64,000 nt of DNA from Spinacia oleracea (taxonomy: Eukaryota; Streptophyta; Magnoliopsida; Caryophyllales; Amaranthaceae), in contig NC_079491.1 in NCBI RefSeq assembly GCF_020520425.1, positions 32,355,449 to 32,419,448 on the forward strand, in the 5' to 3' direction. Position 1 is the stretch's first letter. Each line of letters begins with the position of its first letter. The notes under the pieces were generated by a model. That model was not told where the DNA came from and ran no database searches. It worked only from the letters and a program-made list of their open reading frames with translations. This document shows positions 1 through 64,000 of the stretch, one piece after another. The translations under genes were made by a program, and so were the position numbers.

Positions 1-598
1 TAATGTTCGGTGCTGGCATTTTGCTCCATTGGGACATTGGATCGAGCAAACCTTTCATGATCAATTTCTCTATTCCAGAACCATTTCTAAACCACCAGAA
101 GCATTTCTTGCACATATTTGCGTGACTAAATCAAAATGAAACTCAATAAATTTCTCTTAAAGATGTGTTTGGTTCAAAAGAAATTTTTTGGAACAAAATT
201 TGGTTTGCTAAAAATATTAGGTTGCAAACTTCGAATTTGGTTCCATGCTAGAAAAGGAAAGAGGGGGGAAAATTGGAAATGTAGGAGATGGAATGAAGGG
301 GAGGAGCGAAAGAGAAAGGTGGGGGATATGAAGGAAAGCATGGCACCTTTTTCGTTAAGAAATGATTTTTTTCCAAGTTTTTGCCCTCGGGAATACAAAT
401 TTCATTCTCGAAAAATGTTATTTTTATCTACAAGCCAAATGGTGGATAATAGGAAAACTGTTTCTAAATGATGTTTTTTCCTAGTGAAACATAAACTAAA
501 TGTTTCTGACCATTTGTTTGTTTGGTTATCTGGGATTTACATTTGATGATGGGAAATCGATGCATTAGAAGATTAATTGATCAGAATTTCTGAAACAT
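1..598. other. AT-rich non-coding stretch, nothing recognised
   Basis: No exon, RNA gene or clear terminal repeat was recognised. Short ORFs here have no family resemblance that I can see. It may be intron or upstream sequence of the WD40 gene that continues at 3130, but no earlier exon of that gene could be identified. Confidence 0.4.
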
Positions 599-1422
599 TA
601 GGGGCCGTTTGGTTCGATTGAGGTAAAGTGAATGGAATCAACAGGGGGGGGGGGGGGGAGAGGGAGAAAGGAAACCCCTTTGATAAAATGTGTTGTTTGG
701 GTGACATTAGATTTTCCGCCTCTCTTTTTCCTTTCTCCTATGCTACACCACAAACGTCGTCTCTCCCACCCATTTTCCGTTGCCACGGCCGCCACTTCAG
801 TGCCGCTCCCTATCCGATTCTGCCGCCTCCCGGCTCCCACTCTCCAATTTCTCCACCGTTGTTCCCTTTTCTCTCTTCTTCTCTATGTCTCACCATCACC
901 ATTAAATTCAAGTTTGAGGTTTTACGGGTCAAATTCAACCATGATGTCTGAATTTGACTATCTAAATTCATTATTAATGATAAGAGAGGTACTTCCGTTC
1001 TTTCTCTTTAATTTTTTTTATTTTTATTTTGTGGTTTTGGAATTTTCTGTATATAAAGGTGCATATAAAGGTGGTGTTGTTTTCTAGTATAAAGGTGTGT
1101 TTTCAAGGCTGTGAGGTTTTTTCCGGTGGGTGGGAGTAGTTTCCGGCGATGGAGGAGTGGTTCTGGGCGTACGGGGTGGTTTTGGGCTGCTCGAAAATGG
1201 TTCCGGATGGATGGAGGGTTGTTTTGGTGGAGAGGTGGTTTTCGGTTGTTGGGAGGGGTGGTTTCGTGGTGGTTGATTTAATATGCAGTGGGGGTAGGGC
1301 GGAGATGGTGGTAATGAGGAGGATAAAGGGAATGACTAAAATGGTAAAACAAACGACAACAAAAGGGATAAACCCTGCTCATTCCCTTTCCCTTTCCTGG
1401 ACATCCCGTACCAAACGCCCCC
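599..1422. mobile_element. TIR element (MITE-like) with GGGGCCGTTTGGT ends
   Basis: The left end reads TAGGGGCCGTTTGGTTCG. The right end, on the opposite strand, reads TTAGGGGGCGTTTGGTACG, so the two form short terminal inverted repeats. The interior is about 820 bp and holds a 15-nt G run near 642-656 and a G/T-rich segment at 1110-1300. Such ends are common in plant hAT- and Harbinger-type MITEs. I could not fix the target-site duplication, so the superfamily is open. The overlapping ORFs in this interval show no protein family. Confidence 0.55.
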
Positions 1423-2187
1423 TAAGTGCTTTTGTTTGTTGAATGGAATAGATACTTCCTTTTTTTAGCACTTACCATGTCTCTTTGGCTATTTTATTAA
1501 GGAAAGCTGTGAAATGACAAACCCATCGATGTGATTAACCAAAAAATAGGAGAGATACAATAGCTTACTTTTAAGTGACAGACCTATATGAAGTTAGGGA
1601 GAGGAGGAAGATGAGCAACATGGCCAGCCTTCTGAAAAGAAAGTGGGAGTATAGTTTCAGGTTTCTTAGGGTTTAACTTGGTGTTTACCATTTGTTGTAG
1701 GGTTTTGACTTGTTTGTTTACCGTTTGTTGTAGGGTTTAACTTGTTTGTTTACCATTCATCAGAGACCAGAGGGTACCGAAGTTAGGATCTTCGAGGTTA
1801 TGTTTCTTTGAGTTAGGTTAGCGCTTCCATGTGGTTGTCATACACCAAGAAACATTTGTCATTCTAGTCCGAGCTCAATAATTGTGATAATTTTGTAGAA
1901 TGAATGATTATCCTGAATATGAGTGTTTCCTTGTGTAAACTGCAAATTAGTTTGCCGACAAAAGATCAAATATAAGCTCAAATAACCATAGAATGTGACT
2001 ATAGATGTCTGTTTATATGGGCCAGACTCCAGAGAGTGTATACAATTCTATTATGTGACATCTTGCCCCCACACCCCCACACCCCCACATAACACATTGT
2101 AATTTATTGTTTTGTTTGTTACTCCAGCTTGAGGAATGTTTTCAGTATATTTATGTTTTTAATAACAATAATGAAATTATGTACTTA
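1423..2187. other. Non-coding stretch with a short CCCCCACA repeat
   Basis: No gene was found. A simple repeat of the type CCCCCACA lies at about 2065-2088. The sequence has intron-like composition. Confidence 0.4.
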
Positions 2188-2460
2188 CTCCGTTCTTTAA
2201 TATTCTACACACTTACCATTTTGGGGTGTTTCATACTATTCTACTAATTTCTACTTATTTCTACTTTGGCCAACAATTTTTACTATCTTATCCTCCTCAC
2301 CCCCACAGTATTCACACCTGCTTTATCCACCTTTGTCTTGCACCCACTCACTTTTTACTTCATCTCTCTTTTCTTATCCACATATTTCGTACACTCACCT
2401 TTTCGAACTTGTTTAGAAACAAGAATCTACTAAACTGAGTAGAATGTTGAGGAACAGAGA
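2188..2460. mobile_element. Stowaway-like MITE
   Basis: The left end CTCCGTTCTTTAATATTCTA pairs with the inverted right end CTCTGTTCCTCAACATTCTA. TA dinucleotides flank both ends, as expected for Tc1/mariner-type Stowaway MITEs. The element is about 270 bp with no coding capacity. Confidence 0.65.
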
Positions 2461-2680
2461 TAATGTTTTTTTTTCCGTTTCTTTTGCCCTGTGGCTTATG
2501 CAAAATGATAAATGAATGATGCTACATTAGCATAAAGAGCTTCGACGTCTTAAATTTCGGGGCAGAGGCAAGTATGACGCACATGTACATACCCATACCT
2601 GTATATGTTTTCTGAGTTTATGCAACATAGATGATTATTTTAGCTATTTGGCAGCAGAGTTTGCAATAGTTTTTATATTA

Positions 2681-2900
2681 CTCCTCCATCCCTAAAAGAC
2701 TGCCCCAAACCACATTTTTCACTTTAGTAAGATAGAAGGCAAAAGAAAAGCAAGTGGTTACCAGTCTTGTCTTTTTACTAAATTAAATAATATTGTATGA
2801 GAGGAGATATGTGAGGACCACGTACTATAAATGGTATGAGGCAAACTCAAAGGGACGAACCGAAAAGGAATTTGGGGCAATCTTTTAGGAATGGAGGGAA
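2681..2900. mobile_element. Stowaway-like MITE
   Basis: The left end CTCCTCCATCCCTAAAAGAC and the inverted right end TTCCCTCCATTCCTAAAAGA form a TIR that continues into TGCCCC on both sides. TA lies directly outside each end (2679-2680 and 2901-2902), the Stowaway target site. It is 220 bp and non-coding. Confidence 0.75.
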
Positions 2901-3129
2901 TAACAATTGGAAAACAATTTCATGTGTGCAGTAATGATGTATTTGTAATTCTTTTTAAACCATATTTTGAAACTTGATTAATATCTGTGCAGACTAAGAC
3001 AGCATACTACTTTTTTGAATATGTGACTAATGATTTAAATCATAAACTGAGTTGTTATTTGTTAACCTAAAATATCTTGGGAAAAAAGTCAAACTTCTGA
3101 CACTTGTTATTTATGCATCTGATGCGCAG

Positions 3130-6100
3130 AGTAACCCAACTGCTAGATGGCATATATGTCAAGGATCAATTAATAGCATTGCATTTTCAAACGATGGCGT
3201 ATACATGGCTACTGTTGGCAGAGATGGTATCTCTTTGAATATGTTCTCTATTTATTTCTTTTTATTGTTGTGTGCAACTTCTTTGTTTAATATTGATGTT
3301 ATGGCTGGAAGCTTAGTCAACCCGAATTGATGTTTAATGCAGGATATCTACGCATATTTGATTACTTGAAAGAACAACTTATATGTGGTGGAAAAAGTTA
3401 TTATGGAGCTCTTCTTTGTTGTGCTTGGAGGTACTGTGTGTTTTCATTCTCTAAATATTATTCTGGAGCTAGTGTTTACTCTCTCTATTTTTTTTAAATG
3501 CATCACTTGGATCGGCACACTTGCTAATGCATAATTTGACCATTACTTATCTTTAGATTTCTATTTGTAAATTTATAAAAAGTTATTATGAAAATTTTGC
3601 ATTGTCACTAATTCAACGACATTTTTATAACATTTAATTGTTAAATATTAGTAAAAAAAATTCAAGCCAAAGTTGAAGTGAAACGGAGGAAGTCTTTTTT
3701 TTTGTTCTCAACTTCATGAATGCCTATTTATTCATTTGCCAGTTAGTAGCTTTACATCATTACACATATCTACCTGTATCGATATGATCCATCATGAATC
3801 CCGGCAATACGGGCCAGATATGGGAATCAGATACGTCTAGATCTAGGGTTTACGGATGAAACATTAGACATGTTAATTAGATGTTTAATTTTCGAAATTT
3901 ATTATTGAAAGGTGGGCTTATGTTAGGGAGGTTGTTTCGTGGGCTGTGGTGTTTACTTCCAATAATGTGGTTGCCAGCTACACCTCCCGACGATGGTAGA
4001 GGAGAGAAGAAGTTCGGGGGAAACTGATAAGTCTGTGTATCTGCCTTTTCCTCTTCTTTTCCCTTCTATAAAAAATGGGTTGCGATTAAAGAGGTATTAA
4101 CCCCACGTGGGATACAGTAAGTAGGTTACAACTACAACTTCATTTTCCTTTTTCTAACTCTCAATTGCTTTTTTTTTTTTTTGTGATCTCAAATCACATG
4201 GGTGAGTTCTAATTTAAAATGTTTTGACTCTTCAACTCTCATTTTGTTTAAATCTTTACAAAGTAAAAAATAAATGTTAAGTCAGAGAGCGAGAAGTATC
4301 CCATACGATATTTAGTTCTCTCTAAAAAATATATCTACTAAAGAAGTTACTGTTGACCGAAATTTGAATTGAAACTATATGATTTTGTTTTACATTATTT
4401 TATAAATACCGTACCCGTTTCTAAAATTTCGACTGTGTCCTGGTATCCTAAATTCTCAGACTTACCGATTTGGATAATTAGATCCGTGCCCGTATCCAAT
4501 ACCTGTGACCAACAGTATCTTGGCTGAAGTGAATTGGGTACTGGACTTTTTTTCAGCCATTAGGACATGCTGGAAGGGCTTCTGTCCAACCACCTTGGTT
4601 TTTTCTTAAAAATGGTTTTTTTTCCTTTTTTTTTTGTGTGGGGTGGGGTAGGGGGGAGACTTTCCTTCTTCTCAACCAAGATAAAAGCAAAGCAAAGTTA
4701 ATACGTGCATTGGTCTTTAGAAATATTGTTGTAGTACACTAGCTGACAATGTTATGATGAATGACTATGGAGTTATCTTGCCCTTCTATCCACTTCAACA
4801 TTATCAATGTCATCCTGGTAGTTAGATGTTTACAAATACAATGTGGTTGACTACTATCTTTGATTGACATGACAGTGGAGATGCAAAGTTTATCTTGACT
4901 GGAGGTGAAGATGACCTGGTTCAAGTGTGGAGTATGGAAGACCGGAAAGTTGTAGCATGGGGAGAGGGTCATAATTCTTGGGTAAGTTTATCTTTGTTAG
5001 TAAGACACCTCTTTTGTGCTTGAAATTGCACACTCTTATCTTATATCACTACCATCTTCTTATTATCATTTAATATTCCATTGTTTGTTTCTTATACTTA
5101 GGGTGCGTGCTTTTTTTCTTCTTATTTTGCTACCATCTACTTACTATCGTTTAAAGGTGTATTGGATTTAAAAGTAGTTTATTCCGCATTAATGGCAGGT
5201 TAGTGGAGTAGCATTTGACCCTTATTGGTCACCACCAAATTCTGATGACACGGGAGAAAATACTGTGTACCGTTTTGGCTCTGTTGGTCAGGTAAAGTGG
5301 GTTTGTTTATTGTGGTCCTTTCTTTAAAAATATAAAGTCAAAGTATCAGCAGCTCTGTGATTTTATCTCACCGGTGGATATATTTACAGTGCCATGTTGA
5401 TCATCTATGTCCTGTAGTTTGTTGAGAGTTCGATTTAATTTTCTCTTCACCTTACTTTTTAAGAGCTAGGTATTTGAGTTGCTTCCTGTCCTTTCTGGTT
5501 CTATATGAAACAGTAGAGACTTCTAAAATGACATATTTGACTTTACTTGAGACTCAACCTCAGGTATATGTTTTCTTAAAAAATGAACCTATTGCCAGAA
5601 TGGTGGAAAGAGTCAAATACTCAAATTGGGCATTCACAATATTATCGACTACTTTTGTGTAAGATTGCCTTACCGAAAAGACCACTTTAATGGCTTAACT
5701 AATTGGTTCTATTGCATAACTAATTAGTTTCATTGCATAACTAATTGGTTTCATTGCATAACTAGTTAGTTTCAGTGCTTAACTAATTAGATTCAATGTT
5801 TAACTAATTGATTTCATTGCCTAACTTATATGACACCAAGGTGGTCTTTTGGGTAAGACCGCCTTATATAAAAGTTTGTACAATACTATAGCTGACGTGA
5901 GGGTATCAGAGCTGATGTGAAGGCATATATAGAGGCTTCTGATCTCATATTCTCATCGCTCGATGATTCAATGAATAAGGAAGTCCACATTTTCCAAATT
6001 TTGGTCATAGAGTGTGTGTTGCCCACTCTTTTGGGTTGAAGTGGGCCATTAATTAGTTATGGATAGTATCTGAACCCCTTGACTCTGATTCTATTACTGA

Positions 6101-7603
6101 ATTGGAAAAGTGGGGAGGAAAAAGGGGCAAAGAAAAGAGAATTTGAGCTTGGACTATATACTTGAAGAATGCTGTCTCCCCTTTTATTTTGTCATGCCTT
6201 TGCAAAAGAGTGGAATTTTCAAGTTAGGCAGGCCACGTAGAAAGTTAATGCTATAGAGCACCTGGGGTTTTGAGCGTTCAGAATAGTTGACTTTTGGAAA
6301 TTTTGGTCTGAGCGGTTTGTCATATCAAATGCCATAGTGCACCTGCAAAGGGGCTTCTTTATGTCATTGTAACAAAGCTGAAGCTGGGAAAGCTGAAGCT
6401 GGGAAGATGAAGATAGTTGAATTGGAATCAAGTCCGATGACTTCAATGTCTTGCTTCTGTTAATGTATCTCTCCACCACAATGGCTCCATCACCAAATGC
6501 AGATAGATAAAAAAAAATGCTTGAACTTGATTGAGCCTTATCCTTGTTCGTACTAACAATGTGATTGGTGGAGTCCATAGATATAATACCCCTCCCATGA
6601 ATTGGTAATGTAGTCTTTTACACTTATGAAGTTCTGAAAAGAAAATTTTGTCAGTTTTTTTGTTTGGTTGGTATTTAATTCTAATGATTACATGTAATCC
6701 TTTGGAAGGGGCTGCCTGGACAGGAGTTATAGTTACTTTTGTTGTTTTCAGATTATGTGTTTAGCATTGTTCCAAATCTGAACTTACTGTTATCCTCAAC
6801 CGATATGTATATACTTCGTATATCCATTCCTTTCTCTTTTTTGATTGTCTCATATATGCTCTTGTCTCTTCTGTTGCATGTGGTAGAAACCTATACAGAT
6901 AACCACTCTTCTCGAGGTTATAGTAGTACGGAATGGGATGTTTTGTGGGTTTATTTTACATTATGCAATGTGATTGTGTTTGGAATGTCAATTTACATTA
7001 TGCAATGTGATTGTGTTTGGAATGTCAATTTACATGTCTTCTATGAAGTGACTGAGTGCATGGACTAAAAGCAACTCCTTAGTGCTACAATTTGACATAG
7101 AGTAGGTCCATTTGTTTACGGAAGAGCTTGATTGCTTGAAAGTTCATTATGAGATTACATTTGCACGCTGTGTTGAATTAGGTCTTTTGCAGGACACACA
7201 ACTTCTACTCTGGGACTTGGAAATGAATGAGATTGTAGTGCCACTTCGACGAGCGCCTGGTGGGTCCCCTCGCATCGGATCTCCAACTTATAGCACTGCA
7301 AGCCAGTCTCCTCACTGGGACAGTGCCTGCGCTGCGGGTACACTACAGCCCTCACCCAGCATGCGAGATGTACCAAAGCTTTCTCCTGCGGTTGCTCACC
7401 GTGCTCACACTGAACCTCTCTCAGGTGTGTTATTTACTCAAGACTCTGTTCTTACTGCTTGTCGAGAAGGACACATAAAAGTCTGGATGAGACCTGGGTG
7501 TGTCGATTCCCAATCTGGAAATTCAGAAACAATATTGAATGCCGGATTGAGAGAGAAGCAAGTGACGATGGCAAAAAATGGTATATCTGGTTATAAGCAA
7601 TAA
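3130..7603 (+). CDS. WDR20-type WD40 repeat protein, 3' exons
   Basis: This is the C-terminal part of a plant WD40 protein of the WDR20/CreC type; in other eukaryotes such proteins act as scaffolds for deubiquitinating enzymes. Five exons join in phase: 3130-3226, 3343-3430, 4876-4981, 5199-5291 and 7193-7603, giving 264 residues and a TAA stop. The first exon encodes [19 protein letters not shown], the third [20 protein letters not shown], and the last [20 protein letters not shown] and [20 protein letters not shown]. All splice sites are GT-AG. The first recognised codon follows an AG acceptor, so upstream exons must exist; they lie before the window or were not recognised. The introns hold several MITEs, including one of 1.9 kb between the last two exons. 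The family call comes from remembered motif order, not a search. The role in the plant is inferred. Confidence 0.88.
5650..5875. mobile_element. MITE with internal 24-bp tandem repeats, in a WD40-gene intron
   Basis: The left arm CTTTTGTGTAAGATTGCCTT and the right arm, inverted (CTTTTATATAAGGCGGTCTT), form terminal repeats that continue into ACCGAAAAGACCACTT / ACCCAAAAGACCACCTTG. Between them lie about six units of a 24-bp motif, CATAACTAATTGGTTTCATTG and variants. It sits inside the intron 5292-7192. Confidence 0.65.
6954..7035. repeat. Direct tandem duplication of 37 bp
   Basis: Two near-perfect copies of a 37-bp unit beginning TTATGCAATGTGATTGTGTT lie in the intron before the last WD40-gene exon. 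Confidence 0.85.
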
Positions 7604-8562
7604 AAAAGCTGCTTAGTATTGTTTGATGCAAACAGAACCAAGTTAAACAGGTTTCTGCAAAAGCTATAATAGGGATAGAGTATCAGAAAGCTTTGTTTCC
7701 TATGCTTTGGTTGAATCCCAGTTTGAACAGTTCTCTGCGCCCACGTTTTTGAAAGGAGAATTGGATATATGAAGCTGAAAGTATGATAATTCTAGCCTGT
7801 TTTGTAACTATTTATCGAGTAATAAGTGGGTCGGGTATATAATGTGATTGATGGTAGGGGAGACATTTGTTTAACTACAAGCAATAGGGTTGAGTTTCAA
7901 ACAATTCATTCGCCCATTACTTGGGTTGGGTATATATGGATATTGTTGATTATAGAGCACCATTTCCCTTTTATTTGCTGCTTCTTAACAATTCCCGACA
8001 TTGAGTAACAGTTCAGTGTTATTTCTGTTTTTTTCCCTAGCAAAAGTACAGTTCTATCTCGAGCAAATACTTCTGACAGTCCTTAAACTTTTGGAAAAAG
8101 TTCAGTTTGGTCCCGGAACTTTGAAAAGTGTCGGTTTAGTCCTTGTGTTTGGATGAAAACCGCTGTTTTTTGGCTTTTATTACTAATGTCTGTTTAAATG
8201 CATTAAAATTAAAGGCAAATTAATATAAAAAGGCAGAAAACGACAAAAAACAATCACTTTTACTTGTAAACATTTACTAATAAAAGTTAGCTTTTTACTT
8301 AAAAATAGTCGTTGGAGCTCTCGGAGAATTTAACAGTCCATTTACACAGGAGTACACATAAATAATTCAACATTTAAAAAAAATAAAATAAAAAAGAACC
8401 TTCTTCCCCATCATCATCTCTATGTTTCTTCTCGATTGCTTCATCATAGCTGACCCCTCTCCAAGAAAAAAGTAATTTTCTGGCATTTTTTAAAATCAAT
8501 TTAAGTTAGCTTATTTTAAAAAATACTTAAACATACTTAGGGTTAACTAACTAAAATAGTAA
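7604..8562. other. 3' flank of the WD40 gene; possible MULE terminal sequence
   Basis: The start of this stretch is probably 3' UTR of the WD40 gene. At about 8078-8150 the sequence AGTCCTTAAACTTTTGGAAA followed by AGTTTGGTCCCGGAACTTTG resembles the ends of many plant Mutator-like elements. No matching inverted end was found to the right, so the element boundary is unproven. Confidence 0.35.
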
Positions 8563-8817
8563 TTGATTTGCAGTATGATGAACAAGGCTATGTTTTTGTT
8601 CACTAGTGGTGAAAATACTCACCTAAAGAGGTGCAACTGTGGATTGACAATGTCTATCCAAAGGGCATGGACAAAAGATAATCTTGGAAGGAGGTTTGTT
8701 GATTGTCCAGATTATGATGTTGAAATGAACAGAAGGGGTTTCATTTTTTTACATGGATCGATGAACAAGAACCCACATCTTGATAACAAAGGTCATATTA
8801 GGGTTAATGCAAGATAA
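8563..8817 (+). CDS. GRF-type zinc-finger ORF, probably transposon-derived
   Basis: A short ORF of up to 84 residues contains CNCGLTMSIQRAWTKDNLGR followed by RFVDCPDYD. This matches the GRF zinc-finger pattern: Cys-x-Cys, a basic linker, then Gly-Arg-Arg-Phe and Cys-Pro. The last zinc ligand expected after the Phe-rich segment is replaced here (RGFIF), so the finger may not fold. A good acceptor (TTGCAG) lies just before 8573, so this may be an exon rather than a free-standing gene. It points towards the decayed MULE transposase on the other strand, and GRF ORFs often occur next to such transposons in plants. Function unknown. A transposon accessory ORF is more likely than a host gene. Confidence 0.5.
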   Translation: MICSMMNKAMFLFTSGENTHLKRCNCGLTMSIQRAWTKDNLGRRFVDCPDYDVEMNRRGFIFLHGSMNKNPHLDNKGHIRVNAR

Positions 8818-9333
8818 ACAAATTAAAGTCTTGCTGCTGAAGTTGATAGCTTTAGGATAAACTTAGGCAAGCTAATTGCTATGCAAGGAAGAGGGAGTCA
8901 GATTATGTGATGAGCAAGATGAAAAGACATGCTAGCGTGAAATGTGAAGTATGGGTTGTTATCCGAGTGGTTCTGTTTATTTTTATTTGGTTTATTTTAA
9001 GTTAAATAGATAGGTAAGTAATGTAATGATTTGCAATAATGTAATGAAGACTTTAATTAATTTCAATAATATAATATCTCATGGTCTCTTTTCCACTGTT
9101 CTAGCCATTGCAAGATCCTGCAATGCTTGGCTTGATTATTGTATGTTGTCAGTGACAATGGAAAATCTTGTGGAGAGATGGAGTAGATGGTTTGATCACC
9201 CCCATGACCAGAATAGAAAGCTACAGCTCTTTGTCTCTTTGGTTTGGGAAATGTTGGGTTATAGGTTGCATATGAAACAAATTAGGAACAAGTTAACTTA
9301 CAGTGCATGTAAAACAACAAATCAGAAAGATGT

Positions 9334-10860
9334 TTAGTGAATTAAATTACTTACAGTTGCTATTCTTTGAAACCCATTAGGGTAGGTATAAATACCTACA
9401 CCCCTATTGTGCATTGGGATAGCAGAATTGGTTGTTGAGTGTTGTTTTGTTGTTGTGGTTTGTTCTGCATTGGAAGAGTTAGCATGAGTGTTGTTGTGTC
9501 GCGGTTTCTTAAGGCCATTCTTGCAGCCCCTTATGTTGTGGTCTGGCACACCACGTAAGCTTCTTTTCATGACATAACCACGTGAGCTTCTTGTCATGAC
9601 ATAACGTCATATCTCCTCTTTGTTTTAGGTATGCCACAAACCATTTCACATTAGGAGCCACAACAATGCTATCAAAAGTAGGCCACTCTCGAGGACCATT
9701 TAAAGGCTCCAACAAAAAGTCACATGCCTTCATGTATGTATGTTTGGTGAAATAACCATTCACATACTGCTCTGGGTGGTCTACTTTATTCCATATAGCA
9801 ACAATTACATGTTTGCATGAAATTCCACTCACCCGCCATGCATTGCAACTGCAAGTATATCGATTCAGATTCACTACATACTTAACATGTGTTGCACTTT
9901 CCCTACTCCATATCAAAACCCCCATCCTAGTATGCATTCCAACCCCTTGCCCATATCTTGTGTTTCTCTAACTGATTTTGTATCCTAGGACACAACATTA
10001 TATCCTTTTTTCCAATGAAATCTCTTTTCAAATGCAGCCTTTCCATCAAACTCTCTCTGTTATCTTCCAACATGGTAATAATAGGCTTGTGCCTTGCACT
10101 CAAGATATATGTATTTTACACCTCACTCATGTTGTTTTCTACACTGTCACTGCAAGATAGTGGAGTGTAGAATGCCCTACACCATTTCTTGTAGTTCATT
10201 TTCATTAGATCTTCGACAGCTTCATTAGAAATACCCCTCTTTACTTCAATGTTTTCCTTGAAGTGATGGATTGTTATGCTTTTTGCAATAATCCAGAACT
10301 GTTTTCTGTACTCTAAACCACCACCAAGAACTCCCCTAAAGTTACAATACACATACCTTGCACACACACCCTAGTTTCAGCTTGTGGAAACATATTTGCA
10401 AATAACCCCTTTTGTTGGCCAGACATGAATGTGTACCAGCTCATTCACTAGTGCCTAAATCAGTGGCTAAAAGTTCGAAGAACCAACTCCATGTGTCAGT
10501 CAACCTCACGAACTTCCCAAGATACAAGGAACATTTGATTATTACCATCCCTCCCAACTGTTACTAACAATTGACCCCCAAATGGTCCCTTTAAGAAATA
10601 GCCATCCAGTGAAATGAAAGGTATGCATCCAACGAAAAACCCGTTCCTAAGTGCCTCAAAACACAAACACAGTCTCTCATGGTGTGGTGGTGCAATTAGA
10701 TAACCAACAAAATCCTCATCCTATGATTCACTAGAGCTGTCTGGGACGTTGTATCCTTCAAAGTCATCCCCTAAATTCAGACCACCTTCACCCTTAATGT
10801 CTGCTAGTATTTTCAGCATTACCAACTCCTCAGCATAAGCTACTTCCCTTGTCTAATCAT
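9334..10860 (-). pseudogene. Decayed Mutator-like (MULE) transposase
   Basis: Minus-strand fragments in order give the core of a MuDR-type transposase. Near 10545-10660 is SLDGYFLKGPFGGQLLVTVG, carrying the first catalytic Asp of the DDE/D triad. Near 10430 is FMSGQQKGL. At 10367-10116 is KQFWIIAKSITIHHFKENIE and WCRAFYTPLSCSDSVENNMS. At 9937-9509 is a SWIM zinc finger, YTCSCNAWRVSGISCKHVIV. Stops and frame changes interrupt the reading frame (for example near 10380-10500), so no intact protein can be made. The family normally cuts and pastes DNA with 9-bp target duplications. No paired TIRs were identified. The converging GRF ORF at 8563 may belong to the same element. Confidence 0.8.
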
Positions 10861-11940
10861 CAGATATCACCACCAGCTGACCCGTAGGCACACTCTTCCG
10901 CAACGCCGCACGACGACTAGGAGGAACACCCATAGGGCGCAATATGCTAGTCGGGGGCGGCTGAGGCACCCGCACAAGGCCCGTCGTTTGTCAGAGCACT
11001 CGTTCCCCAAGGAACTAGGCCGGACCTTTTGGACCCTGATATAGGATCCGACATCGAGACTAGCATCGAGCCTCCGCCAACTCCTTTGTGTCACCTAGCT
11101 TTTCCCAACGGGACCAACGTACCCACCTGTTAGCAAGAGTTAATAAACACAAACAGCTCAGGAAACGTACTCGCATGAAACGAGTCCGTATAAAAGGAAA
11201 TCAGCCACACTTACCAAATCAGGATGTGCGGTCGTAATTATATCTCTGAACCTCGACATGTTAAGCCTCTTCTTCAGCTTCCCGGCAGCACCCCAACAGT
11301 TGGCTACATGGTAACCTCTATCCTGCCTGCCTAGCCGAGGAGCGGAAAAGGGCAAACGCTCGAAGGCCAATAGTTGCAAAAGGAAAAAAGTGATAGTAAG
11401 AAAAGGCCGGAATAGAACCGTCCATCTATTTAGCATCCCTAAAAGAATAAATGAGGCACGTACCTCAATAAGTTACGGAAGACCGCATAGAGAGATAGAA
11501 GTCATCCTCCTATCAGGAATGTTAAGAACTCACACAACTACACTCATGTGGTTGATCAAGTTCGCATAAGTTGGCTCGCCCCATTAAAACGAACCCATCT
11601 CAGAAAGATTTCGCACTAACGGAATCAGTCAGGGGTTGACCCTCTCAGAACGATTCGACAAAATCGTCTCAAGAACAACAGATAGAATATACGGGCATAT
11701 AACTCCGAAGAAGCACCAGAGGGGCGACCCTCTAACAATATTGTCACCAACAAGGAGTAAGGAATCCCCTTTCCTCCGTACTTCTTCACCTCAACGGCCA
11801 GCTCTGCACCAATACACTCAGTGATGACGCTCTCCGAAGCCAACTCACTGTCCCTAGGGAGGAAGATCGAAGTGCCTATAAAGGACAGGCCAGTGAGAGA
11901 AGTGTAATCCTCAGGGATAATAGTCATCTCACCCCAAGGA
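10861..11940 (-). pseudogene. Plant mobile domain (PMD) fragments
   Basis: Minus-strand reading from about 11940 gives WGEMTIIPEDYTSLTGLSF, then, after interruptions, a piece at 11436-11158 with FLLQLLAFERLPFSAPRLGR. Both resemble the plant mobile domain (aminotransferase-like) motifs WGEMTITLEDVA-x-LTGL and LLQLWAWE. The domain occurs in MAIN/MAIL-type host genes and in transposons. Here it is broken by stops and frame changes. The neighbouring 10867-11094 segment is distinctly more GC-rich than its surroundings and has no recognisable domain. Since it abuts MULE transposase on the same strand, a transposon origin is the simplest view. Confidence 0.55.
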
Positions 11941-12593
11941 AAGTGTCTTTTATCTTTTGATTTAAAAAATAAAATAAATTATGTACTATTCTGGGAATGA
12001 GTAAACTACAACAACATTAATAATTAAGCATGTTATTTTCTAATCATAGTTATTTAACCAACCCATTAAAGATTCATTTTATCTCTTCCTCTTTCAAAAC
12101 CCTAATTTTGTAGGGGCTATCACCAACCATTAGGTTTTTCTTGTTTTTTTCATAGATTTTGATTTCATGTTCGGAATAAAAACTCCATTCTCTCACTATT
12201 GGAGAGCTTTTTTACCCATTTATTGGGTTATCTGTACCCATTTATTGGGTTTTATCTCTCTCCTTATGAGACTTTGGGGCCATGTTTTTAATTTCACAGG
12301 AAAAGTTGATTTATTGATGAAGATTTGTGCGGGATTACAACGGAGGTCATTCTTACGTCTACAATCAATTGAATCGGATTTAATTCAATACCAAAGCTAC
12401 AACAGATCGAAAGACCCCCTCGTTGAAGGTTGTATCAAACAACGATGTGAAAGAGGGTATTCATCATTGTCAGATCTCATCTACAACGATCGTGGTTTTG
12501 CCGGATTAGAATTTTGTTTGATCCAAATTGTTTTGTATTTGTTAGTTTTGATTTCTATTTTAGATGTCGTATGACTATTTTATCAATGAACTA
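11941..12593. other. Intergenic stretch, nothing firm
   Basis: The open frame at 12167-12574 shows no protein family and has no visible gene context. No repeat ends were recognised before the MITE at 12594. Confidence 0.4.
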
Positions 12594-12852
12594 CTCCCTC
12601 TGTTCCTTAATACTTGCACCGTTTTGACTTTTTGCACTATTCACATAATTCGCTTTGACCTTATTTTATTTATAGTATATGAAAACAAATGTTAGCATAT
12701 AATATATTATTGGCTTCATCTCGATATATATTTTCAAAATATTAATATTTTATAAGTTTTTATAATATGTATTTAAAGATATTGGTGGTCAAAGTTGTAT
12801 ATTGGCAAGCGTGTCCAGTCAAAACGGTGCGAGTATTAAGGGATGGAGGGAT
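12594..12852. mobile_element. Stowaway MITE
   Basis: The left end CTCCCTCTGTTCCTTAATAC and the inverted right end ATCCCTCCATCCCTTAATAC continue into TTGCACCGTTTTGAC / TCGCACCGTTTTGAC. TA flanks both sides (12592-12593, 12853-12854). It is 259 bp, non-coding, about 390 bp upstream of the RING-CH gene start. Confidence 0.85.
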
Positions 12853-13238
12853 TAACTTTTTAACTTAAAAAAAAAAAAAAAAAATTATTTTCTAAATTCT
12901 TTAATTCCATAACCGACACCATATATGGGATGGAGGGAGTAAGAAGGAAGCCTTCTCCGTGCTTTCAGTTGGACTGAATTTAGTCAAACGTTTACTATCA
13001 TTGGTTTTATTTCGCTCATTACTAAAAACGTTGTGCCCCCCAAAAAAAACCTCCACTAAACCCCCCCCCCCCTTCCTTCCATCCTCTCTCTCGTTGTCAT
13101 CTCCCTTGTTTAACAAGAAATAAGAGGGGGCTTTTCCTGTTTTTCCTTTCCTCTTTTCATACATACTTCGTAATTTTTATTTAATCCCATTATTTTCATT
13201 TATTTTGATCTGCGAGAAGAAGCTCCAATTGATTAAAC

Positions 13239-16200
13239 ATGGAGACTGAAAAAGACCCAGCTCGCAAACAAAATGATAATCAACAGGTATTATTTATTTA
13301 TTTATTTTTGTTTTCTTTTCTGGGTTTAGCTTAATTTTATTTTAGTTTACTGCAAAAACCCCAAAAAAAAACAATTATTATAAATGTTTCCAATAATTTG
13401 GGAATTTTTTTTGAAATTTAATTGGGAAATTCACTTGGGAAATTTAATTCTGAAATTATATGATTGTTATGATTGAATATTGAGTCTGGTTAGCTGGAAG
13501 ACCACATGATGCGAGCAGGTTAGTTGAACTGTAATATTCGTTTTATTCTCTGTTGTCTACTGTCTGATATCATTTTCCTGATTTCTGTACTATTTCCATG
13601 TTTAGTTATGTGTCATATTTCTGGGGAATTTGGAATTTCTGCTATTACTATATTCTAAATTCTCATTTTGCAAATGCTAAATCACCTAATTGATTTGAAT
13701 ACTTAGAACTAAGAAGTGATTAAAGAAGAATGCTTTTTTATGATTTGCAATCACTGTTACTTTGCTCACCCACCATAAAGCAAGGTGTGCGACACAAGTC
13801 GGATTAGTTGGAGCAGGTGAACCAGGTGTGCTATGACGCGTCGATAGTGTTTTTACCAATGTTTAATATTTCGACTTTTAGTTTAGGAAAATTTGGTAAT
13901 ATTAATCCAACATTTGGCCGATTTTCTATTAAGCCCACCTACGACATAATGTTTAATAATCATACATTTACTACCCAACGACCTTTATTGAGCCCAACAG
14001 GTCATAAATATGTTGTAGGCGGTAATATGTCCCTATTTGTCAGTACTCTCTCTCTTCTCCCTCAATATATTCAGTCGTCATCATCAATTTATCACCATCT
14101 CGTTAACTTTTTTACTGGTTACCCGTCACATAAGTGATAAGACCAATAAAGTCGGTGGGTAGTAAATGTGGGATTATTAAAAAAAAATATGTCGTAAGTG
14201 GGATTAATAAAAGAAAATAGGCCAAATATTGGATTAATATTACCAAATTTTTGCACTAAACACTTAGTGACGCGTATATCATTTTCCTATCTTTTAAGAT
14301 TTGGATATTGATTTCACATAACATTACCAACTACCAAGGTTTAACTTGAAGGAGATGCAGCATTTAATATCTTATCCTTTAATTAATTTCAATTGTATTT
14401 GACTTTTGGGTTTTAGTGGGCATCTGATTCATCATGGCTATAGTAAAAAAAATTAAAAAAATGGATATTGGATATGTTCTAAATCTTTATGATTAAGAAA
14501 TTCTTTTATCCAGTGAAGAAGGCAAGGCCTTTTAGTGGATGTCCTTAATTCTAGATTTGACCCCTTTACTTTTCTTTTGTATGGCTTTTGACACACTGGC
14601 CGCCAATGTAGAAAATTGAGTACTCCGTATTGAAAAGGGGCATGAAACTGGGACTTATTGTAGTACCAGTTTCATGTATGGAACTTTTGGATTATCTTCA
14701 GTTATATGAATATGCTTCATGTTAATCACATGACTTTTTAATCACTTATGTCACATCTGATAATTAGGAAGGCATTTCTCCTCTCGAAAATATATTTTAT
14801 CATTCTGTGTATATTTAAAATACTAAGCGTATTGCATACGATGTTCTGCCATTCTAGTTTTTAATTCTTGGATAGGTAAATATAATGAGACATCTGAGTT
14901 GAGAATGTATGATTATTCTGCCATTCTAGTTTTTAATTCTTGGACAGATAAATATAATGAGACATCTGAGTTGAGAATGTATTATTATACTGCCATTCTA
15001 GTTTTTAATTCTTGGATAGATAAATATAATGAGACATCGGAGTTCAGAATGTATGATTATACGGGTATGTACGAGTACATTTTGTGTAAGCCTACAGCAG
15101 GATATTCGGTATACGGAATAATTTGGCATTGAAATTATTGGATGACACTTTTTTTCGAATAGTAGAAGAATATTAAACAAATACTAAGTAATTGTTTGCG
15201 TTTCTTCAATATGTTTGCTGGCTGGAACTCTCAACTATTATTCTAGCACCAATAAAACCATAAAATTGAAGGCAATTTCTTATTTCTTTCCCTTATCAGT
15301 TATGTTTTTCTTTATACTTGCATGTGATGTATTTTGTTTTATATTCAGTTCGATAATTTAATGAGCATCATTATTCTTCTTTCCTCATGCATTATGCACA
15401 AGTAACAATACATCGGTTGTGCAAACCTTAATCATCACTCCTTTGTGGGTTCTGATTATTCAGCTCTCCACAGTGATTACAGATTATTTCGATCGAAGTT
15501 TCCCTGTCTTCTTCCTGTGACTTACTGACTCTGATGCTTAGCTCAAATTGTTTTTTAAAATTTAATTAGCAACATCATTTTTTCTTATGAGAATCAGTGT
15601 TTCAAAGCTAGGGTGGAGAGTGTGAGATGAGCCTAAAAAGTTATCTTCAATGTAGGAAGCAGAGGGTATCTTTTGTCTAGCAGAGGAACTAAGAGAAACT
15701 AAGTTTCTTCTCCTGTTGAGGAAATTGTTTCCTGCTTAAGTTAGTGTACGATCTACCTACTGATTCATATAACAAAGTAAGATGAGGATATAAAAGAATT
15801 TCTTGAGTTCAAGTGAGATTCAGTACTGTATTATTTTCATGATTGAGTTGGATCAGTGAAGTTTCACCTATGAAAGATTGACCTATATTTACTTGCTTTG
15901 AGATGAACTCCACTGCATAAAACTTTTGATCAAATTGATAATCTCTCTTTTGTTGATCTGTGATAGTTTATGTATGTCTCTATATTTGGTTCTTTTTTGT
16001 TGATTATTCTTTCGTTTCATCTGCCTTTTTCTTTTTCTTGGAAATTTTGTCATTTGGGGGGTTTTAATTGGATAGTGTAGTTCAGTTTATTAGGTAAAAC
16101 TTTGAGTGGTAATGTCATATGTAGAACATTTTTCTGAGCACAAACAAATACTATATGATGCTCTTTGAACATGTAATAAAGTCCAAAATCAGCAGTCTAT

Positions 16201-19122
16201 AAATTTCTTTTAAAATATGTATGCTTTTCTCGTCCTGTATATTTATCAAGCATTTTTTCTCTTGTAGATGGGAGAATCGACTGAAATAACTGAAGAAAAT
16301 CCAACACGCCAGCGCAGTAGGCCACTCCCACAACATCTTGTCCTAGATATACCATCAGAAAGTGTTCAATTTTCCCCAGAGGATTCTGTGAGAATAAGCA
16401 TTCTTCCAACACCCAAAAAAGTAAATTTTTCACCAATGCACAGCCCTGCCGTTGCTGGATTAAATAGGTCTTCAAGCTCCACCATGCGTAGGGACAAATC
16501 ATCATTTAAAAGCCTCCTCCCAAGACTTAGTTTCAAGTTCAAGAATTCTTCTTCAGAGATTGAGAATGCCGCCATTCTTTCCCTCGGTTCTCCATCTTCG
16601 GTGGGAGGAGGGAGAAAACCAATGATGCGGACATTTTCTCTTTCAAAGCTTTTTACACCAAAAGGAAATAAAGCATATTCATTACCCGTTACTCCCATTT
16701 CATGCTCTAATCCAGGGTCCACGCATGGAAGCAATGTGAGTGAATACTTAGAAGACTTTACCCTTTACATGGTTTCATGGTAGTTTTCTTTTTGACAATT
16801 GTCAGTTGGTAGCTTAGCAGTTGCTTTGTATACAATTTTCAAGTTCTGGTTCCGCATTACTGCTTTGTTTGCTAATTACTTGTGATCTTTATATTTATTT
16901 GGTTTTTGATTTTAGGTTATTATATCACTGTATTTTACCTCATCTTGGCCAGTCATAGTTGTGTTACATCCTGACCCTGAGCTTCATAAATAAGTGATTG
17001 GCCTTTGTTTAATCTAAGTAGATTGAAAAGTTGACACAATTGGAAGTTCTTTCATGCATATCAGGTCTTGTTGCAGCAATTCTACCAGAAGAGATATGTC
17101 CTGCAAATGCTAGTTCTCGGTTTCTGAAAGGATTACCATGCATGAATTTTACAGTGCATCTATACCTAGTTTCATTTTCCCATGTCTTATGTCCTATTAC
17201 TCTTAAGCATGTTTACTGTGAATAACAATGCTTGCATGATCATACTATGGATAGCACTTATAATTAGATGCTGCCCCGTGCCCCCTCCCCTGTTTTATCT
17301 TCTGCTTTCTTTATCTTTGGGATGGGGGGAGAGGTTGTTTATGAAATTGTAGAGGCTACCTCCCACAGAATTTTCATCCACCTCTATATTTGATTCTTAA
17401 CAGATTTCCTCCCTTTACAGAAAGGACTGCTCCAATTACCTATTCACCGTTCACGTTCTGTTCCAGTTCTTATCAAAGATGGTAGTGTAAGGCAGGTGGA
17501 TTCTTTTGGAGGGATATTTCGTGTAATACCAACAACTCCACGTGTTAAAGATGGACCCTTGATAGAGTCAGGTGCAAGTGCAACTGATGCTGAGGGTATA
17601 CTTGTTTGACTTTTATGCTTGATTTTTTCTTGAACGAAACGCCTGAAGTGGTGTTGTTAAATGAGAGAATGACATGATTTGAAATCTCATGGTTCAGAAG
17701 TTGATGATAACGGTGAAGACATTCCTGAAGAAGAAGCTGTTTGCAGAATTTGCTTTGTGGAGCTGGGGGAAGGCTCAGAGACGCTCAAGTTGGAATGTAG
17801 CTGCAAAGGTGAACTTGCTTTGGCTCACCAAGAATGTGCTGTTAAATGGTTTAGCATCAAAGGAAACAAGATATGTGATGTATGCCAGCAAGAGGTTAAA
17901 AACCTACCTGTTACACTTTTGCGAATTCAGAATGCTCAGGCTCAACAAGGAAGTGATGGACAGCAGGCTGACTTGGCTGGTTTCAGGCAAGTTAAAGATC
18001 TCTAGTTTCTGCAATGCCTATATTCTTTCCAAACAAGATTTTTTTTTTATTATTTTTTTTCTGATGATCAAAGAAGTATTGTTTTTATTGCATTTCAGGG
18101 TTTGGCAAGATGTCCCTGTACTTGTTATTGTAAGCATGCTTGCTTACTTTTGTTTCCTTGAACAGCTTTTGGTAAGTTCAACGAAACAAGGATCACATAA
18201 TTTGTATCAATTTCTTTTCGAAGCCCATCTAATTGTGATATTGTATCTGTGAACAGGTTAAGAAAATGGGTTCGGGTGCAATTGCCATTTCGCTTCCATT
18301 TTCATGCATTTTGGGTCTGCTTGCATCAATGACGTCGACAACTATGGGTATGGTGGTGGTTCATTTCTGGCATTTTTAAATCTCTAGATTTCTCTTGTGG
18401 ACATCATGCCAATCAAATGCTACCTTTACCTTGTGTGCAGTTGGAAGAAAATTTCTTTGGGTATATGCAGCTGCGCAATTTGTTATGGTGGTTTCCTTTG
18501 CACATATTTTGTATGCTCTGGTACGCTATTCCTTTTGTAGTCTATAAACTTTTAAGGCTCCGTTTGGTTTGGTGTAGAACGTTTTCATGAAAAACGATTT
18601 TCCCCTTTCAATCATTTTACATTATTTGGTTTGGCAAGGAGTGGAAACCACCTTTCCGCTTTTCTTCCTTACCTCCCTCTTCCTTCTTCCCATCAATTTT
18701 CTTCCTATCCCATTTCCATTTCCTTTTTCTATTAATTTCCTTTAAGGAACCAAACAAAGGAAAATTAGTTTGGAATTGTGTTTTTCCCTCACCAAACTAA
18801 GTCTGTATGACTAATATTAATTTGATACATAGGGAACACTAATTAAAAATGTATATGTTATGTACAGCTAAACTTGCAAGCTGTGGTATCAGTTATAATT
18901 GCTACTTTTGTTGGTTTCGGAGTGGCTATGTGTGGATGCTCCATTATCTATGAGGTTTCGAGATGGAGGAGTATATGGCAAACTCGCTCAAATTTTCAAC
19001 CTAGTTCTGTGGACGAAGTGTCTACACCAGCATCTGATACAGAGAGCTTAACACAAGTAACTCCTAATCAACCTGAAATTATGGCCAACAGTAGTAACTC
19101 TCATCATATTCATGGAGGTTAA
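13239..19122 (+). CDS. RING-CH (MARCH-like) membrane E3 ubiquitin ligase
   Basis: Eight exons join in phase to 492 residues: 13239-13286, 16268-16735, 17421-17595, 17698-17986, 18099-18171, 18257-18347, 18441-18520 and 18868-19122. Residues 246-293 form a C4HC3 RING-CH finger (CRIC, CSC, H-x2-C, CDVC); RING-CH fingers recruit E2 enzymes for ubiquitin transfer. The N-terminal 230 residues are Ser/Pro-rich and probably disordered. After the finger come four hydrophobic segments at about 332-353, 357-381, 386-408 and 412-438, so the protein should sit in a membrane with a cytosolic RING. Intron 4 begins with AG|GCAAGT and ends CAG, a GC-AG intron needed to keep the frame. The first exon encodes only 16 residues and is followed by a 3-kb intron; the ATG at 16268 is an in-frame alternative start. 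Substrate unknown. Confidence 0.9.
13877..14265. mobile_element. TIR element in the first intron of the RING-CH gene
   Basis: About 60 bp near 13888-13948 (AATTTGGTAATATTAATCCA ...) recurs inverted at 14190-14253 with few changes. Between the arms lies a non-coding interior. The arms may extend to TTTAG on each side. No certain target duplication was seen, so the superfamily is open. The ORF at 13808-14137 lies over it and is not a gene. Confidence 0.65.
14844..15060. repeat. 72-bp tandem repeat, three copies
   Basis: Units begin at about 14844, 14916 and 14988 with TTCTGCCATTCTAGTTTTTA or a one-base variant. The period of 72 is a multiple of three, which keeps a short frame open, but the array is inside an intron and is not coding. 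Confidence 0.85.
15061..16267 (+). other. Remainder of RING-CH gene intron 1
   Basis: AT-rich intron sequence. No further repeat or gene was recognised. The acceptor before exon 2 is TCTTGTAG. Confidence 0.5.
18555..18812. mobile_element. Possible MITE in the last RING-CH intron
   Basis: AGGCTCCGTTTGGTTTGGTG at the left and the inverted right end GACTTAGTTTGGTGAGGG look like degenerate TIRs of the TTTGGT-ended MITE group. The T/C-rich interior is non-coding. No target duplication was seen. Confidence 0.4.
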
Positions 19123-19384
19123 TTGCTTATACAATGTAAATATCAAGCTCTTGTACAGCAAATATTTCCTCAGACAGAGGCGTTTGCGTAGATCACTTGA
19201 TTCTGCCCCGTATGTACAGTCATACAGGTGGTAGGTTTTTCTTTTCTTTTTTGAATACAGTTTCATGGTTTGTTTGATAGGAAGTAAGAAGTGTTGCATT
19301 TGTAAATCGATTGATGTAGGAAGCGTATTGGATTTCCTTAAAATTCAGGACTTGTGGTGAGTTTCACCTTTGAGTTCAACAGAA

Positions 19385-19553
19385 TTTTTTTTGGGTGTTA
19401 GCACATGGTTCACCCTTAGGGCTAATCCGGATTCGGGGCGAGTTCTGGGTGGATAGGTTCCAGTCCCCTCCCAATTGTTGTTGCGGGGGACCGAACACGA
19501 GTTCTCCCTACTCAGTTCAGCCCCAATTACCACTGAACCAACAAACAATTGGT
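19385..19553 (-). mobile_element. tRNA-derived SINE, copy 1 (minus strand)
   Basis: Read on the minus strand it begins ACCAATTGTTTGTTGGTTCA and continues TGGTTCAGTGGT (pol III A box) and GTGTTCGGTCCCC (B box), ending in an A tail (the T run at 19385-19392 on +). It is the same family as the + copy at 55610-55784. It lies about 260 bp beyond the RING-CH stop codon, in opposite orientation. Confidence 0.85.
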
Positions 19554-19699
19554 AGACTGCAGGTTTATACGAAGTACTTAGAAAACCGAAGTCATAATTA
19601 AGTAGAATTGAAACATACAATATATTAAAAAAACGTTTCTGAGAAAGTATATGTGCCACATCACATATTTAGCAAGTATTGTGACAATAAAAATGTGTT

Positions 19700-19775
19700 A
19701 ATACAAAGATTTGAACTTGTGACCAACAAATATGAAATATTAAAATTTTACCAACTTAGCCAAATATTGTTGTGC
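19700..19775 (-). mobile_element. Second tRNA-like SINE remnant with A and B boxes
   Basis: On the minus strand TGGCTAAGTTGG (19751-19762) fits the pol III A-box consensus and GTTCAAATC (19709-19717) fits the B box. Their spacing of about 40 nt suits a tRNA-derived promoter. The flanks do not fold into a tRNA that I can recognise, so a degenerate SINE is more likely than a tRNA gene. Its ends are not defined. Confidence 0.4.
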
Positions 19776-19989
19776 ATTATTAATATAAATATACTTCAGT
19801 TAAAAGATAAGTGGATAATTTTACTACTCTTATCACGATGCAATAATAATATAAGACATTTTAAATTTTGTTAAAGAAATTAGTTAGCAACTTTATTTTG
19901 TGGTTTTTGAATGGTTATTTTTCCATTTGCGGCATAATAATAATTTTCTTTTTGAAAAAGTCGAATATACTCATATTATTCAAAATAGC

Positions 19990-20022
19990 AATCCGAGGCA
20001 TCGCTCGAGCAACACACTAGTT
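19990..20022 (+). mobile_element. Helitron-like 3' terminus
   Basis: CGAG-GCATCG-CTCG can form a short hairpin, followed 7 nt later by CACTAG and then T. Hairpin plus CTRR before a T is the Helitron 3' end pattern. The stem is only 4 bp. It matches the layout of the better end at 54347-54373 (GCATCG core, ACTAG end). Confidence 0.5.
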
Positions 20023-20350
20023 TAATACAATAAAAGAGAGGCAAATTGATATGAAGCTGACGGCCTGACGTATATTGCTTTCTGATTTGCCTTTCTTATA
20101 ATTTTTGAAAACATAATTAAAATTGATTTTCTAAATTTACTTGTCCGTATTTAAGGAAAATATTACCCAAAATATATTAATTGTTGACATTATAAAACTT
20201 AAAGATTATGTTGATAACAACCATAAAAAACAAAAGATTACGTTGATAATAACATCTTAAAAATAAAACGAAAATAGTAATTAGGATTAGATTGCTTTCT
20301 TTTTCCTCAAGTTTTCTCTCGGCGCATGAGGTCTATCGTGCACCGAAGCC

Positions 20351-21650
20351 ATGGCGAAGAAAACTGGAGGTAAATTGCGAAGCAATAATCATGGAAATTC
20401 GAAGAAGAAACCTCGTGGCCCTTCGTCCGATTCTCAAGCACTCAGAACTCGTCCCATTGATGAAGTTTTGGGAGTGGAGGCATTGGATTTTGGATTGGAG
20501 AATGAAATTTTGACGCCGAAATCTGGATTAAAACACCTGCAGTTACGATCGGAAGTAAGGCACTCATTCAATGAATGGATGCAGGAAATTCACAAATCGG
20601 CCTCAGTTGTTCGTAATCCTCAAACCAGAGCAAATGTAGACATTGGTATGGTCTCTGTTCCCATTTTACAGCAATTCAATGAATCTAGTGTTCATGATAG
20701 TTTGGATAATGATGAATCTAGTGATCATGATAGTTCTGATAATGAATCGAAGGATTTGAATGTTCAAACTGATAGTCCTGTTCAGATTGAATTGGATGAT
20801 ATTCAGGAGGAGGTGGAATTCTGGAATTCATCTGTGATTTGCTATATTATAGGGGCAAATCCACCTACTCATGTCATGGATGGTTTTGTTAGGCGTATTT
20901 GGAGAAAATTTAATGTGGACAAGGTGATTATGGTGAAAAAGGGATTTATCTAGTTCGTTTTCTCACCATGGACATGAGGGATAAGGTTCTGCTTGGCCAT
21001 CATTTTTTTGATAGCAAACCAGTTATTGTTAAACCTTGGAGTGTAGAGATGGATATTGAGAAAGAGGAAGTCAAATCTGTTCCAATATGGGTTCAAATGC
21101 AGTTGAACTTTAAATATTGGGGTGAGAAATCTTTGTTCAAGATTGTGCATCAGTTTGGGAAGCCTATTAAGAGGGATGCTGCAACAGTAAATAGGGATAA
21201 ATTGCAATTTGCTAGAGTATTGGTGGATATGCCTCTTACACAGGACTTGCCTTCTCATACTGACTTCATGGATGAACATGGAGTTTTGACCAAAGTGGCA
21301 CTCACTTTTGAGTGGAACCCTACCACTTGTGGCAAATGTAAGAAGATGGGACATAGAACTGATGAATGTAGGTCAGGTTCCAAGAGAGTTTGGGTACAGA
21401 AACAGGTGGTGGTGCCATCTATGGAAGCCCCAATGAGGTGGATCAGGAAGGCTTTCAAAGAGCACTTAGGCCAATTAGAGTGAGGTCTAATGACCCTAAA
21501 CCTACTCAGCTTAATAATACTTTTCAACTCTTGAACACTGAACAAGGGGGAGATGATGCTAATGAGCAAAATGTAGTAGTTGTGGGTGGTTCTGGAGAAA
21601 AGATAGGGGGGAGTGTAGGGAGGGGGAACCCTCCATCCTCTTATGGATAG
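20351..21650 (+). pseudogene. LINE ORF1 (gag-like, CCHC knuckle), frameshifted
   Basis: ORF1 of plant L1 elements binds RNA and forms the ribonucleoprotein. The start ATG at 20351 opens 200 residues, with an acidic Ser/Asp-rich stretch and the beginning of a DUF4283-like fold. Near 20935-20943 an A-run indel shifts the frame; coding then continues from about 20941 (GIYLVRFLTMDMRDKVLLG) to a zinc knuckle CGKCKKMGHRTDEC (21328-21369; C-x2-C-x4-H-x4-C). A second shift near the CCCC at about 21430 moves coding to a third frame, which ends at TAG 21648-21650. The fragments align with one continuous ORF1 of about 430 codons. The protein is therefore not made intact from this copy. Confidence 0.85.
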
Positions 21651-24600
21651 AGTCCTCTCTTGGAATGTCAGAGGTCTCAATCTAATCCAGAAACAAGATA
21701 TTGTGAGGCAACTCATTCACAAGTATCATGTTGGATTGGTTGGGCTTCTGGAGCACAAGGTAAAGACTGCCAATCTAGGTAAGCTTTACCAGAGAATGTT
21801 TAGTACTTGGTGTTTTACAAGCAATGCTAGCTACCATGATGGAGGGAGGATCATTGTGGCATGGAATCCCAATAGTTTCATAGTGACCATTATTGTTGTA
21901 ACCAGTCAATTTGTTCACTGTTCTGTTACTCCAGTGGGAAGTACAACTAAATTTTTATGTACTTTCATATATGCATTCAATGAAAATAATGCTAGAGAGG
22001 AGTTGTGGAGAGATTTGAGGCACCTGAATACTCATGATCCATGGGTGCTATGTGGGGATTTCAACTGTGTCATGGCTTTGGATGAAAGAATTGGTGCTCC
22101 AGTGAGGACTAGTGAGATCACTTCTATGTGTGATTGTATGCAGTATTGTGGCATGGAGGATGTTAAGAGTGTAGGCAATTTGTACACTTGGAACAACAAG
22201 CAACAAGGAATGGCTAGAGTATTTTCAAAAATTGACAGAATCATGGCTAATACTGGTTGGCAGAATGAGTATGGGTCTGCAGAAGCTTGTTTCATGAATG
22301 AAGGTTCTTTTGATCATTCTCCAGGTCTCCTTACAGTGTATCCTAGGAATTCAGGAGGGAAGAAACCCTTCAAATATTTTACAATGTGGAGAAATGCTCT
22401 GGATTTTAATACAATTGTCCAAGAACAATGGAACACCCAGATTCAAGGAAGTAAGATGTTCACTGTTGTAACAAAACTGAAAAAAGTAAAAGCAGCTTTG
22501 AAGGAGCTGAATAGAGCTGGATTTAGTGATGTTCATGCTGCTGATCTTAAAGCTCACCATGAAATGATTGCAGCTCAGAATGCAATGCATTTAAATCCAA
22601 CTGATCAAGCTTTAGCTGATGCAGAATTACAAGCTGTGCAGGAGTACAGAACAAAACACAAAGCTTATCTGGAATTTCTGAGGCAGAAAGCAAAACTAGA
22701 ATGGCTCAAAGCAGGTGATGAAAACACAGCATTGTTTCATCAGAGTATCAGAAGTAGAAACACTCATAACCAGATTTACAGCATACATGACATGAATGGG
22801 GTTTGGACTGACACTGCAGATGGTGTTTCTAAAGCCTTCTTGGATTTTTATTCCACTTTGTTGGGTAGCACTCATTCTAATAGAACTGATGTTCTCAGTC
22901 AGATTGTTCAAGCAGGTCCAATGGTTACAGATCAACACAAGCAGATTTTGAATGCTCCTTACACTTATGATGAAGTTAAGAAAGCTTTGTTTTCAATTCC
23001 TGGTATTAAGGCTCGGGCTTTGGGACCTTCTTCTATAGAGACACATGGAACATTGTGGGAGAGGATGTAATTTCTGCTGTGCTAGATGTGTTGCAGCATG
23101 GGAAACTGTTAAAAGAAATCAATCATACTGCCATTACTCTTATTCCAAAGACCAAGTGCCCTAGGAATGTGAGTGAATTCAGGCCAATTTCTTGCTGTAA
23201 TACACTTTACAAGTGTGTAACTAAAGTCTTGTGTGGGAGACTCAGGCAAATCCTTCCTGATTTAATTCTTGAGAATCAAGGGGGATTTGTACATGGGAGG
23301 TATATTGTACACAATATTATGGTGGTTCAAGATTTGGTGAAACATTATGGTAGGAAAGATGTGAAGCCTAGCTGCTTAATGAAGATTGATCTGCAGAAGG
23401 CATATGATACAGTGGATTGGAACTTTCTGCTTCAAATGTTGGAGCAGTTAGGTTTTCCTAAGAAGTTTGTTGATCTAATTATGGAATGTGTGACTACCCC
23501 CATGTTTTCTCTGGTTATTAATGGCTCTCTTCATGGTTTTTTCAAATCTAAAAGGGGGCTGAGACAAGGGGATCCCATGTCCCCTCTGTTGTTTGTAATC
23601 TGTATGGAGTATCTTTCCAGAATATTTCATCAAATGAGTGAGCTTCCCATGTTCCAGTTTCATCCAAGATGCAGAGAGGTAAAGCTGACACACTTGTGTT
23701 TTGCTGATGATCTTATTCTGTGCTGCAAAGGTGAATTTCCTTCAATATATTTGCTACTTCAAGCTTTCAAGTTGTTCTCTGATTCATCTGGTTTAATGGC
23801 AAATAAGAAAAAATCATCTATTTATTGTTATGGCATAGCTGAAGATGATGTGAAGATAGTAGTGTCAGCTTCTGGTTTTACTAGGAGTACCTTACCTTTC
23901 AAGTATCTGGGTGTACCTATCTGTGCTAAAAAGATTACTGCTGCACAATGTGAAATGTTAGTGGATAAGATGATTCTCATAATCAAAGTGTGGAGTTCTA
24001 GAAACCTTTCCTACACAGCAAGAGTTCTTCTGATTAATTCTGTTTTGCTGAGTTTGCATAGTTATTGGGCTCAGATTTATGTCTTGCCTAAGAAGGTTCT
24101 GAAAGAGATCACCATGGTGTGTAGGTCATTTCTGTGGAGTGGGCAAGCTTATAGTAGCAAGCCAAGTAACATTTCCTGGAAAAGTTCTTGTTGTGAGAAG
24201 AAAGAGGGTGGTCTTGGCTTCAGAGATATTCTGACATGGAATACTGCAGCTATTGGTAAGTATGTGTGGGCTGTGGCCACAAAGCAAGATAGTATATGGA
24301 TCAAATGGGTAAGCTCTGTATATGTCAAGGATGGGGAATGGTGGGAGTACCAGCCTAACAATTCTGCAAGCTGGTACTGGAGAAAGATTTGTGAAACAAA
24401 AGAAGTCCTGAAGCAATACTACACTATTGCTGAATTTAGTAGTATGTCCTGTTATTCTGTGAAAGATGTGTATCAAAAACTTACAGGTCCAAAACCCTTG
24501 GTGCACTGGGATCATATGGTTTGGAATAGATTGAATACACCCAAGCACAAGTTCATTTGTTGGATGGCTGTTCAGGATAGGTTACAGACAGCTGCAAGAT

Positions 24601-25001
24601 TAGCCAGAATTGGTGTTTGCTCCTCCCCAAACTGTCTGTTGTGTGATCAGCAAGAAGAGGTCCATGACCATCTGTTTTTTGCTTGCCCCTATAGCAAGAG
24701 GTGTATTGAGGAGATCAAGAGTTGGGTTGGCTTTCACACTACTCACAGTGGGCTTCAGATTCTCATTAGCAGAATTGGTAATAGTCATCAAACCAAATTT
24801 CGAAGGCAAGTCTGGTATGCTGCTTTAGCAGCAACTGTGTATTCTGTATGGAGGAGTAGGAATGGCAGTTTATGGGATAAGTGTATCCCAACTGTGCATA
24901 GCACTGTTACTAGAATCAAGCAGATTGTGAGAGATCGAATTAGGAGTGTAATGCCTAGAAAAGTAAGTCGAAAGGATAGCTTATGGTTTTTAACTCTTTA
25001 A
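21643..25001 (+). pseudogene. LINE ORF2 (endonuclease and reverse transcriptase), frameshifted
   Basis: The first frame (21643-23070) begins MDRVLSWNVRGLN and holds an APE-type endonuclease with WVLCGDFNCVM, FSKIDRIMA and FDHSP. A one-base shift at about 23010-23040, inside the linker before the RT, moves coding to a second frame that runs to TAA at 24999-25001. That frame carries SEFRPISCCN, CLMKIDLQKAYDTVDW, RGLRQGDPMSPLLF, the catalytic LCFADDLIL and FKYLGVPI, then a zf-RVT region (CWMAVQDRLQTAARL; C-x2-C with H-x3-F-x2-C near 24660-24700). No C-terminal RNase H is visible, so the element belongs to an L1 group lacking it or has lost it. The frame overlaps ORF1 by 8 nt. ORF2 normally nicks DNA and primes reverse transcription at the target. 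Confidence 0.9.
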
Positions 25002-25150
25002 GAGTTGTTTAGTTGTTTTGCTTTCTCCTTTGTGAAAGGGTCCAACCTAGTTGGTTCGTTTCCTTTGGAGTTAGCCTAGCTTGTAATCTGTTTTGGTGAT
25101 TAATATTATCCTTTCTTACTTAGCAAAAAAAAAAAAACCATCTTAAAAAT

Positions 25151-25709
25151 TAACTTTAAAATGTGAATATCAAAATTTCCTTTCTTAAGGTTTCATGTAA
25201 TTATGTGTAAATAAATTACGGAGTAATTTGTTAATTTTCCCTCAAACAAGTGTGACTACATGGTGATGATAAGTATCACTCTTTTATTTGCTTATTTTAT
25301 AATATAAAACAAGTATGAAATACACATAAATTAAGTGATATATACATTATTGTCATATTAGACTGACTTCATTTCATGGTAACAATGAGTTATTCATATA
25401 GAAAATTTCATGGTAAAAATGAGTTATTAATATGGAAAATTCCATTAATTACGCCAATGTTTTATAAAAGCAATCTCACGCCTAGTATCTTAATGATGCG
25501 GAATATTATCTAATCTTTTTTTTAAAGGACATGAGATAATTCTATCACAGTATATTTTATTTAAATAATAATATCATGGACATTTTATTACCGAATGAAA
25601 TTATGTGCAATATTTTTATACACAATAATATCATTAACAACATTAGGAGAGTTCCTATGTCAAAAAAAATAAAAAAAATAATAATAATTAAAAGACAACA
25701 TTACGAGTG
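25151..25709. other. Rest of the Helitron-like repeat and AT-rich flank
   Basis: To about 25330 this is the right half of the interrupted Helitron-like repeat. From there to the LTR element it is AT-rich with no recognised feature, apart from a direct repeat of TTTCATGGTAA-x-AATGAGTTATT at 25373-25440. Confidence 0.5.
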
Positions 25710-25714
25710 ATACA

Positions 25715-26178
25715 TGTTCCGGGTGTGGAATGAGAACAGCTGACTGTGGGATACTTGATTCCTGTTGAGAGTGCCGGTTGATATCTGCACAACAGAATGG
25801 ATTAACTAGCCTCGGGGGTGGTTCGAGGATCCCCCCTCCGATGCTTAAGTAAGATTACTGAGGGATTAAGAAGTGATTAAGAGCTAATCAGTGAGTAAGA
25901 AAGAAGTGTGTTTAAGTGTTTGTGTACCTCATAGCAATAAATGAGGTGCTCCTTATATAGACCAATCCAAAGGTACGATCAGGTGGGTCCCTTGTGGTTA
26001 GATAGCGACCTGTTGATAGTGATCCTTGGTTGGTTGTCCTCATGATAACGCCGGTAGGGGTCTTGCAAATATTGCCGGTAGGTGCTGTTTACCTAAGATG
26101 ACCAGATTACCTGCAGGTTAAGTTTACCTACGGGGAGTTCTGCCGGTACCAAGTGGTGCCGGTAGGACACCCCGTACA
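25715..26178 (-). repeat. 3' LTR of the Ty3 element (left end on +)
   Basis: 464 bp, starting TGTTCCGGGTGTGGAATGAG and ending CACCCCGTACA on +. It pairs with 35725-36188 at equal length. By eye the pair differs at seven sites, for example G/A after GTGCC and C/T in ATCTGC. Confidence 0.95.
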
Positions 26179-26197
26179 ACTAGCCCCCTCAGAGTAA
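26179..26197 (-). promoter_or_regulatory. Polypurine tract of the Ty3 element
   Basis: On the minus strand TACTCTGAGGGGGCTAGT lies directly before the 3' LTR. The purine run GAGGGGG sits at the usual PPT position, where plus-strand DNA synthesis is primed. The same core recurs at 26271-26290 and through the 28-bp array at 26411. Confidence 0.65.
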
Positions 26198-26410
26198 GCG
26201 CATATATGACAATTGCCGCGCTTGCTCTGAATAAATGGGAAAAAATAAGTACTATTTTGATACCTGGTGGTACAACTAGCCCCCTCAGAGTGAAGTGCGG
26301 GCGTTGACTGTGTTGCGAGTGTTTTTGAGGAAAGGCCGCGAACAGTTTGCCGACTGCCTTCGCTCTGAATGAAGAATTTGATTGCTAGGTCCTTTGGAAA
26401 AAAAAATTGG

Positions 26411-27061
26411 ACAACTAGCCCCCTTGATACAAAAATTTGGACGACTAGCCCCCTTGATACAAAAATTTGGACGACTAGCCCCCTTGAAAAATATTTGGAC
26501 GACTAGCCCCCTTGAAAAATATTTGGACGACTAGCCCCCTTGAAAAATATTTAGACAACTAGCCCCTTTGAAAAATATTTGGACGACTAGCCCCCTTGAA
26601 AAAGATTTGGACGACTAGCCCCCTTGAAAAATATTTAGACGACTAGCCCCTTTGAAAAAGATTTGGACGACTAGCCCCCTTGAGAAAGATTTTTGACGAC
26701 TAGTCCCCTTGAGAAATATTTGGACGACTAGTCCTTTTGAGAAATACCTGGTCGACTAGCCCCCTTGAAAAATATTTGGACGACTAGCCGCCTTGAAAAA
26801 TATTTGGACGGCTAGCCCCTTTGAAAAAGATTTGGACGACTAGCCCCCTTGAGAAATATTTTTGACGACTAGTCCCCTTGATAAATATTTGGACGACTAG
26901 TCCTTTTGAGAAATACCTGGTCGACTAGCCCCCTTGAAAAATATTTGGACGACTAGCCCCCTTGAAAAATATTTGGACGGCTAGCCCCCTTGAAAAAGAT
27001 TTTGACGACAAGCCACCTTGAGAATACTTCGGATGACTAGCCACTTTTTGAATTTTTACCC
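26411..27061 (-). repeat. 28-bp minisatellite of PPT-like units in the Ty3 3' region
   Basis: About 23 units of 28-30 bp have the consensus ACGACTAGCCCCCTTGAAAA + ATATTTGG on the + strand. On the element's own strand each carries AAGGGGGCTAGT, nearly the same as the polypurine tract GAGGGGGCTAGT beside the LTR. Within the array a block of about six units (from the variant with GAGAAAGATTTTTG near 26680 through the GGCTAGCCCC unit) recurs as a second block near 26840-27000, a higher-order duplication. Tandem repeats in the 3' untranslated region are known for Tat elements; the link to the PPT is my observation. Confidence 0.9.
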
Positions 27062-27217
27062 TACAAGTGGCGGGAGATTGCTAGCCACGTTCTTCCACGT
27101 GGCCTTCATCCTGTGTCTCATTTCTTGCGCTTATTTTGGGCCGTTGATTTCGATCGTAACTGTCTTTTCAACTGCTTGACTTAAGGGACATGACCTTTCG
27201 CATACGCCCCTTTGACC

Positions 27218-27223
27218 TATAAA
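27218..27223 (+). promoter_or_regulatory. TATA box for the antisense ORF
   Basis: TATAAA in the context GACCTATAAACCC lies on the + strand about 400 bp before the antisense ORF's ATG at 27621 and after the minisatellite. Its position suits an internal promoter that drives transcription against the element's main RNA. Confidence 0.5.
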
Positions 27224-27620
27224 CCCAAAACTTCTTCGAGAATTTGCCATTTCAACCATTTTTACTCCTCTTGAATTTTCGATTTCTCTCTCTTCCCTTG
27301 GGGTTTTGCGCTGAACTCCGCTGTTGTTTTACCAAGCCTTTGCTGTTGTGGTGGTTTGAATTTGCCAAGGTTACTAGCCTCCTTTCCTTTTGTTACTGAA
27401 TTTCGGGTTTTCCTTCCCCTCTTTTGTCTTTGTGGTTGATTTTTTCTTCGTTTCTGTGTTTTTTGCAGGTTTTTCCTGTATTTCTCTTTCACGTGCTTCA
27501 TTGTATTTCAAACTCCAGAAAACTCGTAGGTACCCCCCCTTCTTTTCTGCTCCTCTTTGTTTTCTTAGTTTTTTTTGCTTTTTTGCTGTGTTAAACTTTT
27601 TACTACCCGCCGCCTTCAAA

Positions 27621-30600
27621 ATGACCAAAACTTTGGGTGGGGACAATCCTTCTTCTCAACCTTCTGGGTTTTCTGGTTGGAGTGTTCCTTGAGAGAGTAA
27701 CTGTAGTTGGGCCCAGGAGAGGTCGTCCTCTCAATCTAATTTAAGACGGACTGCCATTCGTGAGATATATGACGAGGGTTTGAGTCAGGCTGAGAGAGAG
27801 CGTTGTTTTGCCCTACATCAACTGCGGGATCGAATGATAAGGGAAATGCGGTCTCATGAGCGCCCTATTCCGGCTACTGAGCCTGTTTTAGATGTTTCCC
27901 CTATTTCAGTGTGATATCACATTCGCTCTTATCGGGAATTTTTGGATTCCGCCGGTAGTGGCCACGGGCAGTATGGAACTAATACTGGCAACTTCGGTGT
28001 TTCTTTTGGTCAGGCTGATAGGATGGCACCGAAACAACCGGCTAGCACTAGCGGCCGCCGCCCTGGTAAAGAGCCTGTAACTGATGATGTTGATATGGCT
28101 ATTGGCGAATACTCTGATGGTGATTCCATTTTTGAGGATTCCGCCGGTAATGGTGTTGACGAACACAGGGGTGGTGGTGGTGATGAAACCGGCGTATCTG
28201 GTAAGGATGGTATGGAAGCCAGAGATAATGGTATTGGCTCAGATGATGATGATCCTGCCGACGTTATAGTGGCCGACGTTCTTGCGGATGAGGCTAAGGA
28301 GCAACCTTATTTTACCGACGACGCCACGGATGTTCACAGGAAAGAAGAGCTTCCTCCTTTAGACAGTCTTCCTCGTACGACCGAGATTTTGACGACATGG
28401 CGTGATTTGATTATCAAGAAAAATCATGTGGTTCATGGGGGGATTTTTCTTGGCTTACCGGCTGAATATAAATTGGTAGTGCCGCCTGAAGGTGCTACAA
28501 TTTTTGACTGTCCTCCCGGCCATATTGCTGTGTACGCGAAGCATTTTGATTTTGGGCTTCGCTTTCCTTTGCATCCTTTCGTTGAGAAGATATTTCGAGC
28601 CTGGAATGTCTGTTTGGCCCAAGTTACACCTACTACTATCAGAACCGTCATTTCTTTTGTCTGGCTGTGTCTGTTTAAGCAATGGCCGCTGACGTTGATT
28701 TATTCAAGCGGTTGTTGTGGTTAAAGAAGGACGGTGAGACAGGATGGATGTCGGCATATAGTGCAACAAAAAGGAAGACTGTGCATCCTCCTATGTCGAG
28801 CTGTAAAGACTGGCAGGATCGTTTTTACTTTGTTCAAGTTCCTGACGATTTTTCTCTTCAGCGGACCTTTACCAAACCTAGGACTCGAATGGAGCAGTAT
28901 AACCAGCGTGGTTTGGGCCGTCGGGAAAGAAAAGCATTTGATTATTTAGAGTGTGACATTCTTGATGTCGGCCTCAGCAAAAAGCAGGCTGTAAATAAAA
29001 ATTGGCTTCCTAACGCCTATTATATTTTGGGTAGCCAACCGTTGTCTGCTGTCGGCTTATGCAATACTCATTGTTTTGGTAAACACGCCATTAGTTGATT
29101 TGTCAGCTTTTATTATTATTTTGTTATATATTATTTATTTATTTTGCTTAGTTAGGTTTTTTGTTTTGTACAAGTGTCTTTCCGGTATTAATTGCTTTGT
29201 CGTCTTTTGCAGGTACGAAAACCTTGGATAGAGATATTCTTGGTTTTGACGAGAATTGGAGACCTGTGTGCACGCAGCCTCCTCCACCTAAAGCTAAATA
29301 CGACACGATATCAACGTATTCGACACGAGCTTCTTCCCGTCGCTCTACTACCACTGTTGCGAAGAATCGTGTGAGTGCCGCCTGCAAATCCAAATCTTCT
29401 TCTGTTGCTGTTTCTAAAGCTCCACCATCATCTACAATCCAATCCAATCCTACAGGCCGAGGTGGAAACCGCCGGAAAAGGTCGTCTCTTAATACCAGTC
29501 GGTCTAATCCGACTAAGAGGACAAAGGCCACTGGTGAGGATGATGTTCTTGCCTATCTTGAGACGAATGAGCCTGTCTTGGAATCTGCCGCCAAGAAAAC
29601 TGTTGATTCAACCATTCAGGTGCACCCGTCTCCTCAAGCTTCTCTTGAGATTTTGGACACCGAGGGTCCTGGCGGCGGTTTTGATGACAATTTGCACCGT
29701 CAAGCTACTTTTGCTGCTGTTACCGGTGGTAATTCTAGTATGCCTCCTGTTAGTCGCAACGAGAACAAATCTGGGGATTCTAGGCTGAATTACCACCTAC
29801 CTTTGCGTACCGGTGGTTGGATCGAGGATACTCCTTTCAAGATTCCGCCGCAAATGAAGTCATGGTTTGAGACTCCTGGCGGTGAACCTACCGATCAATT
29901 TTACCCCACTATTGACTTGCTGTGTGGGGAGTCGGTGGCCACCGACTCAGCTAAGGACGGTGGTGATTTAGGCTACCGTTCTTTTAAGGACTTGATAACG
30001 CCTGCTGACAGGCCACAAGGTCAGATTGATGCCCCTGCTGCTCAACACTTTAATGACCTCAACAAGGTATGTTATCTTGTTGTTGTTTTTTTGCAATATG
30101 TCCATTTGGTTGAGGGCCATTTTGAATCCCTTCCTTGTTTTATGTTCAGGCCGTTCAGTCCAGCATGGACTTGTACTATGTTTACCGTTGGAATCAGCTG
30201 CAGCTGACCCAGAACAACATTGATATGGCCGACTTAAGGAGGCGGGCTGAGGATGCGGAGTCTTCGTTGGAAGATAGCAAGAAGAAGTTGGATACTGTGA
30301 CTTCTGATTTGGAGGTGGCTAATAAACGGCTCAAGGATATTGAGCCTAGGCTGCAGTCTGAGACTGAGAGGGCAAACGGCTTGGATCAATAGTTGACGAA
30401 TGTTAATGAAGGCTTGCCAGGAGTGAAGAAATCTGCCGCCAAGAGGGTTGTTGACAAACTTCTTCAGTCTGACTGGTTTAATGACCTTCTGACTCTGCGC
30501 CATAACGGCGGTTGGTGTGCTGCGCATCGGGTCGTTTGCCATGTGAAGAAGCTGGATGAGGATGGGTGGCAAGAATTTGAGGATGGGTATGAGGAAAAAG

Positions 30601-30725
30601 AGCTGTACAAGGTTGCTACCGGCTTTGAGCCTCAGGAGCTACCCGAGGCGGTGATCTGTAATGCTAATCAGAGGACCCTGCCTCCTTTGCAGGTTCCAGA
30701 AGCAGCCTATTGGTCTGATGATGAG
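27621..30725 (+). pseudogene. Antisense ORF of the Ty3 element (PF04195-like), broken
   Basis: This gene lies antisense in the 3' part of the Ty3 element. From ATG 27621 the frame is open except for TGA codons at 27690 and 27912. It encodes an acidic N-terminal part, then a domain like the plant 'putative gypsy type transposon' family (HVVHGGIFLGLPAEYKLVVP ... GLRFPLHPFVEKI). A one-base loss near 28680 shifts the frame. Introns are predicted at 29079-29212 (G|GTAAAC ... TTGCAG) and 30067-30149 (AAG|GTATGT ... TTCAG); both keep phase. The third exon encodes a heptad-rich coiled coil (LRRRAEDAESSLEDSKKKLD), has TAG at 30390, and runs on in frame to about 30720, where it collides with the integrase remnant. 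Four lesions make it non-functional here. Comparable antisense ORFs occur in Grande-type elements; function unknown. Confidence 0.8.
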
Positions 30726-30734
30726 CAATTAAGA

Positions 30735-30940
30735 ACTTGCGCCCTCCGGCCGCCATTGGGAATGGTCCAACAATATCCATTCCCCATTGCGCGAATGGGA
30801 TTGGGTTCAGAATGGGCATCAAATCATTAGCTGGCAAGTTTATCACAGCTGAAAACTTTTGACATTTCTCGCACTTTTTTACATATGCTCGACAATCTTC
30901 TAACATTGTTGGCCAGTAATAGCCTTATCTTTGGCAGATG
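30735..30940 (-). pseudogene. Integrase remnant: zinc-binding domain and start of core
   Basis: After a frame change near 30935 the minus strand encodes YYWPTMLEDCRAYVKKCEKC (the C-x2-C half of the HHCC finger), then PFAQWGMDIVGPFPMAAGG, which holds the first Asp of the D,D-35-E core. Sequence then runs into the 3' end of the antisense ORF, so the rest of the core, including the second Asp and the Glu, is missing. The element therefore could not integrate with its own enzyme. Confidence 0.8.
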
Positions 30941-32440
30941 ATGGCAAGGGGTTTTCCACCGGCATGGTTCCCACATGTCCCTTCGTGCATTTCTTCGATC
31001 AGCCTTGCTGACTCGAATGCTGTCAGGCACCTTAAGAATGGCAGGCTAAATGACTTTTTGTACAACCGTCCCCACAGGATGATGTACCAAACCGCGTCCC
31101 TTTTTGTCTTTTTGGCTTCTGCCAAATCTGCTGGTAGGGCTCCAGTCTGTATGTATGTTTGGATATTATCGTACCATTCTGAAGTAATCGTGATGGCCAT
31201 GACCCGTAGTTCTTCCGACTCCGTACTTCGCTTATTCATGACTTCCATCATGACTGTTCTTTTCAAGTCGGCGATATTCGAACTTGCTAACTTTGATAGC
31301 GCATCTACCAGCGTATTTTCTGCTCGGGGTACCAGATTAATGCTGAATTTCTCTAGCTGAGCCGACACTGACCTCAACTTTTCCAGGTATTTTACCATTG
31401 AAGGTTCTTTGGCCTCGTACTCTCCGCTGAATTGACTTGCTACTAGCTGGGAGTCTGTTGTCAGTGTTACTCTTTTGGCATCTGCTGCGAGGCACATTTG
31501 GATGCCGGCGATTGCTGCCTCGTATTCTGCCTCATTATTTGACGCGTTGAACATAAACTTTATAGCACACTCAAAGATGTCTCCTCCTGGCGATTTCATG
31601 ATTATTCCGGCCCCACTGCCTGTCTGCGCAGCTGAACCATCCACTGACACCTCCCATACTTCAGCTTGTACTTCATCCTCTTGGTATGACGCTTCAACTA
31701 TGAAGTCCGCCAATGCCTGGGCTTTGATTGCAGTTCTTGGCCGGAATTCCAAGTCAAACTCGGACAACTCTATTGCCCACTTTAGCAGCCTGCCTGATGT
31801 ATCTAGCTTGCTAATGGCTTTTTCGAGAGGGTAGTTTGTCATCACTTCGATTGTATGCGCGTCAAAGTATGGTCTTAGCTTTCTAGCCGCGATAAGGACT
31901 GCATATGCCATTTTCTCCACCAACGTGTATCTTGTTTCTGGGCCGTTTAGCACATGGCTCACAAAATATACTGGTTGCTGCACTTTGTTTTCTGTTTCGG
32001 CTACCAGTATTGCTGCGACTGTTTTGGTGACGCCGATATGTACAACTGTAATTTTCCGCCCTCCTTTGCCCTTGCCATTGTTGGTAGGTTCTTCAGGTGA
32101 CTTTTTAGAGATTCAAAAGCCTCTTGCTCTGCCGACCCCCATTTGAATTTCTTGTTTTGCCTCAAGGTTGTGAAGAAGGGCATTTGCTTGTCTGCCGACT
32201 TGCTCACAAATCTGTTCAAGGCGGCCATTTTTCCTGTCAACCGCTGTATGTCTTTTACACTTTTGGGTTGCGGCAGACTGATGATTGCTTCTACTTTTTC
32301 AGGGTTAGCGTCTATGCCACGCTCGCTGACTAAGAACCCCAAGAATTTTCCTGGTCTTACTCCGAAGACGCATTTTTTCGGGTTTAATTTCATCATGTAC
32401 TTTCTCAAAGTCTCGAAAGTTTCTCGGAGATCGGTAATAT
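30925..32440 (-). pseudogene. RT C-terminus, Ty3 RNase H remnant and second RNase H
   Basis: Two frames cover this part of pol. At 32408-32001 are the RT thumb and connection: KLNPKKCVFGVRPGKFLGFL and GIDANPEKVEAI. A shift near 32035 leads to 31983-30925. That frame first has the Ty3-type RNase H remnant (QPVYFVSHVLNGPETRYTLV, AARKLRPYF), then a second, complete-looking RNase H (EVSVDGSAAQTGSGAGI, NNEAEYEAAIAG, TTDSQLVASQ, NTLVDALSKLA) that supplies the D-E-D-D residues. The second copy resembles the archaeal-type RNase H known in Tat elements. The frame ends with MHEGTCGNHAGG, the HH half of the integrase finger. Confidence 0.85.
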
Positions 32441-33976
32441 GATCCTCAGCTCCTCTTTCCGGCTTTTTACGATAGAGTCGTCTACATAGACCTCCACGTT
32501 TCTGCCTTTTTGGTCGGCAAACACCTTGTCGACCAGCCTTTGATACGTTGCCCCTGCATTTTTCAACCCGAATGGCATTGCCTTGTAACAGAAAACTCCT
32601 GCATCCGTGATAAAAGACGCCTTCTTCCTGTCTGATTTATGCAGGCTGACCTGGTGATATCCTGAGAAAGCATCTAGGAAACTGAGCATTGTGTGGCCGC
32701 TAGTAGAGTCTACCAGCCTATCAATCCTTGGTAGTGGGTAGAAATCTTTCGGACACGCTCTGTTAAGGTTGGTGAAATCTACACACATTCTCCATGACCC
32801 ACTCGGCTTTTTTACCATTACTACATTTGCCAACCATTCAGGGTAATCACATGGCTCAATGAAACCTGCCGCCAACAGTTTATCCACCTCTTCTTGTATT
32901 GCTGCCATTTTTTCCGTGGAGAAATTACGCTTTTTCTGCCGTACTGGCCTAACATTTCTGTCGGCGTTTAACCGGTGGACCATTATCTCTGGATCGATAC
33001 CAGGCATCTCATCCGTTGAGAATGCAAAGATGTCCGCGTGCTCTCTTAGCAAGCTTATGAGGTTGATCTTCATGTCACTCCCCATTTCTGTACCGATCAC
33101 GATCGTTCTTTCCATATTTCCAACCTCCAGCTCAATATTTTCTGTCAGACCATCTGGCATTGGTCTTGGTGCTGATACCGGTCTCTCATCAAAGTGTTCC
33201 ATGTCTAGGTCAGTTCGACCTCTTTTCGTGCCGTTCTTCTTTTTTGGCCTTTGTTCTTGCCTTGCCGGCTCAGTAGTCCAGTTTACTTCTTGCCTTGCCG
33301 GCTCAGTAGTCAAGTTCACTTTTGGGACCATTCTTCCCGGTGTTCTCAAAGCAGTCAAGTAACAGGATCTTGCCGCCAACTGACTTCCCCTTATCTTTGT
33401 CGGCCTTTCCAGGTTCGACATGTATATCATTGTCAAGTGATAGGTGGAGACTACCGCCTGCGCGTCATGTATGAATGGGCGACCGATGATCACATTGTAG
33501 GCCGCTGGTACTTTGATGATTAGGAAATCCACCATGAGATCTCGCATTTCAGATCCCTCTCCGATTTTCACCGGCAGCCGTATGCTACCCTCTGGGTACA
33601 CTGTAGATCCTGAGAAACCGATTACTGGGTAGTTCACCCTTTGAAGCTCGTCCTCTGGTATGTGCAATTGTTTGAAGGCTTCCCAGAAGATGATGTTTGC
33701 TGAGCTGCCGCCGTCTACCAGTACTCTGTTCATATCGGCATTTGCTATATCGATTGTGAGAACTAGCGGGTCATCATGCGGGAAAATGATGCCTTTGCAA
33801 TCCGATTCCGAGAACGTCATCACTGGTATGTTGGGTGGGTTCGGCCACACTCTTGTGTTATGATAGTTTACCATGTGCCTGTGTTCCTCCAAACTTCTGT
33901 TGGCGTCGCTTATCGTCCCTCCGTGGACTGGACCGCCAGAAATTACATACACGGGTGGTTTTTTCCCGCCATCCCT
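32405..33976 (-). pseudogene. Pol: protease and reverse transcriptase, frameshifted
   Basis: This frame follows gag directly in the same reading frame after one UAG. It encodes an aspartic protease with NRVLVDGGSSANII (D-G-G/S variant active site) and a reverse transcriptase with SGSWRMCVDFTNLNRACPKD, LSFLDAFSGYHQV, KAMPFGLKNAGATYQRLVDK and the catalytic EVYVDDSIVKS. A one-base indel near 32447, just after YVDD, ends the frame early; the downstream RT portion is in another frame (32408-32001). An ATG exists at 33952, but translation by read-through or shift from gag is more usual. Confidence 0.88.
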
Positions 33977-35653
33977 CTATTCTGCTCTGGCACTGGTTTT
34001 CGGCTGTTTTTGCTCGATTCTAGGTGGCTGATATGGCTGTTCGATTCTAGGGTATTGTTGTTGATTTTGCTGTTGTGTCCGGTATGAATTGGCAGAGTTT
34101 CCCCCCACCAAGTTGTTGTTACCATTTCCTTGTCTCGCCCTATACTGCGAAAAATACCCCTTTGTGACCATATCCTCAATGTTGTCTTTGAGGTCTCTGC
34201 AGTCCTCTGTGAGGTGGCCGTGCTCATTATGGAAGTCACAGAATTTTTTGACATTTCTTTCCCTACTCTGCATTGGTGGCGGCCTTCTCCAACCGTCCAT
34301 CTTGTTGCTTATGTTGTAAATTGCCGTCCGCGGTGTGTTCAGCGGAGTGTAGTTATCAAAGAGTCCTCTGGACTCCCTTCTGTCTTGTCGGGGTCTCTGC
34401 CCCTGTGGATTGGCATTTCTGTTATTCTGGTTTTTCTGGCTTGCCCCTTGCTGATTATTGTTCTGGTGAAAATTGTTTCCTCCTTTTCCCGCCTGGGGGT
34501 TATAGCTTGGATTGTATCCGACATTTCCGCCGGTTGCCACTACCACATTGGAGATCTTCATCATTTCATCCCCCCTGATATACTCATTTGCCTTGTGCAG
34601 GACGTCGCCCAAATTAGTGTATGATTTCCGGCTGAGGTACTTCTTGAATTCGCACTCTTGCATTCCCCTCATCAGAGCCAGAACCGCAACCTCCTGCTGT
34701 AGGTTGGGAATAGTGATTGATTCGTTGTTAAAGCGGGTGAGGTAATCTCTTAATGGCTCTCTATCTCTTTGAGCGAACGACATTAACTCTCCCGACGATT
34801 TCTTTCTCTTCTGTTTGCTCACAAATCGTGACAAAAATGACGCCTGCAGCTGTCGAAAACTGTAAATGGAGTGTGCCTCTATGCCCTTATACCAACTTGC
34901 TGCAACTCCTAAGAGTGTGGACGGGAATACCTTGCACCACATGGCGTCAGAATCTGTGTACAACATCATGTGCTGTTCGAATGTGGTGCAGTGATCCTCC
35001 GGATCCGTTGTCCCATCGTATCTCCCTGTCGGGATTTTTATCTTTTCCATCCTTTCTTCTAGGATTTCTCGGCATAGAGGAGAATCTTTTGGCTGGATTG
35101 TCTGCCGTCTAGCTATCTGTAGAATCGGCGCTCTTCGCTCATATTCAGTGGTGGGGACTTGCTCTGTTTCAGGCCACTCTGTTTCCGTCGGATCCGAGCG
35201 CTTTCTTTTTTCCGGGGTGTTTTCTTGATTCAGGGCGGTTAGGAGATCCCTAACGGGTAACTGGGGATTCGCCGACTTGGTCTTTCTTAGACTGCCGACT
35301 GAGCCTGGCTGCTGTGAGGCCGGTAACTCTGACAAAGCGGCCATCACCGCCGACATTGTTTTCAATTGTTCTCCCGTGAATACTTCCGATAGGGGAGACA
35401 GGCGCTCCTGCAGCGTCTGCTCCAGCGGAGTTTTTGGTTGCTCTCTGGCAGGGCTTTCCATTTCTAACTCATCATCGTCCTCCACTGTGAACTCTTTTTG
35501 TGTCGGTACCGAGGTGTTTTTTGTTACTGGGTTTAGAATTGATTGTGCTTGTAATGGATGGGCTGGGTTTACAAGTGAGGGTTGGAATTTGGAGGTTGTC
35601 GCCGGTTGTGGAGTTGCTGCTTTTTCCTGACTTTTCTTTGATTTTTTTACCAT
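33977..35653 (-). CDS. Gag polyprotein of the Ty3 Tat-type element
   Basis: An intact 558-residue ORF starts MVKKSKKSQEK on the minus strand, about 70 nt from the PBS. The N-terminal 180 residues are polar and low in complexity. A retrotransposon gag domain covers about 210-370 (PSTLLGVAASWYKGIEAHSI, FLSRFVSKQKRKKSS, LRDYLTRFNNESITIPNLQQ). A Gln/Asn-rich region follows, then a zinc-knuckle-like CDFHNEHGHLTEDC (C-x2-H-x4-H-x4-C) near 470. The frame ends with UAG at 33979-33977 and is open again directly after it into protease. Gag forms the virus-like particle. It is the only major ORF of this element with no lesion. Confidence 0.9.
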   Translation of the reverse strand: MVKKSKKSQEKAATPQPATTSKFQPSLVNPAHPLQAQSILNPVTKNTSVPTQKEFTVEDDDELEMESPAREQPKTPLEQTLQERLSPLSEVFTGEQLKTMSAVMAALSELPASQQPGSVGSLRKTKSANPQLPVRDLLTALNQENTPEKRKRSDPTETEWPETEQVPTTEYERRAPILQIARRQTIQPKDSPLCREILEERMEKIKIPTGRYDGTTDPEDHCTTFEQHMMLYTDSDAMWCKVFPSTLLGVAASWYKGIEAHSIYSFRQLQASFLSRFVSKQKRKKSSGELMSFAQRDREPLRDYLTRFNNESITIPNLQQEVAVLALMRGMQECEFKKYLSRKSYTNLGDVLHKANEYIRGDEMMKISNVVVATGGNVGYNPSYNPQAGKGGNNFHQNNNQQGASQKNQNNRNANPQGQRPRQDRRESRGLFDNYTPLNTPRTAIYNISNKMDGWRRPPPMQSRERNVKKFCDFHNEHGHLTEDCRDLKDNIEDMVTKGYFSQYRARQGNGNNNLVGGNSANSYRTQQQNQQQYPRIEQPYQPPRIEQKQPKTSARAE

Positions 35654-35706
35654 CTTTCTGTGAGAGATCCATACTGACTGTTCTACCGTTGCAAGGGATG
35701 AGGTCC

Positions 35707-35722
35707 CCTCCTTCTAGCGCCA
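35707..35722 (-). promoter_or_regulatory. Primer binding site of the Ty3 element
   Basis: On the minus strand TGGCGCTAGAAGGAGG lies 2 nt inside the 5' LTR. TGG at the start fits pairing with a tRNA 3' CCA end. I did not identify which tRNA it matches. Confidence 0.75.
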
Positions 35723-35724
35723 AT

Positions 35725-36188
35725 TGTTCCGGGTGTGGAATGAGAACAGCTGACTGTGGGATACTTGATTCCTGTTGAGAGTGCCGATTGATATTTGCAC
35801 AACAGAATGGATTAACTACCCTCGGGGGTGGTTCGAGGATCCCCCCTCCGATGCTTAAGTAAGATTACTGAGGGATTAAGAAGTGATTAAGAGCTAATCA
35901 GTGAGTAAGAAAGAAGTGTGTTTAAGTGTTTGTGTACCTCATAGCAATAAATGAGGTTCTCCTCATATAGACCAATCCAAAGGTACGATCAGGTGGGTCC
36001 CTTGTGGTTAGATAGCGACCTGTTGATAGTGATCCTTGGTTGGTTGTCCTCATGATAACGCCGGTAGGGGTCTTGCAAATATTGCCGGTAGGTACTGTTT
36101 ACCTAAGATGACCAGATTACCTGCAGGTTAAGTTTACCTACGGGGAGTTTTGCCGGTACCAAGTGGTGCCGGTAGGACACCCCGTACA
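35725..36188 (-). repeat. 5' LTR of the Ty3 element (right end on +)
   Basis: 464 bp, starting TGTTCCGGG and ending CCCCGTACA on +. It carries the promoter for the minus-strand RNA by position. It is followed by the target duplication ATACA. Confidence 0.95.
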
Positions 36189-36798
36189 ATACACATACAT
36201 ACGCTTGTAATCCTTTATACCCCGTACAACCTTATGGTACATTCTTACATCATTATACAATGGAGTTATGAATATCTATGCACATTTAAAAATAAGAATT
36301 ATAAATAAATATCGTATAATTGTTACTGATAATATGTAGTAATTTTCTTAGAGGAAATTATGTATGTAATAATACACACTATTTTATTCGCTTCATTTTA
36401 GATATAAATCCTAAGCTTAGATGACTTTCATGTGCTAATTAAATAAAAATGTACTACCAAAAACAAGAAACTAAAGCTTAATGCAAGCTTGAAATAAACT
36501 AAAATTAGTTTACTTTCCTATGTGATACATTCAAGGAATCAAAGCAGTTTTTGTCTACCAAAAAAATCTATGCACAACTGTGGTGTATGTTTATGCTATC
36601 ACATTTCAAATGCTAAATTCAAAGACCTATAAGGTTCTATTACGCCTAATAAGATAATTCTTTGACAAACAGGCTAGGTTCCGATCAATTTGACTAATCC
36701 GAGTCATATAGTCTTTCAAAACGGACTACAAACTATTTGGTGGCGATTCATTCAAAATACAATGTTTATAAGAGAATGGAACTAAGAAAAATGGAGTA
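36189..36798. other. AT-rich flank, nothing recognised
   Basis: No gene or clear repeat was found between the LTR element and the next MITE. Confidence 0.4.
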
Positions 36799-37068
36799 GG
36801 GTGCATTCTCTTTACCTTATTTTAGGTAAACTTATCCGAATTTATTTGAACTTATTTGAACTTATTGGACTTGGACATGATTAAACCTAACATGACAAAA
36901 TAATTAAAATTTATTGGATTTGATCAGAACTCATTTCAAGAGAATAAACTTGAATAGCGCGGGTAAAAAAAATGTGGTGGGTAACAAAATGGGTTATTGG
37001 TAACACAATAAAAATGAGATAGTATATGAACTTGTAACTTTTTTTAAGATGAAGAGAACACATCCGTA
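36799..37068. mobile_element. MITE with GGGTGCATTCTCTT ends
   Basis: GGGTGCATTCTCTTTACCTT at the left and the inverted right end GGATGTGTTCTCTTCATCTT form TIRs. The interior contains repeats of TTATTTGAACTTA. A related motif set recurs at 47130-47560. Confidence 0.55.
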
Positions 37069-37254
37069 GTGTAAGTTATAATAATTATTTCTTTCATTCT
37101 TATAGTTAATAAAAAAAAATTAAACTTATGTCAATATCCTCTATTGGTTAATTCAAGAACAATTTTAGAGAAAAATGAGCAATTTAAAACGTACGTTTTG
37201 TATAGAGAATTTTATGGTTGTTTTCGACTAATGTAGTCGAATGGAAAATCAGTT

Positions 37255-37665
37255 AGTGTGTGCGCAATTAGTAGAAGATACACCCGGTTGCATGTAGCTC
37301 TAAATGTAACCATGTCATTTTGTATTTTTAAATCCTTCTAAAAGCATATGTTTAGTGTTTAAAAGCACATATTTACCGATTAAAAGCACATTTTTACAAA
37401 CAGAAAATATTATCCAAAAGCACATATTGTTAAGTACAACACAATCACTAAAATAAAAAACAACTTTTCTGAAAAAATGCATTTGCTTTTAAACTGTAAA
37501 AATGTGCTTTTAAATTCTAAAATTGTGCTTTTAAAAGCAAAAATGTGTTTTTGAATTGATTTTTTTTTTTTGCTTTTAAACCGTAACAATGTGACTTCAA
37601 CCCGGTTGCATGTAGAGCTACATGCAACGGGGTACACCTTTCTAATTTGTGGTGCGTATGCATTC
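37255..37665. mobile_element. TIR element with GTTGCATGTAGCTCTA arms
   Basis: About 50-bp arms at 37255-37312 and 37598-37665 are inverted relative to each other and share GTTGCATGTAGCTCTA. The right arm has a second, perfect internal palindrome (GGTTGCATGTAG / CTACATGCAAC). The interior has six or more AAAGCACAT-type units. No target duplication was settled. Confidence 0.6.
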
Positions 37666-38082
37666 AAAATACAATTTATTTTTGGAATCATGAAGCATTG
37701 AGTTCAAAAACTCAATTTTATCAATGGTTGATAACCAATATCTTTTGCCCCATTTGATTCCCGAGTGAGTTTAAAACACATTCGAATTGATGCTTAGAGA
37801 ACTTTAGAAACTTCTGGCGAGATCATCTAGTTAAATCAAATGTTCAACATAAAATGATATATTAAGAACTTTGTTTAAAGAGCATTGGACATGTCTAACA
37901 AAGTGTAAAAGTCAACACCTGAGAATTAAAATATTAAGACTATAAAAATGGGTGCAATAAACGTAAGTCTGCTTGATCTGTACTTTATACATGGTTCCTG
38001 TCTTTGGGGATTATTCCGCTGCGTTAATATGTTTTTAACTGTATTCCCCTACAATGCTTGACATAATTCAACGATTATACAT

Positions 38083-38943
38083 GGCCAATTGACCAAATAG
38101 GTATAAAAGTTAACATCCATTAGCCACTTGGGTATAAAATTTAGCAACGGCGACATTTGGGTATAAAAGTTAACCACGGCGACGTTTTCACCTATTTTTT
38201 CGTCGAAACTTGCGCGTGTCATACACTGCCCCATTTCATTCGGTTTAATGCTTGCTTTTAGTATTTCAACCCATCTAATATGGTTTTATGCCTTCTTTTA
38301 TTATTCCTACCCATTTAATTATTAATTACACCGGTAAAAATCCGTTAGAGTTTATTTTATTAAAGAGAAGTTGAACAAATATTTGGTTTGTATGAAATTA
38401 AATGTAACAAAATAAAGTTAGTACTGCATATGCTCAAGCAATTGTTTAGCATACCAAACATTCATAAAAGGGATCTTGTGCTCAAGTAATTTATCTATAA
38501 AATTCGGTACACGCTCATTAAGTATTGACTTGATCATAACACATAAATAAGCTAATTTGATTAAACAAAATACAACCCAAAAGATAACCCAAAAGACATA
38601 AAAGTTGTACAAACCTAATCATCTTTGTTAATAAGTCAAAATAGTGAGAACGGAGAAATAAAGAGTAGAAATGAAGGGAGAAAAAATAACAAAAAGTAAC
38701 TAAACTCTGTAAATAAGAGAAGTCATTGAATTGGAAAAAAAGTAAGTAAAATAATTTAAAAAGGGAGAAAAATGAATTACACGCGTGAGTTTGGGACAAT
38801 GTATGACACGCGCGAGTTTTGACCAAAAAATAGGTGAAAACGTCGCCGTGTGTTAACTTTTATACCCAAATGTCGCCGTTGATAAATTTTATACCCAAGT
38901 GGTAAAAGGGTGTTAACTTTTATACCCATTTGGTCAATTAGCC
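38083..38943. mobile_element. Mutator-type non-autonomous TIR element, 861 bp
   Basis: Arms of about 140 bp start GGCCAATTGACCAAATAGGT and, inverted, GGCTAATTGACCAAATGGGT. The 9-bp target duplication ATTATACAT is perfect (38074-38082 and 38944-38952), which is diagnostic of the Mutator superfamily. Each arm carries three copies of a GGGTATAAAAGTTAAC-like unit, two of them followed by CGGCGAC. No transposase is encoded. Confidence 0.92.
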
Positions 38944-39129
38944 ATTATACATAAATCACAACAGGATTGTTCACATAGGATTCATAATTCAACAATCACT
39001 AGTGGAAAAAACTTGATAAGTTGCTCTTAAAAGTGGCTTATAAGTTGCCCTTCGTAAGTGTCACCAATGGGGGGGTCACTTTTGTAAAATTTTCAAAAGT
39101 TGCCCTTAAAAAGGGCAACTTATAATCTT

Positions 39130-39300
39130 ATAAGGTGCCCTTGTTGCAAACAAGGGTACCTTGTGTGAAAATTATAAGGTGCCCTTGTTGCAAACAAGGG
39201 AACCTTATGTGAAACTTATAAGTTGCCCTTGTTGCAAACAAGGGCACCTTATAAGCTGCACATAAGTTGCTCTTGTTGCAAACAAGGGCAACTTTTGAGT
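39130..39300. repeat. Subterminal hairpin repeats of the CACTA element
   Basis: Four copies of GCCCTTGTTGCAAACAAGGG, starting at about 39137, 39181, 39224 and 39269 (the last begins GCTCTTG), are near-perfect palindromes with TTGCAA at the centre. Repeated subterminal motifs are the transposase-binding sites in CACTA elements, so these are likely binding sites. Confidence 0.75.
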
Positions 39301-39699
39301 TTTTTTTTTTTTTTTTTAAAAAAAATCTGCAATATAATTCCTAATATTCTGCAATATAATTTCTGTTTCATCAAACATCAGCTTGACATTCTCAAAAATG
39401 ATATAAATTTCAAATTTCCAATAATATTACCGAATTAATTCAAATGTAATTAATTAAATCGATAAATAACAAAATAATGTAAGAGTCACGAATAACTACA
39501 AGTCTTCTCTATTTATTACACTGAGGGTAGTTCACAATTGTTGAAGTAAGTAGCCCACTTGCCTCGAACTTCATCCAACTCCTTTTTGGTAAAGGGCCCC
39601 TCCCTTGGAGTTTTGAAAACCTTTAAAAGAACACCGTACATGCAAACCAATAAATTAAATTAAGTTTCATATGCGAAAACAAAAATTATATTGGTCGCG

Positions 39700-40990
39700 A
39701 AAACAATTATATTGGCCAAAAATGACATTTTTGAACCCAACTACCAACAAACGAACCTCTTTCCACATTCTAACCCTTTTTCATGATTTATAAGATTAGT
39801 CAGATGATTATAAGACTCATTTCAAGTTCGTTATGCACGCATATTGGTCATTTGGATCGATATAGGTCATTTATGGCCAAAAATGGCATTTTCGTTCCCA
39901 ACTACGAACAAACAAACGTATATCCACATTCTAAACCTTTTTCATGATTTAGATGATTAGTTATATGATTATAAGACTCGTTTCAAGTTCGTTATGCACG
40001 CCTATGTTTCATTTGGGTCGATATAGGTCATTTATGGTCAAAAATGGCATTTTCGATCCCAACTACCAACAAACGAACTTATATTCAAATTATAAACCTT
40101 TTTAATGATTAATATGATTAGTTATATGTTTATGAAACTCATTTCAAGTTCGTTATGCACGCCTAAGAGTCATTTGGGTCGATATAGGTCATTTATGGCC
40201 AAAAATGGCATTTTCGATCCCAACTACCAACAAACGAACCTATTTTCATATTCTATACGTTTTTCATGATTCATATGATTAGTTATATGATTATAAGACT
40301 AATTTCAAGTTCGTTATGCACGCCTAAGGGTCATTTGGGTCGATATAGGTAATTTATGGCCAAAAATGGCATTTTCGATCCCAACTACCAACAAACGAAC
40401 TTATATTCAAATTATAAACCTTTTTAATGATTAATATGATTAGTTAAATGTTTATGAAACTCATTTCAAGTTCGTTATGCACGCCTAAGGGTCACTTGGG
40501 TCGATATAGGTCATTTATGGCCAAAAATGGCATTTTCGATCCCAACTACCAACAAACGAACCTATTTTCATATTCTAAACGTTTTTCATGATTCATATGA
40601 TTAGTTATATGATTATAAGACTCATTTCAAGTTCGTTATGCACGCCTATGGTTCATTTGGGTCGATATAGGCCATTTATGGTCAAAAATGGCATTTTCGA
40701 TCCCAAATATCAACAAATGAACCTAAGGACACTTTCTAAATCTTTTTTATGTTTGATATGATAAGTTAGAACTTTCTGAGTATACTAAGATTTATTTCAA
40801 GTTCTTTATGCACATCTAAGGCTCATTTGGCCCGATATAGGTCATATTTAGCCAAAAATGGCATTTTCGATCCCAAATATCAACAAATGAACCTAAGGAC
40901 ACTTTCTAAACCTTTTTTATGCTTCATATGCTTAGTTGGAGGTTACTAAGATTCATTCCAAGTTATTTATGCACATCTAAAGCTCATTTG
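39700..40990. repeat. 161-bp tandem array, about eight units
   Basis: Units each contain CAAAAATGGCATTTTCGATC, starting near 39717, 39877, 40038, 40199, 40360, 40522, 40681 and 40853. The period is 159-162 bp except for the last (172). Later units are more diverged, notably in the AACATCAACAAATGAAC part. It lies inside the CACTA element. Confidence 0.9.
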
Positions 40991-41027
40991 GCTCATATAG
41001 GTACATATGTCCCATAACGCCCAAAAT

Positions 41028-41345
41028 GAGCCTTAGATGTGCATAAATTGACCAAAGTAGATTAGAATGAGGATTGGCAACCTAATACTAAGTGTATTAA
41101 ACATGAAAAGGGTTTAGAATTCTTATTTTGGTTCATTAGTTGAGAGTTGGGAGCGAAAACGACTATTTTAGTCAAAATATGACATATACGATCAAACTAG
41201 CCTTAAATGTGAATAAATTGACCAACGTGGATGAGAATAAGGATTGACAACCTAATACTAAGCGTATTAAACATGGAAAGGGTTTAGAATTCCTATTTTG
41301 GTTCATTAGTTGAGAGTTTGGAGCGAAAAAGGCTATTCATGTCCG
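41028..41345. repeat. 170-bp repeat, two copies, partly inverted relative to the 161-bp array
   Basis: CCTTAGATGTGCATAAATTG at 41031 and CCTTAAATGTGAATAAATTG at 41201 start two units that stay alike to GTTGAGAGTT-x-GGAGCGAAAA. The start of the first unit, read in reverse, matches TATGCACATCTAAGGCTC of the 161-bp array, so the two arrays share inverted sequence. Confidence 0.75.
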
Positions 41346-43150
41346 CATAAACCATAAGACAGAATAGGGGGCAGAGAAGAGAGCATTCGAGAGGTCGATT
41401 TACTTACACATATCAAACTTATTTCAGGCAGCTCAGATTTAGGAATATGGTTTTGGGCTAGATAAGGCTATGTGGATAATGTCTGCTTATAAGACAAGTA
41501 ATTGGCTTTACACCTTTTACTTCCTAATATAATCAATATCACTTAGTTATATAAATATTCTAGATACTATAATACAGAATACATAATTCCTTATCCTCAC
41601 ACGTGTACAAGGATGTCTACTTTTGAAACTCATGGTGTATACATGTAAGTTCGAAATTAGGAGTCACGGGTTATATGCAAAGGGGGTAAGTGTCCAAAAT
41701 TGCAAGTATCGTAAAGCCAATAAAATTTGGTGCATATTTAAACTTACAAGTTCTGTATACTCTTAAATCATAATTCTGTTCAAGTTTTGAAAAAAAAACT
41801 TATAGTAAAGTTGGTTCATATGGTAACGATATCAAAACAAGAAATATTGGATGACCTAGGCTTAGCTTTTCCATAGATGCAAGATGAGTTAAAAGCAGCA
41901 AAACAAGGCAGTAGTAAGACTAATAAAAATAAAACTAAATAAATCATACCACCGGGAAGGTTTCAGCAACCAATCCAACAACTTTAAGAAGAATATCAAA
42001 ATAAACATGTCACTTATAAAAAATGAGCTCCAGGATTCATGCAAATAGTACGGACTGTCATTTATGCTGATGTAAAAACCTTTTAATAGGTCAGGTACAC
42101 AGATTGAAACATACGTACCAATGTATCCTTAGACTCAAAAGTCATAAGATCAAAAGTACCAATGTATCCTTAATTCCTTAAGAATTTAGGAATGCTTTTT
42201 TGCACCCCACAGACCAACATGAAACATGTTACCATCCAAATTAGAGGTAAGAGATAGTACCAGTCCGCATCAAAAGCCATAGAAACTATAGTTAATCCAC
42301 TCTTCCAAAGTAAACAAGAGGAAACGAGATCTGTAGAAAGGTAATTAAGATATATTAGTGTCACTAAAATCTAAGGCATCCATACAACAGTTTAATTACC
42401 ATTTTATTATCAAGCACATAAAACAAACAATTATTAACCAATTTGCACAAACTATATGACTAGAACAGAACCAGCAGAACCTCGAAGGTGCTTGTTATGG
42501 GGCTATGGCAGATGGGGTACCTTATGTTGCTGTTGTCCAAGAGTGAGATTACTAATATCTAGTACCTAGATGGTCCAAAATATCCAGATCAAGGATACTG
42601 CAGGCCCAAGATCATGCTCCATAATACGTGGAGACACCTGGGACTCTAGTAACTAAGTTGGAGTTATTCTCTCTCCTCGAACATAAAAAAGCCGATCATG
42701 AGTAGAAGTTGTGGAAGACCTGCAAGTAGAAAAATACTTGTGACATCAAGAGATTTATAGTTTCATGTTGTACATAGTATTATTTAGAATAAATTATAAG
42801 GTGAGAGAATATGCTCAAGACTTCCTGTACAACATCGTGAGCTTCATATTGGAGTTGAAATTGGAATTAGCATTGTTGTGACAAAGTCATTGTGTATCAA
42901 AACAAGAATTACCTTTTCATAAGGTCTTTGCGTCCGAGAAAATCAAACTAATGCAAAAACATGATTGTTGGTTTTACTGTTAAAATTAATAATTCACCAA
43001 ATCACCAAGACAATCTTTTAGCGTGTCCATTATTGAGTAGATGATGATGATGATTTCCAATGACAAAATGCAAGTCTTCTCACAGACTCTAAACATAATG
43101 AGTATTACTATAAAGTTTAACCAAAGAAATCTATACATTATAAGAAAAAC
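41346..43150. other. CACTA interior, no further gene recognised
   Basis: AT-rich sequence without a recognisable ORF. The short direct repeat ACCAATGTATCCTTA at 42117 and 42157 is the only structure noted. Confidence 0.4.
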
Positions 43151-43288
43151 ATACTTAAGAGCCAGCTCTGTATGCTGAAGGCGGTAATAGAAACCCTCTA
43201 AATCTCCATAACTTTTCATTGTGTCAGGGTGATTGAGTCCCAGTTCCCTCTTATTGATGTCCAAAGCTTTTTGCTGGTAAATTATAGC
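43151..43288 (-). pseudogene. Captured exon of a REC/CLU-type TPR gene inside the CACTA element
   Basis: On the minus strand 46 codons read [40 protein letters not shown] and ELALKY. This is the TPR segment of plant CLU-related proteins (REDUCED CHLOROPLAST COVERAGE/FRIENDLY type). The exon is preceded by an AG acceptor (TTTCAG at 43289-43294 on the minus strand), and intron-like sequence follows on both sides, so genomic DNA rather than cDNA was captured. The 3' splice context reads AAG|TATGTT, perhaps a lost G of the donor. No other exon of that gene was recognised within the element. The assignment rests on remembered sequence motifs. Confidence 0.75.
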
Positions 43289-43299
43289 CTGAAATTCAA

Positions 43300-44570
43300 T
43301 TGTTTTAATAAGTCATTAAACTAATGGAGCATAGACAGGATGCAATGAAGCTGATAAACTAAACATGTGCAAAATATGCATTTAATGCATTAAAATGTTT
43401 TCACCTAGGCCTAAAATCCATTCACCATCAGTCAAAACTTCAAAATGGTTCTCTCAGTCCAATTCCTCAAAACTTTCTGGTTTGATTCAATTATGCAAAT
43501 CTGCAATATGGAATCGAGCAACTTTCTGGTCTATAAAGGTCACTAACAAATATGTAGTTATGCACATAATCAGAGCCATTAACTGACTCATGACAGACAA
43601 GAATTGCAAAGACCACAGCCTCAAACAAGATTATAGCAATAAATCTGCATCCAGCCAGGCAAAGATATAATATAAAGACATATCTAACTTCAAGATATAG
43701 TGTCGACATGAAAGTATCGTATAGTAACACCATTACATCAAATAAATAAGCCATATGTCTCAAGCACCTAGAATCCTCTGCCACCAAATAATCATTAGAT
43801 AAATACAAATCAACGACTGTGGAAGAAATTGAAGGGATTAAGAATCACATTCTGAAGGGATTAAGAATCATATTCTGAAGGAATCAAACATACGACAATG
43901 GAAGAAATCTTGAAGGAATCAAACATACGAACAAATATCAGGCAAGAAACGCAAAAAAATAAAAATAAAATTGAATTCGAGCAAATAATGATGAACTAGA
44001 AATAATCAAACAAAATAAATGATACCAGTAATTGCGATTGGAGAAATTCTCGAGAAATTAATGATTGATACCAGTAGGTTTTGATGAAACATATAGCTAA
44101 CGAAACAAAGAAGCAAATCAATTTGATCTAATTTCATTAAATTAGGGTTTATGACCAAATTTCAAGAAATTTGAATGTGAAATCGAAAATTTAGAAGAGA
44201 GAAATAGAGCAAAAATGAACCAGTAAGTTAGAATTTGACCTGATTTCAACAAAAATCGAGCAATTTCCGAACAAACTTCCAAGCTTACGAATTCAGCAAC
44301 GAACTTCGATTAAATTCTGGTTTATTGGAAAATCTATGGAGGATTTAGGGGGTATTTATGGGGAGGAGGGACATATCCCGAAAGTGGCGTGCTCGCCGGT
44401 GGAGAAGGAGGAGGGAGTGCTCGCCGGTGGAGACGGAGGAGGGCGATGACTCGATGAGAATGGGGTGCCCCGTGCCCGAGCTGAACACAGAAGCTGACAA
44501 AATGAGAGTTTGGGTTTAATTTACGTTAAAGGCTGCGCTGGTTAAACTTTAGGAAATTTTTTGTTTTTAA
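43300..44570. other. CACTA right part, non-coding
   Basis: Possible intron or 5' sequence of the captured gene, but nothing was recognised. GTGCTCGCCGGTGGAGA-x-GGA is directly repeated at about 44390 and 44420. Confidence 0.35.
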
Positions 44571-45151
44571 AAAAAATAATAATTAATTTTTTTTCTCTTA
44601 AAAGTGGCTCTTGTTGTATAAGGGCAACTTTTAATGAGCCACTTATAAGAATTTTTCCTCTAGTGAATATCCAATAACATGCTTGTTCATAACATCAAAC
44701 CTGATTCTAATAATAATACAAGTCACATGATTCACAAATAATAACATCACATAGTCCTCATGTAACTAGTGGTCACCCTAGGCATGTACGTAACTCGAAT
44801 ATCTAAGTACGGGTGCCACTTTGCGAATCACGACTCAAGGCTAGAAATCACCTCCTATGATTAAAATAATAAAACTTAGTTATTATTCATGCTTACTAAA
44901 TTTCCAGCAACTTTTATAAATTCTAAAACCTTTGATTTAGTTAGAAATTGATTGCCCATAATTAAAATAGTAGTATAACTTGAAAAATTAAAGTCCTAGT
45001 ACGAAAATATTAATATTTCGCCTTTAAAATCATAAAAAGAAAACAACACCTTTATGCTTTGAGTTAAATCTGAAAATTATACTTGATTTGCATAATTGAA
45101 ACTAACGTTAAATTATGTAAATCAATTGACTGTTAAATTGGGAATAAAACC

Positions 45152-45421
45152 CACTACAAGAAATTGTACCATTAACGACATGAAATCCCGTCGCGAAAGG
45201 TCAGTAACCGTTGATTAATGACGGGATTTCCTGTCGTGAACCCGTCATAAAAGGGGGCCATCGTAAATGGAAATTCCCGTCGTTAACCCGTCATAAAAGA
45301 CATTTACGACGGTTGTTCCCGTCATTTTTTTGTTGTTAGCCCCGTCACAAAAGGCTTTTTTACGAAGGAATTTTTACCCGTCGTAATTAGGTTGTCATTA
45401 AAGATACAACTTCCTGAAGTG
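45152..45421. mobile_element. Small CACTA derivative (CACTACAAGAAATT ends)
   Basis: The left end is CACTACAAGAAATTGTACCA; the inverted right end is CACTTCAGGAAGTTGTATC. The 3-bp target duplication ACC matches on both sides (45149-45151, 45422-45424). The interior consists of motifs like CCCGTCGTTAA and their inverted forms. A related copy is at 56412-56672. Confidence 0.8.
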
Positions 45422-46541
45422 ACCTCCTGAAGTGACCCTAACCCTAATTAATCATAAAAATCACTTTAAAACATTAAAAATCAACACTTTGTTAATTTAT
45501 TAAATCTGAAAATTATGATTCTTTAAATTAAAACATTTCTCATGAATCCAGACACATAAAACATCACAATACGGTGTTCATAACCGTTCCCAGCAGTTTA
45601 ATAATCCAAAATCAGTAATAATAATATAATTTTAAAATACGGAATTGAAATAGATTAGTCAAGGAAGAAGAGAATTATACCAAACCGACCTATTGCACGG
45701 TACAATCACGAATTGAATGTGATTGGGCGCAAAAGGAATTAATCGGAACACGAACAATACACACACAACACAAGATTGATGTGCGGGTGTTGTGTGTGGT
45801 GTGCGACCCAAGGCGAGCAGGGGAAGCAGGGCACGATGCTCGCACGAGAACGAGAGAGGAGAGGTGAGTGTGAGTGTGTGTGGCTGGGCGACGAGCATCC
45901 AACGACAACAACAACAACAACACGCGGGTGCGTTGCTGTGCGAGAGAACGAGGGAGCGAGAGAGGGAGTGTGTTGTGCGAGAGGCAACAACGACACGAGA
46001 GGGAGGGAGTGTGGGCGAGTGCTCGAGGGACGGTGCAACAGCGAGGTACGAAGCAACGAGCGAGCAAGTGCTCGATCGCTGTGCGGCAAGAGGAACGGGC
46101 ACAAAGAGAGAGAGCCGAAACAAAGAGAGGGCAAGGAAGTGAGGAGAGAGAAAATTCTGAAATAAGTGGGGATCATTAATGAGTTGAGTTGTATTTATAG
46201 GTTCCTAATGGGCTTAGGTTTAAGGATTTGACATTGGGCTTTGCACCATTGGGTTTGCATTGGAATTTAATGTTTAAAATCTTTGTTGGGTACACCAACT
46301 GAATGAATCGGGCTTTGAATTGAATTAATTCAAACTATTTAAAATACGGCCCAATAAATTCCCGAATTAAATATTAAATTCATTTAATTCGTTTCGGGTT
46401 GAATAAAAATAATAATTATTTTATTTAAATAAAAATACATTTAAATCTTTATTAAATGCAATTAAAATTCTAAAATTCGTAAAAATACTTTATAAATACA
46501 TTAAAATATGTTTATAAATTCAGAAAATATGAGGTATTACA
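45422..46541 (-). repeat. LTR (probably solo), minus strand, left edge unresolved
   Basis: On the minus strand the sequence begins TGTAATACCTCATATTTTCT, a typical start of chromovirus-type (Del/Tekay) LTRs, followed by AT-rich U3. A TATA box CTATAAATAC is at 46200-46191, and GC-rich transcribed-type sequence with CT-rich strings runs to about 45660. The LTR may extend left beyond the CACTA derivative at 45152 and even beyond the 38997 CACTA, but I could not find its other end or target duplication. Low-complexity ORFs over 45659-46179 on both strands are not genes. Confidence 0.6.
46191..46200 (-). promoter_or_regulatory. TATA box of the LTR
   Basis: CTATAAATAC on the minus strand, followed about 35 nt downstream by the start of the GC-rich segment. 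The position suits the U3/R boundary. Confidence 0.55.
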
Positions 46542-46564
46542 AACACAACTTTTTATACCTGTCT

Positions 46565-46742
46565 TATTCTAAAGGGCTAGCCTCGTAATGACTTGTTACA
46601 ATAGGTAATATGAAAACCAACCTCACAAATTAAACATTTTTTCTTTATATAATTAATAAGAAGATTAAAAAATGTTATAGCATCTTACCTATTTTAGCAA
46701 GTTATTGTAGAGGGAAGACTTTTAAAAGAAAATAGGTCCAAA
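46565..46742. mobile_element. Short inverted-repeat element
   Basis: CCTCGTAATGACTTGTTACA followed by ATAGGTAATATG and the inverted right arm CCTCTACAATAACTTGCTAA followed by AATAGGTAAGATG form about 35-bp arms. The interior is AT-rich. No TSD was assigned. Confidence 0.5.
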
Positions 46743-47739
46743 AGATTGTGTTACGCTTAGATAAATATAAAGTCTGCTGCAAGCCTGCAAGATGATAATA
46801 AAATTGTAAATGTGGTACTCCGACATTTGTATATATAATTGTATACGGAGTTTATGGGGATCGATTATTGTTGTGTGCAGATCCAGCAAACTCGCTAATC
46901 AATGCCTTAATAGAAATTAATGCCAATTTATTATCTGGCGATGCATTATATTTCATGTGCGTGATCACTGAATGAGTGAATGCTACAAGTCTCCATTAAC
47001 ATAATTCATGTGATTTTCTGGTTCGTTCATGAATTCCATGTGATTACGAAGAAGGGAAGATTAACAAAATCACGCGTCAATCATCAGTGTTATACTGTTA
47101 TTATTTTGTGCGCTTCCTTCACCTTGAAAAATAAATTTCTGGTCTAAAAATTTGTATAAGTTCAGATAAGTTGGAATCAAGTCTATAAGTTCAAATCAGG
47201 TCTTATGAGTTCCACACTACTTCCAATCATATCCTATAAGTTTAGTATATCAAGTTTACTCTATTGAGTTTGGTCAGGTAACTTTCAATCATGCCCTATT
47301 AGATCAATCAGGTCTAACCATGTACAATAAGTTCAATTCATTTGTACAGCTTCGTTCTATTCAACTTATATCGTTTGAACTTATATTATTATCTGAACTT
47401 ATTTTATTTGAAATAAACATATTTGTGTATGAAAATGTTTAAAAAAACTTATTTTTTCTGAACTTATATATCTAAATTTATCTGAACTTATTTTGTCTGA
47501 AATGAGTCAAAATAAGTCCAGCAGAACAACCGCAATAAGTTGAAAAGAATGCTCCCCATAAGTTGTTGTTTCATATTTAGCTATATTACACATTTGTAAA
47601 GTTAAGGTTTATTAGTTCTAATTTTAGTTTCTTATATACGTAGTATATCATTAGGGTTGGATGTACATTCTCCCCCCCCCCCCCCCCCTTTTAATGCTCA
47701 TTTTGTCCTTTGTTTTTGTTAAGGGAATTAGAATTAGAA
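46743..47739. other. Intergenic stretch with AAGTTCAGATAAGTT-rich repeat and a C17 run
   Basis: From about 47130 to 47560 the motif AAGTTCAGATAAGTT and variants recur in both orientations and end near ATGCTCCCC, resembling the MITE at 36799. A run of 17 C lies at 47672-47688. No gene was recognised. Confidence 0.45.
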
Positions 47740-48097
47740 TCTATCTATATAATATACTAAAAGAGAGGAAATCAATGTGGTGATGACAAATATCACTCAT
47801 TGATTGGCCTTTCTTTTAATATATAAAAATAATAATTAAAAATATTAGTCAAAATTTATTTGTTTTATTTAAGGAAAAATATGCACAAAGAAAATATTAT
47901 TGATTGTCATTATAAATCTTTAAATTCTGTTGATAATATAACATCCTAAAAATATACCGTAAAAATGTAACTTACCAAGATTTACATTTTTAAATTAATA
48001 TTCTTATATGTTATTTTTTCCTCAAACTACGTACAAATCTGATTACATAGTGATGACAAGGGTCGTTATTTTATTTGATTATCTTATAATCTATATA

Positions 48098-48658
48098 CTC
48101 CCTCCGTCCCGGAATACTTGAAACGCTTTCCTTATCGGGTCGTCCCGGATTACTTGAAACGCTTCTAAAAATGGAAACTTCACATAATATTTTATTATTT
48201 TCTCACCTTACCTAAGGGCCCACCAACAACCCTACTACCCCAAATAAACATTAAAAAATTCATGATCCCCCACCACATCCCACTATCTATATTAAAAAAA
48301 TACCACACTACTAACTACTACCTCCGTTTCAGAAAGTTATTTACGCTTTGGTAAATGTGTCCAAAGTATGAAAACTTTGATCGTAAATTCCCACTATTAT
48401 ATACATCAAAATGTTACATGTAAGATCATGTTAGATTGGTCTCGTTATTCATTTTGAGAATATTAACTTTTTATAATTTTTTTCCATACAAAATTGGATA
48501 TATTAACGGTCAAACATTGCACCGGAGTCCGTGCAAATAGTAAGTGTAAAGATCTTTTTGAAACGGAGGAAGTACCTTTCAATTAAATAAGAAGTCAATT
48601 ATAATGAATTAAACTCCGTGCCGGTCAAACGGTTTCAAGTATTTCGGGACGGAGGGAG
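48098..48658. mobile_element. Stowaway MITE, copy 1, split by a second MITE
   Basis: CTCCCTCCGTCCCGGAATAC and the inverted right end CTCCCTCCGTCCCGAAATAC are near-perfect TIRs, flanked by TA. The same element is uninterrupted at 51181-51485 (305 bp). Confidence 0.9.
48318..48572. mobile_element. Nested Stowaway-like MITE present only in copy 1
   Basis: CTACCTCCGTTTCAGAAAGT and the inverted right end CTTCCTCCGTTTCAAAAAG flank a 255-bp element with TA on each side (48316-48317, 48573-48574). At the matching site of copy 2 (about 51399) the sequence reads AACTACCTTTC, an empty site with a single TA. Confidence 0.92.
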
Positions 48659-49671
48659 TATTATACGAAAGGAGAGTAAATCAATGTGGTGATGACAAAT
48701 GTCATTCACCGATTGGTCTCTCCTTTAATATAAATAATTTAACTTAAAAAAATGAAAACATCATATACTTTACGTGTTCAATTCTCTATCCCACTCTTTT
48801 ATCCCACTATGTACAACTTAATACCATGCATTAGTCCACATCATGAAAGTACTAAATTTATTCATGCACTTTTTTGTTTAACTGGGTAAATTTTTATCGT
48901 CTCTTTCCTCTCCTCCCTAATCCCTTATTGAGTTATTGCAATTCTGCAAACTTCCACTGCTCACCACCATGAAATCTATGTAAATTTCCATACAAAAATG
49001 AAAAACTGTTAATCGTTTATAATCATTATCAAGCACAATCATATATTGTATCTCTACTCTCTCCCAAACTCCTCTGCCATCACGGTGGAAGATCCTAACA
49101 CTACGTCTAAGGTAATTATTATTCGTGATTTGTACTGTGTAGTATAGTACCGGTGCAATTCATGACTTATAATCTAAATATAAATTTTTATGAAAATCTG
49201 GTAGACAATTATCATTAAAATAGTACTTATAGATATTCTCTTAATTGAAACAATGACGGATAAATTGTTATTGCCCCTATCAATGTCTTATTTATTAAAA
49301 AAGTAAACAAATAATGATACATAGAAAAATTATTTTTACCCCATGTCAAGCATTAAGTTATCTCATTCACCCTTCCTTCGGTAGTCATACCACTTAGTAC
49401 TCATTTACCTCATTATTTGATCACTTAACGCCTACCCACCCCTCTCAATCCCCGTCTTGAGAAGTCGGCTACAAAATAAAATTCATCCACACTTCATCAC
49501 CCACCTGTGCGATGCAAGATTTACAATATCATCCACAGCCACCTACATTCTAAAAACTACTTTTTTATGACGAATAATAATTATTCACTCATATTATTGA
49601 AGTCTTAAGAGCATTTTGATTGGAATTTTGACTAATATATCGTAATCTATCTATATATTCTACGTACTAAT

Positions 49672-49760
49672 AGAGAGGAAATCAATGTTGTGATGAAAAA
49701 GGTCACTCATTGATTCGTCAATGAGTGACATTTGTCATCACCACACTGATTTCCTCTCTT
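49672..49760. repeat. 42-bp perfect-length hairpin made of two opposed Helitron-type starts
   Basis: AGAGAGGAAATCAATG... runs into its own inverted copy around a TTCG loop (49714-49717). The arms are two Helitron-like 5' ends facing each other. The second duplication copy has the same hairpin at about 52499-52587. Confidence 0.85.
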
Positions 49761-50850
49761 TTAGTATATTATGTTGATTAACCTAAATAAAAAAATTACA
49801 ACGTCAAATATTGTACAACTCTATAATTTCACGCAAATAGTATAAAGATTCTCAAATATAGGGGCTGAGAATCGTAATATCAAAGGTTAATTGCTTTTTA
49901 CAAAATATAATATGCATAACGTACTGACACTTACTAAAAATGTTACTACGTTGATTATGAATATAAAAAAAATACTACTTTTTTATGACGGGTCTTAGCC
50001 TAGACTTAATCTTAAATGTCAAAAATAATTTTTTCCACAATCTCATTATCGTAATATTTTTATATAGAACACGGATAATAGTTTATTCACTTATATGATT
50101 GAAGTCTTAAGGGCATGTTGATTGAAATTTTGACTAATCTATCGTAATCTATCTATCTATATAATATACTAAAAGATTTACAACGTGGTGATGACAAATG
50201 TCACTCTATGATTGTCTATCTCTCTTTTAATATAAATAATTAAACTTAAAAAAGAAAGTACAACAATACAGTCCTATAATCGATCTGAAGCAAATAGTAT
50301 GCAAATTCCTAAATATAGGGTTGAGAAACGTAATATCAAACGGTTCACTAATTTCCACCAAATATAATATGCATAACTGACACTTACTAAAAGTGCTAAC
50401 ACGTTAATTATGAATATAAAAAAAATGTTACTAATAACTTACATATAATTATAATGTTTTGTCCATTTACTTAGTTATTCTAATCATAAAAACAAATTGC
50501 CAAACACTCTATAATAGAGTTTTAAATTTCAAAATTGTCTTACCAACAAATGAATTGAGTCTAGAGGTGGGTTTGAGGCGGGAGTGAATACATGGGGAGG
50601 GGTCATGAATAGGGGATACATTTTATTTTGTACCTCTCGAAACGGGGATTGGGAGGGGTGAGGGGATACATATATTACTATCGTGGATGGAGGGGATAGG
50701 GATGAGAATTGTAAGAGGAGTATGGATGTGCAGGCCAAAAATGGATTATTTATCAAATATAGGGGTGTCAGATTGCCTGTGGATCAAGTTTTTTTGTGGA
50801 TCCCCATGTGCATCCTTCCTAAGGGACGGGGATAGAGGAAAGTTTGGTGG

Positions 50851-53676
50851 GAAATCAATGTGGTGATGACAAATGTCACTCATTGATTGGCCTTTCTTTT
50901 AATATATAAAAATAATAATTAAAAATATTAGTCAAAATTTATTTGTTTTATTTAAGGAAAAATATGCACAAAGAAAATATTATTGATTGTCATTATAAAT
51001 CTTTAAATTCTGTTGATAATATAACATCCTAAAAATATACCGTAAAAATGTAACTTACCAAGATTTACATTTTTAAATTAATATTCTTATATGTTATTTT
51101 TTCCTCAAACTACGTACAAATCTTATTACATAGTGATGACAAGGGTCGTTATTTTATTTGATTATCTTATAATCTATATACTCCCTCCGTCCCGGAATAC
51201 TTGAAACGCTTTCCTTATCGGGCCGTCCCGAATTACTTGAAACGCTTCTAAAAATGGAAACTTCACATAATATTTTATTATTTTCTCACCTTACCTAAAG
51301 GCCCACCAACAACCCTACTACCCCAAATAAACATTAAAAAATTCATGATCCCCCACCACATCCCACTATCTATATTAAAAAAAATACAACACTACTAACT
51401 ACCTTTCAATTATATAAGAAGTCAATTATAATGAATTAAACTCCGTGCCGGTCAAACAGTTTCAAGTATTTCGGGACGGAGGGAGTATTATACGAAAGGA
51501 GAGTAAATCAATGTGGTGATGATAAATGTCATTCACTGATTGGTCTCTCCTTTAATATAAATAATTTAACTTAAAAAAAATGAAAACATCATATACTTTA
51601 CGCGTTCAATTCTCTATCCCACTCTTTTATCCCACTATGTACAACTTAATACCATGCATTAGTCCACATCATGAAAGTACTCAATTTATTCATGCACTTT
51701 TTTGTTTAACTGGGTAAATTTTTACCGTCTCTTTCCTCTCCTCCCTAATCCCTTATTGAGTTATTGCAATTCTGCAAACTTCCACTGCTCACCACCATGA
51801 AATCTATGTAAATTTCCATACAAAAATGAAAAACTGTTAATCGTTTATAATCATTATCAAGCACAATCATATATTGTATCTCTACTCTCTCCCAAACTCC
51901 TCTTCCATCACGGTGGAAGATCCTAACATTACGTCTAACGGTAATTATTATTCGTGATTCGTACTGTGTAGTATAGTACCTGTGCAATTCATGACTTATA
52001 ATCTAAATAAATTTTTATGAAAATCTGGTAGATAATTATCATTAAAATAGTACTTATAGATATTCTCTTAATTGAAACAATGACGGATAAATTGTTATTG
52101 CCCCTATCAGTGTCTTATTTATTAAAAAAGTAAACAAATAATGATACATAGAAAAATTATTTTTACCCCATGTCAAGCATTAAGTTATCTCATTCACCCT
52201 TCCTTCGGTAGTCATACCACTTAGTACTCATTTACCTCATTATTTGATCACTTAACGCCTAACCACCCCTCTCAATCCCCGTCTTGAGAAGTCGGCTACA
52301 AAATAAAATTCATCCACACTTCATCACCCACCTGTGCGATGCAAGATTTACAATATCATCCACAGCCACCGACATTCTAAAAACTACTTTTTATGACGAA
52401 TAATAATTATTCACTCATATTATTGAAGTCTTAAGAGCATTTTGATTGGAATTTTGACTAATATATCGTAATCTATCTATATATTCTACGTACTAACAGA
52501 GAGGAAATCAATGTTGTGATGAAAAAGGTCACTCATTGATTCGTCAATGAGTGACATTTGTCATCACCACACTGATTTCCTCTCTTTTAGTATAATATGT
52601 TGATTAAAATAAATAAAAAATTACAACGTCAAATATTGTACAACTCTATAATTTCACGCAAATAGTATAAAGATTCTCAAATATAGGAGCTGAGAATCGT
52701 AATATCAAAGGTTAATTGCTTTTTACGAAATATAATATGCATAACGTACTGACACTTACTAAAAATGTTACTACGTTGATTATGAATATAAAAAAAAATA
52801 CTACTTTTTTATGACGGGTCTTAGCATAGACTTAATCTTAAATGTCAAAAATAATTTTTTTCCACAATCTCATTATCGTAATATTTTTATATAGAACACG
52901 GATAATAGTTTATTCACTTATATTATTGAAGTCTTAAGGGCATGTTGATTGAAATTTTGGCTAATCTATCGTAATCTATCTATCTATCTATATAATATAC
53001 TAAAAGATTTACAACGTGGTGATGACAAATGTCACTCTATGATTGTCTATCTCTCTTTTAATATAAATAATTAAACTTAAAAAAGAAACTACAACAGTAT
53101 AGTCCTATAATCGATCTGAAGCAAATAGTATGCAAATTCCTAAATATAGGGTTGATAAACGTAATATCAAACGGTTCACTAATTTCTACCAAATATAATA
53201 TGCATAACTGACACTTACTAAAAGTGCTAACACGTTAATTATGAATATAAAAAAAAAGTGTTACTAATAACTTACATATAATTATAATGTTTTGTCCATT
53301 TACTTAGTTATTCTAATCATAAAAACAAATTGCCAAACACTCTATAATAGAGTTTTAAATTTCAAAATTGTCTTACCAACAAAAGAATTGAGTCTAGAGG
53401 TGGGTTTGAGGCGGGTGTGAATACATGGGGAGGGGTCATGAATAGGGGATACACTTTATTTTGTACCTCTCGAAACGGGGATTGGGAGGGGTGAGTATTA
53501 TTACTATCGTGGATGGAGGGGATAGGGATGAGAATTGTAAGAGGAGTATGGATGTGCAGGCCAAAAATGGATTATTTATCAAATATAGGGGTGTCAGATT
53601 GCCTGTGGATCATGTTTTTTTGTGGATCCCCATGTGCATCCTTCCTAAGGGACGGGGATATAGGAAAGTTTGGTGG
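50851..53676. repeat. Large tandem duplication, copy 2 (2.83 kb)
   Basis: The direct neighbour of 47768-50850. Differences by eye are scattered single bases and a few short indels, such as a missing 16-nt piece at about 53494 relative to 50665. It includes a Stowaway MITE at 51181-51485 without the nested element. Confidence 0.95.
51181..51485. mobile_element. Stowaway MITE, copy 2, uninterrupted
   Basis: A 305-bp element with CTCCCTCCGTCCCG TIRs and TA flanks, the counterpart of 48098-48658. Confidence 0.9.
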
Positions 53677-53765
53677 GTGATGGGGTTTAAAAATGTATAT
53701 GTTGTGGGGTGATAGGGCGATGATGGATTTTAGATTGGACTCGCCTGTGCCGCTAATCATACATA

Positions 53766-54105
53766 TAATTCATTATGAATATATAGAAAAAAAATACTAC
53801 TCGGTACTAACTTAATAGTGCATATTATAATGTTTTGTTTACTTAATTATTCTAATTAAACAAACGAATTGTCAAAGGCTCTAGATCAAAGTTTTAAAAT
53901 TCAAAGCTCCTTTGCCAAAAAAAAATGTTGAGTCTAGAGCTAAGTTTGAGGCGGATGTGGATACATGGAGGATGAGAAGTGAGGATGAATTTTATCTTGT
54001 ATCTATCAAAATAAGGATTGGGAGGGGTGGGTATCATACCTATCGTGAACGGCGTGGATGGGGATGAGAATTAAAGGCGGATACGGTGTGCAGGTCTCAC
54101 CCTGC
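53766..54105. repeat. Diverged third copy of the duplication tail
   Basis: It shares with 53225-53560 and 50405-50735 the order TATAATGTTTTG, TTGAGTCTAGAG, GTTTGAGGCGG, GATTGGGAGGGGTG and GGGATGAGAATT. It is much more diverged than the two large copies are from each other, so it reflects an older duplication. Confidence 0.8.
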
Positions 54106-54759
54106 CTTAAAGTCATCTCTAAATGAATAAAGTAAATGGTGTAGGTACGTGTTAAATGATCTGGTAATGAGGTTGATGGGGGAACGTGTATGTATTAAGT
54201 GGGTTTTACTATCGAAGTGAAAGGTGAAAGCGATAACTTTATTCTTGACGTGGCATGAGCAATAACAAATTATCCACCATCAATTTTAATTTGGGGAACA
54301 TCCATAATTTACCAGATTTCATATAAATTTATTTTTAGATTATAAACCGTGCATCGCACGGGTACTATACTAGTATCATTCTAATTACTTTGTATTCTAA
54401 TTCTAACGTATAGTTTCATTTTACTTACTCCATTTAACCAATTTTTATGGAAGTTTTTTTTATATCAAATAGGTCAAGTGCAATGAGACAGTATTAATTT
54501 TTTGATAAGGATGAAAAACTAGACTAATGCACAAAGACCCGACATAACTTAGGATGAAAATGTAACCACAACCATAATATCAATACAACAATAATGGAAT
54601 AAAATGACCCACCATAGTTGTTAAATCTTTTTATTGATCGACTCTTGAACACAACTTGATATTTTACCTCGTACGCGTAAGGGAAAAATTGTTAACACTG
54701 TAAGATAAAACTAATTATATCTTGGATTAGAGTTGTCAAAATGGTTACTCGAGTTGGGT

Positions 54760-55400
54760 TAGGAACGGATCATCTTGGGTTTGGGTAGTCATGATCCGGT
54801 TAGGTCGTGTTGGTCACATTATCACCTGGGTTCGGGTCGAGTTAGGTCGGATTATTTTTCCATTTACAGAATGGGTATGGGTTGAGTAATATCCGGGTCT
54901 GATTCAATCATGGGTTTGGGTCGAGTTCATGTTTTATCGAGTTCGATTTAAGCCGGTTTTGTGACAGGTAATTTTGAGCTAGTGTCAAGTTTGGATCGGA
55001 TGATCATTATCGGGCGATTAAAAGTTATGTTGACTTCACTCCCGGACACGGGTCAATAAGATCAGGTCTGGTAACTCTAATGTCAAGTCAAGTTCTTGAC
55101 CTATTATAAAAATTAATGTTCAATTATTTCAAAATGAATTTTATTCAAATTGTTTAGGTTATCGATTGATCATGTGTTCATTTCAAATCAATACATATAT
55201 AAAGTTAATATGAATTTCAAGTCAAGTCAACAAATATATACACGTTCAGTTGTTTTGAGTTGGTTAAAAAAAAGGACCGGGTCAAATCCATATAATTTGG
55301 AGTTACTATTTATCCTGGTCAATGACAAGTTAAATTATCACTTATCAAGAAGTTGGGGTAAATCGGCTGACGGATAGTCATAGGTCGGGTCAATAACATA
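54760..55400. repeat. GGGT/GGGTC-rich degenerate repeat
   Basis: Strings such as GGGTTCGGGTCGAGTTAGGT recur with variation. It is a low-complexity repeat with no gene. A related CCCGACCC-rich segment is at 58676. Confidence 0.6.
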
Positions 55401-55609
55401 TTATATTATGTTATAATCGGGTTCAATTCATTACCTTTTGTTTAGCTTTTGATAATTAGGTAGTGTTTGGCCAAACTCAAATAGAATCAACTTTCTCGAT
55501 CAGAAACCCATATGACCCAAAAATAACTTGTAAAGGGTGCAGAAGTAGAAACTCTAAACATTTGCTCGTTCAAGGAGAAGTTTTTATTTGCCAATATTAC
55601 CTCCCATAA

Positions 55610-55784
55610 CCAATTGTCTGTTGGTTCAGTGGTGATTGGGGCTGAATTGGTAGGGAGAACTCGTGTTCGATCCCCCGCAACAACAATTGGGAGGGGACTG
55701 GAACCTATCCACCCAGATCACTCGCCCCGAATCCGGATTAGCCCTAAGGGTGAACCGGGTGCTAACACCAAAAAAAAAAAAAAA
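55610..55784 (+). mobile_element. tRNA-derived SINE, copy 2
   Basis: It begins CAATTGTCTGTTGGTTCAGT with A box TGGTTCAGTGGTG and B box GTGTTCGATCCCC (55664-55675), and ends in an A tail. A 17-bp target duplication AATATTACCTCCCATAA / AATATTACCCCTCATAA (55593-55609 and 55783-55799) differs at two sites. The body matches the minus-strand copy at 19385-19553. Confidence 0.93.
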
Positions 55785-55854
55785 TATTACCCCTCATAAG
55801 ATTCTAGAAATCCACGACCACTCTTATAGAAAACCATAAATTCTTAATTACATT

Positions 55855-56185
55855 TGGTGTATAATAAATATGGTAGGGTTGATATAAAATTATATATAAA
55901 AAAAAAGATTAAAAGTTAGCCGATATAATATAAAAATTATATATTTATTAGTAGTAAATATATTCATTTTAATAAAAGAATATCTTTTCAAAAGCACTCA
56001 TAATAATGTGTAAAGGTAAGCCTGTAACCCATTCAAAAGTTTATCCATCAAAAATTACTCCACAATACAAAATTAAAGTATATAAAAAATATGTTAAAAA
56101 TGATCAAAAAATAGATTTAATTTATTCTGATGTACAATAAATTTATTATACACAAGATATACTTAAAATCCATTAATTTATTGTA
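55855..56185. repeat. GGTGTACAATAAAT-bounded repeat, copy A
   Basis: It starts TTTGGTGTATAATAAATATG, contains TCACTAATAATGT-like sequence and ends GATGTACAATAAATTTATTATACAC. It is related to 57438-57717, which has clearer inverted ends. Confidence 0.5.
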
Positions 56186-56411
56186 CACCGAATGCATAAG
56201 ACCTATCGATAACAAAGAAGCAAACCATGTCTAACCCCAAATGAAAATTCGAGTATTAATCAAAGATTGTTCCAATAACAAGCTCATGGCTGTTTCGTTA
56301 GTCTTCCCTTCCTCATAATTATCATAAGGTCAATTTATCGGGTGGTTGATTAAAGAACTTATATAGCTCATTCAGTCGATAATTGTATTGATAATCCTTG
56401 TTTCCTCCGTA

Positions 56412-56672
56412 CAACTACAAAAATTTGTATCTTTAACGACAACCTAATTACAACGGGTCAAAAACCCCATCGTAAAAGCCTTTTGCGACGGGGGTAACAA
56501 CCAAACAAAGACGGGAATAACCGTCGTAAATGTCTTTTAAGACGGGTTAACGACGGAATTTTCTATTAACGACGACCCTCTTTTATGACGGATCCCCGAC
56601 AGAAAATCCCGTCGTTAATCAACAATTTTGCGACGGGATTTCCCGTCGTTAATAGAACAATTTCTTGTAGTA
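56412..56672. mobile_element. Small CACTA derivative, second copy
   Basis: CTACAAAAATTTGTATCTTT at the left and the inverted right end ACTACAAGAAATTGTTCTAT, with CCCGTCGTTAA/TTAACGACGGG motifs inside. It is the same family as 45152-45421, with the left tip degenerate. Confidence 0.75.
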
Positions 56673-56867
56673 TATGTTTTTATTTATTGTAATTTAGTAC
56701 AATCTGGTTCGAAAAGTCTTTTATTTGGTTTTAGTTTTCATCATGATTCATGAACAATATAAATCTTTATTATTTATGGGAACTAGCTGTCGATGTGAAG
56801 TCAAAAATTAAAAGTTTCCTTATTAACTTTTATACAGCTCATTCAGTTGATAATTGTATGGATAATA

Positions 56868-57388
56868 GACAAATTTGTCGAAAAGACTTTTTATAACCCA
56901 AATTTTACGAGAAATAACCTTATATGAATTTTTTTTGTGAAATCACACCATAATGTAAATCTTTTTTGGGTAAGACAATCCAAGGGAAGCTTCCGACATT
57001 GACTGAGTTTTTCCGTCAATTAACTTGCATATGAGAAGCACGTGTGGCTTCATTTTGCTACATTTTCAACAAAACGCATTGTACGTTAAAGTGATGTTTA
57101 TTTTGGTTGTGCTCAATTTTGATATATTGTGCCGTGTTTAAGGGAAGTTGTTTCGTTTCCACTAAACATTCTCGTTTTCATAAGTTAACATGTAAAATGA
57201 AGCCACACGTGTTGCTCACGTGTAAGTCATCGGCCGGAAAAGCGCAGTCAATGTCGGAAACTTTCCCTTGGTTGTCTTTCGCAAAAAAATAAAAAAAATG
57301 GTGTGTTTTTACAAAAAAAAAATTATACGTAGTATAAGATAATTTCTCGCAAAATTTGGCTATTAAATGTTTTTTTGGCAAATTTACC
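56868..57388. mobile_element. Long-TIR element (about 190-bp arms)
   Basis: GACAAATTTGTCGAAAAGAC at the left mirrors GGTAAATTTGCCAAAAAAAC read from the right. The arms stay alike through CCAAGGGAA-x-CTTCCGACATT and GCACGTGTGGCTTCATTTT. Possible 9-bp duplications (TGGATAATA / TTGATAATG) differ at two sites, compatible with a Mutator-type element. The ORF at 57107-57292 lies in it and is not a gene. Confidence 0.7.
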
Positions 57389-57437
57389 TTGATAATGATA
57401 TGTTATTTATTTATTGTAATCACAAATTCTTATTTAC

Positions 57438-57717
57438 AAGTGGTGTACAATAAATATTGTACATCTAAGTAAAAGTTAACTCAAAATGCTTAAAAGTTAC
57501 CCTTATGTATGTAAAAGTTATGTATTTTTTAATGATAAAATTTTTCATTTTATTTCGTCAAAATCACTAATAATGTATAGAATTAACAATTTAACCCTTT
57601 AAAAGGTTTATCTATCAACTTTTTTATAAAAAAATATAAGTTAATTAAAACTATGTTAAAGTTATAAAAAACTGGTTAAAAGTTATCTTGGTGTACAATA
57701 AATTTATTGTACACCTT
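57438..57717. mobile_element. GGTGTACAATAAAT TIR element, copy B
   Basis: GTACAATAAATATTGTACAT at the left and GTACAATAAATTTATTGTAC at the right; the terminal motif is itself palindromic. It lies 570 bp upstream of the MLP gene. Confidence 0.55.
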
Positions 57718-57893
57718 GTGCGCGCAACACCTTTTGTAGTTTTGTATTGTAATTTAGTAAAATCTGGTTCAAAAGTCTTTTATTTGTTTTTATTTTTCAT
57801 CACGATTCATGAACAATATAAATCTTTATTATATATGGGACCTAGCTATCGATGTGCAGTACGTAAAATAATAATAGTTTCCTTATCAGCTTT

Positions 57894-58287
57894 GATTAAG
57901 TAATTAAAAGATAGTACAAGTTGCTTATATATAAAGAATATTGTACAAATTAGGAAAAATAATTTACATTTTCTATATATAGATTATGATTATCTTCCTT
58001 TTTTATAAGGACACTGAATACGTAATATATTTATCTTCCAGATCTCAATATAAGATTTTATTTTTTACAAAAATGATTGAGAGAGATATGCATGATGTAA
58101 GTAATGATGTATTATTTTCGGCAAACCTCATAAAAAATGATATGAAGACTTTAGAATCTCCTATAAAAAGGGTCACTTGGTCTCATACATTTCATAACCA
58201 AATAGACTTATCTAAAATAGTAACTTGGCTGAATTATAAATCAGTGGGCAGTATTACTATAATATAGTGCTATACTAATATAGTAAT
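57894..58287 (+). other. Immediate upstream region of the MLP gene
   Basis: No certain TATA box or other motif could be assigned. The open frame at 57986-58267 has no family match. The ATG at 58288 is in the good context TAATATGGC. Confidence 0.4.
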
Positions 58288-60366
58288 ATGGCTGGTCTGA
58301 AACGAACACTAGAAGGTGAGATAGAGATAAGAGTTGCTGGAGGTGATGTTTTCCATGAAATATTCCAAGACACGCCTCATCACTTCGCTAATATACATCC
58401 TGAATTCGTGCACGGTTGTGATTTGCATGATGGTGCTTTTGGTAAACCTGGATCTAAAATCTGCTGGGATTATACTCTAGGTAATTTTTTATACAACGTA
58501 ACCCCGCTTTATTTTTTTAATAGTCTTCATTTGAAATATTTGGTCATATACTACATTTGTTTTATAATGTTCTTAATAATTTTACGTTGTAATCTGTTTC
58601 TTAATTAATAGTTGCATCCTATTCATTGCATGAGAAGATGAGCAACAATATTTACACACTTTCACTTAGAGCCGATCAACATGGGCCCGACCCGAAAAAT
58701 ACCGGGTTTTGGGCATGACCCGAATTTTTTAAAAATGCAAGCTTTGGGCAACATAAAACGACAAATTTAGTTATAAATTTGACCCGATCCGAAATTAGCC
58801 CGAAAAGCCCGCTACTTTTAGCCCGAAGTAGCGGGTTTTGGGCAAAAAAAATTGGCCCGAAGCTTGGCCCGTCCCGACATAGGGGGTTGAATTTTTTGTC
58901 CTCGGCCCAGCTCGAACCTGGCCCGACCCGCATTTTGATCAGGTCTACTTTCACTCATTTTCTCTTGTTTGATCCATTTTTTACACCCGTACATCCACTT
59001 TTTCCACCCTCTTTCTTTTTCTTAAGTTAAAATTAATTTATAAATAAAACTGTCATATGACATTTACAATAGAAATCAATACTAGCAAATACGAAATGGA
59101 TCAAACACATTAAATTCTAATTCGATAAAACTACTTTTTGTTGTTGATTAGATCTGACAAAAATGAATATTCTCTTTCACACCGCTATTTCATACAACCT
59201 TTCATGAGAAGGTCTTAATTTCAATGTATTGAAAAGTTTTGAGATTGAATTAAATCTTGTTCAATTATAGACTTAGAATTGATATTTGGCACACTACAAA
59301 ATAAATCGTCATCCATATATCAATTTTTCAAATGAAATTTAAAAACATAGCCTTAGCTATAAAACGGAGATAGTAATTCTACCAAAAAAAAACATTTTAA
59401 AAAATATATACATAATGGAATACGGTAAAGTTGCCACTAGATGGTACGGTTCATGTTCTTAATTCGCGAGGTTGTCTAGGCTGCTGGTCATCAGCGACAA
59501 AATCATCCATACCCACTCCAAAAAAAAAAAAAAAAAAAAAAAAAGGAAAAGATAGTCGCCCCTCAAATAAATGTGTAGTGTTGCTAACTTGTTACTCCGA
59601 TACTATCAACGGTAATATAAGTATTGTCAGTGTTGTATATATACTATCATTGTTCTATTCAAATATTGTCACAATCACCAAACAAAAAGGAAATGAAATG
59701 AAATGAAATAGAAAAAGTAAAGGGACCACTTAAATGAATGGGTAAAAGTGTTACATGTTAAATGAATGGGTAAAAATATGTTTACGGAGTGTTATATAAG
59801 TAGTATCATCGTTTGCATAAATACTGTCATTGTTGTATTAATTACTGTCATTTTTATCCATACTTTGTAATTTGTTTGACTTTTCAACGCATTGAGTGAA
59901 AATACCATTTTACCCTTGGGTATGGATGATTTTGTCGTTGATGACCGGCTGCCTAGACAACCTCCGTAATTCGCATCATGCACACTTCGCAACGCCGCAA
60001 TGTTTTCTCAATGGGTGGTTTAATTTGCTTTAATACACACCGTAGTCGCTCCAAGCCTCGATAATAATATTTATAATATATGTCGTAGATGGAAAGAAAC
60101 AATCTGCAAAACAAGTACTTGAAGTGGTAGACGAGGAAAACAAAGTGATCAGATTCAAAATGCTAGAAGGAAATTTGATGGAGGATTATAACGACTTTGT
60201 TATCACATATCAAGTGATACCTAAAGGTGAGGAAGTTTGCTTAGTTACATGGACATTTGTGTACGAGAAGAAACATCTCGGGATTCCCGAGCCTTCTTCT
60301 TTGATGGACGAATTGCTCAAACTTGCCACAATTGTTGATGACCATCACCATAGCAAGGACAAGTAA
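58288..60366 (+). CDS. Major latex protein (MLP)-like, Bet v 1 fold
   Basis: Two exons, 58288-58480 and 60089-60366, join in phase (G|AT gives Asp65) to 156 residues, the usual MLP length. The first exon has VFHEIFQDTPHHFANIHPEF and LHDGAFGKPGSKICWDYTL, where MLPs have H-x2-P-x2-G-x2-L-x-G and G-x-x-G-S-I-x2-W-x-Y. The second has VLEVVDEENKVIRFKMLEG and EVCLVTWTFVYEKKHLGIPE. The intron is placed at the conserved DG position. The Bet v 1 fold makes a hydrophobic cavity; MLPs bind small ligands, and roles in stress response and hydrophobic pollutant transport are reported for the family. No signal peptide is visible, so it should be cytosolic. The 1.6-kb intron carries two repeats. No frameshift or stop is present. 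Confidence 0.92.
58676..58945. repeat. CCCGACCC-rich repeat in the MLP intron
   Basis: It starts GGGCCCGACCCGAAAAATAC and ends CTGGCCCGACCCGCATTTTG, with GCCCGAA and GGGTTTTGGGC inside. The pattern is degenerate and partly inverted; the TE class was not determined. Confidence 0.55.
59468..59966. mobile_element. TIR element in the MLP intron, 499 bp
   Basis: GAGGTTGTCTAGGCTGCTGG at the left and the inverted right end CGGAGGTTGTCTAGGCAGCC extend into TCATC-x-GCGACAAAATCATCC, about 45 bp. The 8-bp direct repeat TAATTCGC flanks it (59460-59467, 59967-59974), compatible with a hAT-type element. A run of about 25 A lies at 59520-59544. Confidence 0.75.
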
Positions 60367-60855
60367 ATTAATCCATATTTAAAGTATATGTACTATGAGT
60401 CTATGATCCATCGTATATTCGTATGCTTTGTTTTCTATGTCATCATTGTAAAATAAGGCAAGTTTCGACATGCCCTTTGAATTGTATGTGATATGATCGG
60501 GTGGATCAACTATCTATATGTAATATGTTTGTGTAGACGCCTATGTTTGATCTTTGTCCCATTTTGGAAAGTTCGATGATGAAATGATAACCCACTTGTC
60601 AACAACGTAACACATTTGCCCTTAATTGACTAGACTGATCACCCGGAGCAGAAACTGCTAAATATAGTAATTAATAAAAATAGAAAATTATCCAAAATGA
60701 ACTAGAGCATGTAAATAGTCGAAATCACACTCCAATATGTCTTTGATACGAAGTAAATAATGAAGAAAGACAGAAAATCGAAAAAAAAGATAAAATTGTG
60801 TTGGCCGCGAAAATAAACCCCATTGAGCAACAATTTTCCAGTGACACATTTATGC
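60367..60855. other. 3' flank of the MLP gene
   Basis: Includes the probable 3' UTR. No further feature was recognised. Confidence 0.4.
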
Positions 60856-60944
60856 CTAGAAATATTCCAACGTACGTTTTCATGCGCTAGAAATATTCTA
60901 GCGTAGGTTTTCATGAGTTAGAACTTTTCTAGCGCAACTTTGAA
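60856..60944. repeat. 31-bp tandem repeat, three copies
   Basis: Units start CTAGAAATATTCCAACGTAC, CTAGAAATATTCTAGCGTAG and TTAGAACTTTTCTAGCGCAA. The middle unit contains the palindrome CGCTAGAAATATTCTAGCG. Confidence 0.75.
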
Positions 60945-60959
60945 AATGTCCTTTGCCAA

Positions 60960-61400
60960 ATCTGACTCGACCTCCTAACCTGAACTTTTCACGAGTTAAG
61001 TTTTCATGTAGTCATGCCCTAGTTTTTTCTATTGCAACTTTTCCTACGCACGCCAGATTATTACTAGCTCATGTATGCAGTTTTAGTCGATTTTCCAATC
61101 TTATTCTAAGTACATTTTCTAGAACAGTTTACACTATAAATACAACCTTCGAAACCTTCAAAATCATTTATTCATCCAGTATCACCAATACATATACTTA
61201 GCACCCCTTTTATTCGGGATGAATTCCTTTCTTTAATTCAATTATGTGATTCCGTTAGTCTAAATCATGTCTCGATATTTGTACTTATTATTTCGTTCTT
61301 ATCCTATCCCATGGCCTTAAACACAACTCCACGACGTTACTTTGGTTGAAATCTGGTGTGGGGCGTTTAGGAATTTGGTAAAGTTACTATGGTGGTATCG
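60960..61400 (+). repeat. LTR-like remnant with TATA box and PBS-like site
   Basis: TATAAATA at about 61135 in the context ACACTATAAATACAAC, followed some 260 bp later by TGGTATCG at 61393, reminiscent of the copia PBS TGGTATCAGAGC. No terminal duplication was found. It may be the remains of a copia-type LTR. It is oriented opposite to the copia coding fragment at 61960-62345, so the two are probably from different insertions. Confidence 0.35.
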
Positions 61401-61959
61401 TATCAAGAATTAGGATCTATCAGTCAACAACTGGGTCATCGAAGGCTAAAAGGAGATCTAGCATAGACAAGTGGTAAGATTCTGAGAACACGATATAATT
61501 CTAACATTATATTGCAATGTGAAATTATATTATTTACCCCTTTGAGCTCCCTTTATAAACGGTTCACATAATTAATTTGTTCTATCAAGCCTAATAAGAC
61601 ATTCTAGACAATTTGGTATATTATGTTGATAGGCTAAAGTCGTATCACCTAATCAAAGATAAACCTAAGGTCCACTAACTAAGTATACAACAAAGTCAGG
61701 ATCGAATCCATAGGGAAACATTGTTCTTTACTACTACTAATTAAAAGGTTTAGACTAGAAGTAACAAGTAAAATGATGTTGTGTAATTGAACTAATGCGA
61801 TAAATAAACAAGATAAAATCAATGATAAACAGTTCTAGGACAACGGTTCACCAAAAATGCAATTTAGGGTTGTGACCCGAACAACAAAAATAAACCAGAC
61901 AATACTACCTAGGTCAACAAGTTATCTCGAATCGAAATCTCCTTTAAAACAACAAACTA

Positions 61960-62345
61960 GATCCTGAACATGTCGAACTTTGGTCAAGTTATCAAAATAC
62001 CATCACATATCTTGATGGAGATCGTCCCAATACTAATCACCGTAGAAGTAGATTTTTTACCCATATATGGTGAAATTACCTCCATAATACCCCTCATAGG
62101 AGCTAAAGAGATCATCGTGGGGGGTCATATGAAAAGAGAAACCCAAATCCAAGATCCACTCATCCTTTCCCTTGTTTCTTCCAAGTGTGACAACCAATGC
62201 ATCACAATCACTGTCGATATCTACATAGCTAGCTTTGGCCCTAGTATGGTTCCTTGCTTTTCCCTTCTGGTTGGCTTTTCGAAGTCCAACATTCCGATTT
62301 AATGTGGCCTTTCTTCTATGCGAGTTACAAGTCTTGTTGCGTTAG
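61960..62345 (-). pseudogene. Ty1/copia gag-protease fragment
   Basis: On the minus strand, from about 62340, a zinc-knuckle end GHIKSECW is followed after a frame change by KARNHTRAKASYVDIDSD, then EWILDLGFSFHMTPHDDLFS and, after stops, FDNLTKVRHVQDL. These match the region of copia polyproteins from the knuckle through the protease (WILDSGCSFHMTP) to the start of the pre-integrase domain (TDVRHVPDL). The protease active site D-S/T-G is D-L-G here, and several stops interrupt it, so it is dead. The open + frame at 61970-62302 is only its shadow. Confidence 0.8.
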
Positions 62346-63555
62346 ATCAGGTTAAGAGGTTTTGACTTTGACGTAGGAAGGATGGCTGCACAATTCGACA
62401 AAGAAGCAAATCGTCGAAAGTTACTGAAATGATTTCTACTAGTCGGGCCTCCGGTGTCCGATTGCTTAATAGAATATGTTTTCGGAAAAGGAAGCGGGTC
62501 CACGAGTTCAACTCACCGCTATGCCGTGACTGATGGGCTTTTTAAGCCATCCGAGTTCGTTTAGGGCTCGAAAACTGCAGTTTAATTATTTTTCAGTTTT
62601 TTGTTTTTAATTCCATTTCGTATTAGGGTTTGCGTTAACTATTTAAACACATTACTTTTGTCATTAGAAATCAACTATTCTTTTGATAATAAAATTCTGA
62701 GAGTTTATCTCTTTTCTGGTGGAATCCGGAGCTTCTACAAGATTTATCGCTCGTAAATCTGTTCGTTCGTTCTAAAAATTAGCGCTTGCTTTTCTTTGGT
62801 ATTTCCGACTGCGTCAGACTTTGACCTAGCCTTCTTCTTACCATTCCCATTTCCACCATAACTCGTAAAATCCTTCTCATAGTTTGGGGTTTTTGGATTA
62901 TTAAGCAGCAACAACATCATCATTACAAATTCTTCACCACTACTAGATCCGTTTTTCTGAAACTTCGCTCCTCAGTTTCCTCGTCCTTAACACCCACCGA
63001 TCATCACGTAATCAACTGTAGGTCATCCTCCCCTTCCACTATCGGTGACGACCACCGCAAGGTCTTCGGCGACGAGTCGTCTCTTCCTCACTCGGGTCGC
63101 CTATCCGACGGTGTACTCTCTCTCCTCCGATGCCGCCCTCTCCATCTCCACCGATGTCGCCGCTATTAATTTTCTTAATTTTTTCTCTCTCCTACCCACA
63201 TGGGTGAGATTCTTTAGAGATTCACATGCAAAATGTTTTTTTAATGGATTGTTCAATATTACATAAGAGACTAATAAACAAAAACGAAGGAGTAATGGTT
63301 TACTCTTCCATTGTTTAACTATTTTAGTTTTCTATTTTTCAATTCTTTAATAATTTAAGGCACCTAATATATAAAAAAAATACCAGTATAATTTGTAATT
63401 TCCTTATTTCACTCATTTAATTTCAGCCATATATATATATAGATGAATTTCACTTTTATATGTAGCTGGACTTAGTTGCATACTTGTATGAGTTATATAA
63501 TTTTCTATAAAATACAAATCTTGTACACAATGCTAGATATCAGGCACGTAGTATA
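62346..63555. other. Intergenic stretch with one LTR-like segment
   Basis: At 62565-62775 the run ACTATTTAAACACATT (TATA-like), TTGATAATAAAATTCTGAGA and CTGGTGGAATCCGGAGC resembles the R/U5 part of a plant LTR, but no pair or ends were found. The ORF at 63045-63266 shows no family and is low in complexity. Confidence 0.35.
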
Positions 63556-63564
63556 ATCTTTAAA

Positions 63565-63595
63565 CTAGTGTGTGGCCCACACCCCGGGTTCTACT
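63565..63595 (-). mobile_element. Helitron-like 3' terminus on the minus strand
   Basis: Read on the minus strand CCCGGGGTGTGGGCCACACACTAG is followed by T: hairpin GTGTG-GGC-CACAC and a CTAG end. The element would extend to the right, beyond or up to the window edge; its start was not found. Confidence 0.5.
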
Positions 63596-64000
63596 TTTAG
63601 TAGGGTTTACTTTTTGTATATATGTGTCCATATGGGCGGTGTTGTTAACTGATTATTGTGGTGACGCAAGATCAGCGGCCGATCAACAATCTAAGCCACA
63701 CATCCGAAAATCATAACAGAGTTGATTCCTCTTCTTTGTGATTAGTTGATAATTATACGCGTGTCGATGTTCTCTTCTATACTCATAATTCCACTCCATT
63801 TCCCCAAGTTTTTTAAGCTTAAGATGGAAAGGGAAGAATTATACATTTATACATTTAGTAATTTATTCCCTTTTTTATTATTTTTCTTTAATTTGTTACT
63901 ACTCATTAAAAAAATTATATTTTGCATTTACATGGAAATATATAACATACATTGTAGCTAGCTAAGATGGTAGGAAGTGTAGCTTTTAATTCATGAGGTT
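63596..64000. other. AT-rich end of window, nothing recognised
   Basis: It may be interior of the Helitron-like element whose 3' end is at 63565 on the minus strand. No coding region was supported. Confidence 0.35.

Follow-up and report, generated by a model that had tools for sequence, protein, structure and literature searches.

What does it mean that a minisatellite beside the 3' LTR of a retrotransposon repeats, in unit after unit, a part of the element's own polypurine tract (PPT), and could such units serve as alternative priming sites? The question is raised by a 28-bp array in a stretch of 64,000 nucleotides from Spinacia oleracea (contig NC_079491.1), the whole of which was analysed and is called the window below.

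The host element

The array is part of a minus-strand LTR retrotransposon of the Retand type (Tat clade, Ty3/gypsy), the features of which are collected in Table 1. Gag and pol are encoded on the minus strand, and an antisense ORF with a Transposase_28 (TRP28) domain lies between pol and the 3' LTR, as in Retand elements. One of the pol ORFs contains both RT_RNaseH (30-119) and RVT_3 (157-275), the latter of which is probably the archaeal-type RNase H (aRH); a second RNase H domain of this type marks Tat (PMC6317226). The 5-bp TSD and the length of the LTR agree with Retand, for which LTRs of 315-1194 bp are reported (PMC11963269), and a Tat-like array of at least three units, variable in number (10-24 units in 28 copies), is found between pol and the 3' LTR. 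Gag, pol with two RNase H-like domains and antisense TRP28 make up the Retand layout (PMC11963269, PMC6317226), an assignment based on domain content. The 12 ORFs scanned in the window copy gave no match to integrase (stretch concerned: 30207-30925), and at 10.5 kb the element is ~1.3-2.4 kb shorter than ten other elements (11.8-12.8 kb; 20 pairs, minus nine spanning 17 kb or more); the window copy therefore appears to be incomplete.

Elsewhere in the window, 553-bp repeats (98.7%) alternate with 2.3-kb repeats (97.5%) at 47767-53677, as in a tandemly arranged LTR element, and a 161-bp tandem array of 8 copies occupies 39713-41002. An open frame of 663 aa at 23010-25139, followed by an A run near 25126, may, judging from its translation, encode a non-LTR reverse transcriptase.

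Table 1. Features of the spinach element and its 3' region, in window coordinates
Feature	Position	Strand	Basis
TSD ATACA, 3' LTR side	25710..25714		ATACA found at both element ends
3' LTR, 464 bp	25715..26178	-	98.5% identity to 35725-36188; 7/464 differences
PPT1, GAGGGGGCTAGT directly before the LTR TG	26179..26190	-	junction alike in 28/28 3' LTRs read
Inverted repeat abutting PPT1; 13-nt arms, one mismatch, loop 16	26189..26230	-	position test
PPT2, second PPT copy with LTR-start letters TGTAC	26270..26286	-	lowest leader-segment divergence
Inverted repeat abutting PPT2, weaker; 11-nt arms, one mismatch, loop 62	26285..26368	-	position test
28-bp minisatellite, PPT-like core in units, 169-bp six-unit higher-order block	26399..27042	-	TRF and core search
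CCACGTGG, G-box-like, predicted antisense promoter part	27095..27102		motif comparison
CTATAAA, TATA-like, predicted antisense promoter part	27217..27223	+	motif comparison
Antisense ORF, Transposase_28 (TRP28, PF04195)	27915..28724	+	28.4 bits, cut-off 26.2
pol pieces: RT and two RNase H-like domains, more than one frame	30925..33976	-	domain scan of ORFs
gag ORF	33977..35713	-	PF03732, E 2.9e-15
5' LTR	35725..36188	-	LTR pair comparison
TSD ATACA, 5' LTR side	36189..36193		ATACA found at both element ends

The array and the PPT share a core

TRF reported 22.8 copies of the 28-bp unit, and degenerate edge copies extend slightly beyond position 27042. The units carry AAGGGGGCTAGT or near variants of it, on the same strand as the PPT (GAGGGGGCTAGT, followed by TG). 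With at most one mismatch, RAGGGGGCTAGT was found at 21 places in the window, every one on the minus strand, versus 0.22 expected and a maximum of 2 in 100 shuffles. Besides PPT1, PPT2 and an outlier at 27373, these places comprise 18 array units, of which 12 match exactly and 6 have a single mismatch; the remaining array units have 2-3 mismatches. From the rate of this search the chance of a PPT-like core in a 28-bp unit is ~1e-4, and the match between the array and the PPT is not due to chance. The minisatellite with PPT-like units described in the first-pass annotation is thus confirmed. Its count of about 23 units with AAGGGGGCTAGT is true in a loose sense only, given the 2-3 mismatches of the remaining units. 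Of the two further PPT copies it placed at 26179 and 26271, the former (26179-26190) is no extra copy but the PPT adjoining the 3' LTR, while the latter, at 26275-26286, is indeed one extra long copy.

Arrays are inherited and change by blocks

Genomic copies were collected with a query comprising LTR, PPT and array; of 768 candidates the 40 best were scored, and 28 of these were read. All 28 contain an array (10-24 units) together with PPT1 and PPT2, but a query with the array in it and this choice of the top 40 favour copies that bear one. A genome search with the array only gave 261 candidates, of which 40 were scored (47 rows), and the leader sequences of 10 places were taken from it. TSDs are identical in 18 of 20 element pairs and one base off in the other two; together with the canonical ends, this indicates that in the copies read the array travels within complete elements.

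In 12 arrays the mean pairwise divergence of units is 7-29%, versus 0-2.2% between the LTRs of the same elements, the sharpest case being L046, with 0/463 differences between its LTRs and 28% divergent units. As unit divergence is far above LTR divergence, the units diverged before insertion and the arrays were inherited. At the same time the arrays turn over fast, in blocks: there are 23 units in L001 but 17 in L002, whose 3' LTRs differ by 0.2%; between L046 and L051 (0.4-0.5%) the number of units is not the same and many individual units differ; and blocks of units also distinguish other pairs of close relatives. It is possible that this turnover occurred inside chromosomes (unequal exchange, gene conversion) rather than in replication.

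A separate observation concerns the LTRs of L001 and L002 (with L009 and L012; 25715-26178 in the window), which lie on different contigs: their 3' LTRs, though 0.2% apart, each differ by 1.3-1.5% from the 5' LTR of their own element. A 3' LTR that is more similar to the 3' LTR of another element than to the 5' LTR of its own suggests some conversion between elements.

PPT1, PPT2 and their inverted repeats

PPT2 is a close duplicate of the PPT, 96 nt from PPT1. Its 12-mer at 26275-26286 is part of 22 bases (GTACAACTAGCCCCCTCAGAGT) common with the LTR/PPT junction, including the first five bases of the LTR. In the window PPT2 is identical to the terminal PPT. The array units begin their core with A where the PPT has G, and 131/363 of them deviate further. 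The 12-mer is intact in PPT1 of 23/28 copies and in PPT2 of 25/28, compared with 232/363 for the array core (Fisher p 0.06 and 0.006, respectively). Among 37 leader sequences (without L080, in whose 391 bases PPT1 was not found) the mean pairwise difference is 0.013 for PPT2, 0.027 for PPT1, 0.053 for the LTR end and 0.084 and 0.097 for the neighbouring segments; only the five LTR-end bases TGTAC have a lower value (0.011), and loop1 (0.030) and the stem1 arms (0.043) are also low. The most distant relatives read, L081 and L084, each show 0/17 changes in PPT2, although the segment that precedes it and the loop that follows differ by 20-28%. The low divergence of PPT2, as measured on such short segments, suggests constraint; conversion by PPT1 could also account for the likeness. 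As to L080, it has an array and PPT2 but no PPT1 in its 391 bases, with unrelated-looking sequence at the expected place of PPT1.

Inverted repeats whose 3' arm (in the sense direction) ends at or next to the G-run were found at PPT1, in weaker form at PPT2, and in shorter form in another Retand family, A (L059, L061, L065). The score of the PPT1 repeat is reached at 4/1060 positions in L001 and at 1/1060 in each of L003, L005 and L046, that of the PPT2 repeat at 27, 3, 1 and 9 of 1060 positions in the four copies. By the same position test a typical array unit has no comparable inverted repeat. In family B 5-16% of positions score as well as the repeat, so that nothing clear emerged, and in family C nothing clear was seen at one of two loci, with perhaps a repeat in L067. 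RNA folding around the PPT gave mixed results (z -4.7 to +0.8, 12 sequences).

Among the closest known parallels in arrangement are the Sireviruses, in which a cluster of several PPT copies with a G5 core immediately precedes the 3' LTR (Bousios et al. 2010, PMC2829016), and the inverted repeat bordering their PPTs and those of other copia elements is thought to aid primer formation (PMC2829016). As in the spinach element, PPT copies lie near the 3' LTR, an inverted repeat is found at the terminal PPT, and the copies further upstream, like most array units, have no AT/TG attachment site. However, Sireviruses are Ty1/copia elements with ~four identical octamers and no tandem array; one arm of their inverted repeat lies inside the LTR and none is found at the upstream PPTs, whereas PPT2 of the window retains TGTAC and has an inverted repeat of its own. 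The Sirevirus PPT reads AGGGGGAG, that of the window GAGGGGGCTAGT in an element with Tat-type features.

PPT1, PPT2 and the array could conceivably form a working plus-strand initiation zone, in which PPT2 would be a selected second origin provided with a structural signal, and the units would be extra starts or a strand-exchange landing strip for the two packaged RNAs. We consider this rather unlikely; if true, the zone would be a Ty3/gypsy parallel, in tandem form, to the PPT clusters of Sireviruses.

LTR ends and the possible use of units as primers

Priming from a unit or from PPT2 that defined the LTR end would be visible at the LTR edges. A query with the 5' LTR found 40 places, all of which were read (39 are independent, as L075 and L076 share a flank). 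All 40 5' LTRs end at the canonical site, two of them with one changed base within the last three, and at 0/40 edges was PPT or array sequence present. Likewise, 0/28 of the 3' LTRs read start at another unit or at PPT2, and a search for the core with at most 2 mismatches in the outer flanks of the 5' LTRs (177-1500 nt each) gave five scattered matches, none at an LTR edge. With all 40 5' LTRs canonical, LTR-defining priming from units or PPT2 is unsupported, and in the copies read PPT1 alone sets the LTR end. Alternative LTR ends were accordingly rejected, and the proposal of the first-pass annotation that the array offers many alternative priming sites is unsupported as far as the LTR end is concerned; the survey of copies it called for did reveal variable unit numbers, but no 3' LTR beginning at an internal unit.

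In a rival reading the units would act as a bank of alternative plus-strand primers: RNase H would leave purine RNA at many of them, and priming from each would speed up or secure second-strand synthesis or strand transfer. They lie on the same strand as the PPT, Sireviruses retain multiple identical PPTs near the 3' LTR (PMC2829016), and the PPTs of Ty3 and Ty1 appear to prime more than once (PMC5371799). Among 363 units from 12 arrays (two edge units per array left out), all seven purine positions of the core are kept in 343, which is weak evidence, as transitions keep purines regardless. By edit distance in the 12 arrays the core is ~fourfold less divergent than the whole rest of the unit, a comparison that favours the core because the units were cut at the core itself; by column the middle of the unit is ~twofold, and its last eight bases 1.2- to 2.3-fold, more variable than the core. 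In all four column tables the column of the core with the highest variability is one of the C-run, which corresponds to the G-run of the PPT, and TTTGGACG, which adjoins the core, is also fairly conserved, though somewhat less. Selection on the PPT-like core was for these reasons, the shrinkage from fourfold to ~twofold and the variable C-run, rejected as a proven feature. Moreover, the core is followed by CG in 292/363 units (TG in 27, CA in 39, other letters in 5), while the LTR begins with TG, so that the majority of units resemble a PPT core that lacks the attachment site. Given also the 0/40 extended 5' LTRs, such a bank of primers is improbable.

The region upstream of antisense TRP28

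CACGTG is present between the PPT and TRP28 in 7/7 tested copies of the window family and at 7/9 loci of other families (not in L064 and L066), and in 5/7 of the tested window-family copies it is followed by a CCTATAA-type box. In the window copy the two boxes are 917 nt (CACGTG) and 1038 nt (TATA-like) from the PPT, with the array in between. In families B and C CACGTG is 66 or 103 nt from the PPT at 4/6 loci and the TATA-like box 99-135 nt at 6/6; in family A the order of the boxes is variable. The order of the CACGTG/TATA-like pair ahead of TRP28 (27095-27223 in the window) is kept at 4/6 loci of families B and C.

The array might therefore regulate the antisense TRP28 gene from upstream, with the repeated motif as a putative protein-binding site that merely resembles the PPT. 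The position of the array between the PPT and the two boxes is in keeping with this, as are the conservation of TTTGGACG beside the core, somewhat below that of the core, and the maize Grande antisense gene23, which is transcribed from a promoter in its own upstream region (PMC7264820). Yet families B and C have the same layout of boxes without an array, the order of boxes varies in family A, and a match of 11-12 nt to the PPT is not explained by regulation alone. We hold a regulatory array to be improbable as well.

Other Retand families of the spinach genome

Other Retand families were reached via TRP28, and 11 loci were read, with LTR edges inferred from TG..CA and loss of similarity. With edges so placed, the PPT reads CGTGGGGCTAA followed by TG in family A and GAGGGGCAAAT in families B and C, i.e., with a related but different core. 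CTAGT, which ends both the PPT of the window family and its array units, is absent from the inferred PPTs of A, B and C. Family A has short arrays (~2-5 units) at three of four loci, which are unlike its own PPT and indicate that the PPT-like array is family-specific. This is the outcome of the refutation test of the first-pass annotation (family members with arrays that share no sequence with their PPT) when it is extended to the other array-bearing family. No array was found between PPT and TRP28 at six loci of families B and C. A PPT-like array as a general Retand rule was rejected, as it was not seen in L059, L061, L065 (family A), L063, L068 (B), L067 or L069 (C), a count that omits L060 and L062 (no LTR edge), L066 (changed PPT) and L064 from the 11 loci. 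Independently of the arrays, a stretch of 20-24 bp at 25834-25857 of the window LTR (CCCTCCGATGCTTAAGTAAG and neighbours) is common to the Retand LTRs of L063, L064 and L066-L069, families whose LTRs otherwise do not match that of the window element.

That the array is a passive minisatellite of unrelated origin with a coincidental likeness to the PPT is very improbable, for although Retand arrays are family-specific and their origin is called unknown (PMC11963269), and those of family A are unlike their own PPT, the core match has a chance of ~1e-4 and lies on the same strand, PPT2 shows PPT duplication in the same interval, and CTAGT is common only to the window family's PPT.

Origin of the array

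The explanation that we favour, with reasonable though not strong confidence, is that the array was seeded by the family's own PPT, amplified in blocks and inherited, with LTR ends set by PPT1 only. A partial copy of this PPT (core AGGGGGCTAGT) would have seeded a minisatellite in the 3' region. Multi-unit blocks would then have been amplified and reshuffled over rounds of replication, the likeliest agent being slippage of reverse transcriptase or template switching between misaligned repeats, while the array is inherited along with its element. PPT2, as the more complete duplicate with an adjoining inverted repeat of its own, has stayed nearly unchanged and may provide an additional plus-strand start without effect on the LTR end.

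The PPT is the likely seed because the 11-12 nt core matches the family's own PPT, including CTAGT, which is absent from the inferred PPTs of three other families; seeding by the own PPT is the simplest reading of these sequences. Outside the core, a comparison by eye revealed no clear similarity of the unit to the flanks of PPT1 or PPT2, which speaks against a straightforward duplication of the PPT with its flank. The first-pass annotation had suggested that plus-strand priming or template switching at the PPT generated the array. This survives as regards the likely seed, but a creation of the array at this insertion is refuted by the divergence of units versus LTRs; the block-wise changes agree with template switching or slippage, though its occurrence at the PPT itself is putative.

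Relation to known arrays and extra PPTs

Retand arrays described previously resemble the present one in lineage, position adjoining the 3' LTR, antisense TRP28 ORF and variable repeat number (PMC11963269); the accessible text of that paper states their origin and function to be unknown and does not mention a relation of units to the PPT, whereas the window array carries a PPT core. The 3'UTR repeats of Ogre/Tat elements (Macas 2009, via PMC7004042) and the minisatellites of soybean Gmr9/GmOgre (PMC3305785), the latter with interleaved unit types in GmOgre, likewise consist of variable tandem repeats that lie 3' of the coding region, ahead of the 3' LTR; unlike the window array, no PPT-like unit is reported for them in the accessible parts of these sources. 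Differences by blocks of units are familiar from Tat arrays; as their cause Macas 2009 (told in PMC7004042) proposed illegitimate recombination or an abnormal strand transfer involving co-packaged copies, and for the soybean repeats slippage and conversion were proposed (Mogil, PMC3305785).

Extra PPTs are known from beet Bongo3 (PPTa; PMC3605345) and from Athila4, Calypso, Ty1 and HIV-1 (cited in PMC2829016), where, as here, a second copy lies away from the LTR; as far as these sources go, it is a single extra copy, in contrast to the close duplicate plus array of the spinach element. Repeats resembling the PPT near the 3' LTR were noted earlier in other plant lineages, e.g., Sireviruses (Havecker 2004, cited in PMC2829016). 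The literature searched, mostly outside subscription papers and available in part, contains no Tat or Retand array described as PPT-like. Multiple PPTs beside the 3' LTR and Retand arrays are each already known.

Tat/Ogre 3' arrays give rise to plant satellites (PMC7004042). The family described here, with an array that has the core of its own PPT and lies beside a conserved duplicate PPT, ties one Retand array to a replication signal, and provides a testable case of how Tat arrays arise and why extra PPTs recur in unrelated plant elements.
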